Below are positions 1-64,000 of a stretch of DNA of 64,000 nucleotides, one piece after another. The notes beneath the pieces are model-generated. The model did no database searches. It was not told where the DNA came from and saw only the letters and a list, made by a program, of their open reading frames with translations. Location of the stretch: assembly GCA_963576735.1 (NCBI GenBank), contig OY755197.1, forward strand, positions 3,236,501 to 3,300,500, written 5' to 3'. The translations under genes and the position numbers were made by a program. Within the stretch, counting starts at the first letter, position 1. Each line of letters opens with the position of its first letter. Source of the stretch: Bedellia somnulentella. Its lineage: Eukaryota > Arthropoda > Insecta > Lepidoptera > Bedelliidae.

Positions 1-133
1 GCCTATTAATAAATCCAATTTGGTGAGCATAATTTTGAAATTCTTAGCCATTCTTCAAATGCACGTCACTTCACAACCAGTTTTCGTGAACGTTTATAAT
101 AAAAAACTGAATTTTGGTCTACATTAAACACCA

Positions 134-378
134 AACCTCTCTGGCTTCGTTTACATCCATCAATCTTTTCATACATGCTCTTTTATTCTTCATACTGCGG
201 ACACCTGCCTTTTTGAGCACGTTTTCTATTTGATCCAAATCTGTCCTCCGAGGTCGTCCTCTACTAACATTACCTTCCACATTGGCGATAAAAAAAGTGT
301 CAAGTACAAAGTGGCGATCGATAGTCTGTGCCTACCCCAATGGAAACTAACGGCGTGAGAATATGTATGTATGTATGT
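134..378. mobile_element. LINE-R 3' fragment with inverted 5' part (twin priming)
   Basis: A 3'-end piece of the RTE-like LINE. Bases 136-285 match the antisense of the LINE C-terminal coding region (compare 22950-23095). Bases 294-378 match the sense strand of the last ~80 bp, ending in GGCGTGAGAATATG and a TATG repeat. The breakpoints are nearly adjacent in the LINE: the inverted part stops at sense GAGAGG and the direct part begins at about TGTCA. The insert is flanked by the perfect 11-bp duplication ATTAAACACCA at 123-133 and 379-389. This is the structure expected from twin priming during target-primed reverse transcription. Confidence 0.88.
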
Positions 379-484
379 ATTAAACACCAGAAACATAAGA
401 CATATTTTAAGTTCTACTTTTTTTAACACTAAAATGATGTAGTGACCTTAGTGACTAACCTTAATTTAGTTATATTTGCATATT

Positions 485-733
485 ATACATACATACATAT
501 ACTCACGACTATAAATCCCTAGAAGGGGTAGCCTGAGCTAAGGAATTAGAAATTCCTCAGCCACTTTTGGAAAATTGAGTGGGGAAAAGATGGTAAAATA
601 AAGGTTGTTGGTAATGGGTCTCCAACCGCATCGCCCAAAAATCCCTTAAAAACCCCCAATACCGTTAGTCGCCTCTTACGTACATCCACCGGAAGAAATG
701 GGGTAGTGCTATTCTAAGCCGACACTACACAGC
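485..733 (-). mobile_element. SINE-A, full length
   Basis: Reads on the minus strand from GCTGTGTAGTGTCGGC (ending at 733) to the TATG tail at 485. It holds the 5' module, the GCGATGCGGTTGGAGACCC middle and the 3' module GGCTACCCC..GTGAGTATATG. No target duplication was found. Confidence 0.85.
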
Positions 734-1061
734 TACTACAGTGCATATTATGCCACTGATAAATCGATTTAATTCAATGTATTATCATAGTACAACCAAC
801 AACCGTAAACCCTAATAATAGTAAAGTACCTTTTTTGAGCGGTTTTATTTAGCTTACCCCGTTTGTTTTATTCTTTCTTGAGTGAAATTTAGTAATTTAG
901 TTTTCACCCCCTTCCTGTCAACCGGTTAATATTTCTTTTCGGAAGGAAAAGACGTGATGAGCTCGAAGCAAAGAGTGATGAGCTCAAGGCCCGACCACCT
1001 GCGGCCATCAATAATAACTACCTATATATTGGAGGGGTACTGATTTTTCAACATACTCGTA
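734..1061. other. AT-rich stretch, nothing recognised
   Basis: No coding signal or known repeat was seen. A 13-bp motif, GTGATGAGCTC plus two bases, occurs twice in a row near 954-986. Confidence 0.5.
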
Positions 1062-1175
1062 CGTCATAGAACATTTGTCGGAAAGATTGGCTATGTCAGT
1101 CACATGAGAGCACATGAACACACTCTTAATAGCCGGATACCAGAACTTGCTGTGGCCGAAATCGGGCGGGATTGA
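1062..1175 (-). repeat. Interspersed repeat G, copy 1
   Basis: On the minus strand this contains CCGATTTCGGCCAC and, about 60 bp further on, CTCATGTGACTGACATAGCC. The same two blocks, at similar spacing, occur on the plus strand at 21180-21270, so this is a dispersed family. No function can be assigned; a short open frame across it is not convincing as a gene. Confidence 0.6.
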
Positions 1176-1591
1176 TATATGATCTATGTGCAAAATTCCG
1201 AAGTGTTAAAAACAAAAGGGCTTTATAAATATATTGATGCATTATGCAGATCTGCTAGGATCGTACAAGGTAGCGATCCTTAATCTTCGGCTAACCCTGT
1301 AACTGTATCTAAATAAACACTAATTCAAATGAGATACACACAGTTACGACCTTTTATTATTTCAACTGGATAATGGCTACTGTAATTAATTAAATATCAT
1401 TATAAAATACTCAATAGTTCCTACATCACAATAAGTGTGCGCATTAGATTTCATTGGTTCTTTATTTTATTTCAAAAAGGTGATATACTCTTAACTAAAC
1501 GACGTTTTTTTGTTCTCGACAATCACGCGAACGAAGTCGCGGGCACAGCTAGTTGTTCATAAGAATCATGAAACAAACCATTTTGTACCAA
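1176..1591. other. AT-rich stretch with an insect repeat end
   Basis: Mostly featureless. Bases 1517-1556 (ACGCGAACGAAGTCGCGGGC followed by ACAGCTAG) are the terminal sequence of an old dispersed repeat of a type I remember from many insect genomes. Its body is not recognisable. Confidence 0.45.
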
Positions 1592-1604
1592 GTTTCTAGG
1601 TTAA

Positions 1605-1849
1605 TTGCTGTGTAGTGTCGGCTTAGAATAGCACTACCCTATTTCTTCCGGTGGGTGTACGTAAGAGGCGACTAACGGTATTGGGACTATTAAGGAATTT
1701 TTGGGCGATGCGGTTGGAGACCCATCACCGACAACCTTTATCTCACCATCTTTTCCCCACTCAACTTTCCAAAAGTGGCTGAGGAATTTCTAATGCTCAA
1801 CTCTGGCTACCCCTTCTAGGGATTTATAGCCGTGAGTATATGTATGTAT
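1605..1849 (+). mobile_element. SINE-A, reference copy with target duplication
   Basis: Full-length non-coding element of 245 bp. It starts GCTGTGTAGTGTCGGC, where GTAGTG can pair with CACTAC 14 bases later. A middle part follows with GCGATGCGGTTGGAGACCC and a perfect hairpin-type AGGAATT..AATTCCT region in most copies. It ends with CTCTGGCTACCCC, a GGG that can pair with the CCC, GCCGTGAG and a TATATGTATG tail. The perfect 13-bp duplication GTTTCTAGGTTAA lies at 1592-1604 and 1850-1862, which shows target-primed insertion. The first ~85 bp match the 5' end of the LINE at 22852-26370 and the last ~45 bp match its 3' end, so that LINE is the likely source of the machinery. GGTTGGAGACC resembles a Pol III B box but lies too far (~100 bp) from any A box to be convincing. 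Confidence 0.92.
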
Positions 1850-1862
1850 GTTTCTAGGTTAA

Positions 1863-2712
1863 AAAAAATGAGAATTTCTTTAGCAAGTATGGATAGCAGT
1901 TTGGCGACCCGGTGCTGCTCTCTACACTGACTGTTGGTGATGTGTGCGAGATTGCAGCCAATCAGTCATCGGTCAATAGATGGCGGTACTAAATTAAAAT
2001 TCACATGTTTGAATGTGAAAGGGAAAGTGCTTTCTATTATTCTAAGCTAACACAAAAGAAATAAAAAATCGGAAAAAGATTGCGATGCCTGAGATTCGAA
2101 CCTGGGTCTTCCGTTCGATAAGTATTTATTTATTGGGAACTATATTTTCTATCACCAAAATTTATATTTGTCATCAAGTTGTATCATCTAATAAATAGAT
2201 CTATCGCCACGAAATATTTTCGTTCTCAAATAAACAAAAATTGTTCCCAGGTATGAATTATCAAATTAATGTTAATATATGTGTAAAATAAGAGATCGAT
2301 AACCAATAAAATTATATTGCATAACATGAATATAAACTTCGTTCTTATAATAACAGTTTTGTTACTTAAATAATAGCTCTGTGCTCAGAATGGTAGATCT
2401 GTCACCAAATAAATCGATTATCGATCCCTAACTGCGACTCCTTTTTATTTGATATGTTGTCACCAATACAGTAGTAACATTTTATTTCGTTCAGATATTA
2501 AATTAATAGTATTCGTTACCAATTTAATACATCAATTTATAATTTTAATGAAAAAAATATCAAAGGGGCGGAGACAAATTGGCAAATTACAAGAAAGATA
2601 TGTGCAAACATATTATCGGATTAGCCATACGCTTAAAGCTGGCCAACCCCCCACCAGAAGCAAAAAATGTGCTTATGGGCCAGAAAAGAAAAAGGGGGCG
2701 CCCTTTGAAATC
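1863..2712. other. AT-rich stretch, mostly unrecognised
   Basis: A tRNA T-arm-like string (GATTCGAACCTGGG) at 2092-2106 may be the trace of an old tRNA-derived SINE. TTGGTGAC-like motifs recur here and again at 3480-3625, so an unrecognised repeat may span both sides of the SINE-B at 2983. The frame open at 2449-2763 shows no known domain. Confidence 0.4.
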
Positions 2713-2912
2713 CAAACCAGCGCTGATTATTCAGTGATTATTGTTTTTAACAATAAATATTGATTATTTTCACTTTAATTAAGTGTTTTATCTACTATTC
2801 TGCTAGCCATAAGCCAGCTATTTTAAACCAGCGCTGATTGTTCAGTGGTAATTATTTTAAACAATAAATATTGATTATTGACTTTAATTGTTTTATTTAC
2901 TACTCTGCAAAA
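2713..2912 (+). repeat. Tandem duplication, ~113-bp period
   Basis: Two direct copies of a ~85-bp block beginning CCAGCGCTGATT and containing AACAATAAATATTGATTATT, the first from about 2716 and the second from about 2829, with a short spacer between. Non-coding. Confidence 0.7.
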
Positions 2913-2982
2913 AAAAAATATTTAAACATAATTTATACTACCAGTGATGATGACAACCCTAGTTTTTTATTTGCACTTATTA

Positions 2983-3363
2983 GCGACATGATAGTCCAGT
3001 GGGTAGAACACCCGCCCGAAAAACAGAAGGGCGTGAGTTCCAATCCTGGGACGGGCCTACACCAATTTGTCTTTTCTAAAGTCATATGTGTGGTTAATTT
3101 ATCATGGTTGCTAACGGTGAGGGAAAACATCGTGAGGAAACCCACATGGCTGAGTTGTACTTAGTCATGTGACAGTGTATTCGTACAAAAACGGCGATAG
3201 GCCTGCCCCCTATCACGTGAGTACACTGTCTAAGCAAAACGTGGGTACCTTCTCTGGAAACTAGATGGCGCTTGCCATGTGAGTTCAGGAGTATTGGTAC
3301 CTCTGCCAACCCCTTCGGGGATAAACGGCGTGAACGTTTATGTTTATGTTATGTTTTATGTTA
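2983..3363 (+). mobile_element. SINE-B, subfamily 1, full length
   Basis: tRNA-derived head GATAGTCCAGTGGGTAGAAC (A-box-like) and GAGTTCCAATCC (B-box-like). The central domain contains GAAAACATCGTGAGGAAACC. The subfamily 1 tail region has TTCTCTGGAAACTAGATGGC. It ends CTCTGCCAACCCCTTCGGGG..GGCGTGAACG and an ATG-rich tail. CCCCTTCGGGG can fold as a cUUCGg tetraloop hairpin. The same 3' module ends LINE-R and SINE-A. Confidence 0.88.
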
Positions 3364-3635
3364 ATGCAATTTTCTAGTAACATAATATGATTTATTGGTG
3401 ATCTCTTTAAATTAGTTTGCTTAAATACTTATAGGACACACCTATTTATAATACATACAAAAACATTTATTTGGTACTAGACCTTATATCTCAGGATTTT
3501 AGGTGATTTATTGTGGAACTGATTTTGCATTGTTTGGTGACTACATTTTGGTGACAGATCTACTATTTTGAGGACAAACCATATTATTTAAGAAACACAA
3601 AACTAATTAAATTGGTGATAGCTTAAATGATACCC
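3364..3635. other. AT-rich stretch, nothing recognised
   Basis: Contains TTGGTGAC/TTGGTGAT motifs also seen at 2400-2530. No gene or element boundary was seen. Confidence 0.4.
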
Positions 3636-3661
3636 TTATTTATTTATTTATTTATTATTAT
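3636..3661 (-). repeat. 3' tail of the CR1/Jockey-type LINE
   Basis: A short TTTA/TTA run on the plus strand, read as TAAATAAATAAA on the LINE sense strand. It is the simple-repeat tail expected at the 3' end of CR1- and Jockey-group LINEs and marks the insertion point. Confidence 0.75.
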
Positions 3662-4057
3662 TAGGACCTTCAACAAGAAATACATAATTCATTTATAGTT
3701 TTTTACATTGGTATTACGGTAGACAGTATGCATTCTTAATTATAGAAGGCCACAGCATTCTCTGGAAAACATGTACAAAAATTCATTATTCCCTAATTCC
3801 CTATTATTAACATAACTTACAACATTAAATCCTTAACCTAACTTAAACCTAGACTTAAACTAAAACTATGCGGAACCTGAGTAAACAACCGTTACAACAC
3901 CTATAAAATACATTTAATGTTGACTACAAAAGAGACCACTTTATAATACAATAAATCAAATTGTTAATTAACCTGCGCGGGTATCCTAACCATAACTAAC
4001 ATTATTACTGATAAAGAAATATAAACTTAAATTAAAAGAGATTCAGAGAGTACATTA

Positions 4058-5308
4058 TTACTGAAGATTTACACTTTTCAAACAACAACGCTTAATGTTA
4101 ACCGTGTCATCGCCACAAATATCGATTTCATCTCTTAGCTGATTCAAGGCTCTCGTCGCTCTGTTTAATGGAGAGTTGAAACCAAGATTAGTCCTAGCCA
4201 ATGTTTGTTTAAAGGGCACAATTGCATGCCTCTGACGCCTGCACGGGGCATTGAAATTAATTTGACCTAACAATTGGGGACAGTCAATATTGTTGCGAAT
4301 AATGTTGACAACAAACATATTGCTCAGCATTTCACGGCGATCGTGAAGGGACGTCATTTTAAAGTGACTCAGCCTATCATTATATGATGCAAGAGATTTA
4401 GCCTTACCACAAGAATAAGATAGGTGATACAGAAATCTTTTTTGAAGCCTTTCTATTCTTAGTGAGTGCACGTTGTAATAGGGATTCCAGACCACACTGC
4501 CGTATTCCAAGATGCTTCTAACTAACGAGTTGAACAGTGCTATCTTGGTATGATTATTCTTGAAACACTTGGTGTTTCTAAGGACAAATCCAAGACACTT
4601 TGACGCTTTACCAATAACGTTATCAAAATGTTTGATAAAAGTAAGCTTGCTATCAAAGGTAACACCAAGATCGCGAATAAGCTCAACTTTTTCCAGTTTC
4701 TCATTCTCGATTACATAGTTGCCCTCCAACACTTTATGTTTCCTTGTAAACGACACCGAAAAGCACTTCCTGGCATTAAGTATCATTTTATTTTTAAAAC
4801 ACCATGAGCTTAGTCGATTAAGATCCTGTTGCAAAAGATTTGAGTCGGCAACAGAAGAAATCTCTCTGGAGATCTTTAGGTCATCAGCAAACAAGTATGA
4901 ATCGCAATACCAAAAGCAGTCTAGGACATCGTTTACAAATAGGTTGAACAATAGTGGACCGAGGTGCGAGCCCTGAGGAACACCTGAATTAACTAAAAAT
5001 GAGAATGAGTTACTACTATTAAATACAACTCTGGCCATTCGGTCTGAAAGGTATGACCGAAGCCATACCAACAAAAAGTCTGATACACCCAAGCTCTCTA
5101 ACTTTTCCAAAAGTATAACATGGTTGACCCTATCAAAAGCCTTGCTGAAATCGGTGTATATGCAATCTATTTGTCCACCCTTATCGACCACTGCACAAAG
5201 CTTTTCCAGGTGTGAAACTAAGTTAGTCGTTGTTGAGCGTTTTTTAACAAAACCATGCTGTGACTCCGATATAAACCGTTCTGCGTCTAAAATTAAGTGC
5301 TCGTATAT
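4058..5308 (-). pseudogene. LINE ORF2, reverse transcriptase core and C-terminus
   Basis: Second part of the CR1/Jockey-type ORF2, open without a stop from just after the frameshift near 5308 to the stop at 4058. It shows the RT palm motifs in order: TDFSKAFDRVNH (with the first catalytic aspartate), SGVPQGSHLGPLLFNLFVND, then FADDLKI, the F-A-D-D catalytic box. After these come the thumb-like region with LGVTFDSKLTF and a long C-terminal part with SILEYGSVVWNP, typical of this group. The enzyme would copy the element RNA at a nicked chromosomal target. Because it is out of frame with the upstream endonuclease part, no complete protein can be made from this copy. Confidence 0.9.
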
Positions 5309-6930
5309 ATAAGACTTTCAAATAATTTAGCGAATTGCGAAAGTATGCAGATTGGTCTGTAGTCCCTGACATCACTAGCATCTCCACTCTTGAAAATTGG
5401 GACAACCTTAGTAATTTTCCAATCAGTAGGAAATATACCTGTATCAATAGACTTTGTATAAATAATATATAAAGGAGTCACAAGATTGCTAGCGCATTTA
5501 ACCAGGAAAAGAGGGGGGATACTATCTGGACCGGCACCTTTGTACAAGGAGAGTCTTTTTATTTTTTGGAGTATCTTGTCTTTAGAAATAAATTTGTGCA
5601 TCGGTTTGCCGGGTAATACAGTCACTGGGGGATATTTTTGACACGCGTTAGAGCAATCGTAAGTTAGAGAAAAATGTTCTGCAAATAAATCTGCTATTTG
5701 TTCATTATTTGAAGCTTTCTTATCTCGGAACTTCATCGATTCCGGGTAATCATTACGAAGTGTTTTCTTCTGTTTAATGAAAGACCAAAAATATTTCGGA
5801 TTCTTTCGGATGCTAATTTCTATACGGGCTATGTAATCGTTGTAACAAGATTTTGATAAGTGGTCACAACTTTTTTTGAGAGACTCAAAGGCAAGCTCAT
5901 CAAGTGGATTTGCGTACTTTTTAAACCTAGTTCTTACTTTATTTTTTTCTTTTAATAATTTTATTAGATCTTTAGAGAACCAGGCAGGATAACATTTGAC
6001 AATCTTTTGAGTTTTAGGTATATGTTTTTCAATGAGGTCATTTAAAATAGTGTAAAACTCTTTAAGCATTAAGTTGACATCATCCATGAGGCCTAATCTG
6101 TCATCCCAATCAATTTTATCAAGTTCTTGCACTATAACTGAGTAATCTGCTTTAAAAAAGTTCGGTCTTACTGAATCTGCAGGTTTAATAGATTTGAGCT
6201 GTGAAATACTAAGAGTAACCTCTAGGGGAGGATGCAATGGGTCAATACGGCTGATTATCTCGGCAGCATTTTCTACGTGAATGGTCCTTATATTGGACAG
6301 AATTAAGTCCAAAATTCTATTTTGATTGTTTTGAATAGTGTTGAATTGCTCTAAGTCATTGACAGACATACAATCAATTAGGGTTTGCGCCAACAGAGAA
6401 TTATTGTGGTCCGCGCTTGCATGTGAACGATTTGAGATTTGGGGCCAAGAAATAGAACTAAGGTTAAAATCACCAATTACCATAATTTTGTCAAGCAGCG
6501 TTGCATGCTTGTTAAGATTATCAATAAAGTGGTTAAGAATGTGCTTCTGAAGAGGCGGGGGCAGATAAACTGCGCAAATATTGATAGACTCTTTTTTCTT
6601 TTTACCACCTTGTCCTTCAACGCATACCCAAAGATCTTCACAATCACTTTCAACATCAAACATTCGGAATGACTTATATTTCTTAAGAACGGCAATTAAC
6701 ACCCCTCCTCCTTTTTTGCAACCATGGAATCCGCTGCTTTCTCGATCGCGCCTGTAAACTGCATACCTATCATCAAAGAACTCTGAAGAAATTATATTAG
6801 AATCAGCCCAAGTTTCAGTCAATACTATAATGTCATAAGAAGTACAGCATATATTTTGCCAGATATCATGAACCTTAGTCCGAACACCCCGGACATTCTG
6901 ATAATAAATTGATAGACAATTGAATTTTAC
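5293..6930 (-). pseudogene. LINE ORF2, AP endonuclease and N-terminal RT
   Basis: First part of ORF2. The frame is open from about 6930, upstream of the first ATG, so the true start is not certain. It begins with YYQNVRG and YDIIVLTETWADSN, the start of an APE-type endonuclease, then GDFNLSSISWP and LDLILSN, then a DPLHPPL box that stands where other families have the SDH motif. A basic linker with KYFWSFIK precedes the RT entry, with YKGAGPDSIPPLFLVKCA, VVPIFKSGD and YRPICILSQFAKLFESL. The frame ends early at 5293 because of an extra TA in an ATATATA run near 5306-5312, after which the RT continues in the next frame (4058-5308). The protein would nick the target and start reverse transcription. 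It is inactive here. Confidence 0.88.
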
Positions 6931-6983
6931 ATAGAATTACTATCTTTTGGTCTCAGTGCAGTGTAATACAAACAGATCAAGAA

Positions 6984-7104
6984 TTGATATCGGCTGATTT
7001 ACTCTGGTCCCGCTTTCCTTTACTAGTAGAAACGTTTTCTAGATTATCCAGTGTATTTGTACTTTTAACTAAGATGTATGGGGAATCGTTGTCCTTTCGC
7101 AGAA
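6984..7104 (-). pseudogene. LINE ORF1, C-terminal end only
   Basis: Minus-strand frame of about 39 codons ending in a stop at about 6984, with the segments LRKDNDSPYILVKS and SKGKRDQSKSADINS. The place just upstream of ORF2 and the hydrophilic, serine- and lysine-rich end fit the C-terminus of a CR1/Jockey ORF1 nucleic-acid-binding protein. The rest was lost by 5' truncation at insertion. An A run follows at 7103-7113. Confidence 0.6.
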
Positions 7105-7194
7105 AAAAAAAAAGGATTAACCAAATGGTATCCCGCTACGCCACGGAGACGTAAGAGTTGGTGTCAAAATTTTTATAACTTATATATCTAGTAG

Positions 7195-7570
7195 TCATAC
7201 TATTGACAAACAATTAAACATTTATTTTGATGAAAATGGATGAAACCTTTATCTGTTCCAAAAAGACTAATAATGAAGGGTTTGATAAAGTCGTTTGATG
7301 AAAAAATTAATCGTGTAAATATGGGGAGCCATATAAAAGTTATGTGTTTTGATGTTCCTGTAGGAACCCTTGCAAAATCCGGGATAAATGATGATCTTAT
7401 ATGTTGGCCAGGTGTATAAGCTACATTCATGCCAAATTTGATCAAGATCCGTCCGGTATAATTATCGTGATGACCGGGCATACAGACAAACAGACATTGT
7501 TTTCATAAAACACAAATTTGGCTTCAGTATCGAAAATAAAACATATTCCACCGGTTTTTTTCTTTAATGT
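7195..7570 (+). repeat. Old insect-type interspersed repeat
   Basis: Contains GCCAAATTTGATCAAGATCC followed by ACAGACAAACAGACATTG. This phrase, close to the end of the repeat at 19232-20028 (GTGCCAAGTTTCGTTAAAAT with a CAGA run), is a common terminal pattern of degenerate repeats in insects. The family cannot be named from sequence alone. Confidence 0.5.
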
Positions 7571-8481
7571 ACAGTTTTGACCTTGGTATAGTCTTATTAT
7601 AGTATGGATAGATAATTATTATTTCTTAGCTTCTATGTAAGATAAGTGATTTTATATTTATTCATCAATGATCCCAAATCACACACAAAAATTTCTTGGT
7701 TAAGGAGGTTATTTTACTATTTAGTTATAAAACTATTATAATTAGATTTAAAAACGTTAAAAAATAGGAAAATTAGTAAAATAAAAAAAAACGCACTCAT
7801 TACGAGATACTCACACTTATTTTCCCAAATTTTTATACTTATGCCTTTAGTATTTGTAAATTATGACTATGCTAACATTCCCCGCTCTACCAAATGAACC
7901 AAATAAATGAAAGTAAAGTTTGTTAAGTTAAAACTACACGGGGCTAAGCAAACACCTGCGGTCGGGTCTAATGATAATTACTAACATAAAGCCCGATTAT
8001 CTGGGACGGAACCCGCGCACAAAGGGTTTATTTATTAATTTCCCGCTCAAGGAGGTGGGTTAGAATAACTCACAAAGGATCCCCACTTGTGGCTGTTTGC
8101 ACTTTAATTTATTATCTGTTCAATTTTGGTGCAGCGGGAATAAGAAATGTTGAATAGAGTACGGTTTCTTGGGAGATATCTTTAGATAAAGGTTTTTCTT
8201 ATACTAGTGTACATTCTTGTAGAATAGTTTCGTAAAACACAGAAATGTTTACTCTTGTCTGTGAATCAAATAAAGGGATAGGTAGACCTAGAAATTTCAC
8301 AGACAAACAACTTTAAAGTCTTGTAGAAAATAAATTAAATTAAAAAGTATGTTTTCCAACACTCCAAACTCTGTGTTTCATCATCTATTTCCCACTTGAT
8401 AAATTAATATGAATGAAAAATATCAAACATAAATCTCGTGTAACTTATTTTTATGGTTTTACTCGTAAATACTTACTTATA
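7571..8481. other. AT-rich stretch, nothing recognised
   Basis: No open frame or repeat was recognised. Bases 7940-8110 are less AT-rich (GGTCGGGTC, GGGACGGAACCCGCGC), but no gene is supported. Confidence 0.4.
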
Positions 8482-8605
8482 ATCACGCTCATTATTCCCA
8501 ATGGGGTAGGCAGACACTATCGATCGCCACGTAGCACGATCTGGCCAAATTTTCTTTCCTTCCCTTACGTTCATTATTCTTCTCGTACATGCTCTTTTAT
8601 TAATG
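8482..8605 (-). mobile_element. LINE-R 3' fragment
   Basis: Antisense of the LINE-R C-terminal codons and 3' module: ATTCCCAATGGGGTAGGCAG, then ATCGATCGCCAC, then CATGCTCTTTTATT, as at 22880-23000. Truncated at the 5' side. Confidence 0.75.
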
Positions 8606-8678
8606 TATATGTATTTAACACATGTACGGATATTTCACACAATAGATTGCTGCTAAATATCCGCTCCCATATGATAAC

Positions 8679-8820
8679 TTCACTGGGTGAATGTAAATCA
8701 ACTGTCCAAGTGTCATAGTAAACAATAAGACATCCTGAATTGTACGAATAATACAAGAGCTATATCGTCGAATCAGAGATTAAGTTGTCCTTGTCGGTAA
8801 ATTAATCAAACTGAGTTAAT
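8679..8820 (+). repeat. Direct repeat H, left copy
   Basis: About 142 bp with roughly 88 percent identity by eye to 10388-10528. Shared blocks include GTAAATCAACTGTCCAAG and AATCAGAGATTAAGTTGTCC. The two copies flank the SINE-B plus mariner block. Confidence 0.8.
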
Positions 8821-8847
8821 ACTCAAGTTAATTCGAGAGCGTAGAAA

Positions 8848-9067
8848 ACCGAAGGAGTTGGCAAAGCTACTTATACTTCCAAGGTTCACGTGACATTGCT
8901 ACCCGGTGGTCAGAGTACCCACGTTTTGTTTGGACAGGTGTACTCACGTGATAGGGGGCATTCCTATTGCCTTTTTTTACAAATACACTGTAATAAATAC
9001 ACGGCAATATAACTCACGATGTTTCCCCTCACCGTTAGCAGCCATCAGAAATTGATAACACATATGA
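8848..9067 (-). mobile_element. SINE-B, 3' part, cut by mariner
   Basis: Minus-strand SINE-B: CCGAAGGAGTTGGCAAAG, then GAGTACCCACGTTTTG, CTCACGTGATAGGGGGC and CACCGTTAGCAGCC. The copy is diverged. It stops at about 9067 where the mariner begins and does not resume on the other side, so its tRNA head was already missing. Confidence 0.75.
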
Positions 9068-9069
9068 TA

Positions 9070-9100
9070 CGAGGGGCATGCCATTAGAAGTTAGATTCTC
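9070..9100 (+). repeat. mariner left terminal inverted repeat
   Basis: CGAGGGGCATGCCATTAGAA and the following 11 bases. It is the inverted counterpart of 10354-10384 and would be the transposase binding site. Confidence 0.88.
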
Positions 9101-9253
9101 TTTTCTCATTTTATTGACACTGGCAAGCTATACACCATCTTATAGGCTGGTTTTTTATTGATATATTTGAATATAGAACACACTTCTTTTATTTATTTTT
9201 TATTTGAATGAGCATCATTTATCCGAGAATCTGGCGGGAATTCACTTGCAACA

Positions 9254-10230
9254 ATGGCGCTCAGTCGACGTGATTGTCGCTTATTATTATTGATTGTCAT
9301 TTATTATGACTTTAAACAAGGTTTCAAGCCTCAAGAAGGTTTTGAACTTTTGGCTTCTACTTTTGGTGATTCTGCTTGTTCCCGAGCAACACTATTCAAT
9401 TGGTTTGCTGAATTTAAAAGAGGACGGGGATATCTCGAAGATGAAGCGAAGACAGGACGGCCGCCAACCGCGGTCACGCAATAAAACGTTTGTGCAGTCG
9501 AAAAACTTATTCGCGAAAACCGACGAATTACATATGTAGAGCTAGAACGAGAACTAGGAATTGGATCAGCAGCAATGCAAACCATAATTCACGACCACCT
9601 TTCTCTCCGTAAACGTTGTTCGAGATGGGTGCCGCACTAACTTACCGATGAACAGAAAGACCGTGGGGTGGATTGGTGCCTCATGATAGATAAATTCAAC
9701 GGAGGCGAGAAAAATCGTATATGATATACTGATTGTTGACGAAACATGGCTATATAATTATGATCCCGAATCAAAGCGGCAGTCGACTGTATGGTGCTAT
9801 AAGACGAGCCAACTCCAGCGAAATGTCGCCGTGCCCGAAGCACACAGAAACAAATGGTCGCCTCGTTTTTCTGAAAAAGGGGCATATTGCTACTGTTGAA
9901 CTAGAGAATGAGAGAAAGGTGAACTCCGAATGGTATGTGACAGTTTGTGCTCCAACAGTAATATCAGCTTGGTGTGACAAGCGACCGAAGTCAGGAATCG
10001 GGCACCTTCTCTGGCACCACGACAATGCGTCGCCGCACACGTCTGCCAGAACACTAGACTTTTTCAACTCGAAAAATGTGTCAATTCTCCCTCACCCGCC
10101 ATATTCCCCCGACCCGTTTCCAAAAATCAAAGAAAAACTTAAAGGGAAGAGGTTTGGAAGCAAACAAGATGCGCTGGTTGCCTATAATTTCGAGATTACT
10201 GAGGTATTTAGATACCTCAGAAATTTCGAA
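9254..10230 (+). pseudogene. mariner transposase remnant (DD34D), frameshifted
   Basis: Starts at ATG 9254 with an N-terminal helix-turn-helix region (CSRATLFNWFAEFKRGRG, then EDEAKTGRPPT). It is stopped at 9482 and continues in other frames with LIRENRRITY, then WVPH followed by a stop and LTDEQKD, the mariner WVPHEL-type signature damaged by a nonsense change. The first catalytic block VDETWLYNYDPESKRQS lies near 9735-9785. From about 9800 the frame is open again to HHDNASPHTSARTLDFF, which holds the second catalytic aspartate. PHPPYSPDPFPKIKEKL follows. Known mariners have several residues between SPD and FPK, including the third catalytic aspartate; these are deleted here. Several frameshifts plus this deletion make it inactive. 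Confidence 0.9.
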
Positions 10231-10353
10231 ATTCGAAGAGTGGTGACAGGTATTTTCCAATTGGTTCAGACGTATGGAAAAGTGTATATGTGCTCAGGGT
10301 GAATACTTCGAAAAGATCGATACTTGTAATAAAGAACAAATTTTATAATTTTT

Positions 10354-10384
10354 GAGTATCTAGTTTCTTTTGGCATGCCCCTCG
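10354..10384 (-). repeat. mariner right terminal inverted repeat
   Basis: Ends TTGGCATGCCCCTCG, the inverted partner of 9070-9100, followed by TA. Confidence 0.88.
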
Positions 10385-10387
10385 TAT

Positions 10388-10528
10388 CTTCACAAGGTGG
10401 ATGTAAATCAACTGTCCAAGTTTCATAGTAAACAATAGGACATCTTAAATTGTACGTATAATACAAGAGCTATATCATCTAATCAGAGATTAAGTTGTCC
10501 TTGTCCGTAAATTAATCAAACCAACTTA
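10388..10528 (+). repeat. Direct repeat H, right copy
   Basis: Partner of 8679-8820. It begins directly beside the mariner right end. Confidence 0.8.
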
Positions 10529-11423
10529 AGCTGGTACACAAAATAATTAATTATTATTAATTAGATTGTATCGTATTCTTATTAATGTTTATTAAAAGTT
10601 GCATAATTAATTACGGATTATTTGATTAGAGTTTATTGGATTGGCTGATTAATCGTTTTTGCCCTTTATGTAATTACTTTGTAAGACGGATGTTTAATTG
10701 GTTTTGGATGCTTCCTAATGGTCTGATATAAGTTATTTCATGAGCCGATTATAAAGTGATAGCTATGTCATTCACTTATTTTGTACAAAAAGAACAACTA
10801 CATTTCTTTTGTGTGAAATAAATAGACATTCCGTTCTTTTCAAAAACAATTTTCTTATTATACATAAAACTTTATTTCTCATCATTATATAAGCTACTGT
10901 CTTTTTAATGTTTATAATAAACATTATTTTTTATGGGTGATTTATTCAGGAGTGGCGATTGATGGTTTCAAGCTACCCAAATAGGAACAACTCGCGTGAT
11001 AATAAGTATATTGTTCATTCAGTAGTTCCTAAACTATTAAAGTATCTTAAAAAAATAAGCTAACCATTTCAGATTGAAACCTAGCTAAATCTTGCATACA
11101 ATTAAAAATTTTCCTATTTCTTATTCAAAAAAACCGTACTATAATTTCCGTTTATCACAAAACTCAGCTCACATCGAACCCTATTCTGGCATTCGTTTGA
11201 AATTCGTGCAATAAATCAGCGACCAGCTTATCGTACCAACAAACTTCTTGACACTGGTCTTCGTGACCGATTACAGAGGGTTGTGTTATTGCTATCCTTT
11301 ATGTAGTTGATACAGAAAATTTTATACCGTGATCCTGACTCATTTTCGTCCGATGTACTATTGTTAACTTTATGTTTAAAAAATTTTATTGATTGATTAA
11401 TATATACCACTTATTTGTTTGCA
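10529..11423. other. AT-rich stretch, nothing recognised
   Basis: Rich in TAATTA-type strings. No gene, repeat boundary or structured RNA was recognised. Confidence 0.4.
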
Positions 11424-11433
11424 TACTTATTAA

Positions 11434-11673
11434 CGTGTAGCGTGGGCTTAGAATATCACTACCCCGTTTTTACCGATGGGTGTACGTAAGAGACGACTAA
11501 CAGTATTGGGACTTTAAAAGGATTTTTTGGCGATGCGGTTGGAGACCCATCACCAACAACCTTTATTTTTACCATCTTTTCCTCACTCACATTTCCAAAA
11601 GTGGCTGAGGAATTTCTAATTCCTTAGCTCTGGCTACCCTTTCTAGGGATTTACAGCCGTGAGTTTATGTATG
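11434..11673 (+). mobile_element. SINE-A, full length with target duplication
   Basis: Plus-strand copy from GTGTAGCGTGGGC to GTGAGTTTATGTATG. TACTTATTAA lies on both sides (11424-11433 and 11674-11683). Confidence 0.88.
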
Positions 11674-11683
11674 TACTTATTAA

Positions 11684-11983
11684 TGTACATTAGTACATAT
11701 ACGCACGCTAATAGTGTCAAGAGTAGGACGATAGATAAATAGAATATATGCTCTCTATGTTTTACATTTAATATTAGACCTGTATGAGTTATGCGTGATC
11801 GTCTCTAAAATTACGATCAATTAATCAATTGAGCTCTGAATGTTTAATTGCCAATTTCTTTTGATCCAACCTTTTCAATCCTAGCCACACTTGTAAGAAA
11901 ACTTTGAGGCTCAATTTTAGTTTACTTCCAATGCAATATAACTATTCTGAAACTTTTTACAACAGTAAAGTTTCAATATGATC
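11684..11983. other. AT-rich stretch, nothing recognised
   Basis: No coding frame or repeat was recognised. Confidence 0.4.
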
Positions 11984-12370
11984 TAATAGCTTAGTGGAAA
12001 TACCAGCGTTTCTATTGCAGGATGCATCTCAAATTTTGAGTTGGGCTTACACCAATGTACATACATACATACATACATAAACTCATGGCTATTAATCCCT
12101 AGAAGAGGTAGCCAGAGCTAAGGAATTAGAAATTGCTCAGTCACTTTTGGAAATGTGAGTAGGGAAAATATGGTAAAAGAATGGTTGTTGGTATGAGTAT
12201 AACACCAATGTGTCATATCTTAAAGCGAGGATGTAATGATGATGAGGAATAACATTGTAAGAAAACTGCATAGCTGAGCTGACAAAACAAGGCGACAGAC
12301 CTGCCCCCATCGGTCACACCCCAGTATCATGTGAATATACTATCTAAGTAAACGTGGGTACTCGGAACAC
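11984..12370 (+). mobile_element. SINE-B, old copy, interrupted by SINE-A
   Basis: Diverged SINE-B: head AATAGCTTAGTGGAAATACC, link GGGCTTACACCAATGT, then after the interruption a central part with AACATTGTAAGAAAACTGCA and GACCTGCCCCC, then AACGTGGGTACTC. The 3' module is lost. A truncated SINE-A at 12059-12201 sits in the ACACCAATGT link. Confidence 0.75.
12059..12201 (-). mobile_element. SINE-A, 5'-truncated, nested in SINE-B
   Basis: Tail at 12059 and 3' half only. ACACCAATGT is present on both sides (12049-12058 and 12202-12211), which marks it as an insertion into SINE-B and gives the order of events. Confidence 0.85.
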
Positions 12371-12610
12371 AACTCGTGGATATTCGGGTTTTCGCAAGTT
12401 ATGTACCATAACTGTAATATTCTATTAAACTAAACAAACTGTAAAAATTACCGTTGAAAGTTTGTGAAAAAAGAAAAACGAATATCCCAAAAGAATAGAA
12501 ACTATAAGAAAAAATTCTGACGTAGAAAATATTGAATTTAATTTGACGATTGTAAAATAAATACACCATGTTGCTGTAATTTTGATACTTTATTGTTAAT
12601 ATTTTGATAG

Positions 12611-12713
12611 ACATACAAACATTCATATACTCACGGCCATAGATCCCAAAAAGAGGTAGCCAGAGCTTCAGAGCTAGAAACTCCACAGCCACATTTGGAA
12701 GTTGAAAGGGGAC
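12611..12713 (-). mobile_element. SINE-A, old 3' fragment
   Basis: CATATACTCACGGCCATAG, GGTAGCCAGAGCTTC, CAGCCACATTTGGAAGTTG; an older variant with TTCAGAGCTAGAAACTCC in the hairpin region. Confidence 0.75.
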
Positions 12714-13205
12714 AAAATGATTACTTAACTTGTTTGTAAAGTGTTTTAACTATTATTAAATCTAACAACTTCCTACCAATTATTTAAAAGCCTCATACAA
12801 ACACCATAACGAGTGAATCACCGATATTAAATTACTGTATAAAATAACTACACAACTCAATCGGTAAAAGCGAATGCAAACAATCCAATAAAAATATTGT
12901 GTCAACAAGTGAAACAGCAGGAAAGCACTCACTGCACAATTTTATAACAAGCACTCAGACAAAGTGGCCCGACAGTCCTACAAACACGCCTATACAACCA
13001 CTACACGACTATTACTGCACATTTACAACAGTAGAGGCTGTATTACAGTTATAATATAGCTTTTTGTGCTATAACAGATTACGGTTATTATTGAAGTAGC
13101 TGGTGTAAAAATGTTGTTACTTCAAGTATTGTTTATCTGAAGAAATGGCAAAGCATGTTAGATATGCTTAAAATTCCTATATTATTATTCTTATAAAGGC
13201 GGGGG
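12714..13205. other. AT-rich stretch, nothing recognised
   Basis: No gene or known repeat was recognised. Confidence 0.4.
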
Positions 13206-13333
13206 TCCGAAGTGAGAAGAATAATGAATGTAAGGGAAGCAAGAGAGTTCTGCCAAGATCGTACTAAGTGGCGATCGATAGTATCTGCCTGCCCCAATGG
13301 GAATAATGGGCGTGAGTATAAGTAAGTAAGTAT
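13206..13333 (+). mobile_element. LINE-R 3' fragment
   Basis: GAGAGTTCTGCCAAGATCGT, AGTGGCGATCGATAGTATC, TGCCCCAATGGGAAT, GGCGTGAGTATAAG and a TAAG tail. These are the LINE-R last codons and 3' module; 5'-truncated. Confidence 0.8.
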
Positions 13334-13519
13334 ATTTAACACACAGAGATCATAATTCATAACTTAAGCCTTGCATTATCGGCTTACATTCAACTGTTCC
13401 CGTAGGTTCCCGTCCCCTGTTCAAACGAAGGGCTGTTAACGGGAAAGTAAGGGTGTAACCGAAAACCCATCACTAGTGATACTTAATTGAACCAACATTT
13501 CCCTTTATAATAAACAAAA

Positions 13520-13799
13520 CATACATACATACATACATATACTCACGGCTATAATTCCCTAGAAGGGGCAGCCAGAGCCAAGGAATCATAAATTCCTCAG
13601 CCACTTTTGGAAGTTGACTGGGGGAAAGGCGGTAAAATAAAGGTTTTTGGTGATGGATCTCCAACTGCATCGCCCAAAAATCCAATAAAAAGCCCCAATA
13701 CCCTTAGTCGCCTCTTACGACACCCGTGGGTAGTAAGGGGTAGTGACATTCTAAGCCGGCACTACACAGCTAAATTAAGGTACAACGTATAAATTCACA
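13520..13799 (-). mobile_element. SINE-A, full length with extra 5' sequence
   Basis: Minus-strand copy whose 5' module ends near 13771 (GGCACTACACAGC). The 13-bp duplication ATAATAAACAAAA is perfect (13507-13519, 13800-13812), so about 28 bp beyond the usual 5' end belong to the insert. The same extra sequence, with one visible change, precedes the next copy at 13871. Confidence 0.87.
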
Positions 13800-13870
13800 A
13801 TAATAAACAAAAGCAGAGGTACATATTCGATTTCGAAGCTTTGCTATGGTTTAAGTTTAAAAATAACTTA

Positions 13871-14137
13871 ATACGTTGTTCCTTAATTTAGCTGTGTAGT
13901 GCTGGCTTAGAATAGCACTACCCCATTTCTTTCGGTGGGTGTACGTTAGAGGCGACTAACCATATTGGGGCTTTTAAGGGATTTTTGGGCGATGCGGTAG
14001 GAGACCCATCACCGACATCCTTTATTTCACCACCTTTTCCCCACGCAACTTCCAAAAGTGTCTGTGAAATTTCTGATTCCCTAGATCTGGCTACCCCTTC
14101 AAGGGATTTTAGCCATGTATATAAGTATGTATGTGTG
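13871..14137 (+). mobile_element. SINE-A, full length, head to head with previous copy
   Basis: Starts ATACGTTGTTCCTTAATTTA, then GCTGTGTAGTGC, and runs to a GTATGTATG tail. With 13520-13799 it forms an inverted pair about 70 bp apart. Confidence 0.85.
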
Positions 14138-14217
14138 TTGTACCTAAAATTTATTGCTTAAAAACCTCAAAGGTACGTAGTTATTTATATTTTTATATTG
14201 CTGTGTGCTCATCACTA

Positions 14218-14338
14218 ATCATCATTTATTTTACAATCTTTTCCCCTCTTAACTTCTAAAAGTCTCCCAAGAATTTAAAATTTTAAAGCTTTGGCAATTC
14301 GTTTTTGGGATAATAAGCCGTGATTATATGTATGCAAA
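14218..14338 (+). mobile_element. SINE-A, degenerate 3' part
   Basis: ATCTTTTCCCCTCTTAACTT, AAAAGTCTCCCAAGAATTT and AAGCCGTGATTATATGTATG follow the SINE-A order, with many changes. Confidence 0.6.
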
Positions 14339-14861
14339 TCTAAAGTGAAACTTAAAACGGTAGGCAGGAACGATACATTTATTTCTCTGTTGATAAGTTG
14401 TAATACATTTTCATTTACCAATTTATACTTATTATCTGAGCTTTACCTGAGCTGCCCAGAGTCTTTTTTTCAAGTTCAATAGACTTCATCAGACAAAAAC
14501 TACTTACGTTGACGAACAGAAGACATAATCAGAAGAAATCAGACGAATTAGTATTTAAACTTACCCTTTTAGATTAATAGGATACACAGTTTATATAATT
14601 TACATTTGTTCTTTATACTGAATTATCTTGTGTAAGCAATCCTTCAAGTAACATGAGATACAATTAATGCTGAACGTAGGCAAAATGATGAAACAAGAAT
14701 GTATAACATGATTCATGTGGAATTCTCGGAAGGCCCCTAATAGGTTGCCTTCAGGAAATCATTCCTTTGAATAACATAACTCATCAAAAGACTATTTTTG
14801 GTAGCGTGCATGTGTAAATATTAATATAGAACGATATTTACAAAACGTACATATAAACGTA
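14339..14861. other. AT-rich stretch, nothing recognised
   Basis: No gene or repeat was recognised. Confidence 0.4.
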
Positions 14862-15103
14862 CTATGTAGTGTCGGCTTAGAATAGCACTACCCCATTTCT
14901 TCCGGTGGGTGTACGTAAGAGGCGACTAACGGTATTGGGGCTTTTAAGGGATTTTTGGGCGATGAGGTTGGAGACCCATCACCAACAACCTTTATTTTAC
15001 CATCTTTTCCCCACTAAACTTTCCGAAAGTGGCTGAGGAATTTCTAATTCCTTAGCTCTGGCTACCCCATCTAGGGATTTATAACCGTGAGTATATGTAT
15101 GTT
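14862..15103 (+). mobile_element. SINE-A, full length
   Basis: TATGTAGTGTCGGCTTAG to GTGAGTATATGTATG. The next SINE-A, in opposite orientation, begins within 5 bp. Confidence 0.87.
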
Positions 15104-15107
15104 ATTA

Positions 15108-15333
15108 ATTACGGCCATAAATCCCTAAAAGAAGTAGCCAGAGCCTCAGAATAAGAAATTTCTCAGCCATTTTTGGAAGTTAGGGTGTAGAAGATTGTAC
15201 GAGTAAGGTTCTTGGTAATGGGTCTCCAACCACTCCGCCCAAAAAGATCTTACGAAGCCCCAACACCCTTCGCCTCTTACAATCAACCATGGTAAGAAAT
15301 GGTGTTTTACTATTCTAAGCCGGCACTACACAG
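15108..15333 (-). mobile_element. SINE-A, diverged, tail to tail with previous copy
   Basis: ACGGCCATAAATCCC at the left, GGCACTACACAGC at the right. TTATTAAT occurs at both edges and may be a short target duplication. Confidence 0.78.
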
Positions 15334-15368
15334 CTTAATAATTATTAATAAGAGATATATACCCTCTC

Positions 15369-15478
15369 AACGAAGCTAGAGAGTTTGGCCAGGATCGTAC
15401 AAAGTGGCAATCGATAGTTTCTGCCAACCCCAATGGGAACTAACGGCGTGAGAATATGTTTACATATATTATGTATGT
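15369..15478 (+). mobile_element. LINE-R 3' fragment
   Basis: GAAGCTAGAGAGTTTGGCCA, AAGTGGCAATCGATAG, CAACCCCAATGGGAACTAAC, GGCGTGAGAATATG. Confidence 0.8.
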
Positions 15479-15535
15479 ACTCTCTCAACAGCTGGAAGCT
15501 ACCATATGTCACTGAGCTGTCAACTGCTAGTAGCT

Positions 15536-16135
15536 CTTTTGATTGTATACGTGTGTATTGTGTATTGGTATTGTACAAAGCCTTGTATATGTTCAAACGA
15601 AACTGTGGTTTGCTACGCAGCTGTAGCTTACAACATAACATAACATAACATAACATAATATAAACGTTCACGCCGAATTTCCCCGAAGGGGTTGGCAGAG
15701 GTGCTAATACTTCTGAACATCACGAGACTTTGTCACCTGGTGTTCAGAGTACCCACGTTTTGCATGGACAATGTACTCACGTGATTGGGGCAGGCCTATC
15801 GCCGTTTTGTACGAATACACTGTCACATGACTAGGTACAACTCAGCCATGTGGGTTTCCTCGCGATGTTTTCCCTCACTGTTAACAACCATGATAAATTA
15901 ACCACACATGTCTTTAGAAAAGACAAATTGGTGTAGGCCCGACCCGGGATTTGAACACTAGTCGCTTGCACGTTAACCGGTGTTCTACCCATTGAGCTAT
16001 CACGTGTCGTCGAGCTTACAACAGTCTTAGATATTTGCTAAAACATCGAATATGTTCCCGTTTGAATTCTATAGTTACTTTGAAATACAACAAAGTTGAT
16101 TCATTTTTAAAGTAATTTACGGAAAAGTTCATACA
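15536..16135 (+). repeat. Repeat D, copy 1, interrupted by SINE-B
   Basis: ACTGTGGTTTGCTACGCAGC and TGTAGCTTACAACA before the SINE-B at 15636-16012; GTCTTAGATATTTGCTAAAA and TTTGAAATACAACAAAGTTG after it. The same blocks recur uninterrupted at 17838-17968 and 18889-19100. Confidence 0.8.
15636..16012 (-). mobile_element. SINE-B, subfamily 2, full length with target duplication
   Basis: Tail AACATAACATAAC on the left, 3' module GAATTTCCCCGAAGGGGTTG, central domain, and tRNA head ending TGAGCTATCACGTG on the right. AGCTTACAACA is duplicated (15625-15635, 16013-16023) from repeat D. Confidence 0.92.
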
Positions 16136-16300
16136 AGCAAATGATCGATTTCGAATATCATAGCCAAATAACAGGACTTTTTTGTCGCCGTATTTGTCGC
16201 ATTATTTTAATGATTGTAATTTAAATCTTTTTGTTCATGCAAACCTCATGTGGGGATTATTACTAATAAATAAAGAATAAATAAAGGAAAGAAAAATTTC

Positions 16301-16373
16301 GACACTGGCGGGATTCGAACCCGCGACCTCGGGTATACGCCCCCATCGCTCTTGCCAATTGAGCTACCGTGTC
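16301..16373 (-). pseudogene. tRNA-like sequence, array unit 1
   Basis: Minus strand: GACACGG start, D-arm TAGCTCAATTGGCAAGAGC with a 4-bp stem, T-arm GCGGGTTCGAATCCCGC with a perfect 5-bp stem, and an acceptor pairing at five of seven positions. The anticodon stem is poor, so it is not called a tRNA gene. It has good A- and B-box matches for Pol III. Confidence 0.7.
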
Positions 16374-16614
16374 AATGGCTGCCAGCGCGAAATTCTTCTA
16401 TCCTTTATTTCTTTTACACGTTTTAGTAGTGTTTGCGTTTCCTACCTCCGAAATTTTTACTAATTCGGAAGGCCACTTGTCTATCTTTTCAGATAGAATG
16501 CAAATGTTGAAGACGCCTAACTTTCACACAATTTATATCTTTTTGTTCATGAAAACCTCATGTGGGGATTATTACTAATAAATAAAGAATAAATAAAGGA
16601 AAGAAAAATTTTCA

Positions 16615-16687
16615 GACACTGGCGGGATTCGAACCCGCGACCTCGGGTATACGCCCCCGTCGCTCTTGCCAATTGAGTTACCGTGTC
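16615..16687 (-). pseudogene. tRNA-like sequence, array unit 2
   Basis: As unit 1 but with TAACTC in the D-arm, which weakens that stem. T-arm intact. Confidence 0.7.
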
Positions 16688-16928
16688 AATGGCTGCCAGA
16701 GCGAAATTCTTCTATCCTTTATTTCTTTTACACGTTTTAGTAGTGTGTGCGTTTCCTACCTCCGAATTTTTTACTAATTCGGAAGGCCACTTGTCTATCT
16801 TTTCAGATAGAATGCAAATGTTGAAGACGCCTAACTTTCACACAATTTAAATCTTTTTGTTCATGAAAACCTCATGTGGGGATTATTACTAATAAATAAA
16901 AAATAAATAAAGGAAAGAAAAATGTTTA

Positions 16929-17001
16929 GACACTGACGGGATTCGAACCCGCGACCTCGGGTATACGCCCCCGTCGCTCTTGCCAATTGAGCTACCGTGT
17001 C
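16929..17001 (-). pseudogene. tRNA-like sequence, array unit 3
   Basis: D-arm and T-arm intact. It has CCCGTCAGTGTC at the 3' side, a change shared with unit 5. Confidence 0.7.
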
Positions 17002-17242
17002 AATGGCTGCTGGCGCGAAATTCTTCTATCCTTTATTTCTTTTACACGTTTTAGTAGTGTTTGCGTTTCCTACCTCCGAATTTTTTACTAATTCGGAAGG
17101 CCACTTGTCTATCTTTTCAGATAGAATGCAAATGTTGAAGACGCCTAACTTTCACACAATTTATATCTTTTTGTTCATGAAAACCTCATGTGGGGATTAT
17201 TACTAATAAATAAAGAATAAATAAAGGAAAGAAAAATTTTCA

Positions 17243-17315
17243 GACACTGGCGGGATTCGAACCCGCGACCTCGGGTATACGCCCCCGTCGCTCTTGCCAA
17301 TTGAGTTACCGTGTC
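17243..17315 (-). pseudogene. tRNA-like sequence, array unit 4
   Basis: Carries the TAACTC D-arm change of unit 2. Confidence 0.7.
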
Positions 17316-17556
17316 AATGACTGCCAGAGCGAAATTCTTCTATCCTTTATTTCTTTTACACGTTTTAGTAGTGTGTGCGTTTCCTACCTCCGAATTTTTT
17401 ACTAATTCGGAAGGCCACTTGTCTATCTTTTCAGATAGAATGCAAATGTTGAAGACGCCTAACTTTCACACAATTTATATCTTTTTGTTCATGAAAACCT
17501 CATGTGGGGATTATTACTAATAAATAAAAAATAAATAAAGGAAAGAAAAATGTTTA

Positions 17557-17629
17557 GACACTGACGGGATTCGAACCCGCGACCTCGGGTATACGCCCCC
17601 GTCGCTCTTGCCAATTGAGCTACCATGTC
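17557..17629 (-). pseudogene. tRNA-like sequence, array unit 5
   Basis: As unit 3, with GACATGG instead of GACACGG at the start. Confidence 0.7.
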
Positions 17630-17837
17630 AATGGCTGCCAGCGCGAAATTCTTCTATCCTTTATTTCTTTTACACGTTTTAGTAGTGTGTGCGTTTCCTA
17701 CCTCCGATTTTTTTACTGATTCGGAAGGCCATAATATAATAAGACTAATAAGTAAAAAATTAACTTAATCGGTGCCACTCGTAAGCGCCGGTTTCCTCGT
17801 AAATGACATATCTAACGTTTTTTAATCTATGGCCATG

Positions 17838-17968
17838 TAGCTGTACAAACGAAACTGTGGTTTGCTACGCAGCTGCAGCTTACAACAGTTAATCTTGTCT
17901 CAAGTATAGCGCCTCTAAGATATTTGCTAAAGCAAGGGATATGTTTCCATTTAATTCTATATATTCCG
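17838..17968 (+). repeat. Repeat D, composite array unit 1
   Basis: ACTGTGGTTTGCTACGCAGC, CTTACAACAGTTAATCTTG, TTCCATTTAATTCTATATAT, leading directly into a SINE-A-like part. Confidence 0.8.
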
Positions 17969-18173
17969 TGAAGGGCCGGCTTAGAATGTCAATACCCCTT
18001 CTACCCACGGGTGTCGTAAGAGGCGCGTATAGGGTTTTTGGGCGATGCAGTTGGAGATGTATCACCATTGATACCTTATTTCTACTTTTTCCCCACTTAT
18101 CTTCCAAAAGTGGCAGAGGACTTTCGAGCTCTAATGCTCTGGCTACCCCTTTTTGGGATTCATGGCCGTGAGT
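17969..18173 (+). mobile_element. SINE-A, old variant in composite array unit 1
   Basis: GGCCGGCTTAGAATGTCAA to ATTCATGGCCGTGAG, with a middle deletion. It joins repeat D at GTATTGCTGTT on the right. Confidence 0.8.
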
Positions 18174-18305
18174 ATTGCTGTTCCAGAAAGCCGTGAATAC
18201 GTTCAAAGGAGACTGTGGTTTGCTACGCAGCTGTAGCTTACAACAGTTAATTAAGTCTCCAGTATAGGCCTCTAGCAATGGATAAGTAACCATTTGAATT
18301 CTATA
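18174..18305 (+). repeat. Repeat D, composite array unit 2
   Basis: ACTGTGGTTTGCTACGCAGC and CTTACAACAGTTAATTAAG. The unit is interrupted by SINE-B at 18306. Confidence 0.8.
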
Positions 18306-18680
18306 GATATATAGCAACCGTGATAGCCCAGTGGGTAGAACACTCGGTTATCGTGCAAACGACTAGTGTTCAAATCCTGGGTCCGGCCTACACCAATTTG
18401 TCTTTGATAAAGACATATGTGTGGTTAATTTATCATGGTTGTTAACGGTGAGGGAAAACATCGCGAGGAAACCCACATGGCTGAGTTGTACTTAGTCATG
18501 TGACAGTGTATTCGTACAAAACGGCGATAGGCCTGCCCCCTATCACGTGAGTACACTGTCCATGCAAAACGTGGGTACTCTGAACACCAGGTGACAAAGT
18601 CACATGATGTTCAGAAGTATTAGTACCTCTGCCAACCCCTTCGGGGATATTCGGCGTGAACGTTTATGCTATTATTATTA
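18306..18680 (+). mobile_element. SINE-B, subfamily 2, full length with target duplication
   Basis: Head GTGATAGCCCAGTGGGTAGA and GTGTTCAAATCC; central AACATCGCGAGGAAACCC; end AACCCCTTCGGGGATATTCG and GGCGTGAACGTTTATG. TTGAATTCTATA lies at 18294-18305 and 18681-18692. Confidence 0.92.
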
Positions 18681-18692
18681 TTGAATTCTATA

Positions 18693-18888
18693 TATTCCAT
18701 GTAGTGCCGGCTTAGAATGTCATTATGGGGCTTTTTAAGTGGTTTTAAGGCGATGCGGTATGAGACCCATCGCTATCGATACTTTATTTCTACCATCATG
18801 TCCTCTATCAACTTCCAAATTTGCCTGAGGGGTTTCTAGGTCTAATGTTCTGGCTACCCCTATTTGGGATTTATGGCCGTGAGTATTG
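18693..18888 (+). mobile_element. SINE-A, old variant in composite array unit 2
   Basis: GTAGTGCCGGCTTAGAATGT to GGGATTTATGGCCGTGAG. Same D to SINE-A junction (CTATATATTCC) and exit (GTATTGCTGTT) as unit 1. Confidence 0.8.
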
Positions 18889-19100
18889 CTGTTACAAAAC
18901 GCCATGTATCTGTGCAAATGAAACTGTGGTTTGCTACGCAGCTGCAGCTTACAACAGTTAATATTGTCTCAAGTACAGCGCCTCTAAGATATTTGGTGAG
19001 GCAGCGGATATGTTTCCATATTAATTGTATTATAACTTTGAAATACACCAAAGTTGATGAATTGCATTTCATTTTACGAAAAAAACAAACAAGCGATTGA
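18889..19100 (+). repeat. Repeat D, composite array unit 3
   Basis: ACTGTGGTTTGCTACGCAGC, CTTACAACAGTTAATATTG, TTTGAAATACACCAAAGTTG; the last block is also found in copy 1 near 16078. Confidence 0.8.
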
Positions 19101-19138
19101 TTGGTTTTAATGAAATGTGAACTAATAATAGTGTAACT

Positions 19139-19229
19139 AATAAATAAAGAATAAATAAAGGAAAGAAAAATTTTTCGACACAGGCGGTCGAAAAAAAAAT
19201 ATTCTATCCTTTATTTATTCTTTATTTAT
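19139..19229. repeat. Palindrome from satellite T fragments
   Basis: ACTAATAAATAAAGAATAAA and AAAGG on the left match, inverted, CCTTTATTTATTC and TTTATTTATTAGT on the right, around a core with TCGACACAGGCGGTCGA. Two satellite T ends fused head to head. A long hairpin could form. Confidence 0.75.
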
Positions 19230-19231
19230 TA

Positions 19232-19876
19232 GTAACTAGTGGATCGGCCCAGCTTCGCACGGGTAGCGTAGTTTTAAAAATGTCTGACGTTTCTTCAATC
19301 ACTGCTCAACCTTTGTGAAATTTAGCGCAACTTATAGCACTCCTGAATAGTATATACAACCGGCTATCTTTTGCGCGCGCAACCATTGGGACGTGATGGC
19401 TTATTTCATGTATAAGTTTGGTGTTTCTATACCGATTTCTATGATTCTTTTTTTTTGGATAGGTAATAATGTAAACTTTTTTAAATGAGATATGAATGAG
19501 AGAACTATAAATGTAAGAGTAAACAAATATAATCAGAATGCTCCGAACTGCTAAGCTATCAGGAGTTACACGTGTTATTGTGAGTCAGCCATAAAAGATA
19601 GACATATGCTGTCCTAGATATTTTTTTAGACAATTTTATGTTAAATATTTTCGTCATACATGATTTCTATGTAACTATAACCATTAAGGCTGCACACGCG
19701 ACGGAAGCTTAAAAAATGGAGTAACTTCTCCCGTTTTCCCAGAATTTCCAAAAATTCCCGTTCAATATTCTGCTGAAAAGTATACTATAACCTGCCCAAA
19801 AGTATGAAGAACAATTGTGCCAAGTTTCGTTAAAATCCGTCGAGTAGTTTTTGTTTCCATAAGGAACATACAAACC

Positions 19877-19914
<38 letters not shown>

Positions 19915-20028
19915 AATTTTACTGATTGCATTTTTGGCTACCACTAATCACCCCCTGATAGTTATTTTGAAAATATATTTAATGTACAGAATTGACCTCT
20001 CTACAGATTTATTATAAGTATAGATATA
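19232..20028 (+). repeat. Insect-type interspersed repeat, ~800 bp
   Basis: Begins ACTAGTGGATCGGCCCAGCT followed by TCGCACGGG and ends TTTATTATAAGTATAGAT, with GTGCCAAGTTTCGTTAAAAT and a CAGA run before the end. These boundary phrases are ones I remember from widespread insect repeats. No open frame is preserved. Confidence 0.6.
19876..19913 (+). repeat. CAGA microsatellite
   Basis: About nine CAGA units inside the interspersed repeat. Confidence 0.9.
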
Positions 20029-20085
20029 GATAATAAGTAATAATCCCCACATGAGGTTTTCATGAACAAAAAGATTAAAATTTAT
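20029..20085 (-). repeat. Satellite T fragment
   Basis: AATAATCCCCACATGAGG and TTTTCATGAACAAAAAGAT match the satellite T body. With 19139-19229 it shows that the repeat at 19232-20028 lies within satellite T sequence. Confidence 0.75.
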
Positions 20086-20325
20086 AATAGTGTATTTATG
20101 ACATGTGAGCTTGTATTTCGATTTTCATGCCAAATATTTAAAGAGCTTACAATAATAACAGCTTATAATTTAATGTGCGTTTTTTTACACAAATGAGAAA
20201 ATACTGATTGTTTGCCGAAAGGTCGATTGCCTGCCCAGCCCCTTACTTATCGAGTTAAACAGAGAGTTATTTTTACCTTTATAATTATACTAAGTATGAA
20301 GAATTATATAAGTAAAAAGCATATA

Positions 20326-20447
20326 TGAAAAGAATTATGAATGTACACAGGACTGTAGTGGTTTGCTAGGATCCTACAACAAAGTGGCAGCTGATATTCT
20401 CTACCTACCCCATTGGGAAATAATGGCGTGAGTATGTCTATGTATGT
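20326..20447 (+). mobile_element. LINE-R 3' fragment
   Basis: AAAGAATTATGAATGTACAC, CAAAGTGGCAGCTGATATTC, CTACCCCATTGGGAAATAAT, GGCGTGAGTATG. Confidence 0.7.
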
Positions 20448-21144
20448 TAACTGAATAGAATTTGTTCTATTTTATGATAACAATCATTTTAATGATAATT
20501 CGGTATGCAAAGTTTTACAAAAGTGATGCTGATTACAAAACCATTTCGAGATATTATGTTTTTAAAACATATTTTCTTGAAATTAAATCAAACAAAGCTA
20601 AGATGACCGTTATTTTAACAAAATACTGTAACAGTATTTGACCTTCAGCGTTGTTTCAAAGACGATCGTTTTATCAGTTTATTAATAAAATATCGAAAAT
20701 CATAGGTTTCTTTAGTATAATATCCTAATAATTTCATTTGAGATTACAAATTCGCGAAATGCTTTGCAATCAGCAACATTTTTATTAAACATTTCGCTTT
20801 ATTTGCATGTCGCTACGTGATATTTTCGATCGATGACGTCATTAAGTACAAAAGTTAAACAATCTTTAAAAAATCATAACTTTGCAATTACTCATTTTAA
20901 ATGAAAAATATTCAAATTAGTCTTTTATTTTCGTGTTTGCTATCGAATAAAAAATATTTAATAAATACCAAAAAAAAACTTTGTATACCGAATTACCTCA
21001 TCAGACTAGCTCTTTACACTATCGAGCTCGTTCGCGCCGCCATTGAACCTCGTTCAGCCGTGTTTCAGTGCTTCTGTTGTTATCAAAGTGTTAGAATGAC
21101 CCGTTACCGCTCTCATGAGACCCATTTTAATATAAATATATAGC
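20448..21144. other. AT-rich stretch, nothing recognised
   Basis: No gene or repeat was recognised. The frame open at 20901-21143 has no known domain. Confidence 0.4.
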
Positions 21145-21145
21145 A

Positions 21146-21147
21146 AC

Positions 21148-21180
<33 letters not shown>

Positions 21181-21295
21181 TGGTCCAACCGATTTCGGTC
21201 ACGGCGACCGCTTCAACGTGTCCTCTATGGACGCCGGTCGTGGGCTCGCATGTGGCTGACATAGCCAATCTTCTTTGTGAAGATCCTCGCACAAA
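21146..21295 (+). repeat. Interspersed repeat G, copy 2, with ATG microsatellite
   Basis: About eleven ATG units at 21147-21180, then CCGATTTCGGTCACGGCG and CTCGCATGTGGCTGACATAG. Related to 1062-1175. Confidence 0.65.
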
Positions 21296-21395
21296 GAAGA
21301 TTATAGCAACATACATACGAGGTATATCTATTGATTTTGAATTGTGTTTTAAAAGGGAAAAAAAGTAAATTGAACATACGTACATAAATGTATAA

Positions 21396-21500
21396 TCATG
21401 CCATCAGTTCCCATAGCGGTAGGCAGAGACTATCGATCACCACTTTGTACTATCCTGGCAAATCTCTCATCAATCTTTTTAAACAGGCTTTTATAATAAA
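21396..21500 (-). mobile_element. LINE-R 3' fragment
   Basis: GCCATCAGTTCCCATAG, GGTAGGCAGAGACTATCG and CCACTTTGTACTATCCTGGC are antisense LINE-R last codons. Confidence 0.75.
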
Positions 21501-21680
21501 TTGAACTTTTCTTCTTAATTTTTGTTACAGTCCTGTAAATGTATAAAATAATTCTACTCCGAAGTGAGAGTATCAAATATGAATGGAAGCCTTAACTGAT
21601 TGTCTACCAGTCTAGAACTTTGGGTCACGAAGAGTTTTGTTAATTTCGAGGTAAAGAAATTAAATAATATAATGTAATTT

Positions 21681-21826
21681 GCTCTGTAGTGCCGGCTTAG
21701 AATTACACTACCCCTTTCCCCTTTATCCCCACTTAGCTTCCAAAAGTGGCTGAAGAATTTTCTGAATTTGAAGCTCCGGCTACCCCTTTTAGGGATTTAT
21801 AGCCGTGATTATATGTATGTATGTAT
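21681..21826 (+). mobile_element. SINE-A with large internal deletion
   Basis: GCTCTGTAGTGCCGGC and CACTACCCC are joined directly to CCCCACTTAGCTTCC; the middle ~100 bp are missing. The 3' module and tail are intact. Confidence 0.82.
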
Positions 21827-22140
21827 TTAGGTCATAATCATAACTGCAAGAAAGATCAAGAATTTCTCAAATTTACTGAAAAACTACATCTTCATATCTA
21901 CACTACACTAGCCTTACACTACACAAGCCAAGTTTCACCAAAAAAAGTTACAGGAAGGTTTACGTAATACATGCATATTCGACCGCGCCTAAGGCTATCC
22001 TCCATGAATCATTGATTTCATTCTAGCGAACCACAATCTGGTGTATTATTTATTTATGAGAACCCCTGGATGTGCAAGTGAAGGCGTGAGATATTTGTAA
22101 GAGTTGAGTTAGTTATACCACAGATAATATAATACTTATA
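21827..22140. other. AT-rich stretch, nothing recognised
   Basis: No gene or known repeat was recognised. Confidence 0.4.
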
Positions 22141-22499
22141 ACATAACATAAACGTTCACGCCGAATATCCCCGAAGGTGTTGGCAGAGGTACTAATACTC
22201 CTGAACTCACATGGCAAGCGCCAACTAGTTTCCAGAGAAGGTACCCACGTTTTGCTTAGGCAGTGTACTCACGTGATAGGGGGCAGGCCTATCGCCGTTT
22301 TGTACGAATACACTGTCACATGACTAATTACAACTCAGCCATGTGGGTTTCCTCACGATGTTTTCCCTCACCGTAACAACCATGATAAATTAACCACACA
22401 TATGTCTTTAGAAAAGACAAATTGGTGTAGGCCCGACCCGGGATTTGAACACTAGTCGCTTTCACGATAACCGGTGTTCTACCCATTGAGCTATTACGT
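22141..22499 (-). mobile_element. SINE-B, chimera of subfamilies 1 and 2
   Basis: The 3' part has GGCAAGCGCCAACTAGTTTC (subfamily 1). The tRNA head has TTTGAACACTAGTCGCTTTC and ACCCATTGAGCTAT (subfamily 2). The switch lies somewhere in the shared central domain. Confidence 0.85.
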
Positions 22500-22732
22500 C
22501 GTTCTACTACAGTAATACTAATACATGTATTCGCTGGGTGCGCGACGGCACCGCCAACTAGCGTTCACAATTATGGCGGACATTTTAATGTCAAATGGGC
22601 GGCTGTAAACAAACAAATAATTTCAAGAAAGTATCGTAATTTATATATATTCTATTTGATCATGTAAATCTATAGCGTCGATAATAACGCTGATGTTTTG
22701 TATTACCCGTTTAGAATGACAATAAATAAATT

Positions 22733-22828
22733 ACAGATTGGTGTAGGCCCGTCCCAGGATTGGAACTCACGCCCTTCTGTTACGCATATGTACGGGCGGG
22801 TGTTCTACCCACTGGACTATCATGTCGC
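22733..22828 (-). mobile_element. SINE-B tRNA head only
   Basis: Minus strand: GACATGATAGTCCAGTGGGT, GGGCGTGAGTTCCAATCC, GGGCCTACACCAAT, then unrelated AT-rich sequence. The central domain and 3' module are absent, which is unusual for an element that truncates from the 5' side. Confidence 0.75.
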
Positions 22829-22851
22829 ATGACTGTATTGTTGTAAGTAAT

Positions 22852-22903
22852 ACATACATACATACATATACTCACGCCATTAGTTCCCATTGGGGTAGGC
22901 AGA
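22852..22903 (-). other. LINE-R 3' module (hairpin and TATG tail)
   Basis: Sense strand: CTCTGCCTACCCC, AAT, GGG, then GGCGTGAGTATATG and a TATG repeat. CCC and GGG can pair. SINE-A has CTCTGGCTACCCC..GGG..GCCGTGAG and SINE-B has CTCTGCCAACCCC..GGGG..GGCGTGA at the same place, so this is the probable reverse transcriptase recognition end shared by all three. Confidence 0.8.
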
Positions 22904-24256
22904 GACTATTGATCGCCACTTCGCACGATCCTGACAAACCTTTCTAGCTTCGTTTACATCCATCAATCTTTTCATACATGCTCTTTTATTCTTCATACTT
23001 CGGACGCCAGCCTTTTTGAGCACACTCTCAATTTGGTCCAAGTGTGTTCTCCGTGGTCGTCCTCTACTAACATTGCCATCCACACTAGCTCTATAGATCC
23101 CTTTTACCAATTTTCTATCATCCATCCTCTCTATGTGCCCAAACCATCTCAACATTCCTTTTTCTATCTTTCTTACAATATCATCTTTCACACCACACTT
23201 TTCACGAATAACACTATTTCTCACTCGGTCACATAATCTAACATTACAAATTTTTCTGAGGGACCTCATCTCTACTGCATTCACTCTGCTCTCATGCTTC
23301 TTCTGCCACACCCAACATTCGCTTCCATACATAAGCGTAGGAACAAGAACAGCATCATGCACAGCCATTCGGGCCTTTTCAGACACCGATTGACTGATCA
23401 TTAGGCTATTCATTGCTCCATTTACCGCATTACCCTTTTCCACTCTTCTTTCAATGTCTTCATCACATTTTCCATCCCTTGTAAACAAACTTCCCAGATA
23501 TACAAACTCCTTCACCTGTTCCACACCCTTACCATCAATCGCAATCACGCATTCTGTCACATCTTCCTGTCTCTCAAAAACCATCGTTTTGGTCTTATCC
23601 ACATTCACCCTCATTCCCTTTCTTACAAAAGACTCACATGCAATATTCATCATCTCTTGCAACTCTTCTGCCGACGATGCAAGTAGCACTTGATCGTCAG
23701 CATACAAGAGGCATTTAATGATGAATCCACTCATTCTTAGTCCATAATCACTTTCACGCAACTCTGTCAAACAGTCATCCATGAACAAATTGAAGAGCCA
23801 CGGAGAAGCTACACATCCCTGTCGGACACCCCTAGAGATTCCGAACCAGTCAGTGTTTTCCCCGTTTACTCTTACACATGCACTAGAATCCTCATAGAGT
23901 GATACTAATGCACGTATAAGTTGACTCCCCAAACCGAACTTGGATAACACCTCCCATAAACACTTTCTTACCACCCTATCATACGCCTTCTCTGAATCAA
24001 TGAAGGAGCAATACACCTTTTTGTTCTTAGCTAAGAACTTTTCGGTGATGCTCCTTACAGAGAAGATTTGATCCATACATCCCATTCCTTTCCTAAATCC
24101 CGCTTGCACATCCCATATTTTCTCATCAGTTTCATTCATCACTCTTTCAATCAGTACCTTAGCATACAATTTACCAACAATGCTGAGTAAGCTGATGCCG
24201 CGGTAGTTTTTAGCCTCTTGGTGTGACCCCTTTCCTTTATATAGAGGCACAATCAC
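22880..24256 (-). pseudogene. LINE-R reverse transcriptase core and C-terminal domain
   Basis: Longest open part, 458 codons. RT motifs in order: VPLYKGKGSHQEAKNYRGIS, LSIVGKLYAKVL, QAGFRKGMGCMDQIF, DSEKAYDRV (first catalytic aspartate; most relatives have DLEKAYDR), GVRQGCVASPWLFNLFMDD, and LLYADDQVLLA with the YADD catalytic box. After the thumb the C-terminal part shows EFVYLGSLFTRDGK, LMYGSECWVWQKKHESR and RWFGHIERMDD, typical of RTE-like insect LINEs. It ends VSAYPNGN, codons that also form the 3' hairpin. The enzyme would carry out target-primed reverse transcription of LINE-R and probably of SINE-A and SINE-B RNA. The frame is cut from its N-terminal part by the insertion at 24258. Confidence 0.92.
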
Positions 24257-24257
24257 C

Positions 24258-24380
24258 GCCTTAAAAATAAATAAAATAAAATAAAAAGCGTTTATTTACG
24301 AGAAACAAGAGTTAAATAAGGTGGTAGGTTTTTTTAAATAGTTCATCTTGTTCTACCTTGCGGCGTGTAAATACTTATTA
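24258..24380 (-). mobile_element. Short LINE-tail insertion within LINE-R
   Basis: Breaks the RT frame between the DWCNVI region and VPLYKGKG. Sense strand: GCGGCGTGTAAATA-like start inverted to CTCGTAAATAAACGC, then a TTTTATTTTA-type tail. It looks like a 5'-truncated 3' end of another LINE, but the family was not identified. Confidence 0.6.
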
Positions 24381-25142
24381 CATTGCACCAGTCTCGTGGA
24401 ACTTTGCCACTCAACCAGCATTTTTGGAAAAGGAAGTACAACCAAGAAGCCACCAACCCTTTACCAGCCCTCAGCATTTCGATAGTAATCCTATCATACC
24501 CTGCCGCCTTCCCTAATTTCATACTTTTCATTGCTTTCATTATTTCTTCCATACTAATCTCGCTGTCACTAAATTCACCCATCTCCCCGTTCCAATCAAC
24601 ATAACTGTCGATTGGCGAAGAAATGGATGCATCCTCTTTCTCAAACAGTCCCTCAAAATAATTCTTCCATACCCGTTTCATGCTACTTTCATCCGTCGCC
24701 AATTCACCCTGTTCATCTCTTATTACACTCACTCTCGTGTTTTGGGAAACTCCCTTTTCTTTCCGGATATACTTCCAGAATAACTTTTGGTTATTCCGGA
24801 AATTATCAGAAAGTTTCCTCTCACACCACTCTTGCAAATCCCGCTTTTTATTTCTATTTTCTTCTTTACCTCATTCTTAACTCTCTTATATTCATCTTCA
24901 CTTTTCTGCACTACATCGTCAGTTACACTCGCATCCATCCGTTTACTAGCTTTAATCGCTAGTAAATCTAACCACGCTTTCTTCTTATCTCCAACCGCCT
25001 CTTTCACAACTTTATCCCACCAACTTGTTGGTGGTCTATTTGACCTTTTACACACTCCACATACTTCCGTCGCACATTCAACCATCGTCGATTTGAGCAC
25101 ATCCCATACTTCTTCTATTTCCATTTCATCCTTCATCTCCAC
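24343..25142 (-). pseudogene. LINE-R linker and N-terminal RT region, two frames
   Basis: Two overlapping open pieces (24729-25142 and 24343-24837) joined by a frameshift near 24830. The first has PPTSWWDKVVKEAVGDKKKA and a lysine-rich helix; the second has NNQKLFWKYIRKEKG, KNYFEGLFE, LGKAAGYDRITIEMLRAG and LSGKVPRDW. This is the usual order between endonuclease and RT in RTE elements. A further frameshift separates it from the endonuclease part near 25145. Confidence 0.88.
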
Positions 25143-25147
25143 GCAAC

Positions 25148-26097
25148 TTAGTCCGCATCCAATTTTCTCAAGTATTCATCTCTGATATTTTCATCTTCTT
25201 GCAGTTTTTCTACTTTTATTCTCGCGAAATCCGTTGTTGACACTTTAGGCCTGTGACGCCAACGCGTGCACAGACCCCTTAATCGTGATATAACGAGAAA
25301 GTGATCTGTGCCAACGTTCGTGCCCCTATAGACCCTGTTGTCAACAACTTTTGTTCTCAGCCTTTTATCAACTATCACAAAATCAATCATACTTCTCTCG
25401 CTTCCCCTCTGTCTTGTATACATATGGATATCTTTGTGCTTAAACAACGTGTTTGTAACACAAAGATTCCTCTCCAAACATACCTCAATCAATTTCTCAC
25501 CATTCTCATTTACCCTTTGATCACTAAACTTTCCTAAAACTCTTTCGCAACCGTTGCATGACACACCAACCCAGCCATTAAAATCTCCTAACATTACAAG
25601 TCTCTCATTCTGATCACACCCATTCGCAACATCGTCTAACAGATTCCAAAACTCCTCCCTCTCGGATAGGGATTTAGACATGTCCGGAGCGTATACGCAA
25701 ATTATGCGCATCCGGACTAGTCCCAATTTCACCTTAATCCACAGGAGCCTTGGACTCACACATTCGTAATCTTTCATACACTGAGCCATCCTTTCAGATA
25801 TCAGAAGTCCCACTCCTTGGCTCGGTCACTGTCAGCGACTCCAGACCAGATTGCTGTAATGTTGCCAAGTTGTGAAACTTCCTTTCCCTTACGCTTCGTC
25901 TCATTTACACAAAGAAAATCCAGTTTTCTTTCATTCATAATCATACATACTTCATCTAATTTTTCAAACATTCCTCCACATACATTCATCGTACTGAAGC
26001 GGGTCTCTTTAGCCCACTTTTCGCCCCGTGAGCAACCATGGCGTGATGAGTGGCGAGCTACATCGCCGTCTCCCTGTTTACTAAAATTTGAACACAT
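25148..26097 (-). pseudogene. LINE-R AP endonuclease domain, two frames
   Basis: N-terminal third of the polyprotein in two pieces (25801-26097 and 25148-25813) with a frameshift near 25808. Motifs: TMNVCGGMFEKLDEV at the start, DFLCVNETKRKGKE (with the metal-binding glutamate), IICVYAPD, MLGDFNGWVG (GDFN box), DFVIVDKR and GTDHFLVISRL, the terminal SDH-like histidine box. All expected APE catalytic boxes are visible, so the damage is by frameshift rather than loss of active-site residues. It would nick the chromosomal target. Confidence 0.9.
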
Positions 26098-26285
26098 ATT
26101 GGACCCACGAGAAGCAAGGGAAGTAAACTGTCCACCTAGCCAGAGCCCCGCTTGACTAGGTAAGGTTATTTAGTACCCGGAGTGCACCAAGCTCCGGGAC
26201 GGCGGCACGCTAGCGACCAGGCTCACCCCTGGCCATGCATCCCTCGGCGCGGCAGACCTTGGATTGGTGTAAGAGCGAAGATGGA
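26098..26285 (-). promoter_or_regulatory. LINE-R GC-rich leader
   Basis: Between the 5' module and the coding frame; clearly richer in G and C than its surroundings (GCGGCACGCTAGCGACCAGG on the plus strand). Likely an internal promoter or 5' UTR by analogy with other LINEs; no motif was proved. Confidence 0.4.
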
Positions 26286-26370
26286 AAAGCCCTAGTCCCT
26301 TAGTCGACTTCTACGACACCCACGGGAAGAGATGGGGTAGTGCTATTCTAAGCCGACACTACACAGCAAA
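26286..26370 (-). other. LINE-R 5' module shared with SINE-A
   Basis: Sense strand begins GCTGTGTAGTGTCGGC, TTAGAATAGCACTACCCC, then GTGGGTGTCGTAGAAG, CGACTAAGGG and AGGGCTTTT. It aligns with the first ~85 bp of SINE-A with few changes and then diverges. GTAGTG and CACTAC can pair around a 14-base loop. The outer border is the target duplication, so this is the true 5' end of the insertion. Confidence 0.88.
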
Positions 26371-26408
26371 GTTGTAAGTAATGAACTCTTTTTATGTATT
26401 TTCAGTTA

Positions 26409-26546
26409 AATATGGCCAAATTAATTATAAAAACTGGATTCCAAGCAATAACACACGACTTCACTTTCCAACTACAAACGACAATAAAAGGAAGAAAATT
26501 AGTTTTAGCTCAACATGGGCAAGATGTGAAAGAAATTAAATCTTAA
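26409..26546 (+). CDS. Small open frame after a splice-acceptor-like site, unknown
   Basis: Starts at the ATG near 26412, just after TTTTTATGTATTTTCAG, a good 3' splice-site string, and runs about 45 codons (MAKLIIKTGFQ start, GQDVKEIKS end) to TAA. It lies inside the DDE transposon, so it may be the last exon of that element's second protein. I do not recognise it, and without a homologue it may not be real. Confidence 0.35.
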   Translation, partial: NMAKLIIKTGFQAITHDFTFQLQTTIKGRKLVLAQHGQDVKEIKS

Positions 26547-26744
26547 AATAATAATAAACAGATTCTGCCAAAGCGTTCTTTTACTGGTAAAAACATAATA
26601 AATCTATAAAAAATATGAAGTTAGGTGAATACTGCTGTTGATTTATCTGTTAAAGTATATTGTTCTGTTCTATTATTGTGTTCTTAAATAAAATTAAATT
26701 GTGTTATATATTTTGTTTTATTGAGTTCTGCAAATTTACTTATA

Positions 26745-27170
26745 CACAACAAATATGCAAAATATGATCTGTATGGCAAACAAGTTTTAATAAAGTCTCA
26801 GCCGTTGCATTATCGACATGAATCCTAACCCAAGCGATACCGATGTAAGTAGCATCTGTCTCATCTCTTGAAAATTCCCTTTTATCACTTCGAAAAGGTG
26901 GCATAACAATTCCTATTTCTTATCCACTTTCATCTAAAATTTTCTTTATTTGTGGAAATCCTTTGTCAGCCAAAACAATGTCTCCATTTTCTAAATACCT
27001 ATAATCAACAATCCTGATTCAACTGTTATTTGAGCATAGCTTTTCCTTCCACCGGCCACTTTTGATATAAAGGAAATGAAGCCTCCGGGTGTTATACCTA
27101 TGAGCACCTTTGCAGTAAATCCTTTCTTGTAGCACCACACACGATAATCAACTGTAGATGGTATTTCTAC
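26745..27170 (-). pseudogene. DDE_Tnp_4-type transposase fragment
   Basis: Minus-strand sequence with VDYRVWCYKKGFTAKVLIGI, TPGGFISFISKVAGGRKSYA, then after a frameshift ENGDIVLADKGFPQIKKI, and later IGIVMPP and WVRIHVDNATAETLL. The order S/C-YK..TVKVLVGI, PGGFISF, GGR..S, GDIVLADKGF, P, then R-hv-ER-like end is that of DDE superfamily 4 transposases (Harbinger and ISL2EU groups). The aspartate of LADKGF is the second catalytic residue. Stops and frameshifts show decay, and the N-terminal part was not found. Confidence 0.75.
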
Positions 27171-27547
27171 TTAAAACTCTGCCGGCATTTGCAAGCAAGG
27201 TTGCTTGATGAGCGAAAGTCTTTACAATAGTATTACATTCTTGGTGCTTGGTTTTTTTTGCCAAACTTGATAATCTTCGAAGTGCTTGATATTTCAATTT
27301 GAACTTCAGAATTACATATATCTTTGCCACTATGTGCATAAATATTGCAGATGAATGTTTTTCCTTCATTTCCGATACGCGAAAATATATTAACTTGGCA
27401 TTATTTGTAAATTTTAATACTATGAATATTTTCCATCATTTAAATTACACTTGATTAGCCGCCGAATGTTCCTTTTTTTGCCACAGTGCGCGCTGTGATC
27501 GTTTCGAGTTCCCCCACCCCCTACTTTGCACCCAGCGAATAAAATCC

Positions 27548-27612
27548 TCATGCCATTGGTTGCCATTGGGATAGGATGAAACTATAGCATATCTTCTACG
27601 AGCGACCTTTTA
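27548..27612 (-). mobile_element. LINE-R 3' fragment, degenerate
   Basis: CATGCCATTGGTTGCCATTG and GGGATAGG keep the 3' module pattern; the rest is diverged. Confidence 0.5.
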
Positions 27613-27699
27613 ACTCGATATCGCGTGGTATAAAAAAGCCATCTCTTTCGCACTTACATAGTACAAAATAGTGTAGAAGTATATTTAATATAATTAAAC

Positions 27700-27850
27700 A
27701 TATTAGATATATAAATTAATATTTAGGTTAAGGGAAAAAGACTGTTAAATCAAGGATGTTGGTGATGCGGTTATTATTATTTAAAAAGTTTTTGATTTCA
27801 AATCCCTAGGTCACTTTTTATGACACTCCCGAAAAGAAATTGGTTAGTGC
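27700..27850 (-). mobile_element. SINE-A, degenerate
   Basis: GGTGATGCGG and TTGGTTAGTGCTATTCTAAT keep SINE-A spacing; heavily changed. Confidence 0.5.
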
Positions 27851-27887
27851 TATTCTAATTCATCTCAAACTTTACTCAAACGATGAC

Positions 27888-28155
27888 GCCGTATATTCCC
27901 AAAGGGGTTGGTACTAATACTTAAGAATATCACGTGACATCGTCACCTGGTGTTCGGAGTATCCACGTTTTGCTTGGACAGTGTACTCACGTGACACAAC
28001 TTAGCCATGTGGTTTTCCCGTACCGTTAACCACCATGACAAATTAACCGAACATATGACGTTAGAAAAGAAAAAGTGTTTTGGGCCCGGTAGAATTTGAA
28101 CCCTGATCGTCCGTAGGATAAGCGGTATTTGACCAACCTGAGCTATCACGGTTGC
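27888..28155 (-). mobile_element. SINE-B, diverged, internal deletion
   Basis: GACGCCGTATATTCCCAAAG, CACCTGGTGTTCGGAGTATC, GTGTACTCACGTGAC and head CCTGAGCTATCACGG. About 40 bp after the GTGAC block are missing. Confidence 0.78.
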
Positions 28156-28178
28156 TTCTAATCTATCTAGCTATGCAG

Positions 28179-28422
28179 ACATACATACATATACTCACGG
28201 CTGTAATTCCCTAGAAGGTGTAGCCAGAGCCAAGGAATTATAAATTTCTCAGCCACTTTTGGAAGTTGTGTGGGGAAAAGATAGTAAAATAAAGGTTTTT
28301 GGTGATGGGTCTCCAACCTTATCGCCCAAAAATCCAATAAAAAGCCCCAATACCCTTAGTCGCTTCTTACGACACCCGTGGTTAGGAAGGGGTAGCGACA
28401 TTCTAAGCCGGCACTACACGGC
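28179..28422 (-). mobile_element. SINE-A, full length (GCCGTGTAGTGCC subfamily)
   Basis: Tail at 28179, 5' module ending GGCACTACACGGC at 28422. Antisense GGTTTTTGGTGATGGG marks the same variant as at 30479, 45049 and 63270. Confidence 0.87.
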
Positions 28423-28810
28423 AATATATGGCGTGAACATTGAATACAGACAAACAAAGAATATTATTAGTAGCGTTAGAAATATCGTCTTTCTGTCCCA
28501 TTTCTCACGCTTGTCGCGATCGCGTAACCATAAGTTATCTAAACATAAAATAAAATCCCGATCTAATTCACATTCACCAAACATGTTCCATCTTTTGTTT
28601 AAATAAAATATTGGTTCGCGATTTCCTGTTGATTTTCCTAAGAGCACGTTTTCCTGAAAATATTGACGTGGGAACAGATTTTTGTGATGTTGAATGTTAG
28701 TTTAACACCGTATGCTGCACATGTTAGGAATGATAAATTACGTTCATTGTTTCCATATCACTGGAAAACGTGCTTTTTGTTTAATTCATATAATTAACGA
28801 CTCAATTTCA
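28423..28810. other. Unique-looking stretch, nothing recognised
   Basis: Frames open through it carry no known domain. Confidence 0.4.
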
Positions 28811-29157
28811 ATATTCACGCAATATATTCCTGAAGAGGTGGCAATGGTTTTAATACTTGTAAACACCACGAGACATTTTAGTCACCTGTATAGCAAGCAC
28901 GAGCGCTATTTTATCGACACGATAACGGTTAGAATGAGATGGCAGTATACAATACTAAGTAAGTGCGTAAGAGATGGCGGCTTTATCCCACGCGATAACT
29001 AGTTTAAACACGGCTCGTGCTTGCCCTTCTGTTTGGGGTACCCACGGTTTGCTTGGGCAGTGCATTCAAGTGATACGTGACAGGCCTATAGCCGCTTTGT
29101 AACTAGGTAGAACTCAGTTGTGTAAGTTTCCTTACGAAATTTTCCTTTACCTTTAAT
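28811..29157 (-). mobile_element. SINE-B, old copy, split by a MITE-like insert
   Basis: ATATTCACGCAATATATTCC and GACATTTTAGTCACCTG before, GGTACCCACGGTTTGCTTGG and CAGGCCTATAGCCGC after the insert at 28893-29024. Confidence 0.72.
28893..29024. mobile_element. MITE-like insert with 12-bp inverted ends
   Basis: GCAAGCACGAGC at 28893 and GCTCGTGCTTGC at 29013-29024 are perfect inverted repeats around 108 bp of non-coding sequence. It interrupts SINE-B. No clear target duplication is seen, so the superfamily is unknown. Confidence 0.68.
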
Positions 29158-29160
29158 ACA

Positions 29161-29325
29161 TAGGAGGGGTAGCCAGAGCTACGGAATAAGAAATGCCTCA
29201 GCCACTTTTAGGAGAGTGTTGGGTCTCAAACCCAACCGCATCGCAAAACAACCACTTAAATCTTCTTCACTCATCAAAACAATCACTCAAATCGCCTCTA
29301 ACGATACCCGTGGGAAAAAATCAGT
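29161..29325 (-). mobile_element. SINE-A, degenerate, no 3' tail
   Basis: GGGGTAGCCAGAGCTACG, GCCTCAGCCACTTTTAGG, CCCAACCGCATCGC and CGCCTCTAACGATACCCGTG. Confidence 0.68.
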
Positions 29326-29444
29326 TTATTCCATTTTAATCCACATTCGTGGATATCGTATTATATACTAAGTATAATGCAGAATCATTTCTTTAAACTT
29401 AAATTGATGGGAAAATCAACCATTCAAATATATTTGCCTTCTTT

Positions 29445-29694
29445 CTTTTTGCTGTGTAGTGTCGGCTTAGAATAACCCTACCCCATTTCTTCCGGTGGGT
29501 GAACGTAAAAGGCGACTAACGGTATTAGGGCTTTTAAGAGATTTTTGGACGATACGGTTGGAGACCCATCACCAACAACCTTTATTCCACCATCTTTTTC
29601 CCACGCAACTTCCAAAAGTAGCTGAGGAATTTCTGATTCCTTAGCTCTGGCTACCCCTTCAAGGGATTCATAGCCGTGAGTATATGTATGTATG
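29445..29694 (+). mobile_element. SINE-A, full length with target duplication
   Basis: GCTGTGTAGTGTCGGC at 29451. TTGCCTTCTTT lies at 29434-29444 and 29695-29705; six extra bases precede the module. Confidence 0.9.
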
Positions 29695-29986
29695 TTGCCT
29701 TCTTTTAAGTGCCTAAGAAAAAACGATAGAAAAGAGTGTTTCTTCCAAATTTTCTTGCTAAAACACTGATTTATTCTCTAAAGAATTGAGATTATATAGT
29801 TATATTTTAAAACTCCATTACAGTATCAGTGTTCTGAAGAACTTCTTAAAACAGGAACTCTACTTCAACTATCCCTAAACTAGCTCAACTTGGCTAATGT
29901 TTTACTACAGAACATTATTATACTACCTGTTAAGATTTTCATAGCAGCTTACTGAGGAACTTCCGCCCTTCTCGACACATAGCTCA

Positions 29987-30249
29987 TACATACATACATA
30001 CAAACACTTACTCACGGCTATAAATCCCTTAACGGGGTAGCCAGAGCTTTAGAATGAAAAATTTCTCAGCCACTTTTGGAAGTTGATTGCGGAAAAGCTA
30101 TCGGCGTGTAGTGTCGGCTTAGAATAACATTACCCCATTTCTACCGGTGGGTGATCGTAAGAGGCGACTAAGGGTATAGGGGCTTGTTAAGTGAGTTTTC
30201 AGCGATATGGTTGGAGACCTGTCGCTAAAAACATTTATTTATTATTACC
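29987..30249. mobile_element. SINE-A with inverted 5' half (twin priming)
   Basis: Bases 29987-30098 are the 3' half in minus orientation (tail to CTTTTCC). Bases 30103-30249 are the 5' half in plus orientation (GTGTAGTGTCGGC to TTATTACCA). In intact SINE-A the two breakpoints, TTTACCA and CTTTTCC, are adjacent. Flanks ACACATAGCTCA (29975-29986) and ACACATAGATCA (30250-30261) match at 11 of 12, fitting one insertion event. Confidence 0.88.
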
Positions 30250-30384
30250 ACACATAGATCACTTGCTCTATAATATGTTTGCTATAATTATTTACTCTCG
30301 ACTATAAATTAAGGCTTGAACGTTTGAGCTGAACGTATGAAGAATAAATAATCATCTATGATAATACTGATGGCTCTAAATGAA

Positions 30385-30450
30385 ACTAGAGAGGTATGAT
30401 AGGATCTTACAGAATGAGATTGCTAATCTCTGCCTACCTAATGGGATTAT
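30385..30450 (+). mobile_element. LINE-R 3' fragment, degenerate
   Basis: ACTAGAGAGGTATGATAGGA and ATCTCTGCCTACCTAATGGG. Confidence 0.6.
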
Positions 30451-30478
30451 GTATCATTTTTATTATTAGTAACAATAA

Positions 30479-30727
30479 TTGCCGTGTAGTGCCGGCTTAG
30501 AATATCGCTACCCCTTTCTACCCACGGGTGTCGTAAGAGGCGACTGAGGGTATTGGGGCTTTTTATTGGATTTTTGGGCGATGCGGTTGGAGACCCATCA
30601 CCAAAAACCTTTATTTTTACCATCTTTTCCCCACTCATCTTCCAAAAGTGGCTGAGGAATTTATAATTCCTTAGCTCTGGCTACACCTTCTAGGGAATTA
30701 CAGCCGTGAGTATATGTATGTATGTAT
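30479..30727 (+). mobile_element. SINE-A, full length with target duplication
   Basis: GCCGTGTAGTGCCGGC to GTGAGTATATGTATG. GTAACAATAA lies at 30469-30478 and 30728-30737. Confidence 0.9.
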
Positions 30728-30737
30728 GTAACAATAA

Positions 30738-31083
30738 GTCAAATCCATATCTCTTAACTTTATCGATAAAACAACTTCGCAATGATTAAAAGTATCGTTA
30801 ACTTAACAAAACTTGCTTCTTCCAAAGTTGAAACAGTATCCAGAAATTTTGAAAACAGCAAAAGAATTTTCTAGAAACTTCTTACTTTGTCATAAACTTG
30901 ATGCCGACAGATAAACCTTGTTAGGGGACTATAAATATACTTTTATTTATCTCGCTTTTAGATATAATCTTTTATCAATAAAAGCTGTAACAACTTTTGC
31001 TAAACTAATTAAATTAAGTGTGCCACGTGAATGTAGAAACATAAAAAAGGTAACACTAATCAGCAATCTCAAACTAAGGGATT
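30738..31083. other. AT-rich stretch, nothing recognised
   Basis: No gene or repeat was recognised. Confidence 0.4.
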
Positions 31084-31196
31084 GGTACTAATACTTCTAA
31101 AAATCACGTGACATTATGATCATGGTATTAATACTTCTAAAAATCACGTGACATTATGATCATGGTACTAATACTTCTAAAATCATATGACATGGT
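31084..31196 (+). repeat. 40-bp tandem repeat, three copies
   Basis: GGTACTAATACTTCTAAAAA and TCACGTGACATTATGATCAT repeated; the third copy is shortened. The unit equals an antisense SINE-B 3' segment (compare GGTACTAATACTTCTGAACA at 35164), so a SINE-B scrap was amplified. Confidence 0.85.
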
Positions 31197-31432
31197 GCTG
31201 TGTAGTGTCGGCTTAGAATAGCACTACCCCATTTCTTCCGGTGGGTGAACGTAAGAGGCGACTAACGGTATTGGGGCTTTTAAGGGATTTTTGGGCGATG
31301 CGATTGGAGACCCATCACCAACAACCTTTATTTTACCATCTTTTTCCCACTCACATTTCCAAAAGTGGCTGAGGAATTTCTGATTCCTTAGCTCTGGTTA
31401 CCCTTTCTATGAATTTAGAGCCGTGAGTATAT
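31197..31432 (+). mobile_element. SINE-A, full length
   Basis: GCTGTGTAGTGTCGGC to CCGTGAGTATATT; the TATG tail is decayed. Confidence 0.87.
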
Positions 31433-31442
31433 TTTTTATTTT

Positions 31443-31492
31443 ATACATACATACATATACTCACGGCTATTAACCCCTAGAAGGGGAAGCCT
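31443..31492 (-). mobile_element. SINE-A, 3' end only
   Basis: CATACATACATATACTCACG and CCCCTAGAAGGGGAAGCC; a 50-bp, strongly 5'-truncated copy, tail to tail with the previous one. Confidence 0.75.
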
Positions 31493-31512
31493 ATGTACGT
31501 ATATATGTATAT

Positions 31513-31683
31513 ATGGTGTTCAAAGAACCCACGTTTTGTTTGGACAGTGTTTTCACGTTTCTTGCGAATACACTGTCACATGTCTAGTTGTAACTTAGCC
31601 ATGTGGGTTTTCTTACGATTTTTAAGGCCCGATTTGGGATTTGAACGATAAACGGCGATGTACCCACTGAGATATCATAGCTC
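31513..31683 (-). mobile_element. SINE-B, diverged fragment
   Basis: GGTGTTCAAAGAACCCACG, GAATACACTGTCACATGTC and TACCCACTGAGATATCAT (head). Confidence 0.7.
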
Positions 31684-31721
31684 CTTCAATACTGCCGCAA
31701 TAATGGTCAGAGAAAAGATAC

Positions 31722-31779
31722 TTCGGTATAAGCCCGATTGGGATTGGGTCTGATCTACTCACTGAGCTATCACGGTACA
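31722..31779 (-). mobile_element. SINE-B head fragment
   Basis: GTATAAGCCCGATTGGGATT and CTCACTGAGCTATCACGG match the tRNA head only. Confidence 0.55.
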
Positions 31780-31804
31780 CAGTACATGAAAGTGTATATA
31801 ATGT

Positions 31805-32165
31805 AATTTAAATCTTTTTGTTCATGAAAACCTCATGTGGGGTTTGTTACTAATAAATAAAGAATAAATAAAGGAAAGGAAAATTTCGACTAAGGCGGGA
31901 ATCCGGGACAAAATATGTGATAGTTTGGTGTTTTCAACATTTGCATTCTATCGGAAAAGGTAGACAAGTGTCCTTCCGAATTAGTAAAAATTCGGAGGTA
32001 GAAAACGCAAACACTACTTAAACGTGTAGAAATAAAGGATAGAAGAATTTCGCGCTGGCAGCCATTGACACGGTAGCTCAATTGGTAGAGCGAAGGGGGC
32101 GTATACCCAAGGTCGCGGGTTCGATTCCCGCCTGCGTCGAAATTATTCTTTCCTTTATTTATTCT
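31805..32165. repeat. Two satellite T pieces in opposite orientation
   Basis: 31805-31905 matches the array in its plus-strand reading (TTGTTCATGAAAACCTCATG). 31925-32165 is the reverse reading (CAACATTTGCATTCTATC to CTTTATTTATTC) and ends in a tRNA-like sequence. It shows that satellite T units are dispersed as well as tandem. Confidence 0.82.
32066..32139 (+). pseudogene. tRNA-like sequence of satellite T
   Basis: GACACGGTAGCTCAATTGG, TAGAGC, then GCGGGTTCGATTCCCGC. Here the D-arm reads TTGGTAGAGC, the normal tRNA form, so this copy may lie closer to the ancestor. The anticodon arm (AAGGGGGCGTATACCCAA) is still irregular. Confidence 0.65.
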
Positions 32166-32369
32166 TTATTTATGTATAATAAGTCTTTACCTATGAAATT
32201 GCCGTTCTGCAGTACTGGCCATTTCAAATCAAAATAATTTTCGTTTGACTAAGAATTCTAATTTCAAATTAATTTTATTTTAAAAACATGGAATTCTTTT
32301 TCCAAAAGTAGTCATTTGTTTATTGATTAGTGTTACGTTTTCATCGCATTTCAATCTTTTTTGTCATCA

Positions 32370-32460
32370 TGGATACGTTAAAAATTCGAGTAATTATGGA
32401 ATATGAGTACCGTCGTGGCAGCAACGCGGCACAAGCGGCACGCAACACTAAAATCGTTTG
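32370..32460 (+). pseudogene. mariner transposase N-terminus fragment
   Basis: LKIRVIMEYEYRRGSNAAQA followed by ARN resembles the start of mariner transposases in which IRVIMEYEFRRG and ETARNI precede the helix-turn-helix. The frame then degenerates. The next expected part appears at 33700, beyond a ~1.2-kb block containing SINE-B. Confidence 0.6.
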
Positions 32461-32698
32461 CAATAGAATCCAACAATCATGTAAACAAATATGGCGGACT
32501 GACATTGACAGCGTATTGTTTATGCCCATAGTGATGTCATAGTGTTCTAATTTAATTTTAATTAAATTTATTTTTCTTTTTATTTTAATTTTAAGTCATA
32601 GACTATGGACCGTAGTTGGATAGTTACTAAAATTAAACTGACTAAATAGATTAACATATAAAATAAAACTGATTATATATAAAAAATGTTTTTATTAA

Positions 32699-33073
32699 CA
32701 TAACATAACATAAACGTTCACGCCGTTTATCCCCGAAGGGGTTGGCAGAGGTACCAATACTCCTGAACTCACATGGCAAGCGCCATCTAGTTTCCAGAGA
32801 AGGTACCCACGTTTTGCTTAGACAGTGTACTCACGTGATAGGGGGCAGGCCTATCGCCGTTTTGTACGAATACACTGTCACATGACTAAGTACAACTCAG
32901 CCATGTGGGTTTCCTCACGATGTTTTCCCTCACCGTTAGCAACCATGATAAATTAACCACACATATGACTTTAGAAAAGACAAATTGGTGTAGGCCCGTC
33001 CCAGGATTGGAACTCACGCCCTTCTGTTTTTCGGGCGGGTGTTCTACCCACTGGACTATCATGTCGCTTTTTA
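32699..33073 (-). mobile_element. SINE-B, subfamily 1, full length
   Basis: Nearly identical to 2983-3363. Tail AACATAACATAAC, 3' module TTTATCCCCGAAGGGGTTG, head ending GGACTATCATGTCGC. TTTTTATTAA flanks both sides (32689-32698, 33074-33083), but this duplication is low in complexity. Confidence 0.9.
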
Positions 33074-33084
33074 TTTTTATTAAA

Positions 33085-33330
33085 CAAATTTAAATCTTCG
33101 TCTTCGTCATCATCACTATCAGAAGTGTCGCCGGTGACCGTAATTATAAATGGAACCACTGTGTCATCGCTTGCCGTGTCTAAAATGTCTAGCCAAATCT
33201 TAAAGCAAAACAAAAGTCCAAAATGAGAATGCAAAGTCGTAGAAATCGGAAACAGAAAACACTAATGCACAGCGAACCCACAGAACTGTGAATGACTGTG
33301 AATGACAATTCAAACAAAATGGCCACCTGT
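33085..33330 (-). other. Acidic open frame beside SINE-B, unknown
   Basis: A minus-strand frame with TASDDTVVPFIITVTGDTSD and a run of D and E residues. Such acidic N-terminal stretches occur in some transposases, but nothing here identifies a family. Confidence 0.3.
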
Positions 33331-33699
33331 CAATTTTTAAAAACTAACCATTATTTTTATGGCTTAGAATACCATTTCATTTTTCAGATTCAAAAAAATT
33401 ATTGTATTCAAATAATATTAAATTAAAAATAAAAGATAACTTCAGATTACTAACAACACTAACTTTTCAATGACTTATAGAGTTCGATGAGTAAAAAACT
33501 AAGATGACAGCTTGTCAAATACTTCGAAATTTTTACGTTGCAAATATTTTAACAAATTTAACTTATAAATACATGTTCAATCGTGTTGAAGATAATGTGA
33601 AAACAATGGTGCGTTCGTTGAAATCAGACTATGTTCATAATTGATCGTCGAATGTATGTGATTACGGAGTAATCGTGACAATTTGGTTTGTTTACATGA

Positions 33700-33836
33700 T
33701 TGTTGGATTCTATTGCAAACGACGTTACAAACCAACGCACCGCCTGTTATTGGTTTGCTCGCTTCCGTTCTGGAAATTTCGACCTGAAAAATGAACCTCG
33801 TGGTCGTCCGAAGACTTTGGTCGACAATGACGAATT
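33700..33836 (+). pseudogene. mariner transposase, helix-turn-helix fragment
   Basis: NQRTACYWFARFRSGNFDLK, NEPRGRPKTLVDNDEL: the second half of a mariner DNA-binding region (usual form WF-FRSGNFDL-RGRP-DNEEL). It is cut at 33836 by a 5'-truncated SINE-A. It could be the continuation of 32370-32460. Confidence 0.78.
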
Positions 33837-34000
33837 ATTGGGGCTTTTAAAGGATATTTGGCCGTTGCGGTTGGAGATCCTTTATTTTACCATCTTTTCC
33901 CCACTCACATTTTTAAAAGTGGCTGAGGAATTTCTAATTCCTTAGCTCTGGCTACCCCTTATAACGATTTTTAGCCGTGAGTATATGTATGTATGTATGT
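33837..34000 (+). mobile_element. SINE-A, 5'-truncated
   Basis: Starts at ATTGGGGCTTTTAAAGG and runs to the TATG tail. It lies directly against the mariner fragment. Confidence 0.85.
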
Positions 34001-35111
34001 TTTTTTTGTGGCGGCGTCCGTCTTATTAGCCATCTTGAGTGTGTTAGCCATGAGCTAGTCCTCGATACGAATATTTCAGGTTACTGTTGGTGGTAAGCAA
34101 CCAAAACTGTTCAATATATTTTTCGCCTATAAAAAACGGGTTTTTCTCTTCATTGTTCTTTTTATGAAAAATCACGAGGATTAGTAATTTCAGAATTAGA
34201 AATAAGGTTGATCTACCAAGTCATTCTGAATAATTGTTAGTATAAATATAAATATAAAAATAGTTGGGAACTTACATCTAAAGTCATAATTTTATTGAAC
34301 TACTAGGATCAAAAAATATTATATTAATTAAATAATAATAACAAGTCATTCCACCACAAATTAAATAATTCTGAAAAACATTTCGAATCTTTTTACTTTC
34401 AACTTCTGTTCTTTGTTCAATAATACAAATATCTAAACAATAAAACAGTGAAAATAAATTGAAATAGTGGAGGCAAAAAACAGGGTCAGGTCACCTCAAA
34501 CTCGACTGGCATGGCGCCAAATATTTTAATTAAGATATCAATCAACCGTCTTGAATTCCCCTCTAAAGGGTTAACTATCACTACTCAGCTAGTAGACATA
34601 TAAGTTAGGAAAAATAGTAAAAGAATATCTACGATTTTATTACAGCCCTTTTGATGTCTCAACCGTAGGCACTATCTAGCATTATGGAGATTTAGTCATA
34701 GTCTCCCGAGCTGGCTATAAGCAAATGAGCAAAAATTAACAACTACTACCGTGAGAGTAGTCTAGAGTGACTGTTAAATGCCTTGAAAATCTAGGAAATA
34801 TAATATATAAAACAAACTGATATACATTCAAAAACGATATAGTGAGAGATTAATAAGTTAGTTATTACATATTATATTTAACACCGAACTATCTCTACAT
34901 CGAATCGAATTCTACAAGATTCGTTATACTATTTTGCTATTTTTTCAGGTAGAGCCGATACCAAAATATCAAATCAGCGAAATTACACATGTTTACTTAT
35001 TTAAAGGAGGTGTTCTTGAATTTAAAAAAAACACCGCAATCCAGACTACAAAAAGTTGATTTACCACATGAGAACTTTTAAATTTAACCATAAACATAAA
35101 TTTATTTTTTT
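34001..35111. other. AT-rich stretch of 1.1 kb, nothing recognised
   Basis: No gene, repeat boundary or inverted ends were recognised. Confidence 0.4.
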
Positions 35112-35474
35112 AACATAACATAACATAAACGTTCACGCCGAATATCCCCGAAGGGGTTGGCAGAGGTACTAATACTTCTGAACATCACGTGGCTTTGTCA
35201 CCTGGTGTTCAGAGTACCCACGTTTTGCATGGACAGTGTACTCACGTGATAGGGGGCAGGCCTATCGCCGTTTTGTACGAATACACTGTCACATGACTTA
35301 GTACAACTCAGCCATGTGAGTTTCCTCACGATGTTTTCCCTCACTGTTAACAACCATGATAAATTAACCACACATATGTCTTTAGAAAAGACAAATTGGT
35401 GTAGGCCCGACCCAGGATTTGAACACTAGTCGTTTGCACGATAACCGAGTGTTCTACCCACTGGGCTATCACGG
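35112..35474 (-). mobile_element. SINE-B, subfamily 2, full length
   Basis: AACATAACATAAACGTTCAC to CACTGGGCTATCACGG; a T-rich string on both sides may be the target duplication. Confidence 0.9.
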
Positions 35475-36063
35475 TTTTTTTAAGCAAGGTGCTATTGCTA
35501 ATACTTCACAAGTTTAGATTGGCCGTTTTAGCTGAATTTATTGCCATGTAAAAATGCAACTAACATAGTATTTAGAAAAAAGTATAACATCATTCAATTA
35601 ATAGCAGCATTTAAAGACAACGTTTTCTAACTATTAAAGTCGATCGACAAAGGTAATTAATAAAAAAAGAATGAATAATCTTAAGCTAAAATTGTTTCTA
35701 CTAAATAGAAACAGCCCTTTACATGGCAACAAAGTTATAACTAAGAAAAATAGGGTATTTTTACGAGGCACCAAGGTGCGCCAACTATGTATTGTAACAA
35801 TATGTAAATTTATCATTTCTAAAATAAGTCTCCGTGTTGAGTAGTCTGTAAACCACTTAACGAAGAACTCTTAAAGTATTAATTTGAAGTTGACACTGAG
35901 TTCCGAAACGTTGGTTGATTAGTTTCATAAACTTTGAGTAGTTTTCCGTTCGAGAAGGTGACGCCAGGATTATGTTATAGAACTGATATAGTTTGGTTTC
36001 GAAGGAAATTATTATTTTAATAAATGAAATGTTTAATAAATAATCAATATATATATATACATC
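35475..36063. other. AT-rich stretch, nothing recognised
   Basis: No gene or repeat was recognised. Confidence 0.4.
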
Positions 36064-36272
36064 CATACATACATATACTCACGGCCATAAATCCCAAAAA
36101 AAGTAGCCAGATATTAAGAGCTAGAAAATTATTGTAAAGTGAATGTTTTTGGTGATGGGTCTCCACCCGCATCACCAAAAACCACTTAAAATAGCCACAC
36201 ACCCTTACTCGCCTCTTACGTCACCTGTGGGTAGAAATGGGTAGTGGCATTCTTAGCCGGCAACAAACGGCC
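36064..36272 (-). mobile_element. SINE-A, diverged with internal deletion
   Basis: CATACATATACTCACGGCC to TTCTTAGCCGGCAACAAACG; about 40 bp of the hairpin region are missing. Confidence 0.78.
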
Positions 36273-36318
36273 ACGATACTTAGAATAAATATAAAGATTA
36301 TTGCTCATTATTATAAGC

Positions 36319-36572
36319 GCCGTTTAGTGTCGGCTTAGAATAGCACTACCCCGTTTCTACCGATGATGGGTGTAAGTAAGAGGTGACTAACGGAGTGGGG
36401 CTTTTAAGGGATTTTTAGGCGATTCGGTTGGAGACCCATCACCAACAACCTTTACTTTACCATCTACTCCCCACTCAATTTTCCAAAAGTGGCTGAGAAA
36501 TTTCTAATTCCTTAGCTCTGGCTACCCCTTCTAGGGATTTATAGCCGTGAGTATATATATGTATGAATGTAT
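36319..36572 (+). mobile_element. SINE-A, full length
   Basis: GCCGTTTAGTGTCGGC to GTGAGTATATATATGTATG. Confidence 0.85.
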
Positions 36573-36716
36573 TATTGCCCATCGCTGCAAACAAACCAAG
36601 TTTACAAGTTTACAAACGAGAAAGAAGCTTCGACAATGAAGAACTTCATACGCTGGGCATGTGTGTATACTCGATTACACATATTAGAATAATGAATGAT
36701 ATGAAATTAATAATGG

Positions 36717-36883
36717 TATGGGGCTATTTAAAGTGGTTTTTGGGCAATGCGGTTGGAGACCCATTACCGACGAAACTTTATTTCTACCATCTCGTTCCCT
36801 ATCAACTTACAAATGTGGCTGAGGAGTTTCTTGCTCTAAAGCTTTAGTTACCTCTTTTTGGAATTTATGGCCGTGAGTTTATA
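36717..36883 (+). mobile_element. SINE-A, 5'-truncated
   Basis: TATGGGGCTATTTAAAGTGG to ATGGCCGTGAGTTTATAC; older variant with GCTCTAAAGCTTTAG. Confidence 0.75.
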
Positions 36884-37545
36884 CAAATAAAAATAGTTTA
36901 TTCAAGAAAAGCGTACAAGTTAATTATAATGGTTTATAAACAAAAACTGTGCTTAACTTTACAGTGCAATTTGAAAGATAATTGCAGCCGAACTAGACGA
37001 TAGTCTGTGTTTCAGCATACAATTCACGTTATATAGTTCTTATCAAAGTTGTGTAGTTCTTATATTAGTGGCTTTAAAAGACAATATTTACAAATTTTAT
37101 CCTACAAAAATATATTCATATATAGTTAGAGCATGCAAATTTTAATTCATTATTAGGATGAAATATTATTTTATATTTAAATGAAATTAATATGATTCTG
37201 TGTGAGTATTTATTTGTATCTGTGAGTGTGTGTGTGTGTGTTAGTGTGTGTGTGTGTATTAATGTTTGTCTTTTACATCTTTTAAATTAGAATTTATGAA
37301 TTACATCCAGTAACATTTCACTATCATGGTATGAAAGTTTCAATAGCCAATCAATTACAATTTTCTTACATAGAAATTTATTCATTGAGTAAATATTGGT
37401 CAGCTTGTTGATCTTGTCATAAAGGTACGGCCCGAGAAATGGAAAGAATCGTCGTGAAAAAGTAGTCCTGATTTTATGTGATCTATTACAAACTGCATAA
37501 TTTCGACGCTTATCAAGTAGACTAGAATTATAGACCATGCATGTT
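36884..37545 (-). mobile_element. LINE fragment (CR1/Jockey group), 3' end
   Basis: Minus-strand 3' end: the last ~84 codons of an RT protein (37287-37538), a 3' UTR with a CA run (37203-37258 on the plus strand is TG-rich) and an AATAAACTATTTTTATTTG end at 36884. 5'-truncated. Confidence 0.6.
37287..37538 (-). pseudogene. LINE RT protein, C-terminal fragment
   Basis: Contains NSSLLDKRRNYAVCNRSHKI, RTTFSRRFFPFLGPYLYD and KKIVIDWLLK. The pattern of a basic R-T-x-F-x-R start, FFPFLGPxLYN and a final K-x-x-I-D-W-L-L is that of the C-termini of CR1/Jockey-group polyproteins. No catalytic part remains. Confidence 0.6.
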
Positions 37546-37751
37546 ATGTATGTAAGTTAATTTAAATATCGTCGAAACTTCGATAGCGCGATGTATTTAA
37601 TAATGGCATGACGAGTTTTGATGACGAGTGTGACGTTGATCATGATGTATTACGTGTTTCACTGTGGTTGGTGATATATCTCACACTATCCGCATTTTTA
37701 TTTATTCCGCGTAAGTAGTACAAAAGTAAAAGATATATCTGTCTAGACTCT

Positions 37752-37998
37752 TTAGTGCTTAGAATAGCACTACACCGTTTCTTACTGTGGGTGTACGTAA
37801 GAAACGACTAAGGGTATTAGGGCTTATTAATGGATTTTGGGTGATGCGGTTGGAGACCCATCACCAACAACCTTTATTTTATCATCTTTTCCCCATTTAA
37901 CTTCCAATAACTTCCAATAGTGGCGGAGGAATTTCTAACTCCTTAGCTCTCTAGGATGGCTGCCTCTGCTAGGGATTTATACCCGTGAGTGTATGACT
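37752..37998 (+). mobile_element. SINE-A, diverged
   Basis: TTTAGTGCTTAGAATAGCAC to ATACCCGTGAGTGTATG, with a short duplicated AACTTCCAATA. Confidence 0.8.
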
Positions 37999-38069
37999 GT
38001 GTTGGCCACCTAACTCTGCATCAGAGACAGACGCTTTCTCCAACTGAATTACTAAGGGTGTGATATACA

Positions 38070-38172
38070 TTTACAAATCCCTAGGAGGGTTAGCCGGAGC
38101 TTAAGAATAAGTAATTTCTAAACAAACTTTTTTTAAATTTGTATGGGTTATAGTGCTATTCTTAGCCGACAG
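38070..38172 (-). mobile_element. SINE-A, remnant of both ends
   Basis: AAATCCCTAGGAGGGTTAGC at one end, GTGCTATTCTTAGCCGACAG at the other; the middle is lost. Confidence 0.65.
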
Positions 38173-38506
38173 TACACATATCTAAGAAAAACTCAATATA
38201 ACAAAAGTTATACAAAGTTGCGTTTAGATTTCTGAAGAAAGTTTATTTTTGTTAGTACGCTCGGTTAATTCATAGAATTGCTAAGTAATATAGTTTACCA
38301 AAATACTGAACTTTGCAAACGAATAAATAAATGAGTTTCTTATGAAAACTCAACTTGAAATAGAAAATACACTGAAAGTATCAAAAGGAATTGTCTACAA
38401 GATTCATTATTTGCTCATTTATTTGCCGTTTTTATTAACATACTTTATTACTAGAACATGGTACCATTTCTTGTTAGTAATACGATTTCAAAAATATGTC
38501 TGTATG
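38173..38506. other. AT-rich stretch, nothing recognised
   Basis: No gene or repeat was recognised. Confidence 0.4.
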
Positions 38507-38516
38507 CACAACAATA

Positions 38517-38774
38517 CATACATATACATACATAAATATAGTCACGGCTATAAATCCCAAAAAAAATTAGCCAGAGCTTCAGAGCTACAAACTTCTCAGC
38601 CTCATTCGGAAGTTGATAGAGGGCAAGGTGGTAGAAATAAAGTATTATTGGAGATGGTTCTCATACCGCATCACCCAAAAACATCTTAAAAATGCCCCAT
38701 ACATTTAGTGGCCTATTACGACACCCGTGGGTAGAAATGGGTAGTGACATTCTAAGCCAGCACTACACGGCAAA
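38517..38774 (-). mobile_element. SINE-A, full length with target duplication
   Basis: CACAACAATA lies at 38507-38516 and 38775-38784. It carries the older CTTCAGAGCTACAAAC middle, so even this older variant has kept its duplication. Confidence 0.85.
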
Positions 38775-38784
38775 CACAACAATA

Positions 38785-39111
38785 ATACCCGAATATTTCT
38801 ATTTATTTATAAACAATCAAAACAACGAAAAATTTAATTTCTTTTTGTTTAAAAGTAAATTGTTATAATTTTCCCACTATAATAGAGTAGCGTTATTCTA
38901 AGCAAACGCTACACGATGGCAACTAAGTACAGTTAGTATGAACGGTTATAATACCCCATACAGTTTAATGTTTAATCACTCCATTTGTCAGCAACTGATG
39001 GTTTAATCTTCGTCACCCGCTTTGTTGAAAGCCTAGTTTTAATGTCACGTGTTCTAAGCCTGTCAGTGGGGCTGAGGGTATTTATAGTACGCGGTTAGGA
39101 TATGTGATTGT
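38785..39111. other. AT-rich stretch with a SINE-A scrap
   Basis: TAGCGTTATTCTAAGCAAAC at 38889-38908 looks like an antisense SINE-A 5' module. Nothing else was recognised. Confidence 0.4.
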
Positions 39112-39541
39112 GTGAGAAATTGTGTTATTCTTGACAATCGAGATGTAATAAATATTGTTGTAAAACAATGTGAAAAAGGAATGTTACGTTGGTTTGTTGA
39201 AAAAGAGGATAACATTTTGTTGACCGAGCCAATGTGGATGATTGTGCCAAATCAAATAGAGAATGTAGGAAAAAGTATGTATGATAAAAGACAGCATCAA
39301 AAATATTGTGAAAGACAAACACAATTTAGTAGCTTTTAATGTGTCTGGAATAATTGTTATTTGTAGCGGGTGACCACAGAGGACACATTTGGGCCAATGA
39401 AAGTGTGCTTATAAAGATATTAATGTATTAAAATATTGATGAATGTAAACGACGGTAGAGAGGTTTTACAAGTCTACGAAGTGGCGATCGATTGTCTCTG
39501 CCTACCCCAATGGGAACAAATGGCGTGCGTATATGTATGTT
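39112..39541 (+). mobile_element. LINE-R 3' fragment, C-terminal domain to tail
   Basis: A plus-strand relative: CEKGMLRWF is preserved (39165-39200), matching EKGMLRWFGH of LINE-R. Further on come AGTGGCGATCGATTG, CTGCCTACCCCAATGGG and a GGCGTGCGTATATG tail. The coding part between is rearranged. Confidence 0.75.
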
Positions 39542-39691
39542 TGTAATGTTTGCCTAAAGTAACAGAATTTTTTTTTCTATATATTGCTTTCCAATAAAAA
39601 AATAATTTCAATATGACTGAATATTTGCATTGAATGAACTAAACTCTAATCAATTCGCCTATCGCAAGTCGTGTCGTCAACTGTAAACCTG

Positions 39692-39830
39692 CCCGGGTAG
39701 CATGAGTTGTCATCTGAGAAGTGAGAGCCATGTCAGAAAGCATCTCAGTTAGCCAACCTATGTCATTTTTGCGAGCATGAGCGTCAATATGACAGACGGA
39801 TGAGATCTGAGAGCCCTGTCACCGAATCGA
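39692..39830 (+). repeat. Left terminal and subterminal repeats of the 2.7-kb transposon
   Basis: GGGTAGCATGAG, TCTGAGAAGTGAGAGCCATG, GCATCTCAG and GCGAGCATGAGCG; inverted versions occur at 42200-42406. Confidence 0.7.
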
Positions 39831-42199
39831 TAGAGCATTGTTGCCATCATTGGTCTGTGAATATTTTTTCTCTATTTTATTCGATCTTTTTGAACCAAAA
39901 TAGTAGCTAAATCTGTCATATTTCACTTATTTTACGTCAAATATTGACATTTTGTAACCAAACAACGTAAACAAACATAAATATTTAATTTCTCAATACA
40001 AGTTTCCAAATTTTCAATTTAAATCAAAAGTTTTAATATTACAAGTTTAGTTTGTAGGGAATGTCCGACTAAACTTCCTTACAATGATAGGGGAATCATA
40101 AAATATTTAGTAAGTAATTAAGTTTTATTATTCTATATAACTATTATTTAACTAGAAAGTGAGCAGCATACTTTTAATGATTTGTATTGTCTTTTGTTTG
40201 CAGATATAGCACACTTATATAAGTGTTTGACGAGAAAATTGAAGAAATGCTGTGCTGCCTATGGCACATATTGCCTATAACATCTTAGTTCCATCCCGCC
40301 AGTCCATTCCCAGATTCCCATTTGCCAGTTCCATCCCGCAGATGGGCATTATTTAACTTAACAACCTTCACTACATTTCAATTTCAACAATATCCTATAT
40401 TCCCAAAAGCTAGTGAAACTCTGATGTATGGAAATAGTCTTGTTGAATGCTCCTGTTTATTCAGAATTTGAGTGCATCCATACTTAAAGAGCATTCTTAT
40501 TACTGCAATGTGAATAAACAAGCTGTAGTGTTTCTAAAGGAAAAAGTGATGTTAATAGAATAAAAATGTGAAGTACAGATGAGTTTGTGAACAGAAACTA
40601 TGATGTTGAGCGGTTGTATAAAAGTGTTTCTTCAATAAATAAAGTTAACTCCACAAAATGTGTTTTACTAGCAAATAAAGCCCATTCATAGGCAGATTTT
40701 ACTTTTACACTTGAGATGAGATTTCAGTTGTAAAATGTGCATGCATATATTCTACTATACATTATTTCCCATTGCAGTAGGCAGAGAATATTAATTGCCT
40801 CATCAATAAACTTACACATACAACCATTATTCCCACCTATGTATCTCTTTTGTTACTTAATTTGTATCCATCTGCTCTATTTGCCCAAAATAAAATAAAA
40901 TAACATTGCTTTTTCTATGTATTCAACTTATCCCCAGGCGTTGTATGATTCAACACCAAACATGCCATGATTATCATTTTATTCTAAATGGTCTGCAGAG
41001 TTCTGCTATGAGTTGGGTATTGGAAAATGTGGATTTACTTGCAATGAAGGGGATTAAAACAAGTGGTTTTCATTAATAGTTAGGCAATTTTATTGATAAT
41101 TAATTAAAAACTGTTACATATTGCTGATTTTTTTAATTTCATTAGACTCCTTCCAAGTCACTAAATTGTTCTCCAGAATCTTTGTATTAAATCAATATGT
41201 TTTACTGAAAATAAGAAAAGAACATGAGCATTATATTCATATTTAGTCATTTCAATATGCTAGTAAGGTGACTACTAAATTTGTTTTATAATGTTACACA
41301 AAGTACATGCACCTGCATTTAAACAACTTTTGTAGCATTATGTGTGTCGGTAGATAAAGAGGTAACAAAATTATGCCATCACCATTCTTTACATTCCTAG
41401 CCACACTAAGACAGCAAGCAGACTATTGTCTACTCACACTATCCAGACTTTGCCTGTGCCTGTTGATGCAAGCATATGCTATGAGCTCGGGTGTCTTTTA
41501 TGATGATAATGATAATTTAAGACTACAAACCCTACATAACAAACAATAATGAATAGAAATCTATTTTACATGCATTGTATTGAACCTCTGAAACATACCA
41601 TAAGTTAAGAAACTGTTCTTAATAGTTATTTTAAAGAAGATCAATGAAATTCATTGATTTTTTCAACTGCATCAGAAAATTGGACGTATGACATGGATTA
41701 AGGCTGCAGAATTTGTATCCTCATGCCTAGTGCATTGCTGGTTATAAAAGCCAAACATATTTTAATGAATTTAAAACTTAATACCCAAGCACTAGTTGTA
41801 GATTACACTTAATTTAGTTAAAATTTACAATTCAAATGATATCATGTGGAATTATTAAATCCTGTATGTATCCTTATGTGAAACTATACCCTGAGGCTTT
41901 TCATAGGTCACAAGCTATCGTAGAGGTCCTCGGAAATCGTCATGAGATACATATATGTTTCATAGGACTTGTTTGCGGCAAACTTTCACCCGGATGAGTA
42001 TCATATCCATTTTTCGTTTTTTTTCCATTCAAAACAAATCTAAGTGATGTAGTCGCTTTGCTATCACACTTTTACACTAAGAACTACACAAAACAGTTAA
42101 AAAAAGCTGCAAAACAGCACTCATATTTTGATAAGTAATCTTTCTCACTGGCTCTCGCGCTCAATTTTGGCATCGACATAAATTTGATATAAAATGACA

Positions 42200-42406
42200 A
42201 ACATCTCAGTTTATGTCGCTGTCACGCCGCTCATGCTCGCACATGTGACTCGGCGTTGCGATGTCAAAGCGAGTCACTAGCGCTCTCACATCTCAGATGC
42301 CTCATGCTCGGGCGTGCGAGAAACGGTCAAATATGGCGGCCAATTCGCCCTTGAACGGTGACATAGCCCTATCTCAGAGGCTCTCACACGCCTCATGCTA
42401 CCCCGG
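42200..42406 (-). repeat. Right terminal and subterminal repeats of the 2.7-kb transposon
   Basis: GCCGCTCATGCTCGCACATG, TCTCACATCTCAGATGCC, ATCTCAGAGGCTCTCACACG and CCTCATGCTACCCCGG. Confidence 0.7.
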
Positions 42407-42674
42407 CTGTTCCAGTGAAGGCTGTGTTTCAACAGGGGTTTTCTGCAGGCCTTGTGTTCGTTCGTCGTTATTACTGTCATTTCACGCCTACAACCTCCTA
42501 ACAAGCGATCCGACCGGAATCGAGCCTTTAATACGTCATTGTTATTGTGTTGAAGGCCTTTTAATTGATGGAACCTTTTTGCACTTTGAATTTTTACTGT
42601 TCTAATTATGTTTATACACCCTTTATTTTTCAGTTTCACATAGATAGGTATCTAGAATCAGTAATATATTTTTA

Positions 42675-43113
42675 TTAGAATAGCAGTGTTACCTTAAAAC
42701 TGCACAAACCCATTTATTCCTGCTGTTTTGGGTTTAATTTGAAAGATTGTTTGGTGATTTACCGATGGGTGTACGTAAGAGGCGACTAACGGTATTGGGG
42801 CTTTTAAGGGATTTTTGGGCGATGCGGCTGGAGACCCATCACCAACATCCTTTACTTTACCATCCTTTCCCCACTCAATTTTCCAAAAGTGGCTGAGGAA
42901 TTTCTAATTCCTTAGCTCTGGTAAGGAATTAGAAATTCTATATATATGAGTATTTGTATGTATGTATGTATTGTTTGGTGATGTGGCTGAAAACCCATAA
43001 CTATACAATCTTAATTTTTTTCATCTTTTCCACACTCACCTGCCAAAAGAAGCTGAGAAAGTTCTTATTCAGTAGCTGAGGCTGCCCCGTTTTGGGATCT
43101 AGAGTTGTGAATA
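42675..43113 (+). mobile_element. SINE-A, old copy interrupted by a young SINE-A
   Basis: TTAGAATAGCAGTGTTACC before and GGTGATGTGGCTGAAAACCC, CCACACTCACCTGCC and GAGTTGTGAATATT after the insertion at 42759-42969. Confidence 0.7.
42759..42969 (+). mobile_element. SINE-A, 5'-truncated, nested, with target duplication
   Basis: Starts at ACCGATGGGTGTACG. ATTGTTTGGTGAT lies at 42746-42758 and 42970-42982, which proves insertion of a truncated copy. It also has a duplicated CCTTAGCTCTGG/AAGGAATTAGAAATTC stretch before the tail. Confidence 0.9.
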
Positions 43114-43145
43114 TTGATAATGTATTAATTAGACTTTCAGCATTA

Positions 43146-43403
43146 CATTCATCATATACTCACGGCTATAAATCCCTATAAGGGGTAGCCAGAGCTAAGG
43201 AGTTAGAAATTCCTCGGCCACTTTTGGAAGTTGCGTGGGGAAAAGATGGTGAAATAAAGGTAGTTGGTGATGGGTCTCCAACCGCATCGCCCAAAAATCC
43301 CGTATAAGCCCTAATACCGTTAGTCGCCTTTTACGTACACCTACCGGAAGAAATGGGGTAGTGCTATTCTAAGCCGACACTACACAGCAGTCAAAGCCCT
43401 AAG
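43146..43403 (-). mobile_element. SINE-A, full length with target duplication
   Basis: 5' module ends GACACTACACAGC at 43388; 15 more bases belong to the insert, because TTTCAGCATTA lies at 43135-43145 and 43404-43414. Confidence 0.9.
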
Positions 43404-43499
43404 TTTCAGCATTAACAAAACAAAAGATTATAAATAAAGTGTCAGTTTATTTAATTTCCTATATTTAACGCCGCATGTCTTGTAAAAGTTGATACATCA

Positions 43500-43545
43500 T
43501 AGCCATCAGCCAACAGACGTCCACAGCTGAACATAGGTATTCCTC
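43500..43545 (+). repeat. Short dispersed motif typical of Lepidoptera
   Basis: CATCAGCCAACAGACGTCCA followed by CAGCTGAACATAGG. From memory, a phrase of this kind (GACGTCCACTGCTGAACATAGG) is very frequent in moth and butterfly genomes. A weaker relative, CAGCCACTGGACGTTC, is at 55486-55501. Confidence 0.6.
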
Positions 43546-43689
43546 AAAATTCTCTCTTCTCCCCCATGGAACAGCCCTTTGCTCCTCTTATCCATCACCT
43601 TTCCACAACTTTCATTAATTCATCTTTCTAGTATGTATTCAAGAATCGCAGGGTTTTCAACATCAACAAACATCAGGTTAAAAGCTGCC

Positions 43690-43737
43690 ATTTATATGAT
43701 AGTCTTTGCTTATCCCAATGGGAACAAATGGCATGAA
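43690..43737 (+). mobile_element. LINE-R 3' end, very short
   Basis: GATAGTCTTTGCTTATCCCA, ATGGGAACAAATGGCATGAA; directly followed by a SINE-A. Confidence 0.65.
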
Positions 43738-43746
43738 CAAATGAAT

Positions 43747-43993
43747 ACATACATACATATACTCACGGCTATAAATCCCTTAACGGGGTAGCCAAAGCTT
43801 TGGAATGATAAATTCCTCAGCCACTTTTGGAAGTTGATTGGGATAAAATATGATAATAATAAACGTTTTTGGTGATGGATCTCCAACCAAATCGCCCAAA
43901 AATCACTTAAAAAGCCCCTATACCCTTAGTCGCCTCTTACGATCACCCACGGGTAGAAATGGGGTAGTGCTATTCTAAGCCGACACTACATGG
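43747..43993 (-). mobile_element. SINE-A, full length with target duplication
   Basis: Variant with CCCTTAACGGGG in the 3' hairpin. CAAATGAAT lies at 43738-43746 and 43994-44002. Confidence 0.88.
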
Positions 43994-44002
43994 CAAATGA
44001 AT

Positions 44003-44450
44003 GTATTCTTTTATCAGTTACATTTTTTATCAGTCATTTCTAAAGAAATTTAATGTTTATTTGCCTTCGCTGAATCGCTGGGTAGTTTTATAAATCCTTC
44101 ATGAAAGTTGTCTTCAATATGATACTCTTGCAAAAAGGGAAAAATATTAAAGATGTACGTAAAGTGCTTACCGTATCATAAACGATTCAATTGAATCTTT
44201 TCGTGGTTGCCTCTTCGCGTTTCTGTCTCCCATAGTCTTTTTGTATCATTTATCTTACTTTTTATTGATATTTTCTTCGTTTGGTAATGATTTTCAATAA
44301 CATATTGAGAATACAAATAATGCCGCGTCTTTATATCACTTTATATTTTTTATCTTTTGGTGTTTCCGTATGTTTTGGCAAAATTATGTCAGCTTATCGC
44401 TTATAATGTATATAGCTTATTATATGACATATGTATGTATAAATGAAAAC
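44003..44450. other. AT-rich stretch, nothing recognised
   Basis: No gene or repeat was recognised. Confidence 0.4.
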
Positions 44451-44461
44451 ATCTCTAAATA

Positions 44462-44723
44462 ATAATAATGTTGTCGCTGTGTAGTGTCGGCTTAGAATAG
44501 CACTTCGCCTATTCTTCCGGTGGTTGTACGTAAGAGGCGACTAACGGTATTGGGGCTTTTAAGGGATTTTTGGGCGATGCGGATGGAGACCCATCACCAA
44601 TTTTACCTTTATTTTACCATCTTTTCCCCACTTGACTTTCCAAAAGTGGCTGAGGAATTTCTAATTCCTTAGCTCTAGCTAACCCATCTAGGGATCTATA
44701 GCCGTGAGTATATGTATGTATGT
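44462..44723 (+). mobile_element. SINE-A, full length with target duplication
   Basis: ATCTCTAAATA lies at 44451-44461 and 44724-44734. About 14 bases (ATAATAATGTTGTC) precede GCTGTGTAGTG within the insert. Confidence 0.9.
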
Positions 44724-44734
44724 ATCTCTAAATA

Positions 44735-45031
44735 CCAAATATTTGACCCATAAAACCCATGTAAAACCAACGGCAAAAATAAGTTAAAAACGACAGCTTG
44801 TATCACAACAGTGCACGCAAGATTAACATATTTATCTAATGATGTGAAGTAAAGAGGATAAGACAGCCTTAATCCTGTAATATACATGAAACAGAGTCGG
44901 GCTAAAAATTTCCCGGCATTCTGTGAAGCTTGGACAAAATAAGCGTTTAATACACTCGATTAAAAGCTTTTGTGGGGCTTTTAGTGCTTATTAATTTTAA
45001 GTTTTATAGAATAAAGACATGCCATTTATGA
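44735..45031. other. AT-rich stretch, nothing recognised
   Basis: No gene or repeat was recognised. Confidence 0.4.
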
Positions 45032-45048
45032 CGTATAACACAGAACAT

Positions 45049-45294
45049 CCATACATACATATACTCACGGCTATATTTCCCTAGAAGGGGTAACCAGAGC
45101 TAAGGAATTATAAATTCCTCAGCCACTTTTGGAAGTTGAGTGGGGAAAGATGGTAAAAATAAAGGTTTTTGGTGATGGGTCTCCAACCGCATCGAACAAA
45201 AATCCAATAAAAAGCCCCAATACCCTTAGTCGACTCTTACGACACCCGTGGGTAGAAAGGGGTAGCGACATTCTAAGCCGGCACTACACGGCGG
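45049..45294 (-). mobile_element. SINE-A, full length with target duplication
   Basis: AACACAGAACAT lies at 45037-45048 and 45295-45306. A third copy of the same string lies at 45396-45407, beyond a SINE-B piece. Confidence 0.9.
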
Positions 45295-45306
45295 AACACA
45301 GAACAT

Positions 45307-45395
45307 AACATAACATAAACGTTCACGCCGAATATCCCCGAAGGGGTTGGCAGAGGTACTAATAATAACACCTGGTGTTCAGAGTACCCACGTAT
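45307..45395 (-). mobile_element. SINE-B, short 3' end, inserted at a SINE-A target duplication
   Basis: AACATAACATAAACGTTCAC, CCCCGAAGGGGTTGG, GGTACTAAT, then a deletion joining to ACACCTGGTGTTCAGAGTAC. It is bounded by AACACAGAACAT on both sides. Confidence 0.85.
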
Positions 45396-45410
45396 AACAC
45401 AGAACATTGT

Positions 45411-45664
45411 AAAAATACATACATACATAAATATACTTACTATAAATCCATAGAATAAGTAGCCAGAGCTTCGAAATACGAAATTCCTCAGCCACTTTTG
45501 GGAGTTGAATGGGGAAAAGATAGTGAAACTAAGGTTTTTGGTAATAGGTCCCCAATCGCATCGCTCAAAAATCACTGAAAAAGCCCTAACATCCTTATTC
45601 GTCTCTTACGAATTAACGCGGAAAGAAATGGGGAGTGCTATTCTAAGCCGTCACTACTCACTGC
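45411..45664 (-). mobile_element. SINE-A, diverged
   Basis: TACATACATACATAAATATA to GCCGTCACTACTCACTGC. Confidence 0.82.
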
Positions 45665-45931
45665 AAAAGATATATCTTTTTTTAAAAATTACGAGACATT
45701 TTGCCACCTTATAACCAGAGAACTCATTTTTTATTGGATAGTGCACTCTTATTACTCGTAACACATTTTTGAAATAGACTTTAAGAATTACACTTAATTT
45801 CCACATTGTAAAAAATAAAATAATAAGTATGAAAATCTTGATAAATTTAAATAAAGTTCTGAGCTATCACAGTAGCTTACTCACTAAAACTCATTGTCAC
45901 ATTATTGAGTATATATCAACTATACATTGTT

Positions 45932-46289
45932 ACATAAACGTTCACGCCGTTTATCCCCGAAGGGGTTGGCGAAGGTACCAATACTCCTGAACTCACATGG
46001 CAAGCGCCATCTAGTTACTAGAGAAGGTACCCACGTTTTGCTTAGACAGTGTACTCACGTGATAGGGGGCAGGCCTATCGCCGTTTTGTACGAATACACT
46101 GTCACATGACTAAGTACAACTCAGCCATGTGGGTTTCCTCACGATGTTTTCCCTCACCGTTAGCAACCATGATAAATTAACCACACATATGACTTTAGAA
46201 GACAAATTGGTGTAGGCCCGTCCCAGGATTGGAACTCACGCCCTTCTGTTTTTGGGGCGGGTGTTCTACCCACTGGACTATCATGTCGC
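45932..46289 (-). mobile_element. SINE-B, subfamily 1, full length with target duplication
   Basis: Nearly identical to 32699-33066. ACTATACATTGTT lies at 45919-45931 and 46290-46302. The tail is only ACATAA, so this copy was primed with almost no tail. Confidence 0.93.
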
Positions 46290-46581
46290 ACTATACATTG
46301 TTCTTAAAACCGATCTAACTATTATTGCAACTCTATTGGCATGCGTTTCAATCTATTATCCTTTGCATGATAAAACATGAATAATATTAAACATGAATTC
46401 CAAACAATGACTGAATAATGTGCAGTGAACCAGATGGAACCATATTCAGGAATTTCCATAATAACGTTACAGACAGCATTCCACTATAACAATATTATTA
46501 GAATCCTGATTGTTACTAGTAACACTAATTGCCTCGAAGTACTAACTACTATATTAATGAACACTACTATTTATTTTACTA

Positions 46582-46822
46582 GCTGTGTAGTGTCGGCTTA
46601 GAATAGCACTAACTCATTTCTAGCCGTGGCAGTTTGTAAGAAGAGACGTAGGGTATTTGGGGATTTTAAGTGATTGATTTGCGATGCGGTTGGAGACCCT
46701 TCACCAACATCCTTTATTTCACTATCTTTTCCCCACGCAATTTCGAAAAATGGCTGAGGAATTTCTAATTCCCTAGCTCTGGCTTCAAAGGATTTATAGC
46801 CGTGTGTATATGTATGTATGAA
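46582..46822 (+). mobile_element. SINE-A, full length
   Basis: GCTGTGTAGTGTCGGC to GTGTGTATATGTATG. The next copy follows in the same orientation within 5 bp. Confidence 0.85.
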
Positions 46823-46826
46823 TGTA

Positions 46827-47040
46827 GTTGTGTAGTGTTGGCTTAGAATAGCACTACCTTATTTATATCCGTGGGTGTTCATAAGAGGCGACAAAGGAAA
46901 TACCCCCTTTGGATGCGGTTGGAGACCCATAACCAGCAACCTTAATATATTAAAATATTTTCAAGAGTGGATAAGCAATTTTTCTTTCGAAGCTCTGGCT
47001 ACCCCTTCGAGAGATTCATAGCCGTGAGTTTATGTATGTA
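46827..47040 (+). mobile_element. SINE-A, diverged, tandem to previous copy
   Basis: GTTGTGTAGTGTTGGC to GCCGTGAGTTTATGTATG, with an internal deletion after GCGACAAAGG. Confidence 0.82.
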
Positions 47041-47084
47041 GGTAATATAACGAATGTCTTATAAAGAAACGAATGGATAATTCT

Positions 47085-47312
47085 GCGTATACTGTAAAAA
47101 GAAGGAAAAAAGCATGTTAAAATGGTTTGAGCATGTAGAGAAGATGGATGAAAGTAAACTGGTGGAATAGATATGCAGAGCCAATGTGGAGAGCTTGTAT
47201 GAAAATATTGATGGGTGAAAACGAAGCTAGAAAAGTTTGCCAGGATCGAAAGGAGTGTCGATTGATAGTCTCTGCCTAGCTCAATGGGAACTAATGGCGT
47301 AAGTATATGTTA
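47085..47312 (+). mobile_element. LINE-R 3' fragment with internal deletion
   Basis: TGGTTTGAGCATGTAGAGAA (RWFGHIER region), GCAGAGCCAATGTGGA, then a jump to ATGAAAATATTGATGG, GAAGCTAGAAAAGTTTGCCA and GGGAACTAATGGCGTAAG. Confidence 0.8.
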
Positions 47313-47882
47313 TGTTATAAATGGCAATATCAGTAAAGGAAGACCACGGAGGATAAAGTTAGTTCCGATTTTAATTACCCACGGATTTGTTATTGATTTT
47401 AAATTTTATTTTGGCCTGCGTTACAACGGCCTACCTTAAGACATAGGAATAAGAGAAAAAGCAGTGGTTACTTTTTAAATTACATAAAAAAATTGTACTA
47501 CTAAATATTTTACACATAGTCATACCGTTGATACTTTGTTTGTAATAAAGTACCCGTATTTATATTAAAAAGTCAAAACAATAATTCCTATTATTTGCTG
47601 GTTGTTTTTTTTCCTACAAGCAACGGCAATTATTTGAAATTTAGTTAAGAAATTTAGTTTGACGAAAGAACAATAATATTTTAAGAACTTTTATTACGTA
47701 ACAACTAATAAATTATACGGTCTTTGAATCAAATAACTTTATGGTAAAATACTTAACTAAACTCTCTGTAAATGTGTAAAATATCTTCATACTTCTATTC
47801 ATCTATTAACGACTTTAAGCCTAAAAAAGGGGTAGGCAGAGCTCCACAATTGAAACGTAAATAGTTAGAAAGTTAAGCGAGG
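47313..47882. other. AT-rich stretch, nothing recognised
   Basis: AAAGGGGTAGGCAGAGCTCC at 47827-47846 resembles an antisense 3' module, perhaps a scrap of SINE-A or LINE-R. Confidence 0.4.
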
Positions 47883-47890
47883 AAAATATC

Positions 47891-48144
47891 ATACATACAT
47901 ACTTACATACATATTCTCACGGCTGTAATTCCCTAGAAGGGGTAGTCCGAGCCAAGTAATTATAAATTCCTCAGCCACTTTTGGAAGTTGAGTGGGGAAA
48001 AGATAGTAAAATAAAGGTTTTTGGTGATGGGTCTCCAACCGCAACGCCCAAAAATCCAATAAAAAGCCCTAAAACCCTTATTCGCCTCTTACGACACCCA
48101 TTGGTAGAAAGGGGTAGCGACATTATAAGCCGGCAATACACGGC
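47891..48144 (-). mobile_element. SINE-A, full length, short target duplication
   Basis: AAAATATC lies at 47883-47890 and 48145-48152. GCCGTGTATTGCC subfamily. Confidence 0.83.
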
Positions 48145-48176
48145 AAAATATCGTAAAATAGAGTATGGCTAGTGAT

Positions 48177-48573
48177 GTGTCAACCACATCGCCTAAAAAT
48201 TACTTAAGATCTTCAATATCCTTAGCCACCTCTTATAACACCCACAAAAATAAAAAGTGTGCTGTGTAGTGTCGGCTTAGAATAACACTACCCCATTTCT
48301 ACCCGTGGGTGATCGTAAGAGGCGACTACGGGTATAGGGGCTTTTTAAGTGATTTTTGGCCGATGTGGTAGGAGACCCGTCACCAAAAACATTTATTACC
48401 ATCTTTTCCCCAATCAACTTCCAAAAGTGGCTGAGGAATTTATTATTCCAAAGCTCTGGCTACCCCGTTAAGGGATTTATAGCCGTGAGTATATGTATGT
48501 ATGTATGTACCTCTTATAACACACATAAGAAGAAATATGTTAGTGCTATCATTAGCGGACACTACACAGCGAA
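48177..48573 (-). mobile_element. SINE-A, old copy interrupted by a young SINE-A
   Basis: GATGTGTCAACCACATCGCC and GCCACCTCTTATAACAC before, ACATAAGAAGAAATATGTTA and GCGGACACTACACAGC after 48242-48508. Confidence 0.82.
48242..48508 (+). mobile_element. SINE-A, full length, nested, 14-bp target duplication
   Basis: ACCTCTTATAACAC lies at 48228-48241 and 48509-48522. The insert has 20 extra bases (CCACAAAAATAAAAAGTG region) before GCTGTGTAGTGTCGGC at 48262. Confidence 0.93.
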
Positions 48574-48587
48574 AGTCCGTAGTGAAA

Positions 48588-48722
48588 AGATTAAAAGGGC
48601 ATGTATGAGAAGAATGATGAATGTGACCGAAGCAAGAGAGATTTGTTAGAATCGTACAAAGTGTCAATCGATATATCTCTGCCTACCCCGATGGAAACAA
48701 CAGGCGTGAGTAGTATAAGTAA
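48588..48722 (+). mobile_element. LINE-R 3' fragment
   Basis: AAAAGGGCATGTATGAGAAG, GAAGCAAGAGAGATTTGTTA, CTGCCTACCCCGATGG, GGCGTGAGTAG. Confidence 0.78.
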
Positions 48723-48761
48723 GTAATACCGCCTAATATACTGAAAATTACTACTTTAAAT

Positions 48762-48796
48762 CACATTAGTACGTAGAAAATAAATAATAAAAATAA
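48762..48796 (+). repeat. 35-bp target duplication of SINE-A, left copy
   Basis: Starts CACATTAGTACGTAGAAAAT. An identical 35 bp lies at 60449-60483. Together they enclose a SINE-A split by the LTR element. Confidence 0.88.
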
Positions 48797-48804
48797 CATA
48801 GATA

Positions 48805-49294
48805 TGTAGGGTCAACTTCAGGGAGTGTGGAGGTTTTGAAATAAAAACCCAAAATAGCGGTACACTTCGTATAATTTCATCTTTCACAACCACTTGCCGA
48901 TACAACGGACTACTGTCAAATGCCCCCGCAAAAACAGAGATCGTATATTTATACCTTACCTAACCTCAAATCAACTGACAGTCTTATTAATAATACTTTA
49001 CTCAAATTTACATAATAATTATTATAACTCATTTATAAATAAATAATAACATTTTAGAAATGAGTATTTTACTAAAATTATGGATTTAATTACAATCATT
49101 ATTTTAATGAGCGTGAGCTGTTTTGAAGTAAAGTCAAACAAGTATCTCATTATTCATACACGATACCACTAATACTTATTAAATAGGTAAATAATATGAT
49201 TACACAATAAAACTATACAGTTTATCAATTATAAATAGTATAAATTATACAGTATAATAGCCAATCATAGCACACTCATTATTATAAGCTTACA
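48805..49294 (-). repeat. LTR (3' LTR in the minus orientation)
   Basis: 490 bp. Differences from the other LTR include one extra T in GTATTTTAC and two base changes. Confidence 0.9.
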
Positions 49295-49330
49295 GCTCGG
49301 CCTTCCTGTTATAAGCGAGTCCCTTCGCTT
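49295..49330 (-). other. Possible polypurine tract region
   Basis: Minus strand just before the 3' LTR: AAAAGCGAAGGGA, then AACAGGAAGGCCGAGC next to TGTAAGC. Partly purine-rich only, so a weak call. Confidence 0.35.
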
Positions 49331-49473
49331 TTGGAAATATTTTTTTTAAAGAATTAATAAAACTTTATTATTTTATATATTTTTTTATACATAGGTAAGT
49401 TCTTGAAATAACTTGTAAATCCTGATAACTAGTGATTCAAAATTAACAGGTCCTAATGTGTTAATCCGTACTA

Positions 49474-49913
49474 ATGTTTCATAATTGCGATTGCATTAAC
49501 TTTTTATACATATATATGCACACACATATCATACACATAGTTTTACAGACATTTACACATTATTTTATGGTTAAAAGAACTTACCTAAGTGAATTTCTAC
49601 CAAAATTATATGAAATGTTACATCCGAAGAGATTTAGTAAACCATGTAGTCCGATTCAGGATACACTGCATGGTCACACCATTTCAGAGCGAAAATAACG
49701 ATTTTTCAACTCATTCCGGTCATCAATCGGTCCCTCGTCCTCCAATCTCGTTCTTTCATTTATTTTAGAGGTATCTTAGCTGTGAATTTGCAACTAAAGG
49801 GTTAGATAGGTTCACCTTTCTCTGGGTTAGGGTGGGTACTAAATCTCTTCGGATGTAACATTTCATATAATTTTGGTAGAAATTCACTTAGGTAAGTTCT
49901 TTTAACCATAAAT
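49474..49913. repeat. Inverted repeat inside the LTR element
   Basis: AAGAACTTACCTAAGTGAAT and AAATGTTACATCCGAAGAGA (49577-49632) recur inverted at 49843-49902, giving a stem of ~70 bp with a ~210-bp loop. No gene was seen. Confidence 0.8.
49617..49769 (+). repeat. Long inverted repeat J, left arm
   Basis: AAACCATGTAGTCCGATTCA, CACTGCATGGTCACACCATT and CCCTCGTCCTCCAATCTCGT are repeated, inverted and almost unchanged, at 54353-54498. Confidence 0.88.
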
Positions 49914-51239
49914 TATATTTCAATATTACATCCTCAAGATTTAGTAAACCATGTAGATGTTTAGAGTTCTGGTTGCAAATGATAACATGTATTTGGTTAA
50001 ATAAATTATTGCAAACAATAAAATTATTACAATTAAAGGTATTGGTGAAAGTCCATTTCCCATTAAATTTCAAAGTATTTAAAAACTGTCATACTGTACA
50101 TATTTTGTTTATCACATATAGGATGATAAAAAATAAAGCTATACCAAACAGGTCGACTAGCCAGTCTATCTACTTGCTTTCTTAAACTACCAATGGGCAT
50201 CCCTGATCAGTACGCAGCCAAAAAGTGTTTATGTCATTGTAAATGTAAAATGATTAACGAAAATTTCTTTCAAAATAGAAAGATGAACCTTTGTAGCCAA
50301 AGTATTTGAAAGAAGAATTAAATACATGTAGCAACTATATCTTGAGATCGATACAAGAAGATAAGAATGCTTTTCTTAATAAATTTATTTTTAAGAATAA
50401 TATTTATAAATTACTTATTCTCCCGAGATTAAAATACAATTATATTTGTATGCTTAGGAATAAGTCCAAACCAAGAGGAAAGGTTTGATTTGAATTTGCG
50501 TTCCATGCATATAAATCAATATTCATAAGTTAGGTACAAAACTAACACCCAATATTTCACAAAAAATCGCCAAACTGTTGTTGGTTGATTAATTTAAGAC
50601 ATAAAACTTATTAATGAGTGCACTCTGTATTTGATACACCATACCTATAGAGGTATAATAGTACTTACTATTGCCAACCATATATACATCTAAATATATA
50701 TATATATATGACCATACCATAGCTAACAATATTTTAGACGATTTCAGTAGAAACTGCTTAACTAATTCGACTGGAAAAATAATCAGAACAAGATAGAATT
50801 AACAATGCTTTCTTTTTGTTAAACTTTAGGTAATAGACATTATTATAATATCTTTAAAGTTTATAAGATTTTCTTAAAGATATTTTCTGACTTAATAAAT
50901 AAAAAAAAGAGAGAGCCTTTGAATTTGTTAAGGCCAAAATAAAAGTCTGTATTTCTACACCTTTATTTAATATATGTCGAATGTTCAAAAAAGGAAACAT
51001 TGAGAATTGCAGTTTCAAGGTACAAATGGAATGAAAAAATATTATAAGCATGAAGATCATGTTGCAATCAAGAATATTTCTGTAATAAAATTAAATATAA
51101 CATATGTATGAATATTATACAATATGTTTTGCTTGTGATGTAAATAGGTATATTTATGACTCGCCTTGACAGAATATGTGTTTAAAAAGAAAACCATATC
51201 TTGGCCTGTATCAGTATTTTCCTTTAATTATACGAAAAT
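49914..51239. other. LTR-element interior, AT-rich, nothing recognised
   Basis: The string ATTACATCCTCAAGATTTAG at 49924-49943 also matches, inverted, part of 54480-54500. No coding domain was recognised. Confidence 0.5.
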
Positions 51240-51320
51240 ATTGTTCGGTTGCACAAAGCGGCGATCGACAGTCACTGCACACCCAAACGGGAACCAATGG
51301 CGTGAGATATGATTGTATGT
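51240..51320 (+). mobile_element. LINE-R 3' fragment, diverged
   Basis: CACAAAGCGGCGATCGACAG, ACCCAAACGGGAACCAATGG, CGTGAGATATG. Confidence 0.6.
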
Positions 51321-52309
51321 ATACATACAAAACAAAAAACGATAGCATGCTCTTGATCGTAATATCCAATTAAATAAAAGTAAATTATTGACGTAAGAAA
51401 TATAAGGGAATTTCATACCTACCCTGCTACATACCCGCGATATGCTTTTGTATAGTAATATTTCTAAAACCAACTAGATTCAAACCCAATAAAAGGGAAC
51501 TATCTTCAGTTCGTTTTCCTCGTATGACCATGACAAGACCATAGACATAAAAATAACCGCCCTTGCATGCGGGTCCATAAGCAGTTATAAATACGTTCTG
51601 CAAAAGACGATTCAGATAAAATGTAATGATATAAGTTTAGTGTAAAAACTTCCAAAGACCAACTGCTTTTTATATATAATTTTTATATTAGAAAATTTTT
51701 TATTTAAATATTATGTAAAAATATATGAACAAGTAACAAATTCAAATTTGTATGTTGGCAATTGCAACCACGTAAGTGGTTTTGCGATGGAGAGGTTTCA
51801 ATTGTGTCAGTTATGCTATTGGAGCCCTGTATTTACTAAATACCAACAGAGACATTCGTAAAGATAAACGGTAAAGGTAATGGTCTAGAAGGAAAACGAT
51901 AAAATTTGTCAAGTTTGTGAAAACTGAATTTTTTCGTGTTCTTTACCTTTGGTAAAGGCATACGTACAATTGCTAAAAGAAACAAAATGTAAGATTCCTT
52001 TGAATCTATTGTGTTATTCGAGATGATTCCCTTATGATCTCTGAATGAATTTCTCGCTTTAAGAACTAATCTACAATCTCAATCACACATATATGAGTAT
52101 TTGTATATAATACATATATATTTCATTTACAACACATGAATAAAACGTTTCTCGTACGTGGCCCTCAAAAATTTCAAAAATTAGTTGACATAATGAATTT
52201 TATGAAAAAAAAATCTTACACCCTTCCACGACGTTATAATTTACAAAGATATGAATGGATCATCAGCATCATCAGCACCTATGTGCATTGTGACAACACT
52301 GAGTGTACC
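51321..52309. other. LTR-element interior, AT-rich, nothing recognised
   Basis: No gene or repeat was recognised. Confidence 0.4.
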
Positions 52310-52450
52310 TGTGAGCGTCTAGCAGGTGGCGGCCGGCGGCGGTGGCGGCGGCGGCAGTGACGTGACATGTCCATCACGGTCTTCATCACGGCAGGTACAA
52401 GCACAACCGTAGCGAGCGGGGACAGTTGCGGCGGCGGTCTTGTAATGCCA
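52310..52450. other. GC- and CpG-rich patch
   Basis: GGTGGCGGCCGGCGGCGGTG and CGTAGCGAGCGGGGACAG stand out from the AT-rich surroundings. It could be a promoter-like patch, a low-complexity coding remnant or a captured sequence; nothing decides this. Confidence 0.5.
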
Positions 52451-52922
52451 TGTGGGCATCATAATTAGACAGCAAGATAATCCGTCGTTTTTCGTATGTA
52501 AGTAATAATGAAAACTATTTTAATTTTCATATGTGAGTAATAATGAAAAACATTATAACCATGTGATTATTCAAAATAATGATGTTGATTTATCCATAAC
52601 AAGGTTATTGGATATGTAACTAAGAGCCAAAAGGCAATCAAAGCTGATATTGTGTTTGTGATTTTTCCTAACTATTATTACGGCAAAGTCAGCACCTCAA
52701 GTGAAATTCACTGAGTAGATTATCAGGTACCTGTCGATATACTTACCATCATACTGTTTCATGTTAATCCTGCTGGGATATATAACCCCAATGTTCAGAG
52801 AACTCGTCAGTGATGGGAACTATGGTCGTCTCGACCTTTAGGTTCTTCTTGCTTGGGTACGTCATTCGTACTGGTTCGTATGACACATTATTTTCCGACA
52901 ACTCAACGTTTTTATAGTAAAA

Positions 52923-53690
52923 ACTTACGGTCGGTGCACACCGTATTATTTAATATACATGTAGTAACTATTTACTGATTCATGATAATGCTGAAATGAA
53001 TAAAGCTACTTTCTGGGAAGTATCTCGTACAACCACTTTAGGAAAGCGCATGCCAATTGATCTTCTGGATAATAACTCGTATTACCTCTTTAAGAAGATT
53101 AAAAAGTTGTCGATGTATAATATTATTCATTATGATAACGTACGGTAGGTACACACCGTATTATTTGATATACATGAAGTAACTATGTTCTGAATGACGA
53201 TTATGCTGAAATGAATAAAGCTACTTTCTGGGAAGTATCTCGTACAACCACTTTAGGAAGGCGCATGCCAATTGATCTTCTGGATAACAACTCGTATTAC
53301 CTCTTTAGGAAGATTAAAAAGTTGTCGATGTTTAATGTTATTCATTGTGATAACGTACGGTAGGTGCACACCGTATTATTTGATATACATTTAGTAACTA
53401 TGTACTGAATGACAATAATGCTGAAATGAATAAAGCTACTTTCTGGTAAGTATCTCGTACAACCACTTTAGGAAAGCGCATGCCAATTGATCTTCTGGAT
53501 AACAACTCGTATTACCTCTTTAAGAAGATTAAAAAGTTGTCGATGTATAATGTTATTCATTGTGACAACGTACGATAGGTGCACATTGTATTATTTAATA
53601 TACATGTAATAACTATGTACTGATTGATGATAATGCTGAAATGAATAAAGTTACTTTCTGGGAAGTAGGTATCTCGTACAAAAGAAAAGT
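52923..53690 (+). repeat. ~214-bp tandem repeat, about 3.6 clear copies
   Basis: Copies begin near 52926, 53140, 53353 and 53568 at GTACGGTAGGTGCACACCG or variants. Each contains GCTACTTTCTGGGAAGTATC, CGCATGCCAATTGATCTTCT and GGAAGATTAAAAAGTTGTCG. More decayed relatives (CTTTCTACGCTGTATCGC, CCTCAATTTTCTGGGTAAT) go on to about 54080. Confidence 0.9.
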
Positions 53691-54352
53691 ATTTTAAAAA
53701 AAAACCTTTTGGTATAACGCCTTATCACGTTTTGAAATTTTAGTAGTTGGTTATACATATTAATCATGTCACCTTTTGGGGGATATCTTGTAAAACCAGT
53801 TCAAGAAAATACATTATGACAATCAATGTTCTGGTTAATATTCCTTATTATCTCTTTAAGAAAATTTTTATATAACATCTTCACTGTTTTTATGATTCAT
53901 GACACTTTCTACGCTGTATCGCGTAGGTAAAACCACTTTAGATATACATTACCTCAATTTTCTGGGTAATATTACATTACTTATTATCACTTTAATAAGA
54001 CTAAAAAGTGGGTCATTGATAAAGTTAATTAGAATTATGTCACTTTCTGCGCAGTATCGCACCATCACTTAAAAAAGTGGATTGAAGAAAAAACTGTATA
54101 ATAAGTATAATAACTCATTAAGGGGCTTAAGAACATAAAATGATTATATTACTCACCGCCATTTTTGCCGCCAACTATCAAAAATGAATTTACATATATA
54201 GTATTTCGGAGGTAGGTCCTTGTCAATTCATATATTTACTTGAACAGTCATTATACACTGGTATTTTCTAGCTGAAAAGCTGAAAATATATGACTGTAAC
54301 AATTTCTATTTTACGGAGACGAGACGTGTTTCCAATGCAGCACACCTAAAAA
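53691..54352. other. Decayed continuation of the 214-bp repeat
   Basis: Partial motifs of the tandem unit near 53770-53880 and 53900-54080; after that AT-rich sequence with nothing recognised. Confidence 0.5.
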
Positions 54353-54498
54353 GAATGAAAGAACGAGATTGGAGGACGAGGGACCGATTGATGACCGGAA
54401 TGAGTTGAAAAATCGTTATTTTCGCTCTGAAATGGTGTGACCATGCAGTGTATCCTGAATCGGACTACATGGTTTACTAAATCTTGAGGATGTAACAT
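54353..54498 (-). repeat. Long inverted repeat J, right arm
   Basis: Inverted partner of 49617-49769: ACGAGATTGGAGGACGAGGG, AATGGTGTGACCATGCAGTG. Confidence 0.88.
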
Positions 54499-54619
54499 TG
54501 AAATATAATTACACATTCAATAAACATATATATTTTTATTTACATATTCTACACATTACACACTTACAATGTATTTTTTTATTTTTTATTTATACGAATT
54601 GTAATATTAAGCACATAAA

Positions 54620-54991
54620 TATAGAATAGAATAAAACCCATAATTGTACTCATCACGTACCTCCTCCTCACAGTCCATATATGTCCCCACCAAGGGGCTC
54701 CAGCCCACCCTACATAGGGCGATCCGGCCACAGTCCACCACGCCGGCCAATTGCGGGCTGGCAGACCAACGACCACCACCGCAACAGTAGCCGGCAGCGA
54801 CGGCCCAACGTGCCCTCGGAAGCACGGAATCATCTTAATTCTCGGATAGTCAGGTGATTCAAGCCTGCAATATCCCTCCAAACTCGGTCAAATCTTACAA
54901 ACCAAATTTGTAAGGTGATCAGCCCCCCGGGGATCGAACTCGAGACCTCCGCACCCGAAACCAAGCGCTCAACCGCGAGGTCACGGAGGCA
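54620..54991 (-). mobile_element. SINE-C, tRNA-derived, inside the LTR element
   Basis: Minus strand: head with GACCTCGCGGTTGAGCGCTT and GGTCTCGAGTTCGATCCCC (A- and B-box-like), body with GGCACGTTGGGCCGTCGCTG and CCCGCAATTGGCCGGCGTGG, ending in AATTATGGGTTTTATTC. It is a different SINE family from A and B, GC-rich, without their 3' module. Confidence 0.8.
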
Positions 54992-57782
54992 GTCATCACA
55001 GTTAAAACATTTTACAAAGATTACACTGCTAAACAGAAGCACAATTGGTGGCTTAAAACTATCTCTTCCAGACAACTCTTCAATGGAGAGATCAATACGT
55101 TAGTAAAAAGAATAGGCAGATTCACAACTCACATACTCGTGAGGTTATAACTTAATTATTAATTATTTGTTTATATATTATATCGTACTTATGTGATTTT
55201 CTTATACATATTTTTTTATTTATTCACTATTTAAATCGCTTAGATCATTACTGCCTTCTAGGTATGACTGTCATTAGGGAGTGCTTTTAAGACGCGGTAC
55301 GAGCCTTAATGTCACAATCAGAACTACTATGGTGGTTGCTATGGAAATTTATTATACTGTATGGGACCCCATGTATCAAGTTTATATAAAAATGCTTCAA
55401 CAAAATCGAAATAAGTGTATTAAACACCTCACTATAGATTTCCATTTTTAGACAACCTTCCTAACTTCATCATCATCATCATCAGCCACTGGACGTTCTA
55501 ACTTTAAAACCCTTAAGATGTACAAAGGACACTAGGGATCAACTAATTTTAATGAAAACCATCCATAAAAAGGACTTGTAATCAAGGTTAAACTTCAGCT
55601 GTTCGTCCTACAATACTAGAATCCGATTCACATTCCGCACCCCATTTTCCGAAGCTGACATTTTTTTTTTATTAAGCATTTATTCATTTTAAATACTTTT
55701 GTAAACAGTTGGAATTTGTTGAATCAGCCGATCAACCTTTAATGTTCGAGTCCTAAAATTTTCTCATGATATAATTATTTAGATTATGAATTTATTTATT
55801 TTAAAGTATGTATTTTAAGTACTTTTATACATCGATATATGTATCTTATCTTGCCATACAACGCGGTAACGCCTTCAGCATCTTAGGTACCCTTTCCCGA
55901 TAAGATGAACTGGAAGATGTTTTTAGATTTTAAGTTAGGTTTTTTTTTTTAATAATATAAAATTTTTCTTTTTTAAATTTATATATGCCTGACCATGATA
56001 ATTTAATGTACAGGGCTTATTAGTTTTTCCTACCTTGACTTTCATTTAGTAAGCTTTATGATAATGGTAAGCTAGTTCTAAATAAGCTCTTATTGATTGT
56101 GTACCGAAAATAATAATTTCCTTGGAAAATAATAGTTGCACGGGGATTTGCTATAACTAACTCACATGGCCAATAGAAAGGAGTTTCCCGTTTCTGATTT
56201 GACTCAAGAGCATTCTGCTCCCGGAAAAACTGTCCGTCCACTCTTGGTCTTAGTACCTATGCTGACTTGTACCTAGTCAATAAACTTCGTACCAGATACC
56301 TTAAGTTGCTAGATTAATAAATCGCGCGCATAGCACACTATTACGCTGAGCGATTTCTGATTTATTCTCTGATTGATTATTTTTACTTTTGTGTTTAAAT
56401 TACACCATCTGAATTTATTACTGAATAAACTTTTGTAACATAAATTACCCTTTTATTCCATCAATATGGATAACTTTATATATTATCTTACATATATATT
56501 TATTTTTGTATTTGATGTTTATTACCAGTTTTTAAATATAAATATACCTACTTCAAAATTAGTACCATATATGACAAAGAATCTTATTTAGGTATACTTA
56601 ATAATAATAATATCATAATTAATTATACATGTACATGTTTTTAAAATCTTGTTATATTCGCTTGGTCTGGTGGGGATGACAATCTGATGTCTTCAAACGA
56701 ATTCATCTCTATAAACTATCCATATCATAGCCGATGTACACTTATTTTGTTTAAAATACTTATTTTAATTTGCAATTTTCTATATCAACTTCAAAATTAG
56801 TATACTATACTATAACTATTGGTAGAAACTTTAGAGGTCATCCTTGCTTGAAATATTGTGTACAGTTTGTTTCTCTAATAAATATTAAGCTATGGTAAAA
56901 TGTACATAATTTTGATTTATACCATTTTAATTTATTTTTACCTTCCCCTGCTCGTGGTTCTAATTATATTTTAAACAAATGGAAGCAGGGCGAAGATTTG
57001 AGGTAAAATCTACAGTTATAGTCTTAACAGTTATGATGAGCGGCACTTTTAAAGTACAGAAACAATGTTAAGATTATATATTAATTGTGTTTCACTTATG
57101 TATATAGATTGACAAGACAAAGATGACAGCGATATCCAAAAATAATACGCGGTGTGCTTAAATAAGTGTGAGTGGGTGACCCTAGTGTGGCGGATTCTAT
57201 ACTAGCCTTATAAAAATTCACGTATTTGACATTTTAGCCCATTCGTACACTTTATCGTAATTGATATATTGTGATGACAGAAGTTATTATTTGTTTCATA
57301 GTATATTTGCATCGAAATCTTTTATTTCGGATCCAAAGCAAAGCATATAAAATGGTAATAATTACAGTCTTAATTTGGACATGAATGGCTAAAAATTTAA
57401 TATTTCCCGAAGGATATGCAATGGATTTAGATTCTGTGCTAATGATTATGACTTAAATACCAGAATTAACGAAAATAAGACAATTATAATTCACACAGAC
57501 AGTTCATCTTGATGCCTAAGCCGTTGTAGGCAGCTATCGTGTCCGCGAGAGGATCACAGGTATACAGGAGGTATACCCTTGTTGACGTTTATGCTATGAT
57601 GTTTATCACTCTCTACCAACCCATGCACCTATACGCCAGCATATCTATTATGGTTAAGATATCTCAAAGCTACTAAAGATTTTGGCTAAAAATTACTTAA
57701 GATTTAAGAAAACTTCAGAAGAAAAGTATTGAATGTTTGATGCTGATTTGGTTTATATGGCAAATAAAACATAGTCTCCACC
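54992..57782. other. LTR-element interior, AT-rich, nothing recognised
   Basis: 2.8 kb without a coding domain. ATCATCATCATCATCAGCC at 55470-55488 resembles a short Lepidoptera-type dispersed motif. Confidence 0.45.
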
Positions 57783-58860
57783 AATAATAATAATAATAAT
57801 AATAATCTTTATTTACAATTAAAACCTAATACAGTCATAGCTAGAGCACTACAAAATAATTGGGTTTACATTTGAAGGAAGGTAGTATACACATAGGTGG
57901 ACATTGATGCCATAATAGGTCGAACCTGTGGCATGGACATCAATATTACAAAATTTTATTTTAACTAATACAAATCGTGTTGTCCTCTAGTACAATAGTA
58001 TGTGAGTGTGTGTGTGTGTATGTGTGTGTGTGTGTGTATGTGTGTGTGTGTGTGTGTTTGTATGTGAGCCGCGTGCGTGTATGTGTGCGTGTGTGGGGAG
58101 TGGTTATATGGGTGATTGAGCTTTTGTGCGCGATTCATCTAAATCGTGTCAATCATCCAATGTACGTCTTTATCGTTTGTTTTACGTTCTGAACTTCTAC
58201 GTTGTAGTTGTAATGCTCACGGGATTAATCAGAGCCCTACCTATAGCCCTGAGTAGAGGTATACCCTTTGGAACTATCAAAGTTGAGCTCTCTGGCTTTA
58301 GTAGGTTTTATGACAGAGCGTGACTTACAACCTCTACACAGCAATTTAGTGCTACCCCATTTACTTTGATGTCAGTTAAGTATTTATCAAGTTCCAGGTC
58401 TAAAGCTGAACTTGAGCTATTTCATTGTTTTTCATTTTTATCCTTCGGATTACCCTTCTTGTATACAAAACAGGAACAATACATTCACAAATTGTAACTA
58501 TGATCAATTTTTGAAACAGAATATTCAATTTATTAAATCAGTAGTAGTCCCAGTTGATGTAAATATTAAATATTGGTTTCAATATCATGACATCAATAAG
58601 GCCTCCGCGACAAAGTGAAAATTCCGGCATCTGCCCAACAGGTTCGCCCAGTCCGGAGACCAAATATAACAAACTTTTTGAAATTACCCGAAAATTCAAA
58701 TCGTTTTCTATTATTATTTTAGATTGAGCTACAATTAAACATATTCGTAAAACCTTACATTGTTAAGAATTTGTAAATCTACCTAGCATTAATTGAGTTT
58801 ATATAGTTAAATAGTTACAAGTTGTATTTTGCCCTTTTCGGTAAATAAATTTGAATTTGA
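57783..58860 (-). mobile_element. Possible LINE 3' UTR fragment
   Basis: An AAT run (57786-57806) followed by CTTTATTTACAATT reads on the minus strand as a LINE-like AATAAAG end with an ATT tail. A TG run (58001-58060) lies inside, as in the LINE end at 36884-37545. No RT codons are visible. Confidence 0.4.
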
Positions 58861-59402
58861 AGCATTTTGTCCATCGCAAAAGCAAAATACATTTGCGATC
58901 AATTTTTCGCCTTGAGAATCATTCAAGATGGTCACCATATTGACCAACTTTAACCGTATTAAAGAAATTAAAAACTTGTTCGGGTTTAAGCAGCTGCCTG
59001 AGCACCTACCCTACACCGTGCAGCAGACAATCTACATCCTGGCGCCCATTAATTTTACATTAATTTAGTAGATTGTTTTTGGCGTAATAATATTGATCAA
59101 GCGATTCTCCGTACTGAACTCTTTCAGCCAGCATCTCAGACAAAATAAACAATAGCTCATCCATTATCATTTACCCTACGTCGTTTCAAACTAAGCGACC
59201 CAACCAAAGAGCTGCGGTTACTGTCTATTTTGTTTTGGGAATAGTATCCACCCTCGCGTTTGCGTGCACAATGCTGTGAACATCTCTCCCTGCTATTTTC
59301 TCGTCCTCGCGCTAGGCGAACGCTCTCGTGTACGCCGAACCGGCTTACGAAGAGGCCTCTCCGCTGTTATTGGACTATTCGTTGTTCACCTGTTCACCTC
59401 GA
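58861..59402. other. LTR-element interior, nothing recognised
   Basis: No gene or repeat was recognised. Confidence 0.4.
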
Positions 59403-59522
59403 TTGACCTCGGTAACACGCTCCCGTAATACCCACGATCGATTTACCTCGGTATCACGCTCCCGTAATACCCACGGTTGTCGATTGACCTCGGTACCACG
59501 CTCCCGTAATACCCACGGTCGT
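59403..59522 (-). repeat. ~42-bp tandem repeat, three copies
   Basis: CACGCTCCCGTAATACCCAC follows GACCTCGGTA three times. On the minus strand one frame reads WVLRERxTEVNR repeatedly, so it may be a repeat-rich part of the former gag protein. Confidence 0.85.
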
Positions 59523-59540
59523 TCAGCATAACGCTTCCTG

Positions 59541-59657
59541 TCATCTCCAACACCTCCGTGTTGACTGTTTTTTTTTTTTTTTTTGGCACCTCCACGCCAA
59601 TTCTGCGCTCAATCTATCGTAACTGAAGCTACGACTTCTGCTCTCTTCTCGATCCAT
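59541..59657 (-). pseudogene. gag-like ORF start of the LTR element
   Basis: On the minus strand ATG 59657-59655 lies in a good start context (ACCATGG), about 65 bp downstream of the 5' LTR. It encodes MDREESRSRSFSYDRLSAE, AWRCQ and then a lysine run from a 17-base T tract (59568-59584), and stops at 59541. The place is where gag begins in LTR elements. The A tract may have caused a slip, because charged repeats go on in another frame (59403-59522). It is too short for domain recognition, and the rest of gag and all of pol are missing. Confidence 0.45.
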
Positions 59658-59708
59658 GGTGGAGAACTGAAAGTAGGCGCAGTACGAAAAACGTGATATT
59701 TTTCGCCT

Positions 59709-59721
59709 ATCCCACTTCTGA
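59709..59721 (-). promoter_or_regulatory. Primer-binding site (leucine tRNA-like)
   Basis: Minus strand TCAGAAGTGGGAT, two bases inside the 5' LTR. From memory it is complementary to the 3' end of leucine tRNAs (ATCCCACTTCTGACA), lacking the part that would pair with the last bases and CCA. It sets the element's direction. Confidence 0.65.
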
Positions 59722-59723
59722 GT

Positions 59724-60212
59724 TGTAGGGTCAACTTCAGGGAGTGTGGAGGTTTTGAAATAAAAACCCAAAATAGCGGTACACTTCGTATAATTTCATC
59801 TTTCACAACCACTTGCCGATACAACGGACTACTGACAAATGCCCCCGCAAAAACAGAGATCGTATATTTATACTTTACCTAACCTCAAATCAACTGACAG
59901 TCTTATTAATAATACTTTACTCAAATTTACATAATAATTATTATAACTCATTTATAAATAAATAATAACATTTTAGAAATGAGTATTTACTAAAATTATG
60001 GATTTAATTACAATCATTATTTTAATGAGCGTGAGCTGTTTTGAAGTAAAGTCAAACAAGTATCTCATTATTCATACACGATACCACTAATACTTATTAA
60101 ATAGGTAAATAATATGATTACACAATAAAACTATACAGTTTATCAATTATAAATAGTATAAATTATACAGTATAATAGCCAATCATAGCACACTCATTAT
60201 TATAAGCTTACA
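59724..60212 (-). repeat. LTR (5' LTR in the minus orientation)
   Basis: 489 bp, TGTAGGG..TTACA on the plus strand; nearly identical to 48805-49294. Confidence 0.9.
59862..59873 (-). promoter_or_regulatory. TATA-like box in the 5' LTR
   Basis: Minus strand GTATAAATATAC, about 140 bp before the LTR end; a plausible core promoter for the element. Also present in the other LTR at 48943-48954. Confidence 0.4.
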
Positions 60213-60448
60213 GATATATATACTCACGGCTATATTTCCCTAGAAGGGGTAGCCAGAGCTAAAATATTATAAATTCCTCAGCCACTTTTGGAAGTTGAGT
60301 GGGGAAAAGATGGTAAAAATAAAGGTTTTTGGTGATGGATCTCCAACCGCATCGCCCAAAAATCCAATAGAAAGCCTCAATACCCTTAGTCGCCTCTTAC
60401 GACACCCGTGGGTAGAAAGGGGTAGCGAAATTCTAAGCCGACACTACA
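60213..60448 (-). mobile_element. SINE-A, split by the LTR element
   Basis: Starts GATATATATACTCACGGC; the missing end of its tail (CATAGATA) is at 48797-48804. 5' module ends CCGACACTACACA at 60448. Target duplications at 48762-48796 and 60449-60483. Confidence 0.88.
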
Positions 60449-60483
60449 CACATTAGTACGTAGAAAATAAATAATAAAAATAA
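60449..60483 (+). repeat. 35-bp target duplication of SINE-A, right copy
   Basis: Identical to 48762-48796. Confidence 0.88.
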
Positions 60484-60795
60484 ATAAAATAATAAAATAA
60501 ATCTAAAAAATAGTATAAGTAAATATGATACGCCGTCTTATCTTCCTTATTGAAATCGTGTAACATATCTGAAGTTAGTAAATGTCATATTTCTAAGCAC
60601 AATAAGTACAATGGTAGAAGGCTCGATACGTGAAACAGGCTTCGTTCACTGAGCGTTGTTTCTGCTTCAGTAACTACGCAACTATTGCTATTTTGAGTAA
60701 CGCACATTGTTTTTATATGTATTCAGGGATCTTTGGTAAATAGCATTTATATTTATTTATGGTGTGGTGTTTAAATTGAGAGTGTTTTCCAAAAA
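60484..60795. other. AT-rich stretch, nothing recognised
   Basis: No gene or repeat was recognised. Confidence 0.4.
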
Positions 60796-60950
60796 ACAGG
60801 CGTCCGTAATAAAAAGAATAAAAGAGCATGTGTGAAAAGTGATGGATGTTAGAAACTAGAGAGGTTTACCAGGATCGTACAAAGTGGCGATCGATAGACT
60901 CTGCGAACCCAATGGGAACTAATGGCGTGAGTATCTATAAGTATGTATTT
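60796..60950 (+). mobile_element. LINE-R 3' fragment
   Basis: AGGCGTCCGTAATAAAAAGA, AAAGAGCATGTGTGAAAAG, ACAAAGTGGCGATCGATAG, GGGAACTAATGGCGTGAG. Confidence 0.82.
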
Positions 60951-61189
60951 ATGCAGTGTATTGTATGTTTTTTATAGTGATTTTTATACTATGGTGAACA
61001 TGTGTGTAATATTTTTAAGTATAATAGTGTCGCACTTGCATCGTTGAAGGTCGAACCAAGTTTAGAAAACAAGTTTAGAACACTAATAACTTTGCTCTTA
61101 CTATTAGATGAAACCAACGACAACTGCGGAGGTATTGCTGGATTTGTCCAATATTACTTTGTATACTAGTATAGATAGAGCAAAAAATG

Positions 61190-61280
61190 GTACTCTGAAC
61201 ACCAGGTGACAATGACACGATAGTCAGAAGTATTAGGATCTCTGCTTACACCTTCGGGGACATACGGCGTGGACGTTTAA
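61190..61280 (+). mobile_element. SINE-B, 3' end only
   Basis: TACTCTGAACACCAGGTGAC, CTTCGGGGACATACGGCGTG, GACGTTTAAG. Confidence 0.8.
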
Positions 61281-61680
61281 GAAATGACTAAGCTGTGCTA
61301 AAAAAATTGCGAGACAAAATACAACACCGGCAACAATCAGCCATACCCAAAACTAATACCATAGCACAAGAACTATAACAATATGACAAAGCTCACAAAA
61401 TAACCGACGGAACCCAACTCTGAAACAAATTTCTAACTTGACCGAAGTTCCCCGACAACCGTTGTGACGTCATGCGTGAATTCACTATATTACTCGGGTT
61501 ATACGAAATCTGAGATTGAGTCGTCGCTTTGTGAGCGTAATACTTCTCGGATACAATACGTATAGGGATGGTAAAAGTTAATTTATGAACTTAACTCACT
61601 TATAATCTAAACATGCTCGGCTTAGTATTGAAATACCTTAGCCTGTTTCAAATTTAACACGGGGTGAAAGTTAGGAAATA
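61281..61680. other. AT-rich stretch, nothing recognised
   Basis: No gene or repeat was recognised. Confidence 0.4.
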
Positions 61681-61890
61681 CATACATACTCACGGCAATT
61701 AGTCACTAAGGGGGTAGCCAAAGCGTCGGAGCTAGAAACTCCTCAGCCACATTTCGAAATTAATAGGAGAGATGATGATAAAAAAGGATCAATGGTGACG
61801 GATCTTCAACCGCATCAACCAAAAACTCGCCTCTTACAACTCCCGTGGATAGAAAGGGGTGAAACATTCTAAGCTGGCACAACACGGCAC
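61681..61890 (-). mobile_element. SINE-A, diverged
   Basis: ACATACTCACGGCAATTAG to AAGCTGGCACAACACGGC. Confidence 0.8.
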
Positions 61891-61957
61891 CTAAATATGG
61901 TTTAGGATATCGAAACTCTAAGCAAATGTATTGGTAAATAAGGCTTATTATATGTAT

Positions 61958-62206
61958 ACATACATACATACATATACTCACGGCTATAAATCCCTAGAAG
62001 GGGTAGCCAGAGCTAAGGAATTAGAAATTCCTCAGCCACTTTTGGAAGTTGCATGGGCAAAAGATGGTGAAAAAAAGGTTGTTGGTGATGGGCCTCCAAC
62101 CGCATCGCCCAAAAATCCCTTAAAAGCCCCAATACCGTTAGTCGCCTCTTACGTACACCCATCGGAAGAAATGGGGTAGTGCTATTCTAAGCCGACACTA
62201 CACAGC
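61958..62206 (-). mobile_element. SINE-A, full length
   Basis: Tail CATACATACATACATATACT, 5' module CCGACACTACACAGC. TATATGTA near both edges may be a short duplication. Confidence 0.87.
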
Positions 62207-62289
62207 AATGTATATATGTAATAAAAGCACTGATGTATTTCATCCTTCAGGTGTCGTAAGGAGTGTATTAAAGCTTTAAAATTAAATTT

Positions 62290-62546
62290 TTGGTTGTTAA
62301 CGGTGAGGGAAAACATCGTGAGGAAACCCACATGGCTGAGTTGTACTTAGTCATGTGACAGTGTATTCGTACAAAACGGCGATAGGCCTGTACCCTATCA
62401 CGTGATTACACTGTCCATGCAAAACGTGGGTACTCTGAACACCAAGTAACAAAGTCACGTGATGTTCAGAAGTATTAGTACCTCTGCCAACCCCTTCGGG
62501 GATATTCGGCATGAACGTTTATATTTATGTTATATGTTATATTATG
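62290..62546 (+). mobile_element. SINE-B, 5'-truncated
   Basis: Starts TTGGTTGTTAACGGTGAGGG in the central domain and runs to CTTCGGGGATATTCGG and a TTATG tail. Confidence 0.87.
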
Positions 62547-62547
62547 T

Positions 62548-62628
62548 TGGACCGGAGATCCGTCATTAACTACCTTTACTTCACCATTTTTTCCCATCGA
62601 GCTTACTAAAATGGCTAAGTTATTTCTA
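62548..62628 (+). mobile_element. SINE-A, degenerate middle fragment
   Basis: CCGGAGATCCGTCATTAAC, TACTTCACCATTTTTTCCC. Confidence 0.5.
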
Positions 62629-63258
62629 TATATTAATAATATATAAATATAAGTTTTGTTCTAAAAATCATACAATGTTAATTTTAATTCTAAGCTATGG
62701 ATTCTAATGTAAATAAATGGACAATTTCCCCAATATTTCGCCTCATAATTTACCAGGCACCATACAACCAAATGCAAAGGTCTCTGTTTGATTGAAAACA
62801 TAAGCGCGTTGACAGCTCAATTTATTTGGTCGCAGGTTGGAACCACTAATGCCGTCATTTAGAGTCCATTTTTATGATTAGGTAATGTTACTTTTATTTT
62901 GTTTTTGTCTCTAATACTTCAAGAGAGCTGTTTGCTACCGGAAAACAAAACCTTTATAATGCTGTAAAACTCTGATAGTCAAAATTTTATGTGTTTTTAT
63001 ACATATAATAGTTGTCTTTACGATAAGTAAGTTTTAATTATTTAACGAAAAAAACTTCTTTCTTCTTTTGGATTAAATATTTTTTGTATCACGAAGAACA
63101 TGCAAATTTCTGCTTAAAACACAATCATAACTTTTTAAAATTAAATTATTAAGCTTTGTGGGATTCAGGAAAGTATGCTTCAGTTTCAGCTGTTTACAAC
63201 CCCAGATCTTGAGTTCGATTCCTGGGAGATTTTATCACAAATAAAATTTGTGATATAC
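62629..63258. other. AT-rich stretch, nothing recognised
   Basis: GAGTTCGATTCCTGGGAG at 63212-63229 is T-arm-like and may come from an old tRNA-derived SINE. Confidence 0.4.
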
Positions 63259-63269
63259 ATCATACAAAC

Positions 63270-63531
63270 CGTGTAATGCCGTGTAGTGCCGGCTTAGAAT
63301 GTTGCTACCCCTTTCTACCCACGGGTGTCGTAAGAGGCGACTAAGGGTATTGGGGCTTTTTATTGGATTTTTGGGCGATGCGGTTGGAGACCCATCACCA
63401 AAAACCTTTATTTTTACCATCTTTTCCCCACTCAGTTTCCAAAAGTGGCTGAGGAATTTATAATTCCTTAGCTCTGGCTACCCCTTCTAGGGAAATATAG
63501 CCGTGAGTATATGTATGTATGTATGTAATGT
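63270..63531 (+). mobile_element. SINE-A, full length with target duplication
   Basis: GCCGTGTAGTGCCGGC to a long TATG tail. ATCATACAAAC lies at 63259-63269 and 63532-63542; eight extra bases lie at the 5' end. Confidence 0.9.
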
Positions 63532-63562
63532 ATCATACAAACATATATACATATACTTACTG

Positions 63563-63748
63563 CCTCAGTGGCAGTCGTTAGAAGCGACTTAAGGTATTTA
63601 GGCTTTTTAATTGATTGTTAGGCATTGCCGTTGAAGACCCATTACCTATATTTTTCAGTTCTTTTCCATCTCAACTTTAAAAAGAGACACGAAAAATTCT
63701 TGTTCTGGAACTCCGGTAATCCATTTTTGAGTTTATAGCCCTGATTGA
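63563..63748 (+). mobile_element. SINE-A, degenerate
   Basis: GAAGCGACTTAAGGTATTTA, CCGTTGAAGACCCATTACC, TTATAGCCCTGATTGAATG keep the SINE-A order. Confidence 0.65.
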
Positions 63749-64000
63749 ATGAAATAATGAAAGGGTTCACATTGCCAGCAATATTATGTGTTATTTGTAC
63801 AACAATACGAAGCAAGCATCTTTCCTAATGAAGCTGATCCTCGTATATATTATTTCACCGTTCTTAGTGATTAGTCTTAGCCGTATGATGCCCGTATTCT
63901 ACTAAGTCTTATTGTTTGATTACAGCGTCTTATTTCACGTTAATGAAACACAAAGCTTGTGCTGAACTTTTTTTGCCACGATTACGCCGTATATCACCGA
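63749..64000. other. End of window, nothing recognised
   Basis: No gene or repeat was recognised. Confidence 0.4.

Follow-up and report, generated by a model that had tools for sequence, protein, structure and literature searches.

SINE-A of Bedellia somnulentella, a short repeat sharing both ends with an RTE-type LINE, is probably an internally deleted derivative of the LINE's lineage

A 64,000-base stretch of a Bedellia somnulentella contig (the window) carries a near full-length LINE, LINE-R, together with a numerous repeat of about 245 nt that has no coding body, SINE-A, and the two resemble one another at both ends and not in the middle. The question is then how a short element came to have both ends of a LINE, and which of the two supplied them. 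Probably SINE-A belongs with the short internally deleted elements (SIDEs, or bipartite non-autonomous RTE derivatives) and descends from the LINE-R lineage. For this an RTE LINE of that lineage would have lost its coding body, keeping some 85 nt of 5' UTR and some 50-75 nt of 3' end, and around 80 nt of unrelated DNA would have been placed between the retained ends. The SINE-A RNA would be transcribed from the LINE 5' promoter region (probably by Pol II), its first nucleotide being also that of the LINE RNA, and the LINE protein, putatively acting in trans, would take this RNA via the shared 3' end, prime at a nicked target and copy it in.

The LINE-R insertion and the ends it shares with SINE-A

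LINE-R has an APE-type endonuclease and a reverse transcriptase (RT) by Pfam, within an ORF broken in this copy, and its 3' UTR is very short and made of simple repeats (TAA then TGGCGTGAGTATATG(TATG)n), a feature described for RTE elements (PMC2887409). It is judged to be RTE-type from its anatomy. A perfect 12-bp target site duplication (TSD), GTTGTAAGTAAT, flanks it on either side, and this single duplication encloses the head, 5' UTR, ORF and tail as one insertion (Table 1). The limits of the AT-rich insert in the RT part were set by eye, at the points where the protein ceases to be readable and becomes so again. The 3' end agrees with the LINE 3' consensus at 127 of 135 positions. When five pieces of the LINE ORF were searched by tblastn in the remaining window, no second LINE copy with a 5' part was found, the 13 rows of matches all coming from the C-terminal RT piece. 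Scans of viral contigs and genome contigs found no relative; in one genome-contig scan five stretches fitted a pattern, and none of the five encodes one.

Table 1. Positions of LINE-R, its parts and the near full-length SINE-A copies in the window
Feature	Position	Strand	Remarks
LINE-R, RTE-type non-LTR retrotransposon	22852..26370	-	near full length; broken by frameshifts and insert
TSD copy 1	22840..22851	.	GTTGTAAGTAAT
TSD copy 2	26371..26382	.	GTTGTAAGTAAT
LINE-R head common with SINE-A (LINE 5' end)	26285..26367	-	88.2% to subfamily A1
LINE-R 5' UTR	26098..26370	-	~273 nt if ATG of MCSNF is the start; start codon inferred
LINE-R ORF, N-terminal part	25801..26097	-	without Pfam match
LINE-R ORF, endonuclease part	25148..25825	-	PF14529, E 1.3e-10
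LINE-R linker and start of RT	24382..25175	-	two overlapping frames
AT-rich insert within RT part	24264..24381	.	~118 bp; approximate limits
LINE-R RT and ORF C-terminus	22880..24263	-	PF00078, E 1.1e-36
LINE-R 3' end common with SINE-A tails	22852..22926	-	last codons (KWRSIVSAYPNGN, stop), short 3' UTR, (TATG)n
SINE-A	492..733	-	A1, TSD 10 bp
SINE-A	1607..1846	+	A1, TSD 13 bp
SINE-A	11435..11673	+	A1
SINE-A	13532..13770	-	A2
SINE-A	13891..14129	+	A1
SINE-A	14862..15101	+	A1
SINE-A	17966..18175	+	diverged (75.6% to A2)
SINE-A	28184..28422	-	A2
SINE-A	29451..29690	+	A1, TSD 11 bp
SINE-A	30481..30720	+	A2, TSD 10 bp
SINE-A	31197..31432	+	A1
SINE-A	36319..36561	+	A1
SINE-A	38531..38771	-	A2, TSD 10 bp
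SINE-A	43153..43388	-	A1, TSD 11 bp
SINE-A	43752..43994	-	A3
SINE-A	44476..44718	+	A1, TSD 11 bp
SINE-A	45054..45292	-	A2, TSD 12 bp
SINE-A	45426..45660	-	diverged
SINE-A	46582..46816	+	diverged
SINE-A	46829..47038	+	diverged, part of middle deleted
SINE-A	47906..48144	-	A2
SINE-A	48265..48499	+	A3
SINE-A	60214..60449	-	A2
SINE-A	61678..61888	-	diverged (69.7% to A2)
SINE-A	61967..62206	-	A1
SINE-A	63278..63517	+	A2, TSD 11 bp

SINE-A is present in the window as 49 pieces (~14% coverage), 26 of them near full-length, that is, starting within 12 nt of the consensus start and ending within 12 nt of its end. The subfamily consensuses detect 50 pieces at E<=1e-6, one being LINE-R's own head, and all 50 together span 8,859 of the 64,000 bases. 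An exact flanking repeat of at least 8 bp occurs at 14 of the 26 copies as against 5.7% of 650 mismatched flank pairs, and so the copies, being flanked by target site duplications, are retrotransposed.

LINE-R nucleotides 2-90 match SINE-A heads throughout the window, the best at 89.3% across 84 nt (E 1e-23), and the SINE-A tails are matched by the closing 50-75 nt or so of the LINE. Queries with the LINE ends gave 37 head and 53 tail matches at E<=0.1, LINE-R itself being counted once in each, and a tail on the same strand lies at a total length of 237-253 for 21 of the 37 heads. A tail is within 600 nt for 28 heads; 22 of these pairs were aligned and six of odd spacing (149, 204, 315, 391, 624 and 677) omitted. 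The SINE-A middle of some 80 nt has no significant match in LINE-R, since 15 and 35 of 200 simple shuffles score equally high on the two strands. The earlier note had described SINE-A as a LINE with its middle replaced, sharing some 85 bp at the 5' end and a 3' motif with LINE-R, and in this it was right on both ends and on the middle. Of the marks of a SIDE, SINE-A shows LINE homology at the 5' end (from one LINE copy) and at the 3' end, no coding body, no head derived from a Pol III RNA, and retrotransposed copies with target site duplications.

Origin of the tail and of the head

The earlier note had taken both ends of SINE-A to be LINE in origin. For the tail this stands, because the shared 3' end encodes the conserved C-terminus of the LINE protein, the motif [VI]SAYP.G being present in five of eight aligned relatives and VAAYP in a sixth. 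For the head the homology stands, on one LINE 5' end, and we infer that it moved from LINE to SINE. In lepidopteran DNA a longer form of the motif in the head occurs commonly. A text search of the literature for head motifs yielded nothing.

The first alternative is that this copy of LINE-R is a chimera, made when the RT switched from LINE RNA to SINE-A RNA during insertion, other LINE-R copies being headless. There is only the one LINE copy, chimeric and native cDNA would look alike within a single target site duplication, and the RT of R2 has been reported to switch onto other RNAs at the 5' ends of LINEs (PMC3414825). An end-to-end jump, however, would leave a SINE tail at the junction and none is there, and no such head lies directly upstream of any of the other 14 LINE-type 3' fragments in the window (15 entries, one inverted copy being counted twice), all of them truncated; the nearest same-strand head is 192 nt off and part of a complete SINE-A. 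The LINE-R head has neither the A1 hallmarks (TGTACG, AACGG) nor those of A2 (AATGTCGC and a deletion before TTTC), and lies 8 mismatches and 2 gaps (of 85) from A1, 10 and 2 from A3 and 15 and 2 from A2, the three subfamilies differing by 8-10 mismatches among themselves. Distance alone leaves room for capture of an old SINE head, because among the nine A1 copies two (that at 11435 with 13 mismatches, that at 36319 with 7 and 4 gaps) have moved no less from their consensus than the LINE-R head, and the three diverged copies are farther still. The 5' UTR in turn is of ordinary length, around 273 nt as against 276 nt given for HmRTE-e01 (PMC2887409), and on this measure the head does not seem to have been added to a UTR already complete. 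Overall a chimera seems unlikely.

The second alternative has the whole LINE-R family once acquiring its 5' end from an older SINE, the head then being SINE in origin. The direction of the head has no outgroup here, and template-switching chimeras have been put forward as one way in which new SINEs arise (PMC6740152, PMC7245038), both of which would allow such a history. Against it the head is unlike a tRNA or 5S gene, and so the SINE source would itself need explaining, while internal-deletion bipartite RTE derivatives are said in PMC7245038 to be common; we consider it decidedly improbable. As a separate observation, a Plutella LINE with an ATGT-repeat end is described in PMC8010984 as having a 5' region not common to the SINEs that share its tail, a case which, as far as that account goes, counts against SINE-A as a LINE derivative with both ends.

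Promoter signals and RNA structure in the head

Rfam gave no match over the SINE-A heads, and at E<=5 across 43700-48600, where eight near full-length copies lie, its two matches were at chance level and neither was to tRNA, 5S or 7SL. In the window ARAGORN finds one tRNA gene and Rfam has six tRNA matches, all of them away from SINE-A copies, and a tRNA origin of the head was rejected. A 5S origin was likewise rejected, since four heads aligned to a 5S sequence under three scorings did not outscore dinucleotide shuffles (p 0.23-1.0), nor did the A1 consensus up to the tail (p 0.68). By eye the head had resembled the A box, IE and C box of 5S RNA.

An internal run of at least five T is found in 21 of the 22 aligned SINE-A copies and of at least four T in all 22, and these T5 runs disfavour a Pol III SINE. 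The three subfamily consensuses have no A/B-box pair in common. A B-box-like site lies in the middle at nt 105-107, with one mismatch in the A1 and A2 consensuses and two in A3; an A-box-like site is found 56 nt upstream of it in A2 and, at another place, 37 nt upstream in A3, and none upstream of it in A1. Weak Pol III transcription of SINE-A is possible given these sites. As to the features of a classical Pol III SINE, SINE-A has no recognisable tRNA, 7SL or 5S head, no pair of A and B boxes in the head common to the three consensuses and, in 21 of 22 copies, no terminator-free interior. That SINE-A is nevertheless such an element, with a decayed tRNA- or 5S-like head and a secondary match to the LINE 5' end, is very improbable: although in Metulj the first 73 nt are described as containing A and B boxes (PMC4016481, PMC6685494) and the B-box-like site of the middle, with A-box-like sites ahead of it in A2 and A3, would suit it, the missing Rfam, ARAGORN and 5S signals at the heads, the T5 runs and the A1 consensus lacking an A-box-like site ahead of the B-box-like one all speak against it.

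For the preferred SIDE reading a putative 5' promoter, putatively taken from the LINE, is plausible, because the head consists of LINE 5' UTR and is unlike any Pol III gene, and because the internal T5 runs disfavour Pol III.

An HDV-like ribozyme at the 5' end was also considered. A rough descriptor gave 15 matches in A1, of which eight were listed, three in A2 and one in the LINE string (in the flank, outside the element), and in all 11 of the A1/A2 matches listed P1 begins 3 nt inside the element with a mismatch. The test was a weak one, as the LINE start positions tried stopped short of the true 5' end and, among the three positive-control matches listed, the P2 partner differs from the known one. 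The matches were not accepted, because the single clear compensatory change favours another hairpin and cleavage there would remove the first letters of the element. Single folds of the LINE-R head and the three consensuses do not stand out from those of shuffles (z -0.11 to 0.88), and RNAalifold gives nine pairs in the heads with no double change. A hand-made structure of the LINE-R head and 23 SINE heads has 89.8% of cells paired, with columns 49/78 C-G in 11 of 24 rows and G-C in another 11. None of 500 shuffles reaches its paired cells, doubly changed cells or covariation score, while 235 reach its three doubly changed pairs and 401 its pair types. Since related copies inflate the first three measures, the case for a conserved RNA structure in the head is weak.

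What SINE-A adds to known stripped-down elements

It is possible, if on the whole doubtful, that a LINE-ended element without a Pol III head can reach ordinary SINE abundance (~14% of the window) from a LINE promoter, and that abundant 'SINEs' of Lepidoptera that have RTE partners, Metulj perhaps among them, have been misfiled as tRNA-derived. If SINE-A is indeed a SIDE of this lineage, the LINE-R/SINE-A pair would allow a clean test of the demands that an RTE LINE makes on its RNA, and the shared 84 nt or so at the 5' end and 50-75 nt at the 3' end should equal the needs of transcription and reverse transcription. Abundant lepidopteran 'SINEs' should then be checked against LINE 5' ends besides tails.

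SINE-A is a new example of an already described kind of stripped-down element. The earlier note had called a SINE made from both ends of an RTE-like LINE unusual, which was overstated: PMC7245038 treats such derivatives as frequent for RTE elements, which 'often generate' forms without the internal portion, and Persaeus and the R2 SIDEs are described with the same design. Metulj of heliconiine butterflies is like SINE-A in being very numerous, about 267 bp long and suspected of an RTE partner, and unlike it in its tRNA-like head and A/B boxes, the likeness being by description only (PMC4016481, PMC6685494). The RIME/ingi pair, also likened by description only, belongs to another LINE clade and another host. 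RIME of Trypanosoma brucei is short and shares both ends of the LINE ingi. PMC6740152 counts TbRIME among the SIDEs. Among the R2 and R2/R1 SIDEs of Drosophila, R2Dwi_SIDE has, as SINE-A does with its LINE, both R2 ends around a 197-bp middle without R2 identity, while the R2 SIDEs differ in their self-cleaving ribozyme 5' end and rDNA-specific insertion (PMC3414825).

The bipartite non-autonomous RTE derivatives of Kojima 2018, as cited in PMC7245038, are like SINE-A in being an RTE LINE minus its interior, with a piece of 5' UTR and the 3' end kept. The hagfish families among them have a tRNA or 7SL head in front, whereas SINE-A opens directly with the 5' end of the LINE and carries some 80 nt unrelated to LINE-R in its middle. 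Persaeus, present in 21 lepidopteran species, is a SIDE whose parent is the CR1 LINE Zenon (PMC6740152). SINE-A is not itself Persaeus, as its tail is (TATG)n and not the poly(A) of the CR1 parent and LINE-R is judged RTE-type and not CR1/Zenon. According to the same account Persaeus nonetheless shares with SINE-A its lepidopteran hosts, both ends from one LINE around a central part of unclear origin, the lack of tRNA, 5S or 7S similarity and of a Pol III promoter, and a high copy number, in its case in many genomes.

Ends shared by SINE-A and LINE-R

An earlier note had proposed that SINE-A, a numerous element of about 245 nt, resembles a LINE with its middle replaced, both ends being those of LINE-R, a LINE in the same window. 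The sharing of both ends is borne out. When LINE-R was compared with the window by BLAST, its first ~85 nt and its last ~50–180 nt each matched many times, and the ends alone as queries gave 37 head and 53 tail matches, LINE-R appearing once in each. A same-strand tail follows at 21 of the 37 heads, for a total length of 237–253 nt. Between these ends an 80-nt middle is repeated across SINE-A copies and has no significant match to LINE-R.

Twenty-two aligned copies fall into subfamilies A1 (n=9), A2 (n=8) and A3 (n=2), with three diverged copies. Searches with the subfamily consensuses found 50 pieces in the window at E≤1e-6, LINE-R's own head among them, together covering 8,859 bases (13.8%), and 26 of the 50 are near full length. 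Target site duplications, scored as exact flanking repeats of at least 8 bp (longest 13 bp), occur at 14 of these 26 copies; among 650 mismatched flank pairs the rate of such repeats is 5.7%. The 5' junctions of SINE-A carry variable extra letters between target site duplication and first SINE letter, numbering about 2–15 where the duplication is at least 10 bp long, which may be untemplated additions; the LINE-R junction has three, TTT.

LINE-R contains an endonuclease part (PF14529) and a reverse transcriptase (RT) part (PF00078) by Pfam matches, but its reading frame is no longer intact: there are frameshifts, and the RT part carries an AT-rich insert of ~118 bp. The ORF would begin, at a putative start codon, ~273 nt from the element 5' end, and a very short 3' UTR, (TATG)n, closes the element. 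Among the best 120 of 1,287 matches to the RT, Plutella, Phthorimaea and Parnassius are named relatives near the top, which marks the window as lepidopteran, and the few bacterial names are taken for contamination. LINE-R is provisionally assigned to the RTE type on this anatomy, which is like that described in PMC2887409.

Features of the window
Feature	Position	Strand	Remarks
LINE-R	22852-26370	minus	flanked on both sides by GTTGTAAGTAAT (target site duplication)
LINE-R-type copy, 5' part inverted	132-378		LINE nt 3288-3437 minus, then 3451-3520 plus; arrangement as twin priming would give
SINE-A copies with extra 5'-junction letters (examples)	492-733; 43153-43388; 44476-44718
Second non-LTR-like element	4058-6936	minus	two long frames, endonuclease-like and RT-like (547 and 419 aa); by eye, a type different from LINE-R
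Tandem array	16218-17731		4.8 copies of 314-bp unit, 96% matches; five Rfam tRNA matches, one tRNA-Tyr by ARAGORN
Lone tRNA match	32067-32139	plus	43.5 bits; outside the tandem array with tRNA matches
Tandem repeat	52922-53667		215-bp unit, 3.5 copies, 92% matches

Origin of the tail and of the head

The shared 3' letters are codons in LINE-R (...KWRSIVSAYPNGN-stop), and because a SINE is a very unlikely source for a protein end that is conserved, the tail must have passed from a LINE into SINE-A. Eight aligned relatives end in [VI]SAYP.G (five), VAAYP (one) or a diverged ..TYP (one), the remaining one diverging past WRSVV. LINE-type 3' fragments, 14 once the double entry of the inverted copy is taken from 15, show 68–94% identity to their own consensus, to which the LINE-R 3' end is 94.1% identical (127/135).

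LINE-R, past its three T, and SINE-A start with the same letters, GCTGTG or GCCGTG. Over 85 positions the LINE-R head differs from the consensuses by 8 mismatches and 2 gap positions (A1), 10 and 2 (A3) or 15 and 2 (A2), and the SINE-A subfamilies differ among themselves by 8–10 mismatches. From this one copy we favour a head that would be the native LINE 5' end, because it lacks the hallmarks of both A1 and A2, because the head is found just upstream of none of the 14 fragments in the window, and because the 5' UTR including the head is of ordinary length, close to the 276 nt reported for HmRTE-e01 in PMC2887409. Each of these points speaks against a chimeric LINE-R that captured its head from an old SINE, which we consider improbable. 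Distance by itself is compatible with such a capture, since two of the nine copies of A1, and all three of the diverged ones, lie as far from the consensuses or farther. LINE-R is the only copy found in the window with a 5' part. Both far A1 copies still display A1 hallmarks, though, and the LINE-R head displays those of neither A1 nor A2, which offsets the spread of A1 copies.

Transcription of SINE-A and comparison with known systems

No likeness of SINE-A to tRNA, 5S or 7SL RNA was found. Its consensuses carry T4–T5 and T5 runs soon after the head, and 21 of the 22 aligned copies have an internal run of at least five T; such runs normally terminate Pol III transcription. The middle has a B-box-like motif, preceded by A-box-like sites at differing positions in A2 and A3 and by none in A1. 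Because of the missing Pol III RNA likeness, the T runs and the inconsistent A-box-like sites, we infer that SINE-A transcription, probably by Pol II, would start in the 5' promoter region of the LINE itself, along the lines proposed for Persaeus in PMC6740152. A head hairpin with one clear compensatory change, A1 versus the rest, is a weak indication of RNA structure. The further view of the earlier note, that 5' promoter and 3' RT recognition both come from the LINE, is mostly plausible, the 3' end being of LINE origin by its conserved codons and the promoter presumptively so.

The literature searched, with most subscription journals outside its coverage, gave no description of the LINE-R/SINE-A pair, and viral and prokaryote sequence collections gave no relatives. 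For Plutella and Helicoverpa, PMC8010984 and PMC3272025 describe SINEs in which a 5S or tRNA head is joined to the tail of a LINE. Metulj is a SINE of ~267 bp for which an RTE partner is suspected, and its head has been described as tRNA-like (PMC4016481, PMC6685494). R2Dwi_SIDE joins R2 ends to a 197-bp middle without identity to R2 (PMC3414825), and Persaeus has Zenon ends about a central variable region (PMC6740152). Families lacking the internal portion are often generated by RTE elements, according to PMC7245038, citing Kojima 2018. PMC6522560 and PMC10294476 had nothing decisive to add. We read SINE-A as an RTE-derived short internally deleted element (SIDE), a newly found case of this already described class, whose most interesting side is the copy number reached without a Pol III head.
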